From the NCBI GenBank assembly GCA_016748015.1, contig JAAOMT010000697.1:665145-729144 (forward strand): a DNA stretch of 64,000 nt, read 5' to 3'. The notes beneath the pieces were generated by a model. The model had not been told where the DNA came from. It searched no databases and was given only the letters and a program-made list of their open reading frames with translations. This document shows positions 1 to 64,000 of the stretch, piece after piece. The translations under genes were made by a program, and so were the position numbers. This stretch comes from Geosiphon pyriformis. Its lineage: Eukaryota; Glomeromycota; Glomeromycetes; Archaeosporales; Geosiphonaceae. Position 1 is the stretch's first letter. Each line of letters begins with the position of its first letter.

Positions 1-40
1 TCTTCTTTCTTTTTTTCTCTGTATTTTCTAATTTTTTTAG

Positions 41-1167
41 ATCTTTTCTTATGAGGGGCATACAGGAAACGTGACGGCTGTCGCTTTTCATTGTGAAGGC
101 AAATGGATGGTCACAGGCAGCGAAGATTGTACGCTTAAAATTTGGGATACAAGGTGCTCAATTATTCTCTCAACTTTTTCTTAATCATTATATCCTAATT
201 AGCTGTCTAACTGTTACTCTAACCTTTTCTGTATACTCAGGGCATCATCAATACAACGAAATTACGATCATAAATCACCTGTCAATGATGTCGCGATCCA
301 TCCCAATCAGGGTGAATTAATATCTTGTGATCAAAAAGGTAGTATTAAGATCTGGGATCTTGCAGAGAATTCGTGTACACATGAATTGGTAAGTCCCTCT
401 GTTAATTCTTGTAATGAGGTCTTTTCTATTCAACCTCTACTTTTCTTTTTTCTTTTTTTCTTTTCCTAGGTTCCAGAGGATGATGTACCTGTAAGATCAG
501 TGACTGTGGCAGTTGATGGCTCAATGTTAGTTGCTGCTAACAATAAGGTATTAAGAATTCTGACTGTTTTTTCTTTCCTATGAAATTTACAACTCATTTA
601 TATATTGTCTGCTTTGTTAAGGGTAATTGCTATGCGTGGAAAATGTCTAATACACGTGATTTTACCGATTTGCAAGCAGTTGCAAAATTTTCTGCTCACA
701 ATAAATATATTACGAGATGTTTGCTGAGTCCAGATGTAAAGTACGTATTATTTGGTGAGTTTTAATTTTGTGAAATTTATGATCAAAAACTTTCTACATT
801 AGACATTTGGCAACATGTTCAGCAGACACGACCGTAAAAATATGGTCAACAGCTAATCATGAGTTCAAGCTGGATAAGGAATTAAAAGGGCATACACGTT
901 GGGTGTGGGACTGTGCATTTTCAGCTGACTCTGCATATTTGGTCACAGGTTAGTTAGTTAGTTATATTTATTTTTTATTTTTGCAACAAGAACTGTCTCA
1001 AAAAAAATAAAAAAATCCTTATTTTTTATGATTTCCCTTTTTAAGCATCATCCGATCAATTAGCCAGACTGTGGGAATTACAGCAAGGGGAAACCATAAG
1101 GCAATACAATGGTCACCATAAAGCAGCTATTTGTGTTGCTTTAAATGACTTGTCTATTGGTAACTGA
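41..1167 (+). CDS. LST8: LST8, WD40 subunit of TOR complexes (5' end outside window)
   Basis: WD40 beta-propeller protein that binds the TOR kinase domain in TORC1 and TORC2 (family knowledge). Six exons are visible: 41-153, 241-388, 470-547, 622-740, 803-948 and 1046-1167, all with GT-AG introns of 62-97 nt, and the phases join cleanly. The spliced product reads through WD repeats such as [30 protein letters not shown] and [11 protein letters not shown], with WD-type ends KIWDTR, KIWDLA and KIWS. The N-terminal first repeat(s) lie upstream of base 1. The product ends ..[17 protein letters not shown] at a TGA, about where LST8 proteins normally end. No breaks were seen. I am sure of the family because the inter-blade sequence matches LST8 rather than a generic WD40 protein. 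Confidence 0.95.
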
Positions 1168-1994
1168 AATGAAATGGTGGGATTGAATAATGGAAAAAGA
1201 TTGCTGACTTGAATATCTTTTTGGTGAAAACATTTTAACGGCAAGTCATAAACTTTATATCTCATTCATTTTATTTACAGCGTAAGCTCATTGGGGCTTG
1301 CCGTTTCAAGAAGATATAGGCAGATGCCTAGTGTTTTTAATTAAATGAGGATTTTACTTTCATAAGTATATAATTTTTTTGGGTGTCTTCATGCCTATGT
1401 AATGAGTGATTGTCGAAACTGATCAAAGTGTTTCATGCATTTAGAAGTCTCCTTAAGACCAACCAGGGTGGTGGATTAATATCCAAGAGCCATTTTAAGT
1501 TAATTATTCATCTCATTCTTGAATAAAAGACCTTTATTCGATGATGTCGAATTTCCGTTTGAAATTCCCTAAGGCTGTGACCAATAACTTCTACAATCTA
1601 AAACTATCGTAAAATAATACACACCAGATAATTCCTTTTTGTATTCAGAGTGGCCTTCCTATTAATAGACATATTAATTTATAAATATTCGAATTTGGTT
1701 CAAACGCAAAAAATCAACAAGAATTGGAATTCTTGGATTAATCAGAACAATTTTTCCCCACAACAACAACAACAACAACAACCTAGATGCTGAGGCCTGT
1801 CAAAAACGACCAATCGAATACCACTATCTATTATCTCAAATTACAAATTTAAATGAGATACATTTAATGATGATTGTCCAATGTACCATACTATATATAC
1901 CCAAATATAACTTGTAAAATGCTGCTCAAAAATGAAATTGATTTTTTGACTTCACTTTTTTTTTGAGTCCCCGAAGAATCACTTGAAATATAAA
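1168..1994. other. Intergenic spacer LST8-ATP7
   Basis: No gene recognised in this 0.8-kb spacer. It contains a (CAA)n microsatellite at about 1760-1782 and presumably the LST8 3' UTR and the ATP7 promoter, but no convincing core-promoter element stands out. Confidence 0.6.
1760..1782. repeat. (CAA)n microsatellite
   Basis: About eight tandem CAA units in the LST8-ATP7 spacer. Seen directly; no function inferred. Confidence 0.9.
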
Positions 1995-2704
1995 ATGGCC
2001 TCAACGCGTGCAGTTGCAGCTCTTGACTGGTCAAAACTTACTGTGTCACTAGGCTTACAAAAAGAGACTGTAGCAGCATTGTTAGCCTTCCGTAAGCGTA
2101 ACGAAGAAGCCAAGCGAGTTGTGTTTGGGTTAAAAGAGTCACTAAAATCCGAACTTGATTTTGACCACTACCGCAACATATTAAAGAATAAAGGGCTGGT
2201 AAATGAGGCGGAAAAAGTTTATAAAAATCTCAAACCGACCAAAGTCGATTTGGCGGCACAACTGAAAGTCATTGAGACTTTTGAGAAAAAGGCCGTAAGT
2301 TTTAAATTTTATTTTTGACTAGCGTCCATCTTTGTCCGCTTTTTTTGAGCCAAATATGGCAAAATAAACTTTTTTCCCAAATTTGAGTATACACATAATT
2401 TGGATTGATTTCAAAAGGTGGAAAGAGCGAAAAATACAGCAGCAAGATTTGATTCGGAGCTTCGAGATCTCCATCTTACCTTATCCAACATTCAAGATGC
2501 TAGACCATTTCCACAACTTACGGTAGGTTAATTTCTTTTTATATTGTCCGTGCAGTAATGTATTGTAATTCAATTAATATAATTTTACAATCTTAGGTTG
2601 ATGAGGTTGCTCAAGCTGTACCGGAGATTGATGTTATCGTGGAAAAAATGGTAAAGAAGGGTGTGTGGGATGTGCCAACATATTCAGAAAAATTCGGAGT
2701 ATAA
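1995..2704 (+). CDS. ATP7: Mitochondrial F1Fo ATP synthase subunit d
   Basis: Peripheral-stalk (stator) subunit d, which helps hold F1 to Fo in the inner mitochondrial membrane (family knowledge). Three exons, 1995-2294, 2418-2522 and 2597-2704, with GT-AG introns give 170 residues, close to the about 174 of yeast Atp7. Recognisable family stretches are the N-terminal LDWSKLTVSLGL, then DFDHYRNILKN, KVIETFEKKA, the IQDARPF segment and the C-terminal VEKMVKKGVWDVPTYSEKFG. The first ATG, at 1995, is chosen because MASTRAVAALDW fits the family start; the frame is open a few codons upstream but has no ATG there. It lies tail to tail with the sugar transporter, about 200 bp away. No defects seen. 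Confidence 0.95.
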
Positions 2705-2906
2705 ATTAGTTACTTTTCATGGAGCAAGGTGACATCAAGTATGTGAACTTGATTTTGATTGTCCTGAATAACTTGCTAGGCAAGTTTATTTAACAAGGCT
2801 AGAATTTATTCCAAGATGTTTGCGTCCGTTTTTGGTTGTTTCCTTCCGTATATCAAGAATAATTAATAAATAATGAGATAAAGAACTTGGCTATCAATTT
2901 TCTTAT

Positions 2907-4634
2907 CTACCTCCATTCTTCCCAGACCCTTTCCACTGTTTTCCCTTTGGTTTCTGGGACGTAACGTTTTACGGCCCAGAATGATACAAACAATAAAGCA
3001 GCAAATACATAAAATACATTCCCACCCATAATTTCTCGTACATTCAGGAATAGAAGGGCAACTAAGAAATTAGAGATCCAGTTGACAGATAAACCCAGAC
3101 TTGATGCAGTGGCGGCAGCATGAGTGTCAACAATTTCAGGATTGATCAAGAAAGGAATCGGTCCTAAACCAATCGCAAAGGTTCCTACGAATGCAATGAT
3201 AGATATGGCTGCAAGCATCCCATAATCCTTGGTAATGCCTAAAGCCAATAGGCTACTAGAAATAGTCATCAAAAAAATAGAAGAAAGTAGCAAAACTCTG
3301 CGTCCAACTTTATCAATTAAGGCCGCTGATAACAGTGTTACCGCAGTATTCACAATACTGATAAATACAGTAATCAAACCACTGGATTCTGGAAAATTTT
3401 TAGATAGAATAGTGGTCGAATAGAAAATCACTGCATTGATTCCGGAGAATTGTTGAATGAATTGCAGTAATAATATAGCAATCAAAGCAGGTCGGTAATG
3501 GGAATTCTTGACGAATTTTGCCAGACTAATATCGTGACTATAATTTTGCGCGCGAAACACAATTGCAGGACTCTGATTTGATTTTCCAGTGCTATCGTGT
3601 GGCGTTGATTGATCTCCATTTTCATCATTTTGTACATCCTCACTATGGGAAGATATTAAACCCTCCAAGCCGTCATCAACAACTACGCTTTGCCATTCAT
3701 TTAGTTCAGCCCCAACATCAGTCTTTCCTCTTAGCCGTTGCAGCGACTTTTTGGCTGGATCATACCCATTAGGTAATGTAATCAGATATTTGGGCGATTC
3801 CACGACAAATCCTAGCAATAAAACTTGCACAAATGCGATGATAGCCCCAGTCAAAAGAATTAAACGCCATCCTGTAGTTGTGGAAAGGAAGAATCCTTCT
3901 ATCTGGGCAAATAATATTCCAGTGACAATACCGAGTTGATTCATAACACCTACAAATTTGATATAGTTGACACAAGTATATATAAAAAGGAAGTTCAAAT
4001 CTTGAATGATTGAAAATTTCACCAAAAGCGCCACGGTATTCTGAAGTGGATATTTCATTTAAATAAGTGGGCACAACCACCACGGCCTATTAAAATCATT
4101 GATTAGCAGGCCCCAGGATTGAGAAGTTACGGAGCTTATCACCCTGATACTTACTACACCAGACCCGATTCCAACTAAGATTCTTCCTATTATAAGTACA
4201 CTCATCGAATTAGCAAGTCCCATTAATAAAGACCCAACTCCTAAAAATATGCTATTGAACATCAAAGTCCAACGACGTCCCTTCCGATCAGCCCCCTTTG
4301 GGGCCAATAGTGACCCAAATAGACCACCCAGAGTGAATATAGAAGTCACAATAGAAAATTCAGCGGCAGTCATTGGAATGCAAGGATGGAACGGAGAATC
4401 AAATGAGGTGAGGTCCGGGTCTTTAGGGCGACCTTCACAGGAAATCACTTTTTGAGGCGTATTGAGTTCACCAATCTGCCGCGTTATTTTACAAGAAATT
4501 CGTTTTCAATTTCTTTCCAAAAAAAAACGGAGCAGAGCTTGAGACACCCTTACATGATAACCATATTGAAAAGAACTCAAAGCAATTGAAAAAGAAACAA
4601 AGAGAAGATAAAAGGTAGGGGATTGGTCCGTCAT
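2907..4634 (-). CDS. Sugar transporter, major facilitator superfamily (SLC2/HXT-like)
   Basis: Twelve-helix hexose transporter of the sugar-porter family, expected in plasma or vacuolar membrane. I rebuilt four minus-strand exons: 4634-4554, 4475-4155, 4086-4023 and 3949-2907. All junctions are GT-AG and in phase, giving about 502 residues, a normal length. The ATG at 4634 opens MTDQSPTFYLL with a helix-1 FQYGYH end; the next exon starts IGELNTPQ. Family signatures: GxxGxLLAPKGADRKGRRW (loop 2/3), VESPKYLI after helix 6, QQFSGINAVIFYST (helix 7), DKVGRR (loop 8/9) and the C-terminal PETKGKTVERVW. Helix 10 has IGLGPIPFLINPEI. Sugar specificity cannot be told from sequence; fungal glucose transporters and yeast YBR241C-type carriers are both possible relatives. 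No breaks seen. Confidence 0.92.
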
Positions 4635-6755
4635 GACAAGTTTCTTGATTCACAATTAAAATTTCAACACAAGTTGATTAAAATGATAATTTAGTTGGTA
4701 GTACTGATAATCAATCATGCAAAAACGTGGCTGACACAAATATCATAGATTAATGTGTCGAGCCTCTTTATTAAATGCAAAAATATATAAATGTGCATTC
4801 AAGTTTTGTGTTATAAGCAAAATCTACTGGCTTTTGCAAGTTGCTTTCTGCATTTAAAGCATCCAAATTATGGGTCAAAAATCACAACTTTGACAAATTT
4901 ATTATTACCATCATCACTTTTGCTTTTGACATTATAACATGAATGCAAAAAATTTTCAGTTTAAAACAGAAAAAACAAACAGTATTTTTTTTATTAAGTT
5001 GTTTTTAATTTTAGCTTTGAGAGAAAATGATTGCTTATAAAAATAGATTTTGTAAATTTGTTTTTAATTTTATTTGAATTTATTTTTTATTTTAATAAAA
5101 CAAATTTTGTAAATAACAATTTAATAAATAAATAAAAACTGTTTTAAAATAACTTTATTAATTAATATTATTTTTATAAAAAACAGTCTTTTAAATAATA
5201 TATATATTTTGTATTTAATTAAATTAAATTATTTTCAAATACAAATAAAAACATTATTTTGAATAAGCTTTTTCTCTTATTAATCTTTCAATTATAAAAA
5301 GAACAAAAAAAAGATAAAAAAATATTTTAATATTTATATTGTTTATTAATATTAAAAAAAAAATTTTGGTTAATAATAAAATAATTTTCAAAAATACTTA
5401 TTATTTTGTTTAATTTAAGAAATTTTGTTTTTTCAAAAATTTGTTTTACAATATAATAATAACCAATTATTATAAAAATTATACAATTATTTAACAGTTT
5501 TTTTAAACACATTGAAAATAAGCCTTTTTTTTATTGATTTTTTAATCATTTAAAGTTAAAAAGCTATATATTACAATTTATAAGTATAATTAAATATTAT
5601 AATTAGATTATACAATATTTTAAACCATGTGCTATAATTAAAATAATCAAATTTTATATTTAACTTAAAAAAATAATGTTAAAATTCAAAATAGTATTAT
5701 TTAAAAATATATAAAAAAAATTTTTTTATTGCTTTAAATTGATACAGTTTTCTTATCAAGTATTAATTCAATTGCATTTAATAAGAGATGCTACTCTTTT
5801 CCGTGCTTTTAACGAAGAAAATATTGGTTTAACGGAATTACGAGAAGATTCTTCTGAATTAGATGAATAATGAAGAACAGCGTCTTTTTTACCACTCATC
5901 CACTTTTGGATTAGGGTTAGCAGAACGAAACAAAGAAGCGACTTAAAAACAAATTGTTCTCCCATCAACGAAAATTTCACGAGTTATCCCATGATATTGA
6001 GATTACCAATTTCTAAGTCTCACCCGCGACTGAAGGGGGTCAGTGAATTAGTGATCAACTAAAAATGAAAGAATAAATACATTAAATGAATTGGGATATT
6101 TATCAAAGAACATTTCGTCTTCCCAATCGCGAAGCCTCGTACTGGATGTGAACTATACTTTATATAATGACGTTAATTTCTTTAAATGTACATTTTACCT
6201 GAAATTTTTATTTTGAAATTTTTAATAATCATATTAATTCCCATTGATCTTACTATATTAAGATATAAATCTATGTCCTCTTTTGAAACACAAAGTTTTA
6301 AAAACATTCTTTAGTTCACGTTAATAATACGCAACATTAGATTATTAAAATTTAGGCATAAAAATGGTTATGTGTGTCCTGATATCAAGTCTATAGTGTA
6401 GAAAAAACCTGCGTAAAAGATCTAAATTATTTTAAATGCATTATATTTATTTCCTGGTTCATGTTTAGAAAGTGAGCCACACTTAAAGGATTAAATATAT
6501 ATATACGTATACATCAAAAACATTATATCTTAAATTTTAATTGAAATTATGCACTTTTTTAAAATTACATGAAGAAATTTTACAAACAATAAACCTCTTT
6601 TTCATTCTAAAGCATTCAAACGAAATAAATGAACTAACGAACGAATGAATAAAATGAATTCCCCAGAAAGCAAAACTAAAAAATCCATGTCTGTTTTAAA
6701 TTGCCATATATATTCTGAATGGCTTCATTATTATATTGTGCATCTTTCACTTCAT
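4635..6755. other. AT-rich spacer between transporter and kinase genes
   Basis: About 2.1 kb of very AT-rich DNA with homopolymer runs, densest at 4970-5760. No transposon domain, tRNA or conserved coding exon was recognised except the weak small ORF at 5768-5980, which sits in an island of more balanced composition (about 5770-6180). Confidence 0.6.
5768..5980 (-). CDS. Possible small protein with one N-terminal hydrophobic helix
   Basis: A 70-codon ORF beginning at an ATG. Residues about 7-25 form a hydrophobic stretch (EQFVFKSLLCFVLLTLIQ) followed by a polar, Lys/Arg/Ser-rich tail. It lies in an island of higher GC than the surrounding spacer, which is the main reason to list it. No family recognised and no introns or partner genes visible. 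It could equally be a chance ORF or a single exon of a larger gene. Confidence 0.25.
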   Translation of the reverse strand: MKFSLMGEQFVFKSLLCFVLLTLIQKWMSGKKDAVLHYSSNSEESSRNSVKPIFSSLKARKRVASLIKCN

Positions 6756-9373
6756 CTATTCAAAGTTAAACGCCAAATCCAACTCTGAAAAAAGGCCTTT
6801 ATATTAAAAAAAATTTCAAAGATTAAATAATAATAATTAAAAAGCTTACCGTTTTCAGAAACTAAAGGGCTTGAGATTTTTTGACTCTTATCATGGTTAG
6901 CACCTTGTATCGTTTTGTAATTAAATCTTTTTTTACCGATAGATTCATTTAAGTTACAGTTGTCGCGAGCAGCAATAACTCTTTGTTGAATTTCTTCCGC
7001 ACTATCACGGGAATGCGGTTTATCATCCCAATTTTTTTCAATCATTTCCTGAATACATTGAGGTGTATGCTTTTGGATTGGGAGGCGCCTTCCCTGAATT
7101 GTATATAATTGAATGGACATAGGATCTTTAATACCATTCCACGGTCTTTCTCCTGAAATAATTTCCCAGGAAATAATCGCACAACTATAAATATCGCTAT
7201 ATTTCGTGTGAGGCGACAAGTTACAAATTTCAGGCGCTAGGTATCGAACAACACCAAAAATTTCCCCAGGCTGTGGAGAGTAATTGGCAGGACGACATAA
7301 TCCTAGGTCAGCAATGGCAACTTTTAAGGAGTTTGATTTTAATACAAGGATATTTCCAGGATGTAAGTCGCCATGCACCAGATTTGAATCATGTATAAAT
7401 CTTAGACCACTAACGATTTGGAAAAGAATACGAAGAAACATTTCCCAAGTAAGAGTGTTTTCGTTCATCTTGAGAAAAGCTCTAAGGTCCCCGTGTTCCG
7501 CAAATGGTAAAACCATAATAAATTCATCGGTTATGATATCTTTGGTTATTCCATAGCATTCAAGAATGTATTTGCAAGAGGCATTTGTAAGATGCGCAAT
7601 AAACTATGGAAATATAGTTTTTAGGGTTAGAAAAAGAAATTAGAATAATAAAGATCACATAAATTTCTTAAAAAGAAATACCTCATCTGAATTAATATAT
7701 TTAATATTTTGGCTATTTTTAAGATATTTTAAAGCAACCTTTGTGACTCCAGTTCGTTCATACTTTTGAATTTTATTGTCCCAAAATAGAATTCTACCGT
7801 TCTTCCATCTACCTTCTTTAACAATACCAAATCCTCCCACTCCCACCTTATCTAAAAATTCGATCTCGTCAGGAGAAATCCATTCCAGACAGCCTCTGCA
7901 GTTTTCAGAATTTCGCTGTGTGTATAGGATATACTGATCAATATTATGATTTCCACTTTTCCATGTGTCCCAAATCTGTGAAAATCGTGATGTTTCACAA
8001 GATCCACACCAAAGTGGATCTTTTAATGCTCTATAGCATTCTAGACATTTCGGCAATACGGCTTTAAAGGTATCATCACTTTTATCAGTATCACAAAATG
8101 GACATATAGGAGATCCACTAATAATTATATCCAATTTGCCACATTTAAAACACTTGAATTCATCTGAAAGCTGGTCAAAGAAAGCTTCAAAATCTAAAAA
8201 TTCTCCTTTCAAATTATCTCGGTATTTAAAGCCTCGATTTTGGAATCGTAAAATGTTATATTCCGGATTGTCTTGATCTTCTAAAGTAAGGTTATGGACA
8301 TTCAAACAAGGAAAATCACTTCGATTTGCCTCTGCTGCTTTCAAATAGAGTTTAAATGCTTTTTCCAAGTTTTTTGTGGTTCCCCATCCATTTTGATAGC
8401 ACCATCCAAGGTTATATTGTGCATTTTGATTTCCTGCCTCTGCTGTTTTTAACCAGAATTCAAATGTTTTTTCTGGATTTCTCATTGTTCCCCATCCATT
8501 TCGATAATACGTTCCAATACTGGTTTGTGGACTCGGATTTCCCACTTTTTCCAGATCTTCAGTTGTTTCCAATCGAATTCTAAGACCCATTTGTCCAAGT
8601 AAAGATCCCGCCTCTGCTGCTTTTGAATAGAGTTCAAATGCTTTTTCTAAGTTTTTCGTCGTTCCTTCTCCATATAGATAACATGTTGCAAGATTAGTTT
8701 GTGCATTTATATCTCCTGTCTCTGCTGCTTCTGAATAGAGTTCAAATGCTTTTTCCAAGTTTTTCGTTGTTCCACATCCATTATCATAACGAAGTGCAAG
8801 ATTGAATTGTGCACCTGGATCTCCCGCCTCTGCTGCTTTTGAATAGAGTTCAAATGCTTTTTCTAGGTTTTTCGTTGTTCCACATCCTTTATGATAACAA
8901 AGTGCAATATTAGTTTGTGCATTTGTATGTCCTGTCTCTGCTGCTTTTGAATAGAGTTCAAATGCTTTTTCTAAGTTTTTCGTTGTTCCCCATCCATTTA
9001 GATAACATGTTGCAAGATTAGTTTGTGCAATTGTATGCCCCGCCTCTGCTGCTTTTGAATAGAGTTCAAATGTTTTTCCTCGATCTTGTGAAGTACCGAT
9101 TCCATTATTATAACAATAACCTAAGAAGAATTGTCCAAAAGAATCTTTTGCCTTCGCTGCTTTCTGATATTCTAAAAATGCTTTTGTTAAATTAGGAATA
9201 GTTCCAATCCCATGTTCTAAACAAAAGCCGAGCAAAATATTGTCTATCGAACGCTTTGGACTTTTATTATTCAAGCAATTGAATAAGTCTTCAGGAGTTT
9301 TCTGATTGCGCACAAGATGATTTTTAACTAAGTCAGCAACTTTTGAATATTCACTAGCTGGAAAAATGGCCAA
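6756..9373 (-). CDS. Sel1-repeat protein with C-terminal tyrosine-kinase-like domain
   Basis: Probable cytoplasmic signalling protein; partners unknown. Exons on the minus strand: 9373-7682, 7603-6850 and 6796-6756, joined by GT-AG introns (78 and 53 nt), about 829 residues. Order: eight Sel1 repeats plus one degenerate copy (to about residue 350), a cysteine-pair region (CFKCGK, CPFC, CLEC, CGSC) that probably binds zinc, a WDTWKSGN linker, then the kinase. The kinase has the glycine loop GVGGFGIV, VALKYL with the ATP-binding Lys, catalytic HGDLHPGN, DLG in place of DFG, YLAPEI and SDIYS. HGD for HRD and DLG for DFG are typical of this family in Rhizophagus. The open frame runs up to 9406 with no ATG (position 9373 is TTG) and an in-frame TAG follows, so the true start may be in an unseen upstream exon, or the 5' end is damaged. 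Confidence 0.85.
8356..9150 (-). repeat. 108-nt tandem repeats encoding Sel1 units
   Basis: The 36-residue Sel1 units are also a DNA repeat: the same octamer recurs at 8613, 8721, 8829, 8937 and 9045, exactly 108 nt apart. Flanking units are more diverged. Near-identity between neighbouring units implies recent unit duplication or gene conversion. Confidence 0.9.
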
Positions 9374-10769
9374 ACTTTCTTTGATGACTATGAATGCTCC
9401 TTCAAACTATTCGAAAGATGCTGTTTTCTTTTGAATGGATGAAGTTGAAGGAAAGATTTCCAAGCAACACAAATACATTATAAAACTTAAATATTTTGGA
9501 TAAGTAAAGAAAGATTTTTAAAGAGTTCGTCTTGTTAATAAATAAGGATTTCAACCTATAATTCCCAAAAAGGCTAGGCCTTGAAGAAATCTGAAACGCT
9601 AGAAAGTTCTGCCATAATTAAACAAATATTTAGAAACCTCTTTATGAATTTTGTCAATAATTATTATAAAAAATGCTAAACCTCGATATTCAGTAAGCTC
9701 TTGTCTTTTAAGTTAAAGCATTTTAAATAAAATGGAGATTAAATAAAGATTAAAAGGATATATTAAAGGATTCATGAAACTATAAAAAAACATTAAATCT
9801 TGTTATTTCAAAACCACTATCATTATTATTATTATTAACAAGTGTGGCCCAGCCGTAGTAAATTAATCATGCTGAGAAGCTATTCAACCAAATAATTTCT
9901 GTTCAAACCACTTTGGTAAACATTAATTCCAAGTTTATTAGCAAACTTTATTACTTAATTAAAATCTCAATTTTTATATTTACATTATCTTATTATTTTT
10001 CTTATTCAAAAAGTAACAAACTTTGGAATTTTAAAATAATTTTACTAAAATCTTTTATGTTTTTTATTTTAAGTTTATGTTCAATTACTTGCACTTAATT
10101 TATAAATTCTAAAAGCTTTTCATTATTAATTACATTAAATCAGTTTTATATTGCTAATAAAAATTCTTAAATCTTGTAAAATGCAAAACTACTTATTGTG
10201 TTATCAATTAACATAATAATATTTTTTGTGAACTAAAAGAACTTATATTTATGATGGTTTAAAATTATAATATAGTAGTGTTAAAAACCTGTTTTCTTCT
10301 GTTCTTTAAAAATAAAAAATAAAATAATTGTTGATAAAAATACTATAAATTAAAACTTTAACAAAAATCAAATTAAAAATTTTATTTAAGTAATTTTTTA
10401 TGATTTTTTAATAATTAATTTAAATTATTGTTTTAAATTTTTTAGAAATATTATTATGTTATATTATAAACTAAAATAATATAAATTATTAAATAATATA
10501 ATTTGTAAATTAAAAATTATATAAGCAAAATAAAATAAAATTAAATAATTAAGTATTAAAACTAAAACTACATATTATAATATTAATATAAATTTAATTT
10601 AAAAAAATTATAAAATAATATTTGTAATAATTATAATTATTTTTTAAATTTTATTTTTAGTTTTATTAATTGTTTATTTATTTATTTATTTTATTATTAT
10701 TATTGCTTAATATAAAACAATTTAATAAATTATTATTATTATTTTTTATTATTAATTATTTTACAAATA
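9374..10769. other. AT-rich spacer with a possible LINE 3' end
   Basis: No gene recognised. At about 9826-9860 a (ATT)n run adjoins a short GC-richer stretch (AACAAGTGTGGCCCAG) resembling the end of the LINE tail at 45905-45925 in minus orientation, so a very short LINE insertion may lie at about 9826-9900. From 9990 to 10760 the DNA is almost pure A/T. Confidence 0.4.
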
Positions 10770-13700
10770 CAGTTCAACCACTACTTAAAATTATAAAACC
10801 ATACAAGATTTTATATTAAGTATAACTTATGTTTTTTCTATATATAACCAGCTATTCAGGCCAATTAAAACAGTATTATACATCTAAACTATTTACAACA
10901 AGAAAATTATACAAAAAACCAAAATATACACTAAACAAATATAAATATAAACCAAAACAAATATGAATATCTAACTTAAAACCAAAATTATAAATCATTT
11001 TAAGAAACTATATAAATCTCAAACCAGATACTGCTGAAATTACAGACTTATTATGTGGCAAAAAATTATGTTTTTTATAATATACTTTTTGTTTGGCAGT
11101 TGGCAACCATATAATAGATTTATAATTCTTAACAAAACTTCAAACCAAATTAATGACCAACAACACATTATCAGATCTGCCATTTAATAAGTATACTATG
11201 TTTATTATTTACTCTTTTATCATAAAGCCTTTGGCCAGCAACATATATAAACAATTAGAAGATTTAGTTTTACACAAAACGAAATTACTACACTATTAAT
11301 AGTATAGATACTTAATAAATTAGTTTAACTTTCAATAGTCTTTAAAATCAGATCCAACTTGACACAATTATTGTAAATACAAGAAAATATATGGTCAAAA
11401 TTTTTAATTAATTCATATTAAATACATAATACATTAAAATAATTCAAATAATATAATCTTTTTTTTTGGTTATAGACAACTGGCAATGTAAAGTTTTTAT
11501 AAAGTAAGACTAAAGTATTATAGAAGCTAAATTAGTAAAATTTGAACAAACTTGACTATTAAAATACTATATATCAAAAATTTTATACATATTAATTAGA
11601 TTACACAAAGACTTGTCTATAGCATTATTGACATATTTGGAATTCCAACCAACAAAACTGACTGTTTTAAAAAAATACTTAACAAAATATTGGGCATTCT
11701 TAGAGACAAATCTGTTTTTAACAACAAAAAAGTAACATAATATTCTAACAAGCAGCATAAAATTAGACATAGTAATAGTATCAACAAAAAAATTAACTTG
11801 TTTATTGCCAATAACCCCAAAATAACCATTGATCTTGTTCTAATTGATTAATAAATTTTTTAACATAATAATATAACAATATATTTTTTTTCTATTCAGC
11901 ATTTATTATAAAAATCAGAATTGATATTTTTTCTAATTGAGATATTCATATTCAATAACATCTGACTATTTATAAATAATACAATTGAGTTAAACATAAA
12001 AACACATTTCAAAACAAAAATAATAGTCTGCAGTTTTTCCAAAGTTAAAGAAAGCAAACTGTTTACTCTAATTTCTATATTTATGTCAATGTCCAAAAAG
12101 TAGACAATAACACCACCATAAGCATTTATAAATCTCAAACTTTTGACCAAACCATTCATATAAACAATTATACTATTAAATTTACTTTTTGAAAAATACT
12201 TACAAATAAAATCAAATTCATCTAAACATCAAACAAGAGTGAAATAAGAAGCCAGAACACTATTACTATTTAGACCACTACTCTTAATAAACTTGACCAG
12301 TAAACTAAACCAACTAGAAACCAGATTTCTAAAATCCAGTTTTTTTTTACTTGTAAAATATACTTTATATAAAACACATATTATGATGATTTAAAAACTG
12401 GTTTGTAGAAATAATACCAAATCTCTTTAGCAAATTTATTATACTTAAATACTGTTCCAAGTCTAAAACATTTGCAATAGTAATACTATTACCAACTAAA
12501 AAACATTAGACAAATTATTGCCCAAAGATAACTTACATAATATTAAAATATTAATCATATTAGTTAGAAAACAGTTTATGAGATTAATTAACAATTTAGT
12601 TAAAAAGCAAAAAAGTTGCTAAAACATTCAATTAATTGTCTGCAGATCTATAGCTTTGTGTTCAAATAATCTGCTAAGAATGTTTTTTGAGTTAACAAAA
12701 ACTATTAAATTTGTCAAAAAATTTTTGGTTTGTAATTGTTTAAATAATTTTAAATCATATAATTCAAAATAGATAATGACTTTATTGAGGAAATTTTTAA
12801 ATAAATTGGTCTTAAGTTTGAGTTTTTTTTAATAATCTGTTCTACTTTTTACATATACTTACTAAAATATAACTAAATTGTAATTTGTAGCCAATTATTG
12901 ATTACAGAACAACTAAGATTATATAAAGAAACTACTTGTTAAATACAATCTTTTTCAAAACCAGATTTGTAAAAAACTTAACATCTAAGTGAGCCTTAAT
13001 AAAACTTGGTTTGGAAAAACTGTCTGTAGACAAAAAAATGTATAAGTATCTATGCAATTCACTCTTTCTAGCTATTAAAATGTCTAATTTACTTATTACT
13101 AAACAAGAAATTTTTACTTTTTAATTAATAAGTATGACAACCATTTTATTTATATTTATTAAAATATTATTAATTTGAAAAAATTTGCTAACTATATTCA
13201 AAATATACTGAGTAGTGACCATGTCATTCCCAACCCAAATTGTGTTATTTACAAAAATCTTTGCTGTCAGAAAAGATATTATGTTACTTTTGAAATTTCA
13301 CTTATCAATCTGTGTAAAAATTTTTAAATCTAATTTGCAGTCATATAAACTGTTATGTTTCTTAATTTTACAGAGCAAAAAGTCATAAAAAATTCTTTAT
13401 AATAGAGACAAAAATACTTTACTCTAATTTAGTTTATTGTAAACAGTATACCTCTCTATAAGTCCAAAATCTGTCATTACTTGATTGATTTAATTATTGT
13501 GTATACTCTCAAAAAATGTAATAAAACAAAGACACATTTTAATTCTAATCAAACTGTTTTTTAAATAATATTACTTAACAGAATTATATGTTTTATATAT
13601 GTCCTAAAAAACTAGTCACAGCTTTCTGTTCTTTTTTAATACATCTTTGATAATAGAATCAACAACAAAAATGGGAGTTTAAGTAAATATGTCTTTCAAA

Positions 13701-15529
13701 ACTGAGAAATTATTATTATGCAAGATGTTAAAATTACTACAGACTAAAAAAATCCTATCTGAAAAAATCTTAAATAAAACTTTTTGAACAAAATTATTGG
13801 TTTAGTATTTGTAAAAGTTTTTTTTTAATCAAATGACTTTGGTATTATAGAAACTTAAGCTTTTTTCTATTATATAGAAACCATATCTAATGTTAAGCAC
13901 ATATTGAAAATATTTAATAAACTATTCAAAACTTGCACATTACTATATTTCTAAAGCTTATTAGAGATACCAAAGAAACTAACAGCTTTTTTATTAGATA
14001 AATCCTTGACAACTTGCAAAAATTCATCAAACTTAATATTGTATATTACTTTTAAGAAAACATTATTATCAACATAATTTAGAGGAACATATTGTTTAAA
14101 CTATTTATTAGGCAAAACATTAGACATTACACATTTTTTTATTCATTTTTTTATAATTATGTCAATCATAAACTTGACTTCATACAGCTCTAAAATCAAA
14201 TTATTATTAACTACCAGATAATTAAATACTACTTTTTGAAATGGCTAATTCAAAATACTTCTGATTATTTTTTTTTTATTAGAACAGAAAGTTTTTATAC
14301 ACTTATTAATAGTTTTTTTAATGAGAACATTTTAGACAATTTTGAATTCATAATATTTGAATTTATGATATACTTTCTTAATTTTTAACAGATTATATAA
14401 AATTTTCTTTAAACTTACATTATTTTCAATTATGATATGTAATTTGAATGTTTTTTTTTTATCAATTTTAGTTTACATATTAATAAAATGAACAGTATTT
14501 AAATCTTGATTTGAACTTAAATCTTTTATAATTTTGGCCACTAATAACTTTAGCTTAAAAAACTTAGATAATTACTTATTTTTTGAACATTCAAACTTGT
14601 TAAACCAAAGTCTAAAAAACATTTTATTAGCAAAACTCACTATTATTTTCTTCAAAATTTTTTACATAGTATCCAAATTACCACAATATTTTGTACTATT
14701 AAATTCAACTATTTTTTTTAAGAAATTGTTTAATGAGCATTTTTTGAATTATAATTATTTACTAATTTTAACTTTCTTAATTTTGAATTTCTATTTATTC
14801 TTATTAGTCTGTTTATAATCATTATTAAGACAAACATTTAAAAGACTACTCAAGTTGACTGTAACTAAAACTGTCTTATAATTGGTATCAAAAAACTTAG
14901 ACACAATGTTAATCTTATAACAATAACCACAAACACCAGATTTTGGTTTACAAAAATAAAATCAATAATCTTTTTAACACTTTTAAAATTATTTTAAATA
15001 AGAGTTTTGGCTAATGAATGTTTATTAAATAAGTTAACTAAGTCTAAATCCACACAAAACCTAAAACTTGCACTTTTTTTTGAGCTGTTTTTATTGAAAT
15101 TCCCATTTAATACCACAAAAATACTAGAATTAACAGTCTTAGCAATAAAAAATTTAATTTTCAATTCTTAATCAAATTTAGCTTTAGCAAAAACACTTGC
15201 ATACAAGTCCAAAATCATAATTGATACTTTATTCTTAAACAAAAGTTGCTGTTACTAAAAGATTTTTACATTTTTCAATACAAAAATTACAATATATACA
15301 ATAGAAATTAACATTAAAAACCAATAGAAATAAACAATTAATACATGTAATTTAATAACAACAAACTTTGTTATGCTTCAAAATTCTTATACACTCTTAT
15401 TAGAACAATCTAATATTTCAGATTTATAATTAATAGTTAAAAATAGTTATCAAAAAATGTAATTAATTGATCTACTTATGATTATGTTGATCATAATTAT
15501 AATTGGTATTATTAATTTATAATCAATGT
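10770..15529 (-). pseudogene. LINE-3: decayed non-LTR retrotransposon, endonuclease/RT/RNase H part
   Basis: Old minus-strand copy of the same LINE type as at 41.65 kb, riddled with stops. Read from high to low coordinates: an AP-endonuclease segment around 15240-14880, with ..VVLNGNFNKNSS.. where an active enzyme has GDFN; reverse transcriptase with the catalytic FVDD changed to FVNN (about 13210-13250); RNase H (12159-11896, INIEIRVNSLLSLTLEKLQ) that aligns to the RNase H of the 44.4-kb copy; and a 3' UTR at about 10890-10770 homologous to the tails at 45905-46025 and 48855-48975. AT content is much higher than in the 41.65-kb copy, consistent with greater age. Its ORF1 half lies at 39293-40830, separated by nested Ty3 elements. 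Confidence 0.8.
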
Positions 15530-16504
15530 TGTTACTAGAAGTTTTTGGTCTCTTTTTTTGAATGTAGTTACTGTTTGTCTGTTGTTAATTTCACGTTTTC
15601 TGAAAGCAATTAAACCTCCAATAACTGAATTTATCTTTAAATTATTTTTTATAATTTGAACTGCTGAGCTTATGAGTGGAATAGCCAATTCCATGCCAAT
15701 TACTTTATGTAGTTATGTTGTGGTAAATGTCAATTCTTTTCCAGGAATTGCTCATTTAGAAGCTTACTAAAAAATGTGTAGTTACTTTGCTGTGAAAGTC
15801 AACTCTTCTACAGGAATTTTGTCTATAGGCTATCCTAATGATTATAATAAGAAAAGGAAAGAAAAATAAAAGAAATACAAAAGAAATAGAATTTTTATCA
15901 AGGGAAACGTTTTCTATTCAGACCTGGAGTCACTAACAGTTTATTGAAATTGGTAGCTAATCAATTTCAAAACATTAGTTGTGTTGAGGGAATTTCAAGT
16001 GTAATAATTTTAAGGATTTGTTTTTCGAATATTTAATTTTTATTTGAATATATAAAAGGTGATTTGTTTTAATTAAGATATCTAAAGTAGGATGCTATAG
16101 TAAGATACTATAAGAAGATATATTTTTTTGAAGAGAGAAGCTCTTTTTTTATACAACTTGTTATAGTACTAGTCTTTGAACTTGTACTTTTTTCTTTGCT
16201 ATAATTTGGGTAAACTAAAAATACATTTCAGCAAACTACAAATTATTTCACTGAACTATTGATTATTTCAGCCAATTTTCATTAATTTCGGCGAATTTTG
16301 ACTATGTTAAATGGTTCAAAGTATTGTGTAATTTGATTATCTTAATTTCTATGGTACAAATCAGATTATTGATTGAGTAATGATATTTGATAATTGATTA
16401 AATAATAAGTAATATTCAAAATAATAATAATAATATGCTAATTAATAATAGGAATTATGAGGGTAATTTCATGCTAATTAATAGTTAAAATTCTACTGGT
16501 AACA
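15530..16504 (-). mobile_element. LTR of Ty3 family B (3' LTR of minus-strand remnant)
   Basis: 975 bp, the reverse complement of the LTR at 57151-58128. On this strand it starts TGTTAC (15530) and ends GTAACA (16504). It contains the TTGCCGAAAT-type repeats, now partly decayed, and the block that is duplicated at 57720-58090. It joins directly to the family-B post-integrase ORF. Confidence 0.88.
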
Positions 16505-16985
16505 TAATCTCCTCCTCAAGACTGAACTCCATCAAAATCCAAGCACTATCTGTAATATCAAGGTAATAGTCCAATATAATTGAAGTAATTTGGTCTGAAA
16601 ATTGTTGAAATTTTAGTTCTGTGAGCTTTCCAATGTATTGAATCTTCATTGAATAGAGTATTAGATTTTGTAAGACGTTTTCACAAGTATTGAATAGATC
16701 ATAGAGTCTAAATACTGCTCTAAGTTTGTAGCAAGTGTTTGTTGGTTCGGCTGCTGTCTTGAATTTATTGTGAATTTGTCTTTGTATAGCCTTAGGAGTA
16801 ATGTTGATTGTTTCAAGTTCCAGTTTTCGTTTATAAAGTGTTTTTCTAATATGAAAATATCTATATATAAGAATATGTTCATTGTTCTGTTTATTAAGAA
16901 ATAGTAGAAGTTTTTGTTGAATTGTGGTATTTGGTGGAATGTCCATAAGAGCAATTAAAAGGTTTTCTTTTAGTGCTTGCTTCAA
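16485..16985 (-). CDS. Family-B post-integrase ORF (ORF3), unknown function
   Basis: 166 codons open, between integrase and the 3' LTR, the env position of a retrovirus, but no signal peptide or membrane segment is visible. The product is alpha-helical in character and Lys/Gln/Leu-rich. Its C-terminal part (LRAVFRLYDLFN.. then KFQQFSDQITSIILD) resembles the ORF3 of family A (ARAIYWLYMRFQN.., QFEELQTKITQVILE), so I regard them as homologous. The last codons and the TAA stop lie inside the LTR (16485-16504). The 5' part upstream of 16985 continues in other frames and is decayed. No known family recognised. Confidence 0.55.
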   Translation of the reverse strand: MKQALKENLLIALMDIPPNTTIQQKLLLFLNKQNNEHILIYRYFHIRKTLYKRKLELETINITPKAIQRQIHNKFKTAAEPTNTCYKLRAVFRLYDLFNTCENVLQNLILYSMKIQYIGKLTELKFQQFSDQITSIILDYYLDITDSAWILMEFSLEEEIMLPVEF

Positions 16986-17399
16986 AAGTTCTGGTAATCT
17001 ATTTTCAGAGTGATCTCTTGTTTTTCTTCTATAAGAGTGATAGTTCTAAGAATTATTTACTACTGGGACTGTGGTTTCTTTCTGAATATAATTAATTTGA
17101 CTTCTATTAATTATTATGGATAGATCAGAAAGTGTTTTTAAGACTAACATTAATTTTTGGAATATTTGTTGAATATTTTAAAGAATAATCATGATAAAAA
17201 AATTGACTAATAATAATAAAAAAAAGAATAAAAAAATTTATTTTTGGGTATAGGATTTTTATTTGTTTTTGGGTTTGAGTGTTTTTTGTAATTATTTACT
17301 ATTTTTGTTTTTATGTTTTGTGTCTTTAGAAGAGATTATTATAAAAATGTTAAATTAAGTATTCAAGTTTAATTGTTGTTCTATTATAACTATTGGTTC

Positions 17400-18510
17400 T
17401 AAATTTCAGGAAATATCTTCAGGTTTAATTAAAGGAGAATATATACCAATTTGTGAAATTAATGGTTCAGGATTGTTTCTGAAATAGTAGTGTTTCAATC
17501 TATCTCCATGTGCAACTTTTGCTAGTACTTTGTCATCAAGTCTTAACTTGTATAATTCATTGTCTAAAATTTTGTGAATATAAAATAGTCCATCTCATTT
17601 ATGTTCAAATTTTCTATTTCATTGTTTTTCAGCCTTAGTTCTGTGTAAGAAAACTTTATTTCCAACTTTAAATTTGTTGGTAATTGGTGGCAGTTTGTTG
17701 TCATGTCTTTCTTTTTGTAGGGCTTGGAAGCGTTTAATATAAGTGGCTGCTATGTGTCTCTTTACTTCCAATGTACTAAGAAGAGTATAGGCTCTTTTTT
17801 GGAGTGTTTTTTGGAAGTTTTTTTCATTAATTGGTTGCACTGAATGTTTTTCACTGTGAAATTAATTGGTAATATTGCTGTTCTTCTATAAGTAAGATCA
17901 AATGATGTGTGTTTTATAGTATCTTGTTTTAGTGTTTTGTATACTAGTAACACTGATGGAATAAAGATATTCCATTCTTGCTCAAAATCTGTTGAGACTT
18001 TGGCTAAAGATTCACACAATGTTCTGTTAAAATGTTCTATAAATCTATTTGTGTAGGGGTGATAAGGTAATGATAAAAATCTTTTGATATTAAATCGTTC
18101 ACAAATTTTTTGTATCAAATTGTTCACAAAATGTGTTCCTTGGTCAGATAAGAGTTCAATTGGGCATCCATGTTTATAAATAATGTCTTCATAGATGAAA
18201 TTTGCTATTGATTTTGCATTTGTTCTTTGGATGACTCTAGCTTCAAGCCATTTGGTAAGATAATCTACTGCAACTACAATATAACAATTTTCTTGGATTG
18301 TAATAGGTAATGGTCTGACTAAATCAATTTCAACTCTGTTAAAAAATTGTCCAACTTTGATTGGATTTAAAGGTTTTGTGAGGTGAGTTCCTTCTTTTTT
18401 TTGATAACTATTACAAGATTCTACATATTGTCAAATGTTTTTTTGCATATGAGGCCAAAAATAATGTTCAAGAGTTTTTTGAATTGTTCTATTTCTTCCC
18501 AAGTATGCTG
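17400..18510 (-). pseudogene. Family-B Ty3 integrase, decayed
   Basis: Integrase inserts the cDNA into the genome. Visible on the minus strand: a zinc-binding HHCC remnant (..ESCNSYQKKEG.., second Cys lost), the catalytic core with ..EIDLVRPL.. and ..LLSDQGTHFVN.. supplying two of the acidic residues and ..RFIEHFNRTLCE.. supplying the Glu, then a C-terminal KVGNKVFLHRTKAEKQ and DRLK(H)YY segment. Several stops and frameshifts interrupt it (open pieces 18127-17762 and 17840-17619). It is followed by ORF3 and the LTR, as in a normal Ty3 3' half. Confidence 0.8.
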
Positions 18511-18779
18511 AAAAAAAATCTGTGTATATGTTGTATAGAATTGGTTTTTTTATTCTCTTGTATTAATCTGAATAGTTGGTTTGAGTTTCTGTGATTTTTA
18601 TAATAGATTTTGTTGTGATGTATGAAATATTGTTTGGATTGGTGTTGTAATCAATGTTTTTCACTTGAAAACCAATTTTTTGATATAATAAAAGTTTCCA
18701 AATAGTTTTTAAGATTGTTGTAATTTCTGGAATCCATTGTTGTTTTGTTGTTTTGTTGGTAGTAGTAAGTTGTAGTGAA

Positions 18780-18908
18780 TTTGTTGGTGATATTAATCTT
18801 GTCTTATTCTTGAGAGACTATTCACATTAGTGTGTAGTTTTCTTGGTTTGTGGTATACAATATATTTGTAGTCTGTTAGGAAGTTATTCCATTAAAACTG
18901 TTTGGCAC
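18780..18908 (-). pseudogene. Family-B RNase H C-terminal end
   Basis: The minus-strand translation ends ..DYKYIVYHKPRK..NVNSLSRIRQ, the usual end of Ty3 RNase H (family form Y-x-P-G-K-x-N-x-x-A-D-x-L-S-R). It is cut off at 18908 by the family-A LTR. The 18510-18780 linker to integrase is poorly conserved. Confidence 0.6.
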
Positions 18909-19564
18909 TATTACTCATAGAATATAGGAAGTATATTAGCATATAAATTAGCCAATCAGAAGTAGCCATAGTAAATGTGGAATTTCAGGATTCCTCTTAA
19001 GAGAAATCGCAGAATTCTAAGAATTTCAGGATTTTCATACAAGAAATCACAGGATTCCAGAATTTCAGAATTCTTCTTAAAAAGAATTACAGGATTCCAG
19101 GAATTCCAGGATTCCTGGTGTAAAAAATTGAGAAATTAAGGAATCTCAATTATGTATATATAACAGTAGTGCTAGAAGTAGAAAGAACAGAATCTTTTAG
19201 TTAAAGACTTTTCAGTTTAGATCTGATCTAAGCAACCTTCTATTTCCAAATATCAATAAATAATTATTCATTATCTCAATTCACTTTCCACTATCAATAC
19301 TTTATGTTAATAGTAATTGATACTTAACCACACTGGAACAATAACTCTTGATCATAACTATTAATAGAATACTAACTTGTATGCTTTTGTTTATTTCTTT
19401 ATCTTTTTTTATTTTCTTTATTTCTTTTGTATTTCTTGTTGGTTGACTAATTGATTAAGGATTAAAGTGCTGAGTTATAGATGTCATAGGAACTGGTAAA
19501 AGACCCATGAAACAAGGGTAGAACACTCATAGATTTGAAAATAGCTTATCAGGAGGATTATCAG
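18909..19564 (+). mobile_element. Element 2, 5' LTR, left part
   Basis: First 656 bp of a family-A LTR, starting TATTACTC (decayed TGTTACTC). It breaks off at 19564 and resumes at 29819-30035; together 873 bp, against 871 for the 3' LTR at 38422-39292. Contains the GAATTCCAGGATT-type repeats (about 18985-19110), a TATGTATATATA box near 19151 and an ATCAATAAATAATTATT signal near 19255. Element A is inserted at the break. Confidence 0.88.
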
Positions 19565-19813
19565 TATTACTCATAAAATATAGGAAATATAGTATTATTA
19601 GTCAGTAGATATTAGCCAATTAGATGTAGATATAGTAAATGTGGAATTCCAAGATTCCTCTCAGAGGAATTGCAGGATTCCAGGAATTTCAGAATTCTTT
19701 AACAAGGAATTGCAGGATTCTAGAATTCCAGGATTTCTCTCATCAAAAATCGCAGGATTCCAAAAATTCCAGGATTCCTGTCACAAGGAATTAAGGAATT
19801 GAGGAATCTCAAA

Positions 19814-19826
19814 TATGTATATATAG
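19814..19826 (+). promoter_or_regulatory. TATA box in the LTR
   Basis: TATGTATATATAG just downstream of the U3 repeats. The same box occurs at the equivalent place in the other family-A LTRs (for example near 19151, 29194, 38666, 52497 and 58876). Position and conservation make it the likely Pol II TATA element. Confidence 0.7.
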
Positions 19827-19895
19827 CAGTAGCATTAAAAGCAGAAAAGACAGAATTGACATCAAGAATTCTTAGCTTAGTTACCATAATCTTCA

Positions 19896-19909
19896 AATAA
19901 ATAATTATT
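19896..19909 (+). promoter_or_regulatory. Putative polyadenylation signal in the LTR
   Basis: AATAAATAATTATT, about 80 nt after the TATA box and conserved between LTR copies. As the LTR acts both as promoter and terminator, an AATAAA-like signal here is expected; assignment is by position only. Confidence 0.45.
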
Positions 19910-19931
19910 CACCATATTAAACTTATTTTTC

Positions 19932-19956
19932 ACTATCAACACTTCATGTTGATAGT
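19932..19956 (+). repeat. Inverted repeat with 5-nt loop in the LTR
   Basis: Ten-bp arms ACTATCAACA and TGTTGATAGT around loop CTTCA. The same structure occurs in all the family-A LTRs; in two of them the loop is the reverse complement (TGAAG). Confidence 0.9.
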
Positions 19957-20437
19957 AATTGATACTTAACCACACTGGAACAATAGCTCTTGATTATGGC
20001 TATTGACAAAATACTAACTTGCAAATCACCTTGGCTTATTTTTTATTTTTTTTTTTATCTTTTTTTATATTTTTTTACTTCTTTATTTTCTGTAATTTTG
20101 TTATTGTGCACTAACCAATTGATTAAAAGTGCTGATTACTAATGTCAAGGATTGCTTGGTAAAAGACCCCTGCAAGTGGGTAGAACACATACAGAAAATA
20201 TGGATTACTTACCAGAGGATTGCTGGCCACCAAGCCGAAAAAAAAATTGACAGACTTGCGAGTCTGAGAAGTTATAGATAAAACAACTATTGAATCTCTG
20301 TCTATTATACAAAGAACTCATTTGGAAAACCTTCAGATACCAACCATTTAAAGATATTATCAACAACACAAGTAGTTTTGAGCACTAAGTTACGGGTTTG
20401 ATATTTGACCTGAGACCCCAAATAATTACTTGTAACA

Positions 20438-20483
20438 TTTGGTGCTTTCTGTGAGGTATAATCCTATAGAGAACCAGCACCAA
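20438..20483 (+). promoter_or_regulatory. Primer-binding region forming a hairpin
   Basis: Directly after the LTR: TTGGTGCT at 20439-20446 is the usual place of a primer-binding site (TGG complementary to a tRNA CCA end). It is matched perfectly by AGCACCAA at 20476-20483, with a second inner stem (CTGTG with TATAG, two G-U pairs) around the conserved loop GGTATAATC. The same fold is present in elements 2, 3 and 4 with paired base changes. The tRNA that would match was not identified. Confidence 0.75.
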
Positions 20484-20499
20484 CAAACACCATCCAAAA

Positions 20500-21180
20500 A
20501 TGGCAGAATCAAAAAATATAGGAGCAAACTATTTAGGATTTACAAAATCCTTATTTCAATACTATTGTCAACATTTGGGATTAAACCCCAATCATATATC
20601 TGCCAAATCAGCCTTTAATTTCTATGTTAATAAAAAGATTTTCTTTTTGTTAGGAACACTAGTAAATACAGAATCAGCAAGGGAAACTTTCTACAGAAAA
20701 TTAATTCAAAACACCAACCTACTAACAAATCATAATTTTGCATCTATTATTACTGAGATTAACAAAGAAATTAAACATCACACCCAACAAAGATATCTAA
20801 TTACATATGCTAGCAAAGGCAAAGGAAAACTACAAACACCAGCAGTAACTCCCAGAAAAATACAACTAGCTACTTGAAAGAAGACAAGGGTTGAATTACC
20901 AACCAATCCATCTTATCACTATACACCCAGAAGCATCATCAACATTTTATCAACAGGCACGTCCACATCAAATGCGACATCAGCATTTGGACAATTCCCA
21001 TTCTAAAGTAACCAAAGAAAAACAGAATTATTAAGACCATACAGTGAATACTTCGAAGGATTTAAATCACGATTACCAACGCTCTTAGGAATTTGATCAC
21101 TGCTGTCTCAACCAGACTTTGAAACCACTACCCCATGAGAACTATCTGAAGAAAAAGAGGAAGAAGAATCGGAAGATTAA
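20500..21180 (+). pseudogene. Element A gag N-terminal part
   Basis: Starts with ATG (MAESKNIGANYLGF) and is open to a TGA at 20875 (copy 2 has Trp there), then continues in frame with more stops to 21180. Homologous to the uninterrupted 197-codon ORF of element 4 (59559-60152). Mostly helical and polar; no named domain. Ends in an acidic Glu-rich stretch before the capsid region. Confidence 0.7.
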
Positions 21181-21204
21181 GAATTTATTTACCAGAACCT
21201 GATT

Positions 21205-22500
21205 ATGGAAAGCCTGGAAATAGAAACACCAAATTTTCAAACTCAGCAAAATCTAAATCTAGAAAATTCAGAAATTGAAACTTCGAATATTCAACTACTG
21301 CCAAATCAGAACAATCAGAACTCCAATCTAATTAATCAACTGGACTTATCTCCCATTATTGTCATTAATCTACCACCAGTTGAACCGATTGGCCAGCCAC
21401 TACAACAACCACACCAGCAGATTCAACAACCACTAGTACCACTTCAACAACCACTTCAACCCAACTTAGATCCAATGGCATACGCACCAATAGCCAAACT
21501 TGAGAAATTCACTGGTGAAGAGGACGATGCTTAAGCCTGGATCAATGACATCACCAAAGCAATCACCACCAATAACTAGAATGATACTAGAACCATGCAA
21601 GTCATTCTCTATTTTCTTAAAGACACGGCAGACTCTTGGTATCACAGTTTAGCCCAGAAACCTCAAAACTTTAATGCCTTCAAATTAAAATTTTTGAGGT
21701 ATTTTAGTAATAACAACAGCATCAACTGCTTGGCAAGTACTTTCACTACTATCAAACAAAAAGACACAAAAGCAGTCACCACTTACTTGAGATGCTTCCA
21801 TAGAAATCTGTGCCAAATTCAGGCAATCCAAGCTGACTACTTTATAGCACCACAGATCTTGAACCAATTCATCCAAGGATTATGCAGTAGCATTTTTTAG
21901 TAAGTATGTCCAATACATCCAGTTGATCTCCCAACCGCTATGACTCATGCCAGAGATTTTGAAGCTGCCAAGTTAGAAGCTAGCCACGCCCAAGCTGTGA
22001 ATTTAGTAATGAACAGATCATCTAACCTGGATTTCAAGCTAAAACAATTCAGTGACAACATCAATCAGAAATTAGAGAGCTACTTAGTTGACAATTGTGT
22101 AATTTATCAGCCACTCCAATGATGTAATGATTTAGGAAATGCAAATTGTTTTCAGAATCAATCATGTTTAAGATCATCCATTAATCAGTCACGACAGCCA
22201 GAAATGTGTGTCTGCTACAACTGTGATAAACAAAGGCATATTAGAACAAACTGCCATACTTATAGCAACACACGATTGGAAAATCATTATCGAAACCCCG
22301 ATTGCTGGTTTCAGACTTCAAATTACCAATCCAATCAAGAGCAATATCAAAACACTTACCTGTCTATGACGCAGCAACCAATTTATCAGCCAACAATATA
22401 TCAACTACCAATTTATTAGCTGCAGCCACCAAAAATTTATTAATCACAGCCACAAGTTATTTATTAGCCACAGCCTCCAGTAATCTATCAACCCCAACAA
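21205..22500 (+). pseudogene. Element A gag: capsid-like domain, zinc knuckle, YQP-rich tail
   Basis: Structural protein of the retrotransposon particle. Order: Gln/Pro-rich linker (21400-21470), AYAPIAKLEKFTGEED, then the retrotransposon gag (capsid) domain with WYHSLAQKPQNFNAFK and FTTIKQKDTKAVTTYL (21600-21900), a helix-rich segment, a zinc knuckle CYNCDKQRHIRTNC (22213-22254; the usual Gly is changed), and a tail of IYQP/IYQL repeats. In-frame stops replace Gln (TAA at 21532, TAG TAA at 21898) and Trp (TAG at 21578). Confidence 0.85.
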
Positions 22501-22699
22501 GTTCAAACGCCGCACCAAAACTTAGCTACAATGACGTCAGAAAACCTGAGATCCAGAATCACTCAAAACTGGAGATCAGCAATGGTTGTTTATCAACCAA
22601 TCCCTAGTTCATCAGACCAGTGATCAGAATTTCATCAGCAGAATTCGGGTATTGGTTCTACCCAAAACCCGAATTCCCAGAACTATTTAAGTCTCCTGG

Positions 22700-23420
22700 T
22701 TATCCTAGAAGACATCACCTTTAACAACCCAGAACTCGATCAACAACCAACAATACTTACCAACAACATCTCACCAGCAATTGTTACCAATAACGAGTTG
22801 TTAACAGCCATCTTTCTGTTTGAATTCGAAAAAGTTATGTGAGTTCCCTTATTTAGTGAAACAGCTCTAGAAGAAAAACTTATTACTGCCATGTACACCA
22901 ATGTGAAAGTTAATGGCCACTTTATTAAGTTAATTCTTAACAGTGGTTCAGCAAACAGCATTATCACATGACAACTCATGAATCAATTAGGTCGCTGAGT
23001 TGATTGAGCTGTCAATGCTAGAATCATTACTGTCGATGGCGCCACAAAAACACCTATTGGTAAAATTGATGACTTCCTGATTGAAGTTAATGACATCATT
23101 ACTCCCATCAAAGTTTTGGTGATGGAAGCAACCCAATACCAAGCACTAATGGGCAATAATTGGTTGTCTAAAAACAATGCCATCCTCGACTGAACCACAC
23201 AAGAGCTTCAGTTCAGCCAAAATGGCCAACACACATGAGTACCAGCAATGTGTGGCCATTTCAAATCTAACCATGTCACAACATCAGCACCACTTATCGA
23301 CCTCAAAAAGAAAAAACTAAAGCCTACTTGGGAGGTGTATTAAGCATTGTGAGCTGATGTCGACCACAACAAACTGCCACCAATACTTGCCTGGGATGAC
23401 AATAACAATAGAAAAGAGGA
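22700..23420 (+). pseudogene. Element A aspartic protease
   Basis: Retropepsin-like protease that cleaves Gag-Pol. The active-site segment reads LILNSGSANSIIT where copies 2 and 4 have LILDSG and DSGS, so here the catalytic Asp has become Asn. Downstream is the flap/alpha region ..ATKTPIGKIDDFLIEV.. and ..EATQYQALMGNNWL... Several TGA codons occur where other copies have Trp or Arg. It follows the gag tail in the same frame, consistent with one Gag-Pol frame. Confidence 0.8.
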
Positions 23421-23639
23421 ACAAAGAAAGAATTTATCTGTGGAACCACTATCAATGCTTGAACTGATAACAAAGACCACTATAAGCTACCACTAATACT
23501 ATCATGGGATAACAACCCAAAGGGAAAGCAAAAAGAGGAACTTATCTGGGAAATGAACGACCTGACCTGGACCAACAATGATGAAAGGGAACTGATACCA
23601 AGCTGGGAATAGAAAAAAAGCAACCAAGAGAAAGGAAAA

Positions 23640-24350
23640 GTGAAAGAAAAAGAGCCACTGCCAACAAACCCATATACTTCCTATCAAATCACAACACCAC
23701 AACAATTTACCTATCGCCAATCCAAACTAGTGTGTATTAATTGTGACAAGAAATTGTCATCAATGGGCACATGCTATGGCAATAACAAAGAATATCAGAC
23801 AGCAACCAAGTTCTATTGCCATACATGCCTTATTAAATGCTTTGGAAGACCAAAGCGAGTGGAAAAATGAGATAATACATCATGTTTAGCCTGTGGCAAA
23901 ACTCTTCTCGACAAAGGAATGTGGAATGACATTTCTGGGAAAGGAGGAACATGCAATGTTTCCTGCCAATACACAATTCTCATCAGTGACTGGGTCAAGA
24001 AAGGGACACCAATAGAAGCCACCTGGAGAAAAGCTGTATAGTGATTGGACAGTTGTCCACACAACAATGATAAATTATGGTAAATGGCAATCACCAAAAT
24101 TGAAGGTGCATCACCAGAAGAAATCAGGACAATTAAAAACAACCCACCAAAACCCATTGAGCTTGACTGGAACGCAAAGCCAGTCATAAATTTCCTGAAA
24201 CCAGAAAAGTTCCATAAACACTACCAAAACTTGGCACTCACTAGAACAATGACTAGCACAGTTAAATACAAGACTGTGTCACTATTGTTTAATTCCCAGT
24301 GACTTTGAATATTGTGATGATTGTGACCTTATTTACAATCCACCACCACG
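23640..24350 (+). pseudogene. Element A cysteine-rich module between protease and dUTPase
   Basis: Three cysteine-pair clusters: LVCINCDKKLSS with YCHTCLIKCFG (23725-23850), SCLACGKTLL..TCNVSCQ (23880-23970), and a second unit LCHYCLIPSDFEYCDDCD followed by LIYNPP. The last runs across a frameshift near 24250-24310. CxxC spacing suggests zinc-ribbon folds. All four family-A copies keep these cysteines. I know no named domain for it; nucleic-acid or protein binding is a guess. Confidence 0.65.
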
Positions 24351-24351
24351 C

Positions 24352-24588
24352 ATGATCTACACAATCCCCAAAGAGAAAGAACCAATTAGCAGCTGTGCAT
24401 CGAAGTCAAAATCACTGTTCAATCCCAATTCAAACTCCAACAATGACAACAATGAAAATAATAGTTCCAGCTCCATTCAAAATGACAATAACAATAACAA
24501 CAATATCAACTCAGATTCAAACTCCAACTCAAACTATGAACAATATATCATGCTTCCTGACCTCACCAAAGAACAAAAACTGAAATAG
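24352..24588 (+). CDS. Element A Asn/Ser-rich linker
   Basis: Low-complexity segment rich in Asn, Ser and Asp (about 24415-24540) between the cysteine module and the dUTPase, ending LPDLTKEQKLK. The stop at 24586 replaces a codon that is Trp in copy 2 (KWFSNNNE). Probably a disordered linker of the same polyprotein, not a separate gene. Confidence 0.5.
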   Translation: MIYTIPKEKEPISSCASKSKSLFNPNSNSNNDNNENNSSSSIQNDNNNNNNINSDSNSNSNYEQYIMLPDLTKEQKLK

Positions 24589-24612
24589 TTCAGTAATAAT
24601 AATGAAGGTATT

Positions 24613-25398
24613 ATGCCAGAACGCGCACATGATACTGATGCCGGATTTGACTTGAGGTATCCAGGAAAAGATGCCATCAAATTAGAACCACATTCGTGCA
24701 CTTGCATTGATCTGAAAATAATACTGGAAATCCCAGCAACAACAATGGTTCAACTAGCATTTCAGAGTAGTTTAGCAAAAAGAGGGATTAATATAAGAGG
24801 AGGAATAATTGACACAGAATACATAAGAAATATTATTGCCATGCTACAAAATGACTCAGAAAAAGCCTATATTATAGAGCCAAATGTAAAGATAGCACAG
24901 ACAATATTCTTACCATTGGTTAAAATAGCTCAGTTAGTACCAGTGAGAAATAGGGAAGAGTTAGGAATAACAGCAAGAGGGATACAGGGATTTGGGTCAA
25001 TGGGTAGAATAGATGTACTAGTTAATATGATGGAGAAAAAAATTGTTGGCCAAGGAAAAATTATCTCAACCAGTCAAGTAATTTTCATTCCACTATATGA
25101 CCAATATCTGGTAACAATAGAAAGGAAAGTAAAGGACCAAGCACAAATTTTTGAAGCAGAAGCAAGTCTTTGTGAATCAGAAGAAATTGGACTCATCAAT
25201 CTCCACATACCAGCCAAGAACTATAGCCACATCAAAATTTCTGTCTACAACAACACCAGAAATGTTGTCAATATACCAGAAGGAACCACAATTGGATATT
25301 TGACCACAGAAATAGAGGATCAACCACCAAGTACCATTCCAGACTTTTCACAACTTTGTGGATATGTTGATATCACATCACAAACAATATACAGATAA
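24613..25398 (+). CDS. Element A dUTPase domain plus C-terminal beta-type module
   Basis: Trimeric-type dUTPase, which hydrolyses dUTP to dUMP and pyrophosphate and so keeps uracil out of cDNA (family knowledge). 261 codons with no stop, the longest open stretch in this element. Motifs in order: I HDTDAGFDL; II SSLAKRGI, with the usual Arg changed to Gln; III GGIIDTEY; IV KIAQ; V GIQGFGSMG. Residues from about 155 form a second module (..GLINLHIPAKNYSHIKI.., PEGTTIGYLTTEIEDQPP) that leads into RT. Flanked upstream by the cysteine module and downstream by RT in the same frame, so it is a polyprotein domain. The copy at 34088-34837 has the same layout. A host dUTPase gene is unlikely because of this context. 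Confidence 0.9.
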   Translation: MPERAHDTDAGFDLRYPGKDAIKLEPHSCTCIDLKIILEIPATTMVQLAFQSSLAKRGINIRGGIIDTEYIRNIIAMLQNDSEKAYIIEPNVKIAQTIFLPLVKIAQLVPVRNREELGITARGIQGFGSMGRIDVLVNMMEKKIVGQGKIISTSQVIFIPLYDQYLVTIERKVKDQAQIFEAEASLCESEEIGLINLHIPAKNYSHIKISVYNNTRNVVNIPEGTTIGYLTTEIEDQPPSTIPDFSQLCGYVDITSQTIYR

Positions 25399-25470
25399 AA
25401 TGAATGTTACTTGCTCCAACCAGAACAGTTGAGACAAATGAACATAGAAAACTTAGATCCACTCTAACAT

Positions 25471-26330
25471 ATGCAACTTAAAATGTTGCTCAACAATTTC
25501 AACAACATCTTTGCCAGTGAAAATGAGTTTGGCCGAACTGACATCATCCAGCATCAGATCAAGACTGGAGATGCAATGCCAATTAAACAAAGAGCATACA
25601 GAGTGCCACCAGCCAGCCATGAGATCATTCATCAAGAGATAAACCAAATGCTTAACAATGGGCTAATTCAATCATCAATGAGCCCATGGTTGTCACCAGT
25701 GGTACTTGTCCATAAAAAGAATGAAAAAATCTGATTTTGTGTGAACTACAGAAAACTCAATGGTATAACTAGTGGAGACAACTATCCAACTCCACGAATA
25801 CAGAAATTATTCAACACTTTCAGTAGGAACAAATGGTTATCAACATTAGACTTGGACAGTGGTTACTGACAAGTAGCCATGAATTCAGCCAACAAAGAGA
25901 AGATGGCATTCACTACTAGAGAAGGGAATTTCGAATTTGAAGTGATGCCATTTGGCTTAACCAATGCTCCAGCTACCTTTCAACGGCTAATAGAAATTGT
26001 TTATACTGACTTATTATGGAAATCAGTAGTTGTATACTTGGACAACACCAATGTATTTTCAAAAACATTTGATGATCTTCATCATCTTCAACAAGTGTTT
26101 GAAAAACTAAGAAGAGCAGAACTAAAGTTAAATGCAACAAAGTGTTTTTTTGGCAAGACAAAACTAAAATTCTTGGAACACATAGTCAGCAAAGACAGCA
26201 TCAAAACAGATCCAGAGAAAATAGAGATAGTAAAGAACTCTCCAGTGCTGACCAATATGACAGAACTGAAATCATTCTTGGGATTTGCCAGCTATTATCG
26301 GCATTTTATCAAGAACTTTTCCAAGATAAT
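25471..26330 (+). pseudogene. Element A reverse transcriptase
   Basis: Copies element RNA into cDNA. Sequence: QHQIKTGDAMPIKQRAYR at the N-terminus, SPWLSPVVLVHKK, FCVNYRKLN, STLDLDSGY, FEVMPFGLTNAPATFQRL, then the catalytic box. This reads YLDN (26035-26046) where Ty3 RTs have Y-x-D-D, so one catalytic Asp is Asn. TGA codons at 25732 and 25867 replace the Arg or Ser before FCVNY and the Trp after GY. Thumb region FLGFASYYRHFIKNFSKI is intact. Confidence 0.92.
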
Positions 26331-26379
26331 ACAGCCATTCAACCAACTGCAAACCAAGAATACAAAATATGAATGGACA

Positions 26380-26835
26380 GAAAGTCAACAAAAAGCTTTT
26401 GATATTCTGAAAAGAAAGCTTATTCAAGCTCCAGTACTGATCTATTCAGATCACAACAAACCATTCATTATTACCACCAATGCATCTGGCCAAGCATTGG
26501 GAGCAGTATTATCTCAGAGAGAACCAAACAACAGAGAACATCCAGTAGCATATGCCAGCAGAGGTTTAACACTAGCTGAAAAAAACTATGGAACACCAGA
26601 ACAAAAACACTTAGTGATATACTGAGCAGTCATAAAATGGAAAGAATACTTGAGCCAGAAGTTTGAAGTATACACAGATCACAAAGAATTAACATCACTT
26701 CAAAAACAAGAATTTGGAGATGGAAGACAGTCAAGATGGAAAATGGCACTCACACCATATAATTATACTATACATTATAAAAAGGGAAAAGACAACAGAA
26801 ATGCTGATGGTTTGTTGCGAATGAGACAAATCTAA
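26380..26835 (+). pseudogene. Element A RNase H
   Basis: Degrades RNA in the RNA-DNA hybrid. FIITTNASGQALGAVLSQ carries Asn where the first catalytic Asp should be (family form T-D-A-S). VYTDHKELTSL and the C-terminal KKGKDNRNADGLLRM are present. A TGA at 26623 replaces Trp (YWAVIKWKEYL in family form). Ends at a TAA after MRQI, where the link to integrase follows. Confidence 0.88.
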
Positions 26836-26896
26836 GAACATTTTAACCCAAAATATAACAAAACCAGAACAATACCAACAAAAAATATAACAAAAG

Positions 26897-28300
26897 ATGA
26901 ATATACAAAAATATCAACAACTGCAACATTATATAAACACTCAACAGTTTAAGGAGAATTTATCTCAAATGGAACAAAAGAGTATCAAACAACAATCAAA
27001 ATATTTTATCACTCACCAAAATATACTGTATCAGAAAAATAGAAAAGATTTAGAGCAACCAACCAAAGTAATTACAGAGTCAGAAAAAGAGACAATATTA
27101 TTCAACATGCACTCAAATCCAACAGCAGGACACTTTCACAAAGAAACAACCATAGAAAGAACCAGAAAAAGATACTATTGGCCATTAATATATCCAGACA
27201 TCATCCAATATGTTCAAAATTGTGATGCTTGTCAGCAAAAAAGAGGTACAAAATCCAGTGAACCATTAAGACCAATCAAAGTGGGACAACCATTCGACCA
27301 TGTTGGAATTGATTTAGTCAGATTATTAACAATCACCAGTGGAGGAAACAAGTACATAGCAGTAGCCATGGACTATCTCACTAAATAGTCAGAGACAAAA
27401 GCAATTCAAAGAGCGGATGCAGAATCTGTTGCCCAATTTGTTCATCAAGATTTAATTTGTCGACATGGATGTCCAAAAAAATTATTATCAGACCAAAAAA
27501 CTTATTTTGTGAACAGAACATTAACAGAATTGAGCCAAAAATTCGGAATTAAGAGACCACTATCATCACCATACCATCCACAAACCAATGAATTAGTCGA
27601 AAGATTCAACAGAACATTGTGTGAAGCAATAGCTAAACTCAGCCAAGAAAACCAGAACGATTGGGATTTGTTAATATCATCAGTACTATTTGCTTATCAG
27701 ACAATGAAGCAAGATACTACACAAGCAACACTATTTGAATTAGTATATGGTAGAACAGTAACACTACCAGTGGAAATAGAAGTCAGCACATATCCAACTG
27801 AACTAATAACAGAAGAAAATTTCAAAAACACATTGTTGAGAAGAACATATGACTTAATAGAAACATTAGAAAACAAACAACAAAGAGCAGCTAATAACAT
27901 ACAAAGATCACAAGAGAAACAAAAAAAAAGACATGATAACTAACTACCAGATAAACCAGTTGAATTCAAGATTAAAGACAAAATACTACTATATTGTACC
28001 AAAGTGGAAAAACAATGGAGTAGAAAATTTGACCCCAAATGGGATAGACCATTTCACATAGAAGAAATTCTAGAAAATAGAGCTTACAAATTAAGATTGA
28101 ATAACAAAATCTTGACCAAAGCAGCACATAGAGATTGATTGAAACCATACCACCATATAGCATTATCATCCACCAGTAATATTCTACAATTAGGAGTACA
28201 GAGAATACTAGTCCAACCAGATGAGATTCCACGAGATTTGAAACCAATCATTATCATTAACAACAACACATCCAATTGATTGACAAAAGAATATATAAGA
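26897..28300 (+). pseudogene. Element A integrase
   Basis: HHCC zinc domain HSNPTAGHFHKE..CDACQQK, then the DDE core: GIDLVRLL (first Asp), LLSDQKTYFVN (second Asp) and ELVERFNRTL (Glu). The three catalytic acids are all present. C-terminal KFDPKWDRPFHIEEIL and AHRD..LKPYHHI match the GPY/F-type end of Ty3 integrases; no chromodomain follows. A TAG at 27388 replaces a Trp and a TAA at 27943 a Gln. Otherwise this is the least damaged catalytic domain in the element. Confidence 0.9.
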
Positions 28301-28303
28301 ACA

Positions 28304-28957
28304 TGGTTGACACAACAGAAGAGATCAGAAAAATAAAAATTACGGACAATATCTATTCACTAGTCCAACAAATTTTTCAATTAATCTAATACCAGAAGAT
28401 GGAAATTAAAATCAATCAACAAACCATTCGTTACAAAAATACGGCAAAGATACCACAAAACAAAGCACAGAAAAGACTTGAAAATGTTGTTGACAAGATT
28501 ATGACCAAGATAAAATTGGCCATAACAGAACAACAAATAGTCGGATTACACCAAGAACTTACCAGAGAAACATGGACTTGGTGGACACAACAATTTCCAA
28601 AAAACTATTGTTATTTCTATTTGGAACAACACATAAATATCCAAAATTTGTACACCGACAAAACAAAATGGTTATTTGACACAATAATACTGAGACAACT
28701 AGAACAATTTGTGGAAAAGAACAATCTAACCACACAAGCTCGAGCCATTTACTGGCTATATATGAGATTTCAAAACCGACCAGAAATCTTACTCAACACA
28801 GCAATGGATACAGTTACAAGTAATCAATTGAGAAAAATGACCAACGCCTAATTTGAAGAACTACAAACTAAAATAACACAAGTAATACTCGAAAAAGAAG
28901 TTCAGAAAATAATTCAAGAAGGGGAATTAAAGGAGTTAGATTTTAATGGAGCTTAAT
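28304..28957 (+). CDS. Element A post-integrase ORF (ORF3), unknown function
   Basis: About 217 codons from an ATG (MVDTTEEIRKI) to TAA, broken by TAA at 28388 (Gln in copy 2) and a TAA at 28849 replacing Gln. The main open part is 28399-28851. Helical and charged, with Trp-rich ETWTWWTQQFPKNYCYFYLEQ, LEQFVEKNNLTTQARAIYWLYMRFQN, and a Glu/Lys-rich end. No signal peptide, membrane helix or known domain. Homologues occur at the same place in elements 2 and 5 and, more distantly, in family B, so it is a conserved component of these elements. Candidate roles (particle, targeting, host counter-defence) are only guesses. Confidence 0.65.
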
Positions 28958-28960
28958 ATT

Positions 28961-28975
28961 AAAAGGAGGGAATAA
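28961..28975 (+). promoter_or_regulatory. Polypurine tract of element A
   Basis: AAAAGGAGGGAATAA immediately before the TGTTACTC start of the 3' LTR. Position and purine content fit the plus-strand primer site. Confidence 0.85.
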
Positions 28976-29818
28976 TGTTACTCATAGAATATAAAAAATA
29001 TAGTATTATTAATTAGTAGATATTAGCCAATCAGATATAGACATAGTAAATATAGAATTCCAAGATTTCTCTCAGGAGAATTGCAGGATTCCAAGAAATT
29101 GCAGGATTCCAGAATTCCAGGATTTCTCTCATCAGGAATTGCAGAATTCCAGAAATTCCAGGATTCCTGTTGTAAGGAATTGAGGAATCTCAAATATGTA
29201 TATATAGCAATAATATTAAAAGCAGAAAAGACAGAATTAACACCAAGAATTCTTAGCTTAGTTACCACAATCCTCAAATAAATAATTATTCACTATATCA
29301 AACCCACTCTTCACTATCAACACTTTATGTTAATAGTAATTGATACTTAACCACACTGGAACAATAGCTCTTGATCATGGCTATTGACAGAATACTAACT
29401 TGCAAATTGCCTTGGCTTATTTCTTATTTTATCTTTTATCTTTCTTTATATTTTTTTACTTCTTTATTTTCTGTAATTTTGTTATTGTGCACTAACCAAT
29501 TGATTAAAAGCGCTGATTACTGATGTCAAGGATTGCTTGGTAAAAGACTTCTGCAAGTGGGTAGAACATGTACAGAAAATATGGATTACTTACCAGAGGA
29601 TTGCCAACCACCAAGCCGAGAAAAAAATTAACAGACTTGCGAGTCTAGGAAGCTACAGATAAAACAACTATTAAATCTCTGTTCATTATACAAAGGACTC
29701 ATTTGGAAAACCTTCAGATACCAACCACTTAAAGATATTATCAACAACACGAGTAGTTTTAAGCACCAAGTTATGGGTTTGATATTTGACCTGAGATCCC
29801 AAATAATCACTTGTAACA
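28976..29818 (+). repeat. Element A, 3' LTR
   Basis: 843 bp, beginning TGTTACTC and ending TTGTAACA. Matches 19565-20437, with one U3 repeat unit fewer. Its inverted repeat has loop CTTTA (about 29323-29327). Confidence 0.93.
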
Positions 29819-30035
29819 TTGGCCACCATGCTGAGAAAAAAATTTGATGAAATTGCGATTCCGGGAGGCTACTGAACAACTATTGAATCTCTGTTTATTA
29901 TACAAAAGACTCAACCAAAACCTTCAGATAAAAACAAAGTACCAATCTTACTAATATCATTCACCAGACTAATCATTAAGTACCAAGTTATGAGTTTGTT
30001 ATTTGCCTTAAGACCCCAATTAATCACCTGTAACA
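29819..30035 (+). mobile_element. Element 2, 5' LTR, right part
   Basis: Continues the LTR interrupted at 19564: TTGGCCACCATGCTGAG corresponds to CGGCCACCACACTGAG in the 3' LTR at about 39078. Ends CCTGTAACA and is followed by the hairpin primer-binding region of element 2. Confidence 0.9.
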
Positions 30036-30036
30036 T

Positions 30037-30081
30037 TTGGTGCTTCTTGTAAGGTATAATTTTACAAAGAACCAGCACCAA
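30037..30081 (+). promoter_or_regulatory. Element 2 primer-binding hairpin
   Basis: TTGGTGCT and AGCACCAA pair perfectly; the inner stem TTGTAA with TTACAA is also perfect, around the loop GGTATAAT. Relative to element 3 the first inner pair is T-A instead of C-G, a paired change. Confidence 0.75.
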
Positions 30082-30099
30082 TTACATTCATCCAAAAGT

Positions 30100-31744
30100 G
30101 GCAGAATCAGAAAGAATAGGAGCAAACTATTTAGAATTTGCAAAATCCTTATTTTAACAGTACAGCCAATGATTAAGATTAAACAATAACCATTTTCCAG
30201 CAGAATCAGTCTTCAACTTCTACATCAATGACAAAATCACAGACTACTTAGGAGGAACAATTAACATTGAATCTGCAAGAGAAAATTTCTATACAGAATT
30301 ATTCCAACATACCAGCTTACCAAGAAACTACAGTTTCACACCAATCATCAGGGAAATAAACCAAATCATTGAAAGATATACATAACAACAATTTCCAATC
30401 ACTTATGCAGACAAAGGAAAGAGAAAACTACAAATACCAATAGTGACATTAAAAAGAATCCAACCACCCACTTGGAAGAAAACTAGAGTTGAATTGCTAA
30501 CAAACTCATCATACCACTATACATTAGGAAGTGTCATTAACATCTTATCAACAGACGTGTTTACATCAAATGCAACATCAACATTTGGACAACTTTCATT
30601 TCAAAGTAAACAAAAGAAAGCAGAATTACTAGGAACTTATAACAATTATTTTGAAAAATTTAAATTGTGATTGCCAATGCTATCAAGATTCTGATCACCA
30701 TTACCTCAACCAGATTTCGAAAATGCAAGTCTTTAGGAAATAATGAAATCAGAAGAGGAGGAAAAAAAAAAAGCTGAAGATCAAAAATTTACTTATCAAA
30801 ACCCGATTCCAAAAAACCTAGACATTGAAACCCTAAACTTTTGGACTTAGCAAGATCCAAATTTAGAAAATCCAGAAATTGAAACTCCAAATTTTCAAAC
30901 TTAGCCAAATTGGAATGATCGAAACCCCAATATTAATAATCAACAACACTTACTTCCAGAAATTGTCATCAACCCATCACCAGTTGCTTTATAACAACAG
31001 CCACTACCACAACTCCAAATTCAATTATCACTTTAACCACCACAACTCCAAATTCAATTATCACTTTAACCACCACAACAAATAAACTTGAATCAAATAG
31101 TGTATGCTCCAATAACAAAACTCGAAAAGTTTACTGGCAAAGATGACAATGCCCAAGTATGGCTGAACGATATGGGAAAAGTCATTGCAGCCAATAGATA
31201 AGATAATGCCAAAGCCATATAAGCCATCTCCTACTTTCTCCAGGATATTGCCAACTTATGGTATCAAAGCTTAGCCAACAAACCCCAGGATTTCAATGCA
31301 TTCAAGCTTGCATTACTACAATATTTCAGCAATAATAATAGTATTAATCATCTAGCAAACACTTTCACCACCATCAAACAAGAAGAAAATAAAGCAGTTA
31401 CTATTTATTTAGAATGCTTCTACAGAAATCTGTGTCAAATTCAGGCAATCCAGGCTGATTATTTTACAGCGTCACAAATCCTAAATCAATTCATTAGAGG
31501 CCTATGCAGCAGCATATTCCAGCATGTACATCCAATGTATCCAATAAACCTTCAAGCTGCAGTTACAAATGCTAGAGATTTTGAAACAGCTGAACTCAAA
31601 GCCAACCACATCCAAGCTGTTAATCTAATAATGAATGGATCATCTGAATTGGATTTCAAATTAAAACAATTCAGTAATTCAATTAATCAGAAATTAAAAG
31701 AATACTTAGCTAACAATCAGGCAATTTATCAACCTCTACAATAA
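30100..31744 (+). pseudogene. Element 2 gag (N-terminal part and capsid)
   Basis: Frame starts GTGGCAGAATC (ATG in element A) and runs through the N-terminal region with stops, the open piece 30443-30670, a Gln/Pro linker, then the capsid domain with WYQSLANKPQDFNAFKL and FTTIKQEENKAVTIYL (31260-31420). The open piece 31535-31744 covers the C-terminal helical part. Same TGA after the first region (30692) as in the other three copies. Confidence 0.75.
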
Positions 31745-31833
31745 TGCAATAATCAAGGAAACGCAAATTGTTTTCAGAATTAGTTATGTCCATCATCCTC
31801 AATCAATCAACAGTGGCCACAAAAGATGCATGT

Positions 31834-32150
31834 TTGTCACTACTGTGGTAAACAAAAACATTTGAGGATTGACTGCAGGTTAAGAATAGATAACCAATGA
31901 TCAGAAAATCAATATCAAAACCCCAATTGCTGGTTTCAAACTCCAAGTTACCAAACCAACCCAGTACTATATCAACTGACTTATCTGCTAATGACACAAC
32001 AGCCAATATATTAACCATCTGTATATTAACCTCTAGTTTATAAACTGCAGTTATCAGTAATATATCAACCACCACAGCCACAAATAATTTATCAGGCATC
32101 TGCAATTCAAACATCACCATCAAATCCAGCTCAAATAACATCAGAAAACC
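31834..32150 (+). pseudogene. Element 2 gag zinc knuckle and YQP-rich tail
   Basis: CHYCGKQKHLRIDC (31834-31876) is a CxxCx4Hx4C zinc knuckle with the Gly kept, which would bind element RNA. Followed by repeated IYQP-type units with stops (TAA at Gln positions). Confidence 0.8.
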
Positions 32151-32175
32151 CTAGATTAAGACCCAAAACTGGAGA

Positions 32176-32900
32176 TTGGCAATAATTGTCTACCAACCAA
32201 TTCCCAGTTCATTCAACCAGCCATCAGGATCACACCAGTGGAGTTTAAGAACTGGGTATACTCAAAACCTGAGTTCCCAAAACTATTTAAGTCTCTTGGT
32301 TACTCCAAAAGACACTCCATCCAATAACTTGAAAACAAATCAGAAATTACTTACCAGCAACATACTACCAGCCACTGTCATGGAAGATGAGTCACTCGCA
32401 GTTATATTCCCCTTCGAAATTGAGGACTCAACATCTATGCCCTTGTTCAGTGGAGCTGCACTCAAGGAAAAACCAATTACTGCTATGTACATAGATGCCA
32501 AAGTTAATGATCACTTTATCAAACTTATCCTAGATAGTGGATTAGCAGACAGTATTATCATTAGGCAACTCATGAATCAATTAGGTTGCTGAGTTGACCA
32601 TGCTGCCAGTGCTAAAATTATAACAGCTGATGGAGCAACAAAAACTCCAATTGGTGATATTGATGATCTACCCATTGAAATCAATGGCATCATAGTACTC
32701 ATCAAAGTTCTAGTAATAGAAGCAATGTAATACCAGGCTTTGGTTGGAAATGACTGGCTGTCAAAAACCAACGCCATGCTTAACTGGAACACCCAAAAAT
32801 TACAGCTCAGCCAGAACAGTCAACACATATGTATACTAGCCACGTGTGGCCATTTCAAGACCACTAACACATTAGCACTGCTCATTGAGTTTGAGGAAGA
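32176..32900 (+). pseudogene. Element 2 aspartic protease
   Basis: Active-site LILDSGLADSIIT near 32527-32565 keeps the catalytic Asp. Stops: TGA at 32590 and TAA near 32728. Downstream NDWLSKTNAML matches the same region of element A. Confidence 0.78.
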
Positions 32901-33189
32901 AGAAAAGAAACCTACCTGAGAAGTCTATCAAGTGTTATGGACTGAAAAAAACCACAACAAGTTACTACCAATACCCTCCTGGGATGACAACGGGAAAGGA
33001 AACAGAAGGAAAAACTTACCTGGAATTCCAACCAAGCTTGGAAAACCAACAACAACTAAGAAGAGCTAATAAATTGGGAGTAGGAGAAAAATGCAAAAGG
33101 AAAAAGAAAAGAAAAGAAAAAAGAACCAATATTACTCACCACCACTACTTATAATCACTATACTTACATTACACCACAATGATCTGCCT

Positions 33190-33840
33190 ATTGTTGACCA
33201 AAGCTCATATGTGCCAATTGTGACAAGAAATTGTTATCAATGAGTGCATGCTGTGGCAACGACAAAAAATACACAATGACAACAAAATTCTATTGCTGTC
33301 CATACATCCTTGACCACTTTGGAAGACCGAAACAAATTAGAAAGTAAGATAACAAACCATGCTTGGCTTGTGGAAAAACTCTTCTAGATGAAGGAATATG
33401 GAACAACATTCCTAGATAAAAAAAAACATGCAACAAATTGTGTCAGTACATGATTCTCATAAGTGACTGGATAGAAAAAGGAACACCCATAGAAGCTGCT
33501 TGGAGATGAGCAGTCAAATGTCTGGACAGATGTCCACATGATAATGACAAAATCTGGTAAATGGCACTTGCCAAAATAGAAAGAGCATTACCAAAAGAAA
33601 TAAAAACAATTAAAAATAATTTACCTGAACCTATAAAACTTGACTGGGACCCAGAACCAGTTATAAATCTCCTAGATCTAGAACAATTTTATAAACACTA
33701 CCAGAAATTAGCACCCATTAGAAAGGAACAAGAACAACGGTTGAAAGAAATAAATACAAGACTATGTAACTATTGCTTAATTTTATGTAACTTTTAATAT
33801 TGTAATGAATATGATCTCATTTACAATCCACTAATCTGCA
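33190..33840 (+). pseudogene. Element 2 cysteine-rich module
   Basis: Same cysteine pairs as element A: ANCDKKLLS, CLACGKTLL..TCNKLCQ and CNYCLILCNFQYCNECD then LIYNPP. The span 33561-33797 is open (ALAKIERALPKEIKTIKNN) and is clearly homologous to 24084-24240 of element A. Confidence 0.6.
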
Positions 33841-34087
33841 TGATCTACATAATTCCAGAAGAGAAGGAACCAATTAGCAGCTGCACATCAGAATTGGAAT
33901 CAACTTGCAATCTTGATTCAAACTCTGACAATGACAATGATAAAAACAACAGTTTCAGCTCTGCTCAATGTGACAATAGAAAATATAGTGATTCAAATCC
34001 GATTTAAACCCCAAAACATATATTTCACTTCCTGATCTCACCAAAGAACAGAAACTTAAATGGTTCAGCAATAATAATGAAGATATT

Positions 34088-34837
34088 ATGCCAGAACACA
34101 TGCATGATACTAATGCAGAGTTTGATCTGAGATATCTGAAAAAAAATCTCATCAAATTGGAACCCCATTTGCACACTTGTATTAATCTCAAAATAGCACT
34201 GAAAATTACAGCAACAACAATAGTTCAGTTAGCATTTAGAAATAGCTTAGCCAAAAAGGGAATCAACATCAAAAGAGGAATAATTGACACAGAATATGTA
34301 GAAAATATCATTGTAATGCTACAAAATGACTCAGAAAAGACATATATTATAGATCTAAATAAAAAGATAGTACAGGCAATATTCCTGTCTCTGGTTAAAA
34401 TAGCTCAATTAGTATCAGTAGAAAACAGAAAAGAATTAGGGATCACAGCTAAAAAGATACAGGGATTCAGATCCACAGATAGAATAAATATACCAGTAAA
34501 TATGGCAAAGAAAGAAATTATTGACAAAGGAGAAATTATTTCCACCCATCAACCAATTTCTATTCCACCATATGACCAGTACATGGTAGTCATAGAAAGA
34601 AAAGTAAAAGATCAGATACAGATTTTTGAAGCAGAAGCAACACTTTGTGAATTAGGAAAGATCGGATTAGTCAATCTACACATACCAGCCAAAAACCACA
34701 GCCACATTAAAATCTCTATTTACAATAATACAAGAGACATTATTAAGATACCAAAAAAAACCACCATTGGATACTTAACCACAGAAATTGAAGACCAGAC
34801 ACCATTTCAGACTTTCTACAACTGTGTAGATATGTGA
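34088..34837 (+). CDS. Element 2 dUTPase domain plus C-terminal module
   Basis: 249 codons without a stop, the longest open frame in element 2. Motifs: I HDTNAEFDL (Asp to Asn and Gly to Glu changes), II RNSLAKKGI (Arg kept), III RGIIDTEY, IV KIVQ, V KIQGFRSTD. Motif I and V changes make it probably inactive. C-terminal module ..GLVNLHIPAKNHSHIKI.. and TTIGYLTTEIEDQ as in element A. A frame end at 34835 leads to RT. Confidence 0.85.
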   Translation: MPEHMHDTNAEFDLRYLKKNLIKLEPHLHTCINLKIALKITATTIVQLAFRNSLAKKGINIKRGIIDTEYVENIIVMLQNDSEKTYIIDLNKKIVQAIFLSLVKIAQLVSVENRKELGITAKKIQGFRSTDRINIPVNMAKKEIIDKGEIISTHQPISIPPYDQYMVVIERKVKDQIQIFEAEATLCELGKIGLVNLHIPAKNHSHIKISIYNNTRDIIKIPKKTTIGYLTTEIEDQTPFQTFYNCVDM

Positions 34838-34929
34838 ATATTACATCTCAAACCATATATAGATGAGAAGAATGTTATTTGCTCTAATCAGAACAATTAG
34901 AACAAATGAACATGGGAAACTTAGATCTA

Positions 34930-35760
34930 TTACAACATATGCAGCTCAAAATGTTACTCAACAATTTCAATAATATTTTTGTCAGTGAAAACAAATTTGG
35001 CAGAACTGATATTATTCAACATTAAATCAAAACTGGAGATGCAATGCCAATTAAACAGAAAGCATACAGAGTACCACCAGCTAGCCATGAGATCATTCAT
35101 CAAGAAATCAATTGGATACTTGACAATAGGCTAATTCAGCTATTAATGAGTCCATAGTCATTACCAGTGGTACTAGTCTGGAAGAAGAATGGAAAAATCC
35201 ACTTTTGTGTAGATTATTGGAAGTTGAATGGAGTAACCAAAAGAGATAGCTATCTAATGCCAAAAATCCAAAAGCTGTTTGATGCTTTTGGAAGAAAGAA
35301 ATGGTTTTCAACATTAGACTTAGACAGTGGTTACTAACAAGTAGCCATGAAACCAGAAGACAAGGAGAAAACAGCTTTCACAATTCAGGAAGAAAATTTT
35401 GAATTTGAAGTAATGCCATTTGACTTAATGAATGCTCCAGCAACATTTCAATAGCTTATGGAAATTGTTTATACTGAGTTACTGTGGAAATCAGTAGTTT
35501 TTTACTTAGATAACACCAATGTGTTCTCAGAGACATTTGATGATTATTTGCATCATCTTCAACAAGTATTTAAAAGATTGAAAAGAGCAGGATTGAAATT
35601 AAATGTGACCAAGTGTTTTTTTTGGCAAAACAGAGTTGAAATTTTTGGGACATGTCATAAGCAAAGATGGCATTAAAATAGATCCAGATAAAATTGCAAT
35701 AGTAAAGAACTTTTTAGTACCAATCAACTTGACAGAATTGAGAGCATTTTTGGGATTCGC
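34930..35760 (+). pseudogene. Element 2 reverse transcriptase
   Basis: KTGDAMPIKQKAYRVPPASHE, STLDLDSGY, FEVMPF, NAPATFQ, and the catalytic box YLDN at 35503-35514, the same Asp-to-Asn change as element A. Several TAG/TAA stops and a frameshift near 35640 (the frame of 35458-35676 passes to that of 35636-35899). Confidence 0.88.
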
Positions 35761-35819
35761 TGGATATTATCACTGTTTCATCAAAAACTTTTCTAAACTG
35801 GTCCAGCCACTTCATTACT

Positions 35820-36300
35820 TACAAACTAAGAATGTAAAGTATGAATGGACAGAAGTTCAACAAAAAACATTTGACACACTGAGAAGAAAGCTTATTTAAG
35901 CTTTAGTGTTGATGTATCCAGATCACAACAAACTATTTATTATCACCACTGATGCATTAGGCCAGGCATTGGAAGCAGTACTATCACAGAAAAGACTGGA
36001 TGGAAGAAAGTATTCAGTAGCTTATGCCAGTAGAAGCTTAAGTCCAGCTGAAAAGAACTATGAAACCCCAGCACTAGAACACTTAGCTATCTATTGGGCT
36101 GTTATTAAGTAGAAAAAATACTTAAGTCAAAAGTTTGATGTATATACTGATCACAAAGAATTGACTTCAATTCAGAAGCAGGAATTTGAAGACGACCACC
36201 ATGTCAGATAGAAAATAGAACTTTTACCATTTAATTATACAGTACATTACAAAAAGGGAAAAAAAAATGGAAATGCCAATAGTTTGTTGTGAATGAGACA
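35820..36300 (+). pseudogene. Element 2 RNase H
   Basis: FIITTDALGQALEAVLSQ keeps the Asp that element A has lost. AYASRSLSPAEKNYETPALEHLAIYWAVIK and YTDHKELTS follow. TAA at 35897 and TAG codons at Trp or Gln positions interrupt it. Confidence 0.82.
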
Positions 36301-36339
36301 AATTTAAAAACATTTTAACCCAAAAATATAACAAAAGAT

Positions 36340-37735
36340 GAATATACAAAAATATCAACAACTACAACATTATATAAATACCCAATTGTTTAAAGAGAAA
36401 TTATCTTAAAAGAAACAAAGGAACATAAAACAACAATCAAAATATTTTATCAACTGTTAAAATATACTTTACTGGAAGAACAGAAAAAATTCAGATCAAC
36501 TAATTAGAGTAATCACAGAACCAGAAAAAGAGACAATATTATTCAACATGTACTCAGATTCAATAACAAGACATTTTCATAAAGAAACAACCATGGAAAG
36601 AACCAAAAAAAAATATTATTGGCTATCAATGTATTCAGACATCATCCAATATGTTCAAAATTGTGATGCTTGTCAGAAAAAAGAAGGAACAAGACCCAGT
36701 AAACCATTAAAACCAATCAAAGTGAGACAACCATTTGATTATATCAGGATTGACTTAGTTAGATCATTAACAATCACTGGTAGAGACAACAGATATATTG
36801 CAGTAGCCATAGACTATTTTACTAAATAACCAGAAGCAAAAGCCATTCAAAGAACAGATGCAGAATTCATTGCCGAATTTATTCATCAAGACTTGATATG
36901 TTAACACAAATGTCCAAAAGAACTATTATTAGATCAAGGAATTCACTTTGTAAATAGAACATTGGCAGAATTAAGTCAAAAATTTGGAATAAAAAGACCA
37001 TTATTATTACCATACCATCTACAAACAAATGGACTAGTTGAAAAGTTTAACAGAATATTGTGTGAAGCCATTGCCAAAATCAGCCAAGAAAACCAGGACG
37101 AATGAAATTTAATTATACCAACAGTATTATTTGCTTATTGGACAATAAAGCAAGACACTATACAAGCAATACTATTCAAATTAGTATATGGTAGAACAGC
37201 AACATTACCAGTTGAGATAGAAGTCCAAACCTATCCAACAGAACCAATAACAGAAGAAAATTTCCAAAGAACATTTTTGAAAAGAACATATGACTTAATG
37301 GAAACACTAGAAAACATATGGCAAAAAGCAGCTGATAACATCCAAAAGTTACAAGAGAAACAAAAAAAAAGACATGATAACCAACTACCAAATAAATTAG
37401 TTAAATTCAAGATTGGAAACAAAGTACTTTTATATCATACTAAAGCAGAAAAACAATAGAGTAGAAAATTTGACCCCAAATGGGATGGATCATTTCACAT
37501 AAAAGAAATTCTTGGAAATGAAGCTTATAAATTAAGATAGAACAACAAAATCTTAGCCAAAGCAGCATATGGAGATTGACTAAAACCATATTACTATATA
37601 GTATTACCATTTATCAGTAATATTCCACAATTAAGAATACAGAGAATACTAGTCCAACCAGATGAGATTTCACAAGATCTGGAACCAATTATAATTATTG
37701 GACCAAACATGTAATATTAAACAAAAAAAGAGAAT
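36340..37735 (+). pseudogene. Element 2 integrase
   Basis: HHCC segment ITRHFHKE..CDACQKKEG; core RIDLVRSL, LLLDQGIHFVN and GLVEKFNRIL supply Asp, Asp and Glu. C-terminal KFDPKWDGSFHIKEILGNEAYKL. Interrupted by TAA at about 36826 and other stops; open pieces are 36548-36829 and 37277-37459. Confidence 0.85.
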
Positions 37736-37743
37736 ATAAAAAC

Positions 37744-38407
37744 ATGGTAGACATAACAGAAGACTTCAGAAAAATGGAAATCACTGACAACATCCACTTA
37801 CTAACACAACAACTCTTCCAATTAATTCAACAACAGAAGATAGAAATTACTATCAATCAACAAACCATTCGATACTGAGATACCAAAAAGATATCCAAAT
37901 ACAGAAATCAAAGAAAAACAGAAACCACTATTAACAAAATGATTCTGAAAATAAAATTGCAATAGAAGAACCAACAAGTGTTACCACATATTAAGAGTTG
38001 ACCAAAAAAATTTGGAAATGATGGATACACAAATTTCCAAGAAACTTTTGTTATTTTCACTTGAGATAACACTTAAATATTCAAAACTTATACATAGATA
38101 AAACAAAACAATTATTTGACACAATAGTACTGCAACAACTGAAACAATTTGTGGGAAAGAACAATTTGATTACACAAGCCAAAGCCATCTATAGACTATA
38201 TATGGGATTCCAAGACAGACCAGAAATCTTAATCCAGAATTGGACTCTATTACAATTAACCAAATGGACAAAATAACCAACACCCAATTTGAAGAATTAC
38301 AGAACAATATAACCTAAGTAATTCTCAAAAAAGAAGTTCAAGAGATACTCAATGACAGAGAGTTAGAGTTAAGAAATTTGAGAGATCTTGACAGAGCTCA
38401 ATATTAA
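37744..38407 (+). pseudogene. Element 2 ORF3
   Basis: Homologue of the element-A post-integrase ORF, starting MVDITEDFRKMEI and continuing ..LTQQLFQLIQQQKIEI... Frameshifts and stops in the middle (for example in the WTWW region) make it non-functional. Confidence 0.65.
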
Positions 38408-38421
38408 AAAAAAGAAAATAA

Positions 38422-39292
38422 TATTACTTATAGAATATAGGAAGTATATTAGCATATAAATTAGCCAATCAGAAGTAGTCATAATAAATGTGGAATTCTA
38501 GGATTTCTCTTAAAAGAAATCACAGGATTTCAAGAATTTCAAGATTCTTGTACAAAGAATTACAAGATTCCAAAATTCCAGGATTTCTCTCAAAAAAAAT
38601 TGCAGAATTCCAGAAATTCCAAGATTCCTGGTGTGAAAAATTGAGAAATTGAAGAATTTCAATTATGTATATATAGCAGTAGTGCTAGAAGTAGAAAAAA
38701 CAGAATCTTTTAGTTAGAGACCTCTCAGTTTAGATCTGATCTAAGCAACTTTTTATTCCCAAATATCAATAAATAATTATTTATTATCTCAATCCACTCT
38801 CTACTATCAACATGAAGTGTTGATAGTAATTGATACTTAACCATACTGGAACAATAGCTCTTAATTATGGCTATTGATGGGATACTAACTTGCAATTGCT
38901 TTTGTTTATTTCTTTATCTTCTTTTATTTTCTTTATTTCTTTTGTATTTTTTGTTGATTGACTAATTGATTAAAAATTAAAACACTGAGTTACAGACGTT
39001 ATAGGAACTGGTAAAAAACTTGTGAAACAAGAGTAGAACACTCATAAATTTGAGAATAGCTTACCAAAAGGATTACCGGCCACCACACTGAGAAAGAAAT
39101 TCAACAGAATTGCAATTCCAGGAGACTACTAAACAACTATTGAATCTTTGTTCATTATACAAAAGACTCAACCAAAATCTTCAGATAAAGACAAAGTACT
39201 AATTTTATTAACATCATCTATTAGACTAGTTACTAAGCACCAAGTTATGGGTTTGTTATTTGCCTTGAGACCCCAATTAATCACTTGTAACA
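38422..39292 (+). repeat. Element 2, 3' LTR
   Basis: 871 bp, starts TATTACTTATAG (decayed TGTTACTC) after a purine-rich tract, ends CACTTGTAACA. Its inverted repeat (38803-38827) has loop TGAAG, whereas the 5' LTR of the same element has CTTTA. Confidence 0.92.
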
Positions 39293-40830
39293 ACACTTAA
39301 TTTGCCAAAAGCTCTAAAAAGTATTCTAAAAAAACCAAATAAGCATTTAAAAAAAAGTTATTTTGTAAAACAGAAAGAAATTTTTTATTAAAACCTAAAG
39401 CACCAAGAAAAAAAGAGCCAAAATTAAAACCAAAAAACAAATTGTTAAAAACAGAAGCTGCTGAGACTATTTGAGCTTATAATTTGTTATCAAAAACAGT
39501 AAAATAAGAAATAAAAACATTTTTTTTGGCATACAACTTAGCCAGTTAAAGACAATTTTTATTCAAAACAACTTTTTTAAATACTTTTAAAGATAGAAAA
39601 ATAAAAAAACCAGAAACATTATACTTTAAAGCAAAATAACCAAAATATCCACATTTTTCACATTGAATCAAATTTATTCTAGTCCAAAAAAGTTTTATAT
39701 TACCAAAAATTGGCTCTATGTAAAAAGTAAATTTTAGTTTTTTATCTGATTCAAAACCAATTACAGTACAGCAAACTCTGTTGTTAGTTTTAAATAATCA
39801 ATTTATATTACAAGTTTTTCTACCAATCTCTTTCAATAAAGCACCAAGATCATAAACAGTTGTTTTCATGAAAAAAAGAAATAAAAGAGTCTTAAATTGA
39901 TTCTTAAACATTTAAATATCATGATTTTTTACAGCTTTTGCCATACATACTAAATTTTTTTCAATTAAAAATATTTATTTTGATGCCAACAAATCAGCTT
40001 AACTTGATTTAGTAAATTTTATCACAGCTTTTTGTCACAGTTCAATCAGTTGTAAACAGATTGACACAATTTGACCAAACTTAAATACTACAGTAATAAT
40101 TATTTTTTTTGACTTATCTATAAAAATTTCTTTGATTATTACAGTTTAATCTAAGTGCACTTTTTGTTTCTTAAGATTATTGTTTATTTTAATTCTTTTT
40201 TCTTTAACCAACAATATAGTCTTATTCATATTTTCTTTTGAAACAAATATTAATTTAATAATTTTCTCAAATTTTAAAAAAATAGTAGCCCCTCAAAACT
40301 ATTAATTGTTGAAAAAAGTTTTCTAATTACTTGAGTTTTTGCTGTTACTGATTTTTTTTTAACAACTGAAAGATTAATATCTAAAGCAAAAAATTTCCTG
40401 ACAGATACTTCTATTTAAGTTTTTATAATTTTGGAATCTATTCACCTTTTTTCTAGAAAGATATTAAGAAAAAAAGAAAAAAATTCTTTATTTTTATTTA
40501 TTCTATAGTTAAGTATATCAATAAAAAAACCACAATCCAAGCTGGTATTAAATCTTTTAATTTTAAGAGTTATTATAGCTAAGCCAAAAAAAACCCACTA
40601 TTAGCACTTATTGAGACATTATTAATTTTCTCATTACTTGATTTATCATCTATATTTGAATATATATTATTACTAAGACCAGATTTAACCAAGAAAATTT
40701 TTTTTTATTACCAAAGTACTTGATATTATTTACAAATACTCTTTTTTTTAAGAGAAAGTACCATTAACAAAACTATAAAGAGTTCTTTTAGGTACTTTTT
40801 TCTTGGACATATTGTCATTTAAAGCAGCTT
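39293..40830 (-). pseudogene. LINE-3 ORF1 (nucleic-acid-binding protein), decayed
   Basis: Minus-strand frame starting near 40820 with MSKKKVPKRTLYSFVNG and containing a zinc-knuckle remnant CEKCGYFGYF at about 39660-39635, where an intact one would be CxxCxxxGHxxxxC. It ends ..LEYFLELLANKV at 39293 against the LTR of element 2. Many stops and very AT-rich. It is a different ORF1 lineage from that at 46026-48140. Most simply the 5' half of the LINE whose 3' half is at 10770-15529. Confidence 0.65.
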
Positions 40831-41648
40831 TCAGATTTATTACAAAAAAATTATTGACTTAAAAAAATATTGAAAATAATAATACTAAGATAACTAAAAA
40901 CAAAAACTTCTTTTTTAAAAAATTGCTCTTTAAAGAATTTTAGACATAAAAGAAAAAGAAAATTTATTTTATTAATAATTATTATATATTTTATAAATAT
41001 AATTTAATTATTATTTATTTTTATATAATATAAATATTATATATATTAAAGCTAAATTATGCTAAAATTAATACATAATTAATTATTTAAGCCAATTAAA
41101 ATTATTTTAAATTAAACAAAAAAAACATAATTATTATTATTATTTTATTAATATTATTATTTAAATAATAATAAAATCACTTATTTAATTTATTATTGTT
41201 ATTTTATTAATTTCAATTTTTGCTTTTTAAAAATTTAACAAATTATTGAAAATATTATTATTTATATTTACAAAATTTATTTTTAAAAACTTTTTAAACA
41301 TATTAATTTTTGTTTTATTAAAATTTTTTATTTATAATTTATTATTATTATTATTTAATAATTTGTTTTATAATAAAAGTTTTTTTAAAAAACTAATAAA
41401 TTTAATTATAAATTTTATAAACAATTTTATAATTAAAAACCAAATAATTTAAACTTTAATATTTATAATAATACTATATTTAAAAGTTTTTTACCAAAAA
41501 CAATTTTTTTTAAAATATTAATTTTAATTAAAATAAGATAACAATAATATATTTTTATTAATAAATAAATTTAAAAAACCAAAAAAATAAAACAAATTTA
41601 ATTATTAACTTATATAATTTTTTTTATTAAATATTTAATAAATATAAT
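40831..41648. other. Extremely AT-rich spacer
   Basis: Nearly pure A/T sequence with runs of TTA/TAA; ORFs here (for example 41246-41452) are Phe/Leu/Asn/Ile strings, the typical product of AT composition. Nothing recognised. Confidence 0.7.
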
Positions 41649-41669
41649 CTAATTATTATTTAAAGATGC

Positions 41670-44090
41670 AGATGGTGTTAAATGAGCCAAATTTAAGGAT
41701 AATATGGCAGCAAATGCTACTATGTTACATGAAAATTTTCTTGTGGCCAGTATGCATTCAAACCTGGATGTGATGTGAGTTGCTTTCTGTAAAGTGTTAT
41801 GTCTGTCTGCTGATACAGTTTTTAAGAAGAAATGATTCAAAGACTATAATCATGTTTTCATTAAGGAGTCATCCAAATTTCACAAGCTGAAGCTCTTGGT
41901 ATCAAAGTTAGTTAAGGCATCTTGTTTAGACTCTTTTGGGGAATTTACATCTTTGTTTAGCAAATGAAAGGGTTTGAATTCAGTTAATGCTTCCGTGGTG
42001 AGGTTTCTTTTTCTGTCAGGTTTCTTCTTTGATGCTATTCAATCAGTTTTGTCTAAAGTTAGGAAGTTATATTGCTCCTCCAAAATGTTGGAAGTGGAAT
42101 GTGTCAGAGAATCTAGAATTAAGTCAGCAATAAATAAGAGGATGGAAAGTTTTGAATTGAACAAAGGTCATACTATTAGAAGTGTGCTGAAATGTTCCTT
42201 TCGCAAAGTGACTTTGGATTATCTAGTCATGAATAATAAATTGGTTTTAGAACCTGATCTGGTTAGAACCAAGGTGAATGTGGTCATAGAAGGGTGAACT
42301 AAAAAGCACAATGTGGTTTTTGTTGTCTCTGGTGTATGGCATTGCCAATATCAGTCTTTGGAGTATGTTTTTAATGATGTCTTTTCTAATGTGATGTGCC
42401 CAATTGATTTTGATGAGATGTCTGATGTCATCTTAAATCTGCCTGATGGAAAAGTGGCTGGTTTTTCTGGTATCTCAAATAAGTTATGGAAACATTGTGA
42501 CAGATTGGTTTTGAATATGCTTTTGGTGCTTTTGAATTCTTGCTTGGATTGTGAATTTATTCCTGGGCCTTGGAAGGAGGCTTGGGTGTCAATAATCCCC
42601 AAACCATATGAGTAGAAGGGTGTTTTCACAAACACTCATCCTAATTGCTTTGATTGAGATGGCTTGCAAAATTCTCTCCAAGATTCTTTCGGACAGGATT
42701 TCTTTTGCATGCAGTAAGTTTAATGTTTTTAGAAGGGATAATTTTTCTGTTCTAAAGGGTATGACCACACAATCTCCTATTTTCACTATTGGATCAGTTA
42801 TTGAGGATGCTTTAGAAAAAAACTATAAGCTGTGGCTGATATTGCAGGATATGCAGAAAGCTTATAATTCTGTTGGCTGAGAATATCTTAGAGAGAGCTT
42901 AGTTAGGATAAAGATGTGTGACAAGTTCATCTGGTTTTTTGGTGGCATTCATAATGGTCGGGTTAACAGGGTTATGACAGATTTTGAGTTGACTGATAGA
43001 TACCAGATGCATGATGGTTTGGACCAAGGAGAGATGTTTTCTCTTCTTCTTTGGCACATATTTTATGATCCTCTTTTGTGTGAAGTCAAGAGACAAAGAA
43101 GTGTGTATGGATACAGATTAAACTCTTACTTCATGACCAGAACTGGTAGCTCTGAATCTTAGAATGGTTTGACTTCTTTTCTTGCTGCAAGTGTTTTTGT
43201 TGATGACATTATTTGGGTTAGTAGCAGCCAGACTGCTATGCAACATATTCTCAATATTGCTAGTGAATTTTTTTGGATTAATAACATTTCGATCAATAAT
43301 GACAAAATGGTAGCCATTCCCATTAATTGCAAAGTCTCTAAGCCTTGTTTACTGATCAGCAGTTTGCCTATTTTGATAGCCAAAAAAGAGGAGTCTTATT
43401 GATACTTGGGCATTTTTCTGTCTACTGAAGGTTTGTTAAAGCCTAGTTTAACTAGGACCCATCTGGATGTCCGGTTTTTTATCAATCTTGTGCTAAAAAA
43501 GGCTGTTTCTAACAAACAGTTCTCGTATTTAGTGTCAGTGGTCTTTTACCCCATCATTGCATACAGAACTCAGTTTAGTTTTGTTTCTATTAATGTATGT
43601 GCAAAATGGGACATTATGATTTGCAAGGACTTGAAATCCAAATCTGGTTTGCCACGTGACTTTTCCAATGATGCTATTTACCATCTTTTTCTGTATGGTT
43701 TGAAGTCTTTTGAACAGATCCAAGCTGAAAGCAAGTCAGCTTCTGTTGTTGGTTTTGCCAATTCTGTTGATATCTTGGGCTGTTTGTTTGTGCATATATT
43801 ACATAATTTGCAGGTCCTCAGCTGGCACCCTTGCCACCCCCTGCTTTTTCCTTCTCATGTTAATATCAATCCTTTGAATAACTTTTTGGCTGGTGTTGTC
43901 CAGATTTTTTTGGGGTGTGACCTTTTTCTGAGTGGTTTCATGACCAATGCTTTTCATTTTCCAAGTGGAACTCTTATGTCTGTTATTCTTAGTGACCCCA
44001 CTTTTTATAATTGTGTTTTTTTGCTTTGGCATTATGAAATTGCCTTTGTTGAGCAGCTTTATAGTCATACTGATTCTGTCTTCGAATGAA
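41670..44090 (+). pseudogene. LINE-1 reverse transcriptase region
   Basis: Open blocks joined by a few stops and a frameshift near 42640. LNLPDGKVAGFSGISNKLWKH and WKEAWVSIIPKPYE (42420-42610), LSKILSDRISFACSKF, LWLILQDMQKAYNSVG (catalytic Asp in LQDM), GLDQGEMFSLLLWHIFYDPLL and the catalytic FVDD at 43196-43207 (the usual x-x-D-D box). Followed by YLGIFLSTEG and LKSKSGLPRDF. Stops are TGA/TAG at Trp positions (for example after PKPYE). The motif set matches jockey-like LINE proteins of Rhizophagus from my knowledge of the family. Confidence 0.9.
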
Positions 44091-44280
44091 GGACTTTCAA
44101 GTAGTAGAAAAGATTGGACCCTTGGAGCCCAGTTCTTCACTGGTTTAACATTTCTGTTCGCTATCTAAATGACTCTGGACCACCTTCTGTTTACAATTCT
44201 CTATTGTTATGTGATGGTTTATCCAACATTTTTGAGTCTTATGAGTTTAAAGTTGTGTGCAATTGTCTGTTGAGAGTTGA

Positions 44281-44874
44281 TTCTGGTTATCTTTTTTTAT
44301 TTACAGATGGTTCTCTGAATGGGCTGGGTACTCTGTTTTTTTTGAGGACATTAATTTGGGTTTGGATGTGAGGGTTTCCAGATTAATTTCTTTTACAATG
44401 GTGAAATTACAGGCCATTGCTCTGGCTCTTAAGTGTGTTCTTCCTTCTTATTCGGTCAACTTGTTTTCGAACAGCCAAGCTGCTTTAGATGCATGCAAGT
44501 CAGAATCCTTATTGACTTATCCAGATTTCAGAAATTGGTGTTGGATCAAGTGTCGCCATGTTACTGATGTTATTTGATACAAAAATTTGAATGTTAATTG
44601 GATTAAAGTTAGAAATTATTCTGATGTTTTGGGAAATGAGCATGCTGATGCTCTTGCTGGAGCTGCTGCATTCTCTAATATGCATCTTCCTCACATGATT
44701 AATGAACATTTTCTCAAGGCTGGTGATATTACAGTGTCTGGCAATTCTAGGCATTTTGTTCATGACATTTTCCGATCTGTTCACTGTGCACACTGGGAGG
44801 TTGGTTCCAGGTCTCAAGTTTTGGTAGATAGTCTATGTGCTAATGTTGATTGGTCTAAATTTTCTTTGGTTTAG
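44281..44874 (+). pseudogene. LINE-1 RNase H domain
   Basis: FTDGSLNGLG (first catalytic Asp) at about 44299-44330, one frameshift near 44340, then DVRVSRLISFTMVKLQAIALAL (Glu position), LFSNSQAALDA and GNEHADALAGAAAF (final Asp). One TGA at about 44575 replaces Trp. RNase H in non-LTR elements removes template RNA during target-primed synthesis. Confidence 0.85.
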
Positions 44875-44879
44875 CATCC

Positions 44880-45560
44880 GGATTTTCATATGGCTGCTGG
44901 TTTTACTAGTGCTTGGACTGCTGGCTTGCAGACATATTTTATGAAGACATTGTATCATCATCTTTCAATTGCTGTGCATAAGCATCTATATAATAAAAGT
45001 TACCCCAGTGTAATATGTCTATTTTGTGGTAATGTTGAGGTTTGGACCATGTGTTTTTTTGTCCATTTGATGCTGCTGGTCATGCTTAGTTGGTGGAGGT
45101 TTATGCATCTGCTTGGAAGGCATACTCAGGCTTATCTCGCTTTTCTTTATGTGTTTTGTAGTTGCTTTCTACTTGCTTCTCTGATGTTGGTGTTGGTATA
45201 GCTCTATGTAAGGGCTTCATTTTCAAGGAGTGGTATTGTAAATCTGTTGCTGTTTTTAAAGATTCTAAGATTACAGTTCGGAATATTGTGGCCTTTGTGC
45301 ATGAATTTTGTCTTGTGTTTCGTGATAATGTTTGGCTAGTACATGCTAAGCACTAGGCAGTTATGGAGAAAGGTGGCATGATTCCACGTGATAGTTCTGT
45401 TCCTGTTTCTGTCTCTAGTCTTTTTTTGGTGCTCTCGGCTGGCATGGTTATGTTGTTAAGTGTTGTGGATGCATTTAGTGTTTGTTTTGGGTTTCATGAA
45501 TCTTGTTTATTCTTTTCTGGTTTAGGTGACATGGTTTCAGTGCATATAAGTGCCTAGTGT
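44880..45560 (+). pseudogene. LINE-1 C-terminal cysteine region
   Basis: SYPSVICLFCGNVEVW.. is a CxxC start of the gag-like C-terminal knuckle seen in related LINE ORF2 proteins; the rest is frameshifted. After it the frames are hydrophobic and broken. No separate function claimed. Confidence 0.55.
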
Positions 45561-45693
45561 TGTCTTGACTAACCTAAGTGGCTGGTCACATATAGAAAAT
45601 GCATGATTTACATCTAGTTTAGATTATCTGTATGATGTATTGTACTAGGCAGTGTTTGGACCTTATTCATTAAAAAAAAAAAAAAAAAAAAAA

Positions 45694-45904
45694 CTATAAA
45701 CAAAATTATACAAACTATTATGTATCTTAATATATTATTTTTTTTAAAATAAAAACAAAAATAAAAGTAAAATTATTTTTTTTATTTTTTCTATAAAAAT
45801 AGTATTATTAACAAAATTATAAATTATAAATTTTTTAAATAATAATAATAATTTTGGTAAATAACAATTATTATTATATATATAATTTTTTTATTATTAT
45901 TATT
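45694..45904. other. AT-rich spacer between two tail-to-tail LINEs
   Basis: Short AT-rich sequence; the right part (about 45890-45905) is a TAA/ATT run that could be the 3' tail of the minus-strand element beginning at 45905. Confidence 0.6.
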
Positions 45905-48140
45905 AGAGTTTAACAAGCAAGGCCCAACTACTATCTAATGCAATATGACTACATAGGGTCTTAAATTAGATGTAGTTCACACGTTTTCTACATGTAACCA
46001 GTTACTCGAGCCAGTTCAGGCTATACTACATTGATGTACCAGAAGAAAACTTACCCAAAAATAACATCTTTCGAATAACCAAAAACAGAGTTGCACTACA
46101 AAAAACCAATCCAACCAGCCATTCAGCTGTTTTTAAGGCATCAGTTTTAACATCAATAGGCTCATGTTTCCAAAGGAACAACAAGTTAGAAAACACCTTA
46201 TTATCCAAACTAACTGGATGTTCTGAATCACCAAACATATCAATATCCTCCATGCAGCATTCTTTTTTTAAAGAAACCACTTCCCTCCCCAACTTACCAA
46301 CAATCTTACTAAAAAAACCCATATATACCATGATCTCATTGACCTTAAGGCCAAGTTTACTGCTTAAGACCAAATCACCATTAATAAATTGCTCAAACAA
46401 TTTGACCAAGAAACCAATTGGTTTAACAATAGACTCAACCAAAGTAGAAAGCTTAACCAAATCAGATTCCAAAGAAGCCAACTGGAAAGACACTAAAGAA
46501 TCACCAACAATCATAGAAGAGAAAGTAGAAGCCGCCAAGGGAGGAAACTCAGAAGAATCTAGGGAAGTAGAAGCTTTTGCATAAGAAACACCACCCACAA
46601 AACGAGACTTGAAAACCTTGGGAACTTTGGGAGTAGGAGGTGAGGAAATCTTGCAATCCACAGCCAGATGACCCATTTCTTGACACCTAAAGCAGTGCTG
46701 GCAGCCAGAAGTTTTCCACCAGATACAACATTTCCTTAGAGTACCAGTCTTGACTACAGCAGAATCCAAATCGCCTTGAGAGTCAAATGTAACCAAAGCA
46801 AACTGGGAATAACAACCAGAATCAGAAGAACGAAAGATGAAACATGTTTGATCACCAATCTGAGAAATCATATTACTGATTTCAAAGATGATACAGCCAG
46901 AAGGAAGGTTGACCAATTTGGCCTTAAACTTATTACAAGACAAAATAGTCTCATTTTGATTCACTAAAGGGAGGATTCTAATACTATCCTTGCCCATCAA
47001 GACTGACCAATGCTTCAAGACAGACACAGCAGAGTCTGACTTTTCAAAATAAACCACCACATACTGCTAAATGTCAGCAGGCTTCAGCACAACACGAGTA
47101 ACACTACCAAATACACTGAGAGCCAACTTAACATCAGCAGCAAACACACCCAAAGATACATCATGCAGTACAACAGCAGCAGGAAGGGAACCAGATTCAG
47201 AAACCACCAAAGACTTGGCAATTTTGAGAGTGGCCAAACAAATAGAGCTTGTAAGCTCAACCAGAAACGCAGCTTCCAAAGACTGTTGAGAAGCAAACTC
47301 CACACAGAAAAGCTTCACATTGTCTTTTGAAACAGATTTAGCACCCAAGAAACCATGCACAGACTGAAAAACAGTCTTAACATGAGCCAATTTGATCTTA
47401 AAAGTAGCACCAAGCACCAGAGTAGAGGCCACCCACCCAGCAAACCTTTGACGACTAGTAATAGTTTCTCAAACACCACCAGAAGTAGCACCAAAAACTA
47501 GAGAAGGAGATGAATCAGTTTCTATTTGATTAGCCCAGTTCTCAAAAACAGGTGACCCAACAGGAGGAGATTGTTTTGCTTCTAAAACTGGCAATAATCT
47601 GTTGGAAGACACCACATTTGGCAACACAGCCAGTGGTTGATCTTGGCCTATCTTGGATGACATGCCAGATGATGCTATGGAGATCTCATTGGGAACCACA
47701 AAGGGGTTCGGTGTAACAATAGCAGAGGCAAGCGACTGCCCCCACTTTTCTGAACTTTTGGTCTTTTTGACCATTTTTTTTGAAGAAAAAGTGCTAGCAG
47801 CACCAGATGTTGAAGCTATAAAGAGAAATACCAGCTTATTTACTGGTCTATTATTAAAAACTTTTGGGCTTTTGGTTGGGGTGGAGGCAACACTGGGACT
47901 AATCCAGGTGTATCTCTTTAAGGGGACTTTGACTGATGAGAAACCAGCCAAAGATAAGGAAGTTGCTTTAGTGGCTACCAAAAGCAGCTTATCACGATTA
48001 CTGGGTAAGGGAAAGGCTTCTAAAACGTTTTGTCTAGTTGCTTTTACAACAGAAAGAGCTCCTCTGATTGAAATTTTATTAGATATCTCAGAACAGATAT
48101 TAGGTGCAGCTTTTTTACTCTTTGCTCTGGTCATGGTCAT
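45905..48140 (-). mobile_element. ORF1-only LINE derivative (no RT)
   Basis: The ORF1 at 48140-46026 runs directly into a 3' UTR (46025-45905) that is homologous to the 3' end of LINE-1 (45560-45670): shared TTACATSTAGAAAAYG-like, ACATCTARTTTA and GGRCCTT blocks. Endonuclease, RT and RNase H are absent. It ends at a (TAA)n run. This layout resembles the mammalian HAL1 elements (ORF1 plus LINE 3' end). Confidence 0.7.
46026..48140 (-). pseudogene. LINE ORF1 protein with zinc knuckle
   Basis: A 704-codon frame from ATG at 48140 to TAG near 46026 with only two stops, TGA at 47471-47469 and TAG at 47069-47067; both lie where the frame suggests Trp (..GG-stop-ETITSRQRFAGW, ..ADI-stop-QYVVVYF). 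No frameshift. N-terminus basic (MTMTRAKSKKAAP), Ser/Pro/Thr-rich to about residue 220, then an RRM-like block (ATFKIKLAHVKTVFQS.., KLFCVEFASQQSLEAAF), zinc knuckle CFRCQEMGHLAVDC (about 46696-46652), and a C-terminal coiled-coil-like stretch. Binds element RNA in the particle, by analogy with other LINE ORF1 proteins. Confidence 0.85.
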
Positions 48141-48854
48141 AAAATTAAAGAAACAAAGAGTTTTTCATATATAATTACAAACTATAATATATATATAAAT
48201 ATATAAATTATTAATAAATTGTAAAAAAATATTTAAAAATAAGAAAAATAATAATAATAAATTATTATTATTATTATTATTTTAAGTAATAACCAACTTG
48301 TTGTAAATTTTATTTAAAACACAATAAACAAAAATTAAAAATTTTAATTTAATTATTAAAAAATAAAACAAAAATAAAAAATTATTTAAAAAGATTATAA
48401 AAGTAAAACATAATAGAATTTATTTATTTAATTACAGTTATTATAAAAATAATTTTTCTAAACAATATAACAATTTTTATTACTTAATTAATATTATAAT
48501 AAAAATAAAATTAAACAATAAAATTAATAACTTTTTAATTAAACAAAATATAATATAAAAGATTAATAATATATGTTTTAAAAAAAAAATTTGAAATATT
48601 AATAATAAATATGTAAAAACTATAAAAATAAACATAATTTAAAAAATTAATAATAAATATTTTAAAATAAATATAATTTATGTATTTTTTATACATAATT
48701 AATTATTTAAGTATTTAATATATATATATATAAACTAATTATTTATTATAAAAATATAATAAAAAGTTGGTTTAATATAATACTTTTTTAAATTAACAAA
48801 AAACTTATATATATATTTAAATTTTATTTTTATTTTTTATTTTTTTATTACATA
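48141..48854. other. AT-rich spacer
   Basis: Almost pure A/T with TA and TTA repeats. Nothing recognised. Confidence 0.7.
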
Positions 48855-51800
48855 TTATGAATATGACCCAACTATTATCTAATATAATATAACTATTCAA
48901 AATTCTAAATTAAATGTGAATTATACACTTGCTATATATAACCAGCCACCCAGCTAATTAAAACTATACTATATGACAATATTAATAATAATATTTCTTA
49001 TTACACTAACAAAAAACAAATAATCTGCTTTTAAACTAAAATTGATAGTATAACTTTCTTTTATCTTTAGCAACCTTATTATACTATTTGAAATCTTAAC
49101 AGAAAGACCATAAATAATATCAAATAAGAAGTTATCTCTATACAATAAATCTCTACAATTCATATCTGTCTAAAGTTTTAAATTAGACACATAAATTTAC
49201 TCTTTATAACTAATAACCAGGCTGTATACAAAATCAACCACCTTAATTGCAACAAAATTAGCATTTTCAAAAACTGTCTTGGCTTTTACTAATCAGATCT
49301 CAAACATGAATCTCTTATACAAAACAATATATAAACTTATGTCAAGAACACATAAAACCAATAATTAAAGAACTACAAATAAGACCAAAGATGCTACTAT
49401 TAAAGACTTCTAAAAAGAAGAGCATTTATCCAATAAATCTTAATAAGTAAACAAATCCAAGCCACAACTAAAACTGTGATCCAAAAACTCTATTTTCCTA
49501 TAGTATATATATAATACACTTGGATAATTATAATTGTATAAGTGTTTCCTAACTGTTACAGATAATTTTTTATGAACTGTTTTTATTAAATATGTATACA
49601 GGCCAGTTATTTGTTTGCTTATATAGCCAGCCACTATATGAGAATTAAGATACTAAACCAAAATAGTGAGCTTCTAATTAATGTTACCAATACACAAAAA
49701 ATCTATAACATTAACACCAAATCCAACTTTCCATTAAAAATATCTTATAATACTGTATGTATTTTTAATAAAATATTGAGCATTGTCTGAAATTACCATA
49801 TTATTAGTTAATAAAATTTTTTTCTAAACATACATTGGAAGAATAATCTCCAAAAATACAGTCTGATTAGCAAGCTTATCAGCAATCTCATTGTTCAATA
49901 CACTAAAATGATTTTTTATCTTTGTTCAATTTACAAAAATTCTTTTATTCTTAATTAAATTGTTAATATATTAACACTTAATTCAACACTTATTGTAAAA
50001 ATTAGATGCCACCAACTTCAACTTAGCTTAATATATATCTATAGAAGTCTGACTATCAAAAAAGATTATAATGTTGAAAAAAGCTAGAACATATTCAAAA
50101 GTCAGTATTATAGTTTACAATTCAGCCAGTATTAATGACAGCAAACCATAAATTTCTATTTTTATGCCTAGACTCAGATCAAAAAAGTAAATAGCAGTAC
50201 TATCAACCACTTCAAAAGATCCAAATTTCTTAATAGAGCCATCAATATATACTGAGATCTTAGGCAAAGACACATTTTTTAACTGAAAATAAACAGCACA
50301 AAAACTACTTACATCAAACACATTTGTATTAAAACTGGAGCCAGAAGCAGATTAAAGATTATAAACCAGACTATTATCCTTAATGAATTCTAAAACCTGT
50401 ATAAACCAAAAAAAAATTAGACCTTTGGGATTCAACTACTTTCAATAACAAAAATCTTTCTAGTAAAAGCACATTATATGATTATTCAAAAATTAATTTG
50501 CAAATATTATGCCAAAATACTTAAGAGACTTATAAATCTAAAAATATTTAACTTAACCCAAAATATCTATTACAGAAATCTTATCTTTGAAGTGAAAAGC
50601 ATTGAACAAATTATTGTACAAACAAATTCAATTGTGCAAAAAGATTCAAGCAATACTAACAAGAAAGTTGTTTACCAAATTGACTTTTAATTTAACTGGA
50701 AACCAAAGAAGATTACAAAAAACTCACCCTAATATCTGCAAATTCAACAATTTATGTTGAAAAAGCCAACCAAAAATACCATAAGCATTGGCAAAGTACA
50801 ATATTAATACTACTTTCCCTTCCACTTGAATCTGATTAAAAGGCTTTAAGTTGTATAGAAATAAATAGTACATAGTCTTATTAGGAAAATTGTTTAATAG
50901 ATTGGCTTTGGTCTTTAAGCCTTTTCTAATTAAACAGTCTTATATATCACATGTGCTTTTGTTAATAAAGCTGAACTAAGTTTATATTTAACAATTGGCT
51001 GCAAAACTACAAAAACCAAATAAAAAAATTGTTTGTCCAAAATGGTTTTACATAAAACCATTGACACAAAAAACTTTACATTTGAATTAGTCTTTTTTAA
51101 GCTTGAATAAAAGAATTTTTTGGTTAATAAAAAGATGTCCAAATATTAATAAACTTTACTAGTCTTAGCAATTAAAATAAAAGAACTACTTATACTCAAA
51201 AAAACATTATTAGATCTTGAGTTTATTGGAATCGCCACTTTTTTTTCTGTATTTATTAAAATGTCTATAATGTTAAAAAATTTGTTAGCAATGTTCAGAA
51301 TGTTTTGTGTTATTGTATAACAATTGTTAATCCAAATCATATCATCCATAAAAACACCAGCAGCCAGATATAAAGTTATATTTATATTTGTCTTAACTTT
51401 ACCAGTTCTGAAAATAAACTTAGAATCCATATAGTATTTATAAACTGAATTGTGTTTTTTTATCTTATACAAAAGAAGATCATAAAAAATTCTTCAAAGA
51501 AGAAGTTAAAAAACTTCTTTCTAATTTAAGTCATCATGTACTATATAACTATCAAACAAACTGAAATCTATTATTACTCTATTTCTATGACCATTGTAAA
51601 TATGACCAAAAAATCTAATAAATTTATCACATATTTTAATCCTTCTCAAACACTTTTTCAAATGTAATTATTTTACTAAATCATAAGCTTTTCTTATGTC
51701 CTAAAGTACCAATCACATCTCTTTGCCTTTTTCCAAGATATTTTTTATTATAGATCTAACAGCAAAGATAGAAAAATGAGTTAAAGTGTTTCTCAATACT

Positions 51801-52218
51801 GAAAAATTGTTTTCTTACAGAACATTATACTTGCTACAGACCTCAAATATTCAATTAAACAAAACTTTTGAAAAATTTTTTTTTGTAGTTTTAATAAAAG
51901 CAATTGGTTTAGTATTTATTAAAACTCTTTTTTATTTATAAGACTTTAGAATTATTAACACTCAAGCTTTTCTTTAAACATTAAGAACAGATTCAATCTT
52001 CAAACACAAATTAAATAGACTCAAAAAAAATTTCAGAACATACTTATTATATTGTTTTCATATTTCATTGAAGATACCAAACAGTTTAATAGTTTTGTTA
52101 TTAAAAAGTATATTAACTATTAATAAAAACTTATCATGACCAATAAGCCTCATAACACTAGAAAACATATCATTCTTAATATACTTAAGAAGTGCAAACT
52201 GTCTTTCCTAATGAACAG
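48855..52218 (-). pseudogene. LINE-4: decayed non-LTR retrotransposon, RT and RNase H
   Basis: Minus strand. RT at about 52200-51100: FMDDMIW at 51352-51341 with ..QNILNIANKFF.., aligning with FVDDIIW and HILNIASEFF of LINE-1, and VAIPINSRS matching VAIPINCKV. RNase H around 50330-50000 with VYIDGSIKKFGS and LGIKIEIYGLLS. The 3' UTR at 48975-48855 is homologous to the tails at 46025-45905 and 10890-10770. Many stops and AT-rich. The 5' end is cut at 52218 by the LTR of element 3. Confidence 0.82.
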
Positions 52219-53099
52219 TATTACTCATAAAAAGAAAAACAGATATAGGGAGAATAGTAAACCAATAAGTGAATAGTATATAACACATGAGCACATTGCT
52301 CAGCAATGTAGAGCAATGATAGAAATTATGGTACATTGCTCAGTAATATGGAGCAATATCAGAAAATACAGCATATTGCTCAACAATGTAGAGCAATGTT
52401 AGAAAATTAGAGCACATTGTTTAACAATGTAAGCATTGCTCAAAAAATTATAGCACATCACTCAGGAATGTGAATGATCTTATAGAACATCAATTATGTA
52501 TATATAGTGGTAGTGTTAGAAATAGAAAGATAAAAATCCTTCAGTTAGAAATCTTCCATCCACAAATATTAAATAAATAAATCATTTACTATCCAAATCC
52601 ACTCTCCACTATCAATACTTTATGTTGATAGTAATTGATACCTAATCATGCTGGAACAATAGCTCTTGATTACAGCTATTGATGAGATACTAATGTGCAT
52701 ATCACCTTGGCTCATTTCTTTATTTTCTTTTATTTCTTTCTTTGATTTTTACTGTTGTATACTAACTGATTAAGGATTAAAGCATTGAGTAATTGACATC
52801 ATGGATAGCCTGGTAAAAGATCCAGAAATAAGGGTAAAATTATATATATATTAATAGATAACTTACCAGAAGGGCATGACTATTAGAATAAACTGGCCAC
52901 TAAGCTGAAGACAGAAATTGGGAACACAACTCACCAACCAACTACATTATCATTAAATCTCTGTCCATTATACAAAGGACTCAACTTTAAAACCTTCAGA
53001 TACAATTAATGTACCAGTATTACCAGCATTGTCAAGATATTGAACACTAAGTTACAGATTTGTTATTTGATTTGAGACTCCAAATAATCATCTTTAACA
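52219..53099 (+). repeat. Element 3, 5' LTR
   Basis: 881 bp, TATTACTC start, CTTTAACA end. From the TATA box on it matches the other family-A LTRs, but its U3 carries a different repeat: about five units of GCACATTGCTCAGCAATG-like sequence (52285-52480) in place of the GGATTCC repeats. Confidence 0.88.
52285..52480 (+). repeat. U3 tandem repeats, ATTGCTCAGCAATG type
   Basis: About five units of roughly 40 bp, each with a near-palindrome (CATTGCTCAGCAATG, then GAGCAATG). Only this LTR has them among the family-A LTRs here. Confidence 0.8.
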
Positions 53100-53100
53100 T

Positions 53101-53144
53101 TTGGTACTCCCTGTAAGGTATAATTCTACAGAGAACAGCACCAA
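53101..53144 (+). promoter_or_regulatory. Element 3 primer-binding hairpin
   Basis: Starts TTGGTACT (one change from TTGGTGCT), ends AGCACCAA. Inner stem CTGTA with TACAG is perfect, loop AGGTATAATTC. Confidence 0.7.
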
Positions 53145-53149
53145 CCATA

Positions 53150-54700
53150 ATTATTCAAACAGTAGCAGAATCTGAAGAAATAGGAACAAACCATTTAGGA
53201 TTTGCAAAATCTTTATTTCAATACTATCACACTCATTTTGAATTAACAAATAATAGTTGGCCAACTGAATCAGCTTTCAATTGCTATGTCAACGAAAGAA
53301 TAGTATATCACTTAAGAGACCAAGGAGATCCAGAATTCACCTTCAACAATTTCTTCAGTGAATTATTTCAAAGTACCACTCTTCTACAAAATTACCTATT
53401 TGCACTCCTAATTACAGAAATAAACAGAGAAATTAAAAAATACACCAAACAGAAATTTCTTATCACTTTGCAGACAAAGACAAAGGAAGGCTACAAACAC
53501 CAGCAAGAACACCAAAGCAAATCCAACTACTTACTTGAAAAAAACAAAGATTTGATTTACCTGCTAATCCATCATATTACCACACACCCAAAAGCATTAT
53601 CAATATAATAAACACAGCTACAACAAGTGCAACAATGCCACTAAACAGAATCTCATTCTAAAGTAAACAAAAAAAGACAGAGTTATTAGGAACATATGAC
53701 AATTATTTTGAGAGATTTAAATCACAATTCCCAACATTATTAGGAATTTGATCACCACTACCACAACCAAATTTTGGAGCCATTAGTCTTTGGGAAATAA
53801 CCAACTCCAAGGAAGAAGAAAGTAGCAATTGGGAAGTTAATAAGCAAAACCTGATCCTAGAACATTCAGAAATTAAAACTCTGGTTAATCAAACTCTGGA
53901 AAATCAGAATAATCAAAATTCTGATGTAATTAATCAGCACTTACCTCCAGTAATCATAATTAATCTACTACCAGCTCCACCAAATGCCCAACAGCAACAA
54001 CAGCCACAACTGCTACCTCAACAACAAATTCAGCAGCAACCACAACCCAACTTAGATTCAATGGCATATGCACCAATAGCCAAACTCAAAAAATTCACTG
54101 GCAAAGAGAACAACACTCAAATATGGCTAAATGATGTGGAAAAAGCCATTGCAGCTAATAAATGGAATGACACTAGAGCCATGCAAGCCATCTCATATTT
54201 TTTCCAGAATACTGCCAATTCATGGTACCAAAGCCTGGTCAACAAATCCCAAGATTTCAATGCATTCAAAATTGAGTTCTTAAGATACTTCAGCAACAAT
54301 AACAGTATTAACAGGCTAGCAAACACATTCACTACTATCAAACAAAGAGAAAATGAAGCAATTACTACTTATTTAGGACACTTCTACAGGAATCTGCACC
54401 AGATCCAAGTTATTAATGCCAATTATTTCACAGTGGTCCAGATCTTAAATCAGTTTATTCATGGATTATGCAGTAGCATTTTGTAACACATATGTTCATT
54501 GCATCCTATCAATCTGCAAGCAGCCATCACAAATGCCCAAGATTTTAAAGCCGCTGAACTCGAAGCTAAATACACCCAAGCTATTAACTTAGTAATGAAT
54601 GGATCATCTGAATTGGATTCCAAATTGAAACAATTTAGTAATTCCATCAATCAGAAATTAAAAAAATACTTAGCTGACAATCATGCAATTTATTAACCAC
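53150..54700 (+). pseudogene. Element 3 gag (N-terminal part and capsid)
   Basis: Frame begins GTAGCAGAATC where element A has ATG. The shared TGA is at 53749; here the following SLWEIT still has Trp where other copies have stops. The capsid domain 54061-54486 is open: WLNDVEKAIAANKWNDTRAMQ, WYQSLVNKSQDFNAFK, FTTIKQRENEAITTYL. Its TAA at 54484 replaces Gln. Confidence 0.8.
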
Positions 54701-54798
54701 CACAATGACACAATAATTCTGGAAACCCAAATTGTTTCCAGAATCAGTTACATCCATCATTATCAACCAATTAACAGTGACAACAAAAAATGCATGTT

Positions 54799-55130
54799 TG
54801 CCACTATTGTGATAAACAAAGACATCTACAAATCGATTGTTGCCATTGCTTAAATAACCAATAATTGGGAAATTAATATTGAAACCCCAATTACCAGTTT
54901 CAAATTCTAAATAACCTACCAAACTCAGAGCCATATCATCAGAATTACATACCTATAACACAGCCACTTTATCATCCACCAGTATATCAAGCACCAATTT
55001 ATCAACTGACAACACTGACAATTTATTAGCTGCAGTCACAACTCATTTATCAGCTGCAGTCTCAGGTAATTTATTAGCCCCAACAAATTCAAATACTGCC
55101 ACAGAACTTACCTCAAAACAAAACCCAAAG
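54799..55130 (+). pseudogene. Element 3 gag zinc knuckle and YQ-rich tail
   Basis: CHYCDKQRHLQIDC (54799-54840), spacing CxxCx4Hx4C kept, Gly changed to Asp. Followed by the IYQ/QP-rich tail with stops. Confidence 0.75.
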
Positions 55131-55227
55131 GCTAAGATTAACCCAACAAAGCTGGAGATTGTTAATGGTAATTCATCAACTGATCCCCAGTTCTTCCACA
55201 TAATCAGCAAGATCTTGACAATAGAAT

Positions 55228-55773
55228 TTGGGCACTGGGTATGCCCAAAACCTGAATTTTCAGAACTATTTAAGTCTCCTGGTTACCACAAAAGATGCCC
55301 AACCCAATAATCCAGAAACCAACCAACAACCAACACTTACTAGCAACATTCCGCCAGCTACTATTACTGAAAACGAATCATTGGACACTATCTTCCTGTT
55401 TAAACTTGAAGAACCGTCGACCACACCATTATTTAATGGAGCCACTCTAAAAGAAAAACCTATTATGGCCATATATACTGATGCCAAAGTTGATGGCCAC
55501 TCCATCAAACTGATCCTAAACAGTAGATCAGCTGGCAGCATTATTACAAAACAACTCATAGACCAATTAAGTTACCAAGTTGATTGTGCTGCCAGTGCCA
55601 GGATTATAACCACTAATGGAACAACAAAAACTCCCATTGGTGAGATCAACAACTTCCCCATCGAAGTCAATAGTATCATGGTCCCAATCAAAGTACTGGT
55701 TATGGAAGCCACCCAATACCAAGCACTTATTGGAAATAATTGGTTATCCAAAACCAATGTGTTATTTGATTGA
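55228..55773 (+). pseudogene. Element 3 aspartic protease
   Basis: 181 open codons. The active site reads LILNSRSAGSII, so the catalytic Asp (to Asn) and Gly (to Arg) are lost. Downstream TKTPIGEINNFPIEV and EATQYQALIGNNWL as in the other copies. Confidence 0.8.
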
Positions 55774-56159
55774 AATATGCAAAAGCTTCAAATTAGCCAG
55801 AATGAACACACACACATATCAGCCATGTGTGGCTATTTCAAGACCACCAACTTGACAACTCCACTTATCAAATTTGAGGAAGAGGAGAAGAAACCTACCT
55901 AAGAAGCCTACCAAGTTTTCTGAACTAACACTAAACACAATGAGCTGCTGCCAGTACCTTTGTGGGACAACAACAGCAAAAAAAGCAGAGTGAAGAACTT
56001 ACCTGAAAAGCCAACCAAGCCTGGAAAACCAACAATGACCAGAAAGAACAAATAAATTGGTAATGGAAAGAAGACAAAAAAAAAAAGGAAAGGAGAAAAA
56101 AGAAAAACCAACAACCAACAGCAACCCCACTTATAATTCCTATACTACACTCCACCAAT

Positions 56160-57150
56160 CCACTTATTGCCACCCAAAACTGGTATGCATTGATTGCAGC
56201 AAAAAAATTGTCGTCAATGAGTGCTTGTTATAACAACAATAAGGAGTACACCTCAGCAACAAAATTCTACTGCTGTTCATGTGTCATTAAATACTTTAGA
56301 AAGCCAAAACGGGTTGAGAAATGGAACAATGAATCATGCTTGGCTTGTGGAGAAACTCTTCTAAATGAAGGAATGTGGAATGACATTCCTGGACAAGGAG
56401 AAATGTGCGATGAATCATGTCAATACATGATTCTCATAAGTGACTGGGTGAAAAAATGAACATCCATAGACACTGCCTGGAAATGAGCTGTCAAATGTCT
56501 GGATAGATGTCTACACAACAATGATGAAATCTGGCAAATGGCACTCACCAAAATCAAAGGAGTGATACCAGAAGAGATAAAAACAATTAAAAATAACTCA
56601 TCTGAACCTATAGAACTTAACTGAGACCCAGAACCAGTCATAAATTTTTTAGATTCAGAACAATTCCACAAACATTATCAAGAGCTAGCACCTACAAGAG
56701 AAGAGCAGAAGCAACACTTAAAAGAAATCAATACTCAACTATGTGACCACTGTTTGATTCCATGTGACTTTCAATATTGTAATAAGTGTGACCTCATTTA
56801 CAATCCACCACCATGTATGATTTACACAATCCCAGAGGAAAAAGAACCAATCAGCAACTGTATATCTGAATCAGAATCAATTTTCAATTCTGATTCAAAC
56901 TCTGACAATGACAATGATGAAAATAATGATTTCAGCTCTACTCAAAATGGCAATGAAAATATCAGTGATTCAGACTCCAATTCAAACCCCAAAATATATA
57001 TTGTACTTTCTGATCTATCTAAGGAGCAGGAACTCAAATGTTATAGTGACAATAATGAAAGTATCATGCCAGAATGTGTGCATGATACCAACACAGGGTT
57101 TGATCTGAAATATCTGGAAAAAGAAGCCATCAAATTGGAACCAAATTTGC
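56160..57150 (+). pseudogene. Element 3 cysteine-rich module, linker and start of dUTPase
   Basis: YCCSCVIKYFRKPKRVEKW, SCLACGETLL..MCDESCQ, CDHCLIPCDFQYCNKCD then LIYNPP, an Asp/Asn/Ser-rich linker (56875-56990), and dUTPase motif I HDTNTGFDL at about 57075-57110. The frame then enters the family-B LTR and stops. This copy shows the cysteine module with fewest breaks. Confidence 0.75.
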
Positions 57151-58128
57151 TGTTACCAGTAGAATTTTAGCTATTAATTAGCATGAAATTACCCTTATAA
57201 TTCCTATTATTAATTAGTATACATTATTATTAATTTGATTATCACTTATTATTTAATCAAATTATCAAATATCATTACTCAATCAATAATCCGATTTGTA
57301 CTCTAGAAATTAAGATGATCAAATTACACAATATCCTGAACTTTTTAACATAGTTAAAATTTGCCGAAATTAATGAAAATTGCCGAAATAATTAATAGTT
57401 CAGTGAAATAACTTGTAAATTTGCCGAAATGTATCTTTAGTTTACCCAAATTATAGCAAAGAGAAAAGTACAAGTTCAAAGACTAGTACTACAACAAGTT
57501 GTATAAAAGAAGAGCTTCTCTCTTCAAGAAAATATATCTTTCCATAGTACCTTACCATAGTATCTTACTTTAGATATCTTAATTGAAACAAATCACCTTT
57601 TACAAAATCAAATAAAAATTAAATATTTGAAAACCAAATTCTTAAATTATTACACTTGAAATTCCCTTAACACAACTAACGTTTTGAAATTGATTAGCTA
57701 ACAATTTCAATAAACTGTTAGTGACTTCAGGCCTGGATAGAAAACGTTTCCCTTGATAAATTTTATTTCTTTTACATTTTTTTTATTTTTATTTTTATTA
57801 TTATTTTTCTTATCATAATCATTAGAGTAGTCTACAGACAAGATTCCTGTAGAAGAGTTGACTTTCACAGCAAAGTAACTACACATTTTTAGTAAACTTC
57901 CAGACAAGCAATTCCTGGGAAAGAGTTGACATTTACTACAACATAACTACATAAAGTAACTGGCAAGGAATTGGCCATTCCACTTATAAGCCCAGCAGTT
58001 CAAATTATAGGAGATAATTTGAAAATAAATTCAGTTATTGGAGGTTCAACTACTTCTAGAAAATGTGAATTTAAAACAAACAGACATTAATAACATTTAA
58101 GAAAAAAGACTGAAAACCTCCAGTAATA
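57151..58128 (+). repeat. LTR of Ty3 family B
   Basis: 978 bp, TGTTACCAG start and GTAATA end (decayed GTAACA). Same sequence as 15530-16504 in the other orientation. Contains three TTGCCGAAAT motifs at 57361, 57380 and 57421 and a TATA-like GTATAAAAGAAG at about 57500. It interrupts element 3. Confidence 0.9.
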
Positions 58129-58712
58129 TTTGGTGTTCTTCCACAAAAATAACACAGCAACAACAAATTCAAAATGGTGACCACACCAGACATAGCAACT
58201 CTAGAGTATTACCAGTCAATTTACACCCACTGTAAACAAAGATTCAACATCTCAGATGGAATTGAAGTTGTCAAGAAATCAGTATACCAATACATTGAAA
58301 ACTGCATTAACAATTATTTTTTTGGAAACTACAACATTTCAGAAGTTAGAAGCAACCTTTACAATAATTTAGTGCACTATTCACGATTGGAAACAGAAGA
58401 CCTAAACAGTGAAACACTTGCTACCTACTTCCAAGAACTTAATTTTAACATTATTGAGTATTGTGAAGAAAATACCCAGTACAGTCTCAATACTTTATTG
58501 ACTTTGAATCAGAGACAGAAACAAGCAACAAAAGCAAACAAAGATTGAAGCAATACTCAAAAACCATGCCAAATACACCAACATTACAAAAGACAACTAC
58601 CAAACACTTGCAAACACCTAAACAAGAAACCAGTGTCAAATTACCACTTTCTATTACCTCATTTCCAATTTCACTTGTTCAACCACAAACACCAAGTTCA
58701 CCACTTAACTAT
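58129..58712 (+). pseudogene. Family-B element: primer region and start of gag
   Basis: After the LTR comes TTTGGTGTTCTTCC, with a short GTGTT/AACAC inverted repeat. The gag frame begins at 58174 (MVTTPDIATLEYY) and is open for 124 codons to 58548, then shifts frame (PNTPTLQKTTTK.., PLSITSFPISLVQP..). It is cut at 58712 by the LTR of element 4. No capsid domain is reached. Confidence 0.65.
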
Positions 58713-59496
58713 TGTTACTCATAGAAATATAGGAAATATATTAGCATGATTAGTAGCCAATCAGAAGTAGGCATAGTAAATGTGGAATTCCAGAATTCCT
58801 CTCAAAGGAATTGCAGGATTCCAATTATTTTAGGATTCCTGTCGTGAAGAATTGAGGAATTGAGGAATCTCAATTATGTATATATAGCAGCAGAATTAGA
58901 AGCTAAAAGAAAGGACCTTTTAGTTTAGATTTAATTTAAGCAACCTTCCAATTCTCAATAAATAATTATTTTATATCTCAATCTACTCTCTATTATCAAC
59001 ATGAAGTGTTGATAGTAATTGATACTTAACCACACTGGAACAATAGCTCTTGATCACGGCTATTGATGAGATACTAACTTACCAAATTGCCTTGGTTTAT
59101 TTTCATTATCATTATTTTCTTTATTTTATTTATTTCTTTCTTTGATTCTGTTGTGCCTACTAATTGATTGAGAATTAAAAGCACTGAGTTATTGACATCA
59201 TGGATAGCCTGGTAAAAAACCCAGAAATAAGAGTAGATTTATATATATTATTAGTTAGCTTACCAGAAGGACATGACTGCCAGAATAAATTCGGCCACCA
59301 AGCTGAGAAAGAAATTGGGAAACAACTGACAACAAATGACAAATTGTTGTACTATCAAATTTCTGTTCATTATACAAAAAACTCCATTAAAACCTTCAGA
59401 TACAACACTTTCAGAATATCATCGACGGAAATAGCTTTTGAGCACCAAGTTATGAGTATTATTTGACTCAAGACTCCAAATAATTCAACTGTAATA
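58713..59496 (+). repeat. Element 4, 5' LTR
   Basis: 784 bp, intact TGTTACTC start, end GTAATA (from GTAACA). Fewer U3 GGATTCC repeats than element A. The inverted-repeat loop at 59002-59006 is TGAAG. Confidence 0.9.
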
Positions 59497-59497
59497 T

Positions 59498-59542
59498 TTG
59501 GTGCTCCCTGTGAGGTATAATCTTATAGAAAACCAGCACCGA
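59498..59542 (+). promoter_or_regulatory. Element 4 primer-binding hairpin
   Basis: TTGGTGCT start and AGCACCGA end, inner stem CTGTG with TATAG (two G-U pairs), loop AGGTATAATCT. Same fold as elements A, 2 and 3. Confidence 0.72.
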
Positions 59543-59558
59543 CAACACCAAACCAAAA

Positions 59559-60152
59559 GTGGCAGAATCAGAAATAATAGGGACAAACCATCTAGAATTT
59601 GCAAAATTCTTATTTCAACAGTACAGCCAGCAGCTAGGCCTAAACAACAACTATTACCCAGCAGAATCAGCTTTCAATTTCTACATCAACAAAAGAATTA
59701 CAGATTTTCTAGAAAGACCAGTTGACATTGAATTAGCAAGAGAAAATTTCTATTTGGAACTAATCCAACACACCAACTTACCCAGAAATTACAGCTTTGC
59801 ACTCATCATCAGAGAAATCAACCAAAAAATTGAAAGATATACACAAAGGACATTCCCTATTATTTACCAGGACAAAGGCAAAGAAAAACTACAGACACCA
59901 GCAGTAACATCCAAAGGAATACAAATTCCTAATTGGAAAAAACAAAGAATTGAATCTCTGATATACCCATCATACCATCACATGCCTGGAAGTACTATTA
60001 ACATCACATCAGCAGACGCATCTACCAGTACAAAGATGCCGCTAGCAAGAATTGCATTTCAGAGTAAACAAAAGAAAAACAAACTATTAAGAGCATATGG
60101 CAATTATTTTGAAAGATTTAAATCGAGATCACCAACATCATCAGGATTTTGA
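59559..60152 (+). CDS. Element 4 gag N-terminal ORF, 197 codons
   Basis: Open from a GTG at the position of the ATG of element A (VAESEIIGTNHLEFAKF) to a TGA at 60150-60152. No known domain; helical, with Lys/Arg-rich middle (QRTFPIIYQDKGKEKL) and a Ser/Thr segment (TINITSADASTST). The same TGA occurs in all four copies although the frame beyond it (SPPHQPDF) is conserved. This is the best-preserved copy of this region. Either a separate ORF or the first part of gag. Confidence 0.6.
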   Translation: MAESEIIGTNHLEFAKFLFQQYSQQLGLNNNYYPAESAFNFYINKRITDFLERPVDIELARENFYLELIQHTNLPRNYSFALIIREINQKIERYTQRTFPIIYQDKGKEKLQTPAVTSKGIQIPNWKKQRIESLIYPSYHHMPGSTINITSADASTSTKMPLARIAFQSKQKKNKLLRAYGNYFERFKSRSPTSSGF

Positions 60153-60159
60153 TCACCAC

Positions 60160-61250
60160 CTCATCAGCCAGATTTCAGAACTGTCAGTCCCTGAGAAATT
60201 ACTGAATCAGAAGAAGAAGAAGACGAGGATCAGGAATTTAATTACCAAAACCCAATCCTAGAAGACCTGAACATTCAAACTCAGCAACATTTAAAAAATT
60301 CAGAAATCAAAACTCCAAATATTCGAGCCCCACCAAATCAAAGAAATCAAAATTTCGAGTTAATTCATCAGCAAAATCTACCTCCAGTTATTGTCATTGA
60401 TCAACCACTAATTGAGCCGATTGATCTAATGGCCTATGCACCAATTGCAAAACTTGACAACTTTACCGGTAAAGAAGATGATGCTCAAGTATAGCTGAAT
60501 GATGTAGAAAAGGCCATCACAGCCAATGAATGGAATGATACCTGGGCAATACAAGTCATTCCTTACTTTCTCAAGGATATCGCCAATTCATGGTACTAGA
60601 GTTTGATTAATAAACCACAAGATTTCAATGCCTTCAAAGTGGAATTCCTAAAATACTTCAGCAACAATAACAGCATCAATTGCCTAGTCAACACATTCAC
60701 CACTATGAAACAAGGAGAAACTAAAGCAGTCACCACTTACCTGGGACACTTCCATCAAAATTTGTGCCAAATTCAAGCAATTGACGCCAACTACTTTACA
60801 GCACCACAGATCCTCAACCAGTTTATCTGTGGCCTGTGCAGCAGCATCCTGCAACATGTACATCCGTTGCATCCAAGCACACTTCAAGACGTAGTCACAT
60901 GCACCAGAGATTTTGAATCCGCTGAGTTAGAAGCCAACTACACCCAAGCTGTTAATCTAGTAATAAACGGATCATCTGAATTGGATTCCAAATTGGAGAA
61001 GTTCAGTGAATCAATTAATAAGAGATTAGAAGGATACTTAGCTAACAATCACGCCATTTATCAGCCTCTACAATGATGCAATAATCAAGAAAACTCTAAT
61101 TATGGCCAAAGTCAACCACATCTATCTTTATCAACCAATCAACAGTGGCAACAGGAAACGCATATCTACCATTATTGTGGTAAACAAGGACATATTCAAA
61201 TTAACTGCTGCCAGCATTTAAATAACCAACAATCAGAAAATCAATATCGA
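60160..61250 (+). pseudogene. Element 4 gag capsid and zinc knuckle
   Basis: Acidic linker (EITESEEEEDEDQEF), AYAPIAKLDNFTGKEDDAQV, TAG at 60493 for Trp, then the capsid domain open at 60603-61076 (FNAFKVEFLKYFSNNNSINC, FTTMKQGETKAVTTYL). The zinc knuckle near 61168-61210 reads YHYCGKQGHIQINC: the first Cys is Tyr, so zinc binding would fail. Confidence 0.8.
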
Positions 61251-61309
61251 AACCCTGATCACCGGTTCTTAACTCCAAATCATCAATCAAACTCAACACA
61301 ATATCAAAC

Positions 61310-61480
61310 TATTTACCTGTCAATGATGCAGCAATCAATTTATCAACCACCAGTATATCAAGCTCCAATTTATCAACCAATGGCCCCAATTTATCAGCCA
61401 CAGCCACAGGTAATATATCAACCACAACTGCCAACAATCTATTAACCCCAAACAATTCAGACTCCACCACAGCCAGCAGA
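61310..61480 (+). repeat. IYQP-type protein repeats in the gag tail
   Basis: Runs of IYQPPVYQAPIYQP type encoded here and, with more damage, at 22380-22500, 31990-32100 and 54960-55090. A Tyr/Gln/Pro-rich, probably disordered tail. Confidence 0.7.
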
Positions 61481-61699
61481 GTCCAAAGACCAAGACTCAC
61501 GCAGCAAAACTAGAGATCATCGATAGTAGTTCATCAGCTAATTCCCAGCTCCTTTAGTCAAACAGAATCTCATCAATAGAATTTGGGCCCCGGGAATCCC
61601 CAAAACCCGAATTCTCAGAACTATTTAAGTCTCCTGATTACCCCAGAAAATGCCTCACCCAGCAACCAGAAACCTACCCAAAAACAATAAACACGTACC

Positions 61700-62368
61700 A
61701 GCAATATTTTGCCAGTAACAGTTACCAACGACGAATTACTGGACACCATTTTTCCATTTGAATTCGAAGAACCATTAACCACACCATTATTTAGTGGAGC
61801 CACACTGGAAGAAAAGCCAATTACTACTATGTACACTGATGCAAAAATTGATGACCATCCCATCAAACTAATTCTTGACAGTGGTTCAGCAGACAGCATC
61901 ATCACACGACAACTCATGAATCAATTAGGTCACCGAGTTGATTGAATTGCTAGCGCCAGAATCATCACAGCTGATAGAGCAACCAAGACTCTAATCGGCA
62001 AAATCGATGACTTACCAATCAAAATTAACGGCATCATAGTACCAATCAAAGTACTCATTATGGAAGCCACCCAATACCAAGCTCTAGTTGGTAATGACTG
62101 GCTGTCCAAGACGAACACCACTCTGGACTGGAATACACAAGAGCTTCAACTCAGCCAGAACGGGCAACACACACGAGTACCAGCAACATATGGCCACTTC
62201 AAGGCTACCAACACCATGGCACCACTAATCGACTTTGAGGAAGAAAATACAAAACCTATCTGGGAAGCCTACCAAGTGTTGTGGGCTGACGAAGAGCACA
62301 ACGAGCTGCCACCAATACTCTTTTGGGACGACAATGGGAAAGGGAAGCAAACAAACAAACTTACCTGA
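61700..62368 (+). pseudogene. Element 4 aspartic protease
   Basis: The best-kept protease of the four copies: LILDSGSADSIITRQL with the Asp-Ser-Gly triad intact near 61875, and EATQYQALVGNDWLSKTN. A TGA at 61943 replaces one codon (Cys/Arg region). Continues to IDFEEENTKPIWEAYQVLWADEEHNELPP before a TGA at 62366 (Trp in family form). Confidence 0.82.
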
Positions 62369-62519
62369 GAAACTGACAATCTGACTTGGACCAACAACAA
62401 ACAAAAAGAAGCTTCCAGTTGGGAATGGAACAAAGATAAAGGAAAAGAAAAAAAAAATGCCACCAACTGCCACCATTTATAATTTCTACACCCACCACAT
62501 TCCACAACAATCCAATTAT

Positions 62520-62872
62520 CGATGACCAAGGCTTGTATGCATTAATTGCGGCAAGAAACTGTCGTCAATGGGTGCATGCTGTGATAACGATAAGGAATAC
62601 CACACTACAACAAAGTTTTATTGTCATCTATGCTTACTCGAATGCTTTGGATAACCAAAAAGGCAAGGAAAATGGGATAACCAATCTTGTCTTGCTTGTA
62701 GAAAGACCCTGCTAGATGAAGGGATGTGGAACAACATCTCAAGACGTGAAGGAACGTGCAATGCATCGTGTCAATACATGATTCTAATAAGTGACTGGAT
62801 AAAGAAAGGAACACCAATAGAAGCAGTCTGGAGAAGAGCCATGCAGCAACTGGACAGTTGTCCACATGATGA
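62520..62872 (+). pseudogene. Element 4 cysteine-rich module, truncated
   Basis: CINCGKKLSSMGACCDNDKEY, YCHLCLLECFG and SCLACRKTLLDEGMW..TCNASCQYMIL, the same cysteine pairs as in element A, cut at 62872 by the LTR of element 5. Confidence 0.65.
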
Positions 62873-64000
62873 TATTACAGGAAATTATTTCTGCTGTTAA
62901 AGTAAATAACAAAACCTGTAACTTGGTGCTCAAAAGCTACTTCCATTGATGAGGTTCTACAAGTGTTGTATCTGAAGGTTTTGATGAAGTCCTTTGTATA
63001 ATGGACAGAGATTCAATAGTTGTTTTATCCGTAGCTTTTCAGACTCACAAGTCTGTCAATTTTTTTCTCGGCTTGGTGGCTGGCAATCCTCTGATAAGTA
63101 ATCTGTATTTTCTGTACATGTCCTACTCTCTTGCAGAAATCTTTTACTAAGCAATCTTTGACGTCAATAATCAGTGCTTTTCAATCAATTGGTTAGTGCA
63201 CAATAATAAATAAAAAAAAAATAAAAAAAAAATAAAGAAAGAAAAGAAATAAGCCAAGGCAATTTGCAGATTAATATCTTATCAATAGCCATAATCAAGA
63301 GCTATTGTTCCAGTGTGATTAAGTATCACTTATTATCAACATGAAGTGTTGATAATGGAGAGTGGATTGAGATATGGAATAATTATTTATTGGATGATTT
63401 TGTTTCTAGGCTAAGAATTCTGTAATATTGATTCTGTCTTTTCTGTTTTTAACACTACCACTATATATACATAATTGGGATCCCTCAATTCCTCGATTCT
63501 TTATGACAGGAATCTTGGAATTCCTGGAATTCTGCGATTTCTTTGAGAAGAATCCTGGAATTTCATATTTAATACGCTTACTTCTGATTGGCTAATAATT
63601 ATGCTAATATATTTCCTATATTTTTATGAGTAACATTATTTTTTCCTTTTAATATTAAGCTCCATCGAAATCTAACTCATGTAATTCCCTCTTTTGAAGT
63701 ATTTCCTGAATTTTATTTTCAAGAATTACTTGTGTTATTTGGGTCTGTAATTCTTCAAATTAAGCATTGGTGATTTTTCTCAATTGATTACTGGTAACCA
63801 TATCTATTGCTTTGTTGAGTAATATTTCTGGTCTATTCTAAAATATTGTGTATATTTGGTATATGGCTTGGGCTTGCGTGGATAAGTTGTTATTTTCCAC
63901 AAAATGTTCTAATTGTTGTAGTATTCTTTTGTCAAATAATCACTTTGTTTTATCCATATATAGATTCTGGATATTTACATATTGTCTCAAGTAAAAATAA
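62873..64000 (-). mobile_element. Element 5: family-A Ty3 on the minus strand, 3' end only
   Basis: Minus-strand 3' LTR at 63635-62873 (763 bp; on the plus strand it starts TATTAC and ends GAGTAACA), then the polypurine tract (about 63636-63650, on this strand a pyrimidine run) and the ORF3 end up to the window edge. Inserted in element 4. Its inverted-repeat loop is CTTCA in LTR sense. Confidence 0.9.
63652..64000 (-). pseudogene. Element 5 ORF3, C-terminal part
   Basis: Minus-strand frame YLRQYVNIQNLYMDKTK, stop for Trp, LFDKRILQQLEHFVENNNLSTQAQAIYQIY, then NRPEILLNKAIDMVTSNQLRKITNA, stop for Gln, FEELQTQITQVILENKIQEIL and LDFDGA. Clear homologue of the element-A ORF3 (28620-28957). Starts outside the window. 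Confidence 0.75.

Follow-up and report, generated by a model that had tools for sequence, protein, structure and literature searches.

The open reading frame (ORF) at positions 24613-25398 of the window, the 64,000-nucleotide stretch of Geosiphon pyriformis DNA analyzed here, is confirmed, as judged from its sequence, to encode a real dUTPase domain (DUT) located between the protease and the reverse transcriptase (RT) of a decayed Ty3 element. The family to which this element belongs is present in many copies, and its domains follow the order gag, protease, cysteine-rich module, DUT, a second domain that we refer to as D2, RT, RNase H and integrase. We consider it probable that DUT serves as dUTPase module in a high-copy Ty3 (Metaviridae) family, many copies of which have decayed, and that it cleans dUTP beside RT while D2 is non-catalytic.

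The Pfam profile of trimeric-type dUTPases (PF00692) matches the translated ORF at E 1.6e-19 (70.4 bits, against a curated cut-off of 22) and a second copy at 34088-34837 at E 1.1e-13 (51.5 bits, same cut-off). An initial annotation had proposed this profile check and had listed five dUTPase motifs in order, all of which we located in the translation (Table 1). It had also assigned the whole ORF to the dUTPase, which holds to about 25005; the remainder is D2, a separate domain that went unnoticed. Domain searches and tblastn bear out the flanks that it described, protease and cysteine module on one side and RT on the other. The single polyprotein that it envisaged exists in the family copy L007, whose frame is open from the protease through the cysteine module, DUT, D2 and RT into RNase H, whereas stops interrupt it in the window copy, with one in frame a little upstream of the dUTPase ORF and another at the end of the ORF. 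When 20401-28800 is translated with X at stops, gag, protease, dUTPase, RT and RNase H share one frame and integrase lies in another. The window copy also departs from the majority of related copies at several positions; at motif II, for example, it has Q where R is found in 66 of the 97 protein pieces and 27 of the 30 loci used for the per-column counts.

Table 1. Coordinates of the Ty3 elements and their domains in the window.
Feature	Position	Strand	Evidence or remark
Ty3 element 1, bearer of the dUTPase under study	19565..29818	+	self-BLAST and junction sequences
5' LTR, element 1	about 19565..20437	+	BLAST; boundaries by eye
gag (Retrotrans_gag, PF03732)	21604..21882	+	E 9e-9
Aspartic protease	22852..23226	+	PF13975 E 5.5e-8; range by tblastn
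Cysteine-rich module, protease-dUTPase interval	23685..24324	+	tblastn with L007 module
dUTPase domain (DUT), five motifs ordered	24613..25005	+	element 1
Motif I, DTDAGFDL	24631-24654	+	read in translation
Motif II, SSLAKRG	24766-24786	+	read in translation
Motif III, GGIIDTEY	24799-24822	+	read in translation
Motif IV, KIAQ	24889-24900	+	read in translation
Motif V, GFGSMG	24988-25005	+	read in translation
D2, predicted dUTPase fold without visible dUTPase motifs	25024..25332	+	
Reverse transcriptase, element 1	25663..26196	+	PF00078 E 2.2e-23; tblastn
RNase H, element 1	26374..26760	+	PF17917 E 7.7e-30, PF17919 E 1.1e-29
Integrase zinc domain and core, different frame in decayed copy	27074..27580	+	PF17921 E 6.6e-16, PF00665 E 1.7e-9
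3' LTR, element 1, TG...CA	about 28976..29818	+	BLAST; purine-rich tract immediately upstream
Ty3 element 2, split by element 1	18909..39292	+	self-BLAST, LTR comparison
Left LTR, element 2, in two parts	18909-19560 and 29821-30035	+	pairs with 38422-39292
dUTPase domain, element 2	34088..34474	+	PF00692 E 1.1e-13; tblastn 72% identity
D2, element 2	34499..34804	+	tblastn 72.5% identity, E 5.4e-48
3' LTR, element 2	38422-39292	+	self-BLAST, LTR comparison
Stump of third dUTPase copy	57066..57185	+	tblastn E 4.7e-8

With RT-RNase H upstream of integrase and LTRs on both sides (88.4% identical to each other by BLAST), element 1 has the layout of Ty3 elements. It is nested inside the left LTR of element 2, where its flanks read TCAG and TTGG by eye and the uninterrupted LTR has CCGG, a pattern that fits a 4-bp target duplication later changed by transitions. 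The third dUTPase piece, whose 28 residues alone give no Pfam match, belongs to one of two further family copies in the window (52490-57150), which is broken off within the dUTPase. Another repeat takes over near 57151 (self-BLAST of 15532-16504 against 58126-57151), so the last stretch of the stump match is doubtful. The fourth copy (58785-63641) retains the protease and a partial cysteine module, gives no dUTPase match by tblastn and adjoins an inverted LTR. Elsewhere in the window, 8292-9221 consists of direct repeats in 108-bp steps.

Differences between copies are biased toward transitions. The LTR pair of element 1, compared here as 19567-20439 against 28978-29820, differs by 70 transitions and 1 transversion and that of element 2 by 112 and 3; across loci L001-L030 the transition:transversion ratio is 24 within subfamily A, 9-11 within B1 and B2, 2.4 between B1 and B2 and 0.8 between A and B1. 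Within A, C/T differences occur at 36% of CpG sites and at 7-10% in other contexts. The excess could reflect CpG methylation damage or a C-to-T process acting in all contexts; a published study states that no signatures of RIP were found in Gigaspora margarita or in Mucoromycotina (PMC8647823).

The cysteine-rich module, which is large (roughly 200 residues), perhaps binds zinc and lies between protease and dUTPase in both L007 and the window copy, has no significant Pfam match in L007 (best E 0.15). A Yippee-Mis18 match of the L010 module fell below the cut-off (E 0.012) and we did not accept it as real.

In the Geosiphon genome, all 150 places scored with PF00692, out of 3181 first-look candidates, exceed the Pfam cut-off, and all 150 places scored for D2, out of 2707, are positive. 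Copies across the genome, together with the second copy and the stump in the window, make the dUTPase a family feature and not a capture at a single locus, as the initial annotation had argued. Its placement of the host in Glomeromycotina was also right, although the fungus is Geosiphon pyriformis (Archaeosporales, by taxonomy) and not Rhizophagus. Among the 30 RT loci retrieved from 150 scored of 6000 first-look candidates, 15 carry a dUTPase upstream (two of them keep only about 75 residues of it) and 15 do not. D2 is detected by tblastn in 13 of the 15 DUT-bearing loci, the exceptions being L031 and L044. We considered whether D2 might be a generic linker between protease and RT in the Ty3 elements of this genome and rejected the idea: the 15 DUT-less loci also have no D2 match, and six of them, when translated, contain neither domain by eye. 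In the DUT-less elements, again by eye, the interval from protease to RT holds a shorter C..C module.

In the RT tree, the Geosiphon copies with DUT (98/97) are separated from those without it (100/100), each set forming a group of its own. Six environmental proteins that carry DUT lie below these two groups, and P0041 joins the DUT-bearing copies weakly (89/63), in a tree that is rooted at its midpoint, includes environmental proteins as relatives and no DUT-less outgroup, and has bootstrap values that had not settled. Given these placements, it is possible that the DUT-less group has lost the domain.

Substitution patterns were compared among 6 A, 6 B and 2 C copies, each domain being located in 18-32 of 32 copies and dropped if less than 70% of its length was in frame. 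Between the close subfamilies B1 and B2 (five copies each, 25 pairs), dN/dS is 0.11 for DUT (range 0.07-0.18) and 0.09 for D2, the latter ratio being approximate since D2 dS exceeds 1. Over all B-B pairs the values are 0.23 for DUT (15 pairs) and 0.15 for D2 (3 pairs), RT within B gives 0.13 (3 pairs), and for copies 1 and 2 of the window the values are 0.21 and 0.16. As these codon changes show, DUT is under purifying selection, and so is D2 when close subfamilies are compared. In comparisons among A, B and C, dN is 0.58-0.82 for D2, higher than the 0.36-0.38 of DUT and the 0.25-0.29 of RT, and dN/dS is 0.30-0.44 for D2 versus 0.16-0.23 for DUT, these ratios being means over unsaturated pairs because dS is saturated in many A-B, A-C and B-C pairs (and in every RT pair between subfamilies). 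First-position changes in D2 almost equal third-position ones for A-B and B-C. By these sequence measures, constraint is weaker on D2 than on DUT when the distant subfamilies are compared.

The same comparisons bear on whether the dUTPase is a functionless passenger drifting along with the element. Many family copies have stops or damaged dUTPase motif positions, and within subfamily A dN/dS is 0.36-0.62 (0.40 for DUT), as expected of a passenger. Against this reading, third-position differences in DUT between subfamilies (0.55-0.62) are about twice those at first and second positions (0.24-0.33), the B1-B2 ratios are low, and the near transition-only differences within subfamilies fit damage after insertion; we therefore regard a passenger as very unlikely. 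Recent capture of the dUTPase from the Geosiphon genome is more improbable still. A potential donor exists, in the form of a separate, intron-bearing host dUTPase gene. This gene came to light once the query was shortened and a motif pattern was searched, after a yeast query had given 31-38% identity and nothing host-like among the 150 matches listed, which had suggested, wrongly, that the host gene might have been lost. The host protein is, however, 62-72% identical to the yeast, human and Arabidopsis enzymes and 29-35% identical to the element domains, and by this sequence distance the element dUTPase was not captured recently from the host. The phylogeny against host dUTPases that had been proposed initially agrees: although the tree carries long-branch warnings and long branches meet in it, the element domains share a group with the dUTPases of five environmental Ty3 proteins (99/96), with P0054 just outside, and four cellular dUTPases stand apart (98/92). 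Next to the cellular enzymes lies P0199, an environmental protein of 988 residues with PF07727, which we take to be a copia-type RT, followed by dUTPase; it could mean that dUTPases occur in the Ty1/copia group too, or be a fusion or a gene-model artefact.

The nature of D2 is the more delicate question. Structure matches of the D2 model (pLDDT 41; 56 for DUT and D2 together) fall consistently on the dUTPase fold, but with rmsd values of 3.2-15.5 Å and none reaching E 0.001; against the Epstein-Barr virus (EBV) dUTPase the D2-containing model gives 11-12 Å. The D2 alignment, A2, opens on seven motif V residues, and these could have biased the model. The VIA list is dominated by DUT and has little bearing on D2. 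At the sequence level, we found no significant similarity between D2 and dUTPase by profile, hhalign or hidden Markov model (HMM) searches with shuffles. The D2 profile has 0 matches in the PDB at E 10. Hhalign of cleaned alignments (33 of 43 D2 and 97 of 125 DUT pieces retained) gives a probability of 0.8%, against 0.2% for reversed D2, in a register differing from the preferred one. A dUTPase HMM run on 44 D2 sequences favors only P0103 over all of its 300 shuffles, through its first 20 residues, which are the end of DUT. An hhalign probability of 99.5% between A2 and the dUTPase alignment A3 was discarded as an artefact, since A3 rows extend beyond the dUTPase into D2, and a repeat attempt was contaminated likewise. 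By eye, D2 sequences contain no recognizable dUTPase motifs, all five being in DUT.

D2 may have the dUTPase fold in a disabled form, as the low-confidence model suggests. We tentatively entertain, at a little less than an even chance, the reading that a catalytic dUTPase is followed in tandem by a pseudo-dUTPase that has lost all motifs and, between close subfamilies, is under purifying selection as strong as that on the enzyme; D2 would mix with or cap the dUTPase trimer or tether it to RT, and so partner a retroelement dUTPase as a pseudoenzyme. The weaker constraint on D2 between distant subfamilies and the other hhalign register weaken this case. Alternatively, D2 would be an unrelated all-beta linker domain that owes its dUTPase likeness to the low-confidence model, leaving a plain element with one ordinary dUTPase between protease and RT; this we consider unlikely, if by no means far-fetched.

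In the reading that we favor, a dUTPase module with a non-catalytic D2, DUT would be set free by the protease or remain joined to RT, and would turn dUTP into dUMP next to RT. The cDNA would thereby be low in uracil in settings with a high ratio of dUTP to dTTP, such as non-dividing parts of the mycelium; exclusion of uracil from RT-made DNA is a role discussed for retroviral dUTPases (PMC4531489). D2 would have arisen by internal duplication or a second capture, and our best guess is a non-catalytic scaffold that holds the DUT assembly together or ties it to RT.

The position of the dUTPase, which the initial annotation implied was novel by comparing it with retroviruses alone (their positions are covered in PMC4531489), is already described in fungi and animals. 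PosPlaTy3-5 of Postia placenta is likewise a Ty3 element with the order protease, dUTPase, RT, and its description cites dUTPase elements known earlier from Phanerochaete and Tuber; these hosts are Basidiomycota and Ascomycota, whereas Geosiphon belongs to Glomeromycotina, and a second dUTPase-like domain is unmentioned in the text consulted (PMC2864245). The bdelloid rotifer elements Juno, Vesta and TelKA have a dUTPase between protease and RT, at the same place as basidiomycete ones; their host is an animal, D2 is unmentioned in the text consulted, and Juno has an extra zinc knuckle downstream of the dUTPase, in contrast to the Geosiphon cysteine module upstream of it (PMC5408684). The giant Gypsy-like elements of planarians share the order but differ in their giant polyprotein and other captured domains (PMC6431247). 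PF00692 is reported to be enriched alongside retroviral protease domains in the genome of Entomophthora muscae (PMC11105155).

Environmental proteins P0041, P0044, P0046, P0175-P0179 and P0054 also have a dUTPase ahead of RT, and most of them are annotated with a protease domain. Among the three measured, dUTPase identity to the Geosiphon elements is 47-56% for P0041 and P0044 and 36-43% for P0054, and no D2 was recognized by eye in the linkers examined. By model comparison, the pair of DUT and D2 may parallel the two dUTPase-like domains that the monomeric herpesvirus dUTPase (EBV, 2bt1) has in one chain. Herpesvirus enzymes are described as trimer-mimicking monomers with differently arranged motifs (PMC4531489); Geosiphon has all five in DUT, not spread over two halves of one chain.

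A term search of the transposon paper on Rhizophagus irregularis did not find dUTP (PMC8647823), and our searches of open-licence papers found no report of a dUTPase in Glomeromycotina elements and no precedent for a retroelement that carries a second dUTPase-like domain or a pseudoenzyme partner of its dUTPase. As far as these searches go, dUTPase-bearing Ty3 elements are now extended to Glomeromycotina. Because DUT-bearing and DUT-less Ty3 groups coexist in the same genome, gain or loss of the domain is open to study. For herpesvirus dUTPases, functions other than catalysis have been discussed (PMC4531489). If D2 is a pseudo-dUTPase, the Geosiphon elements would provide a natural setting in which to test how the dUTPase fold contributes to reverse transcription beyond catalysis.
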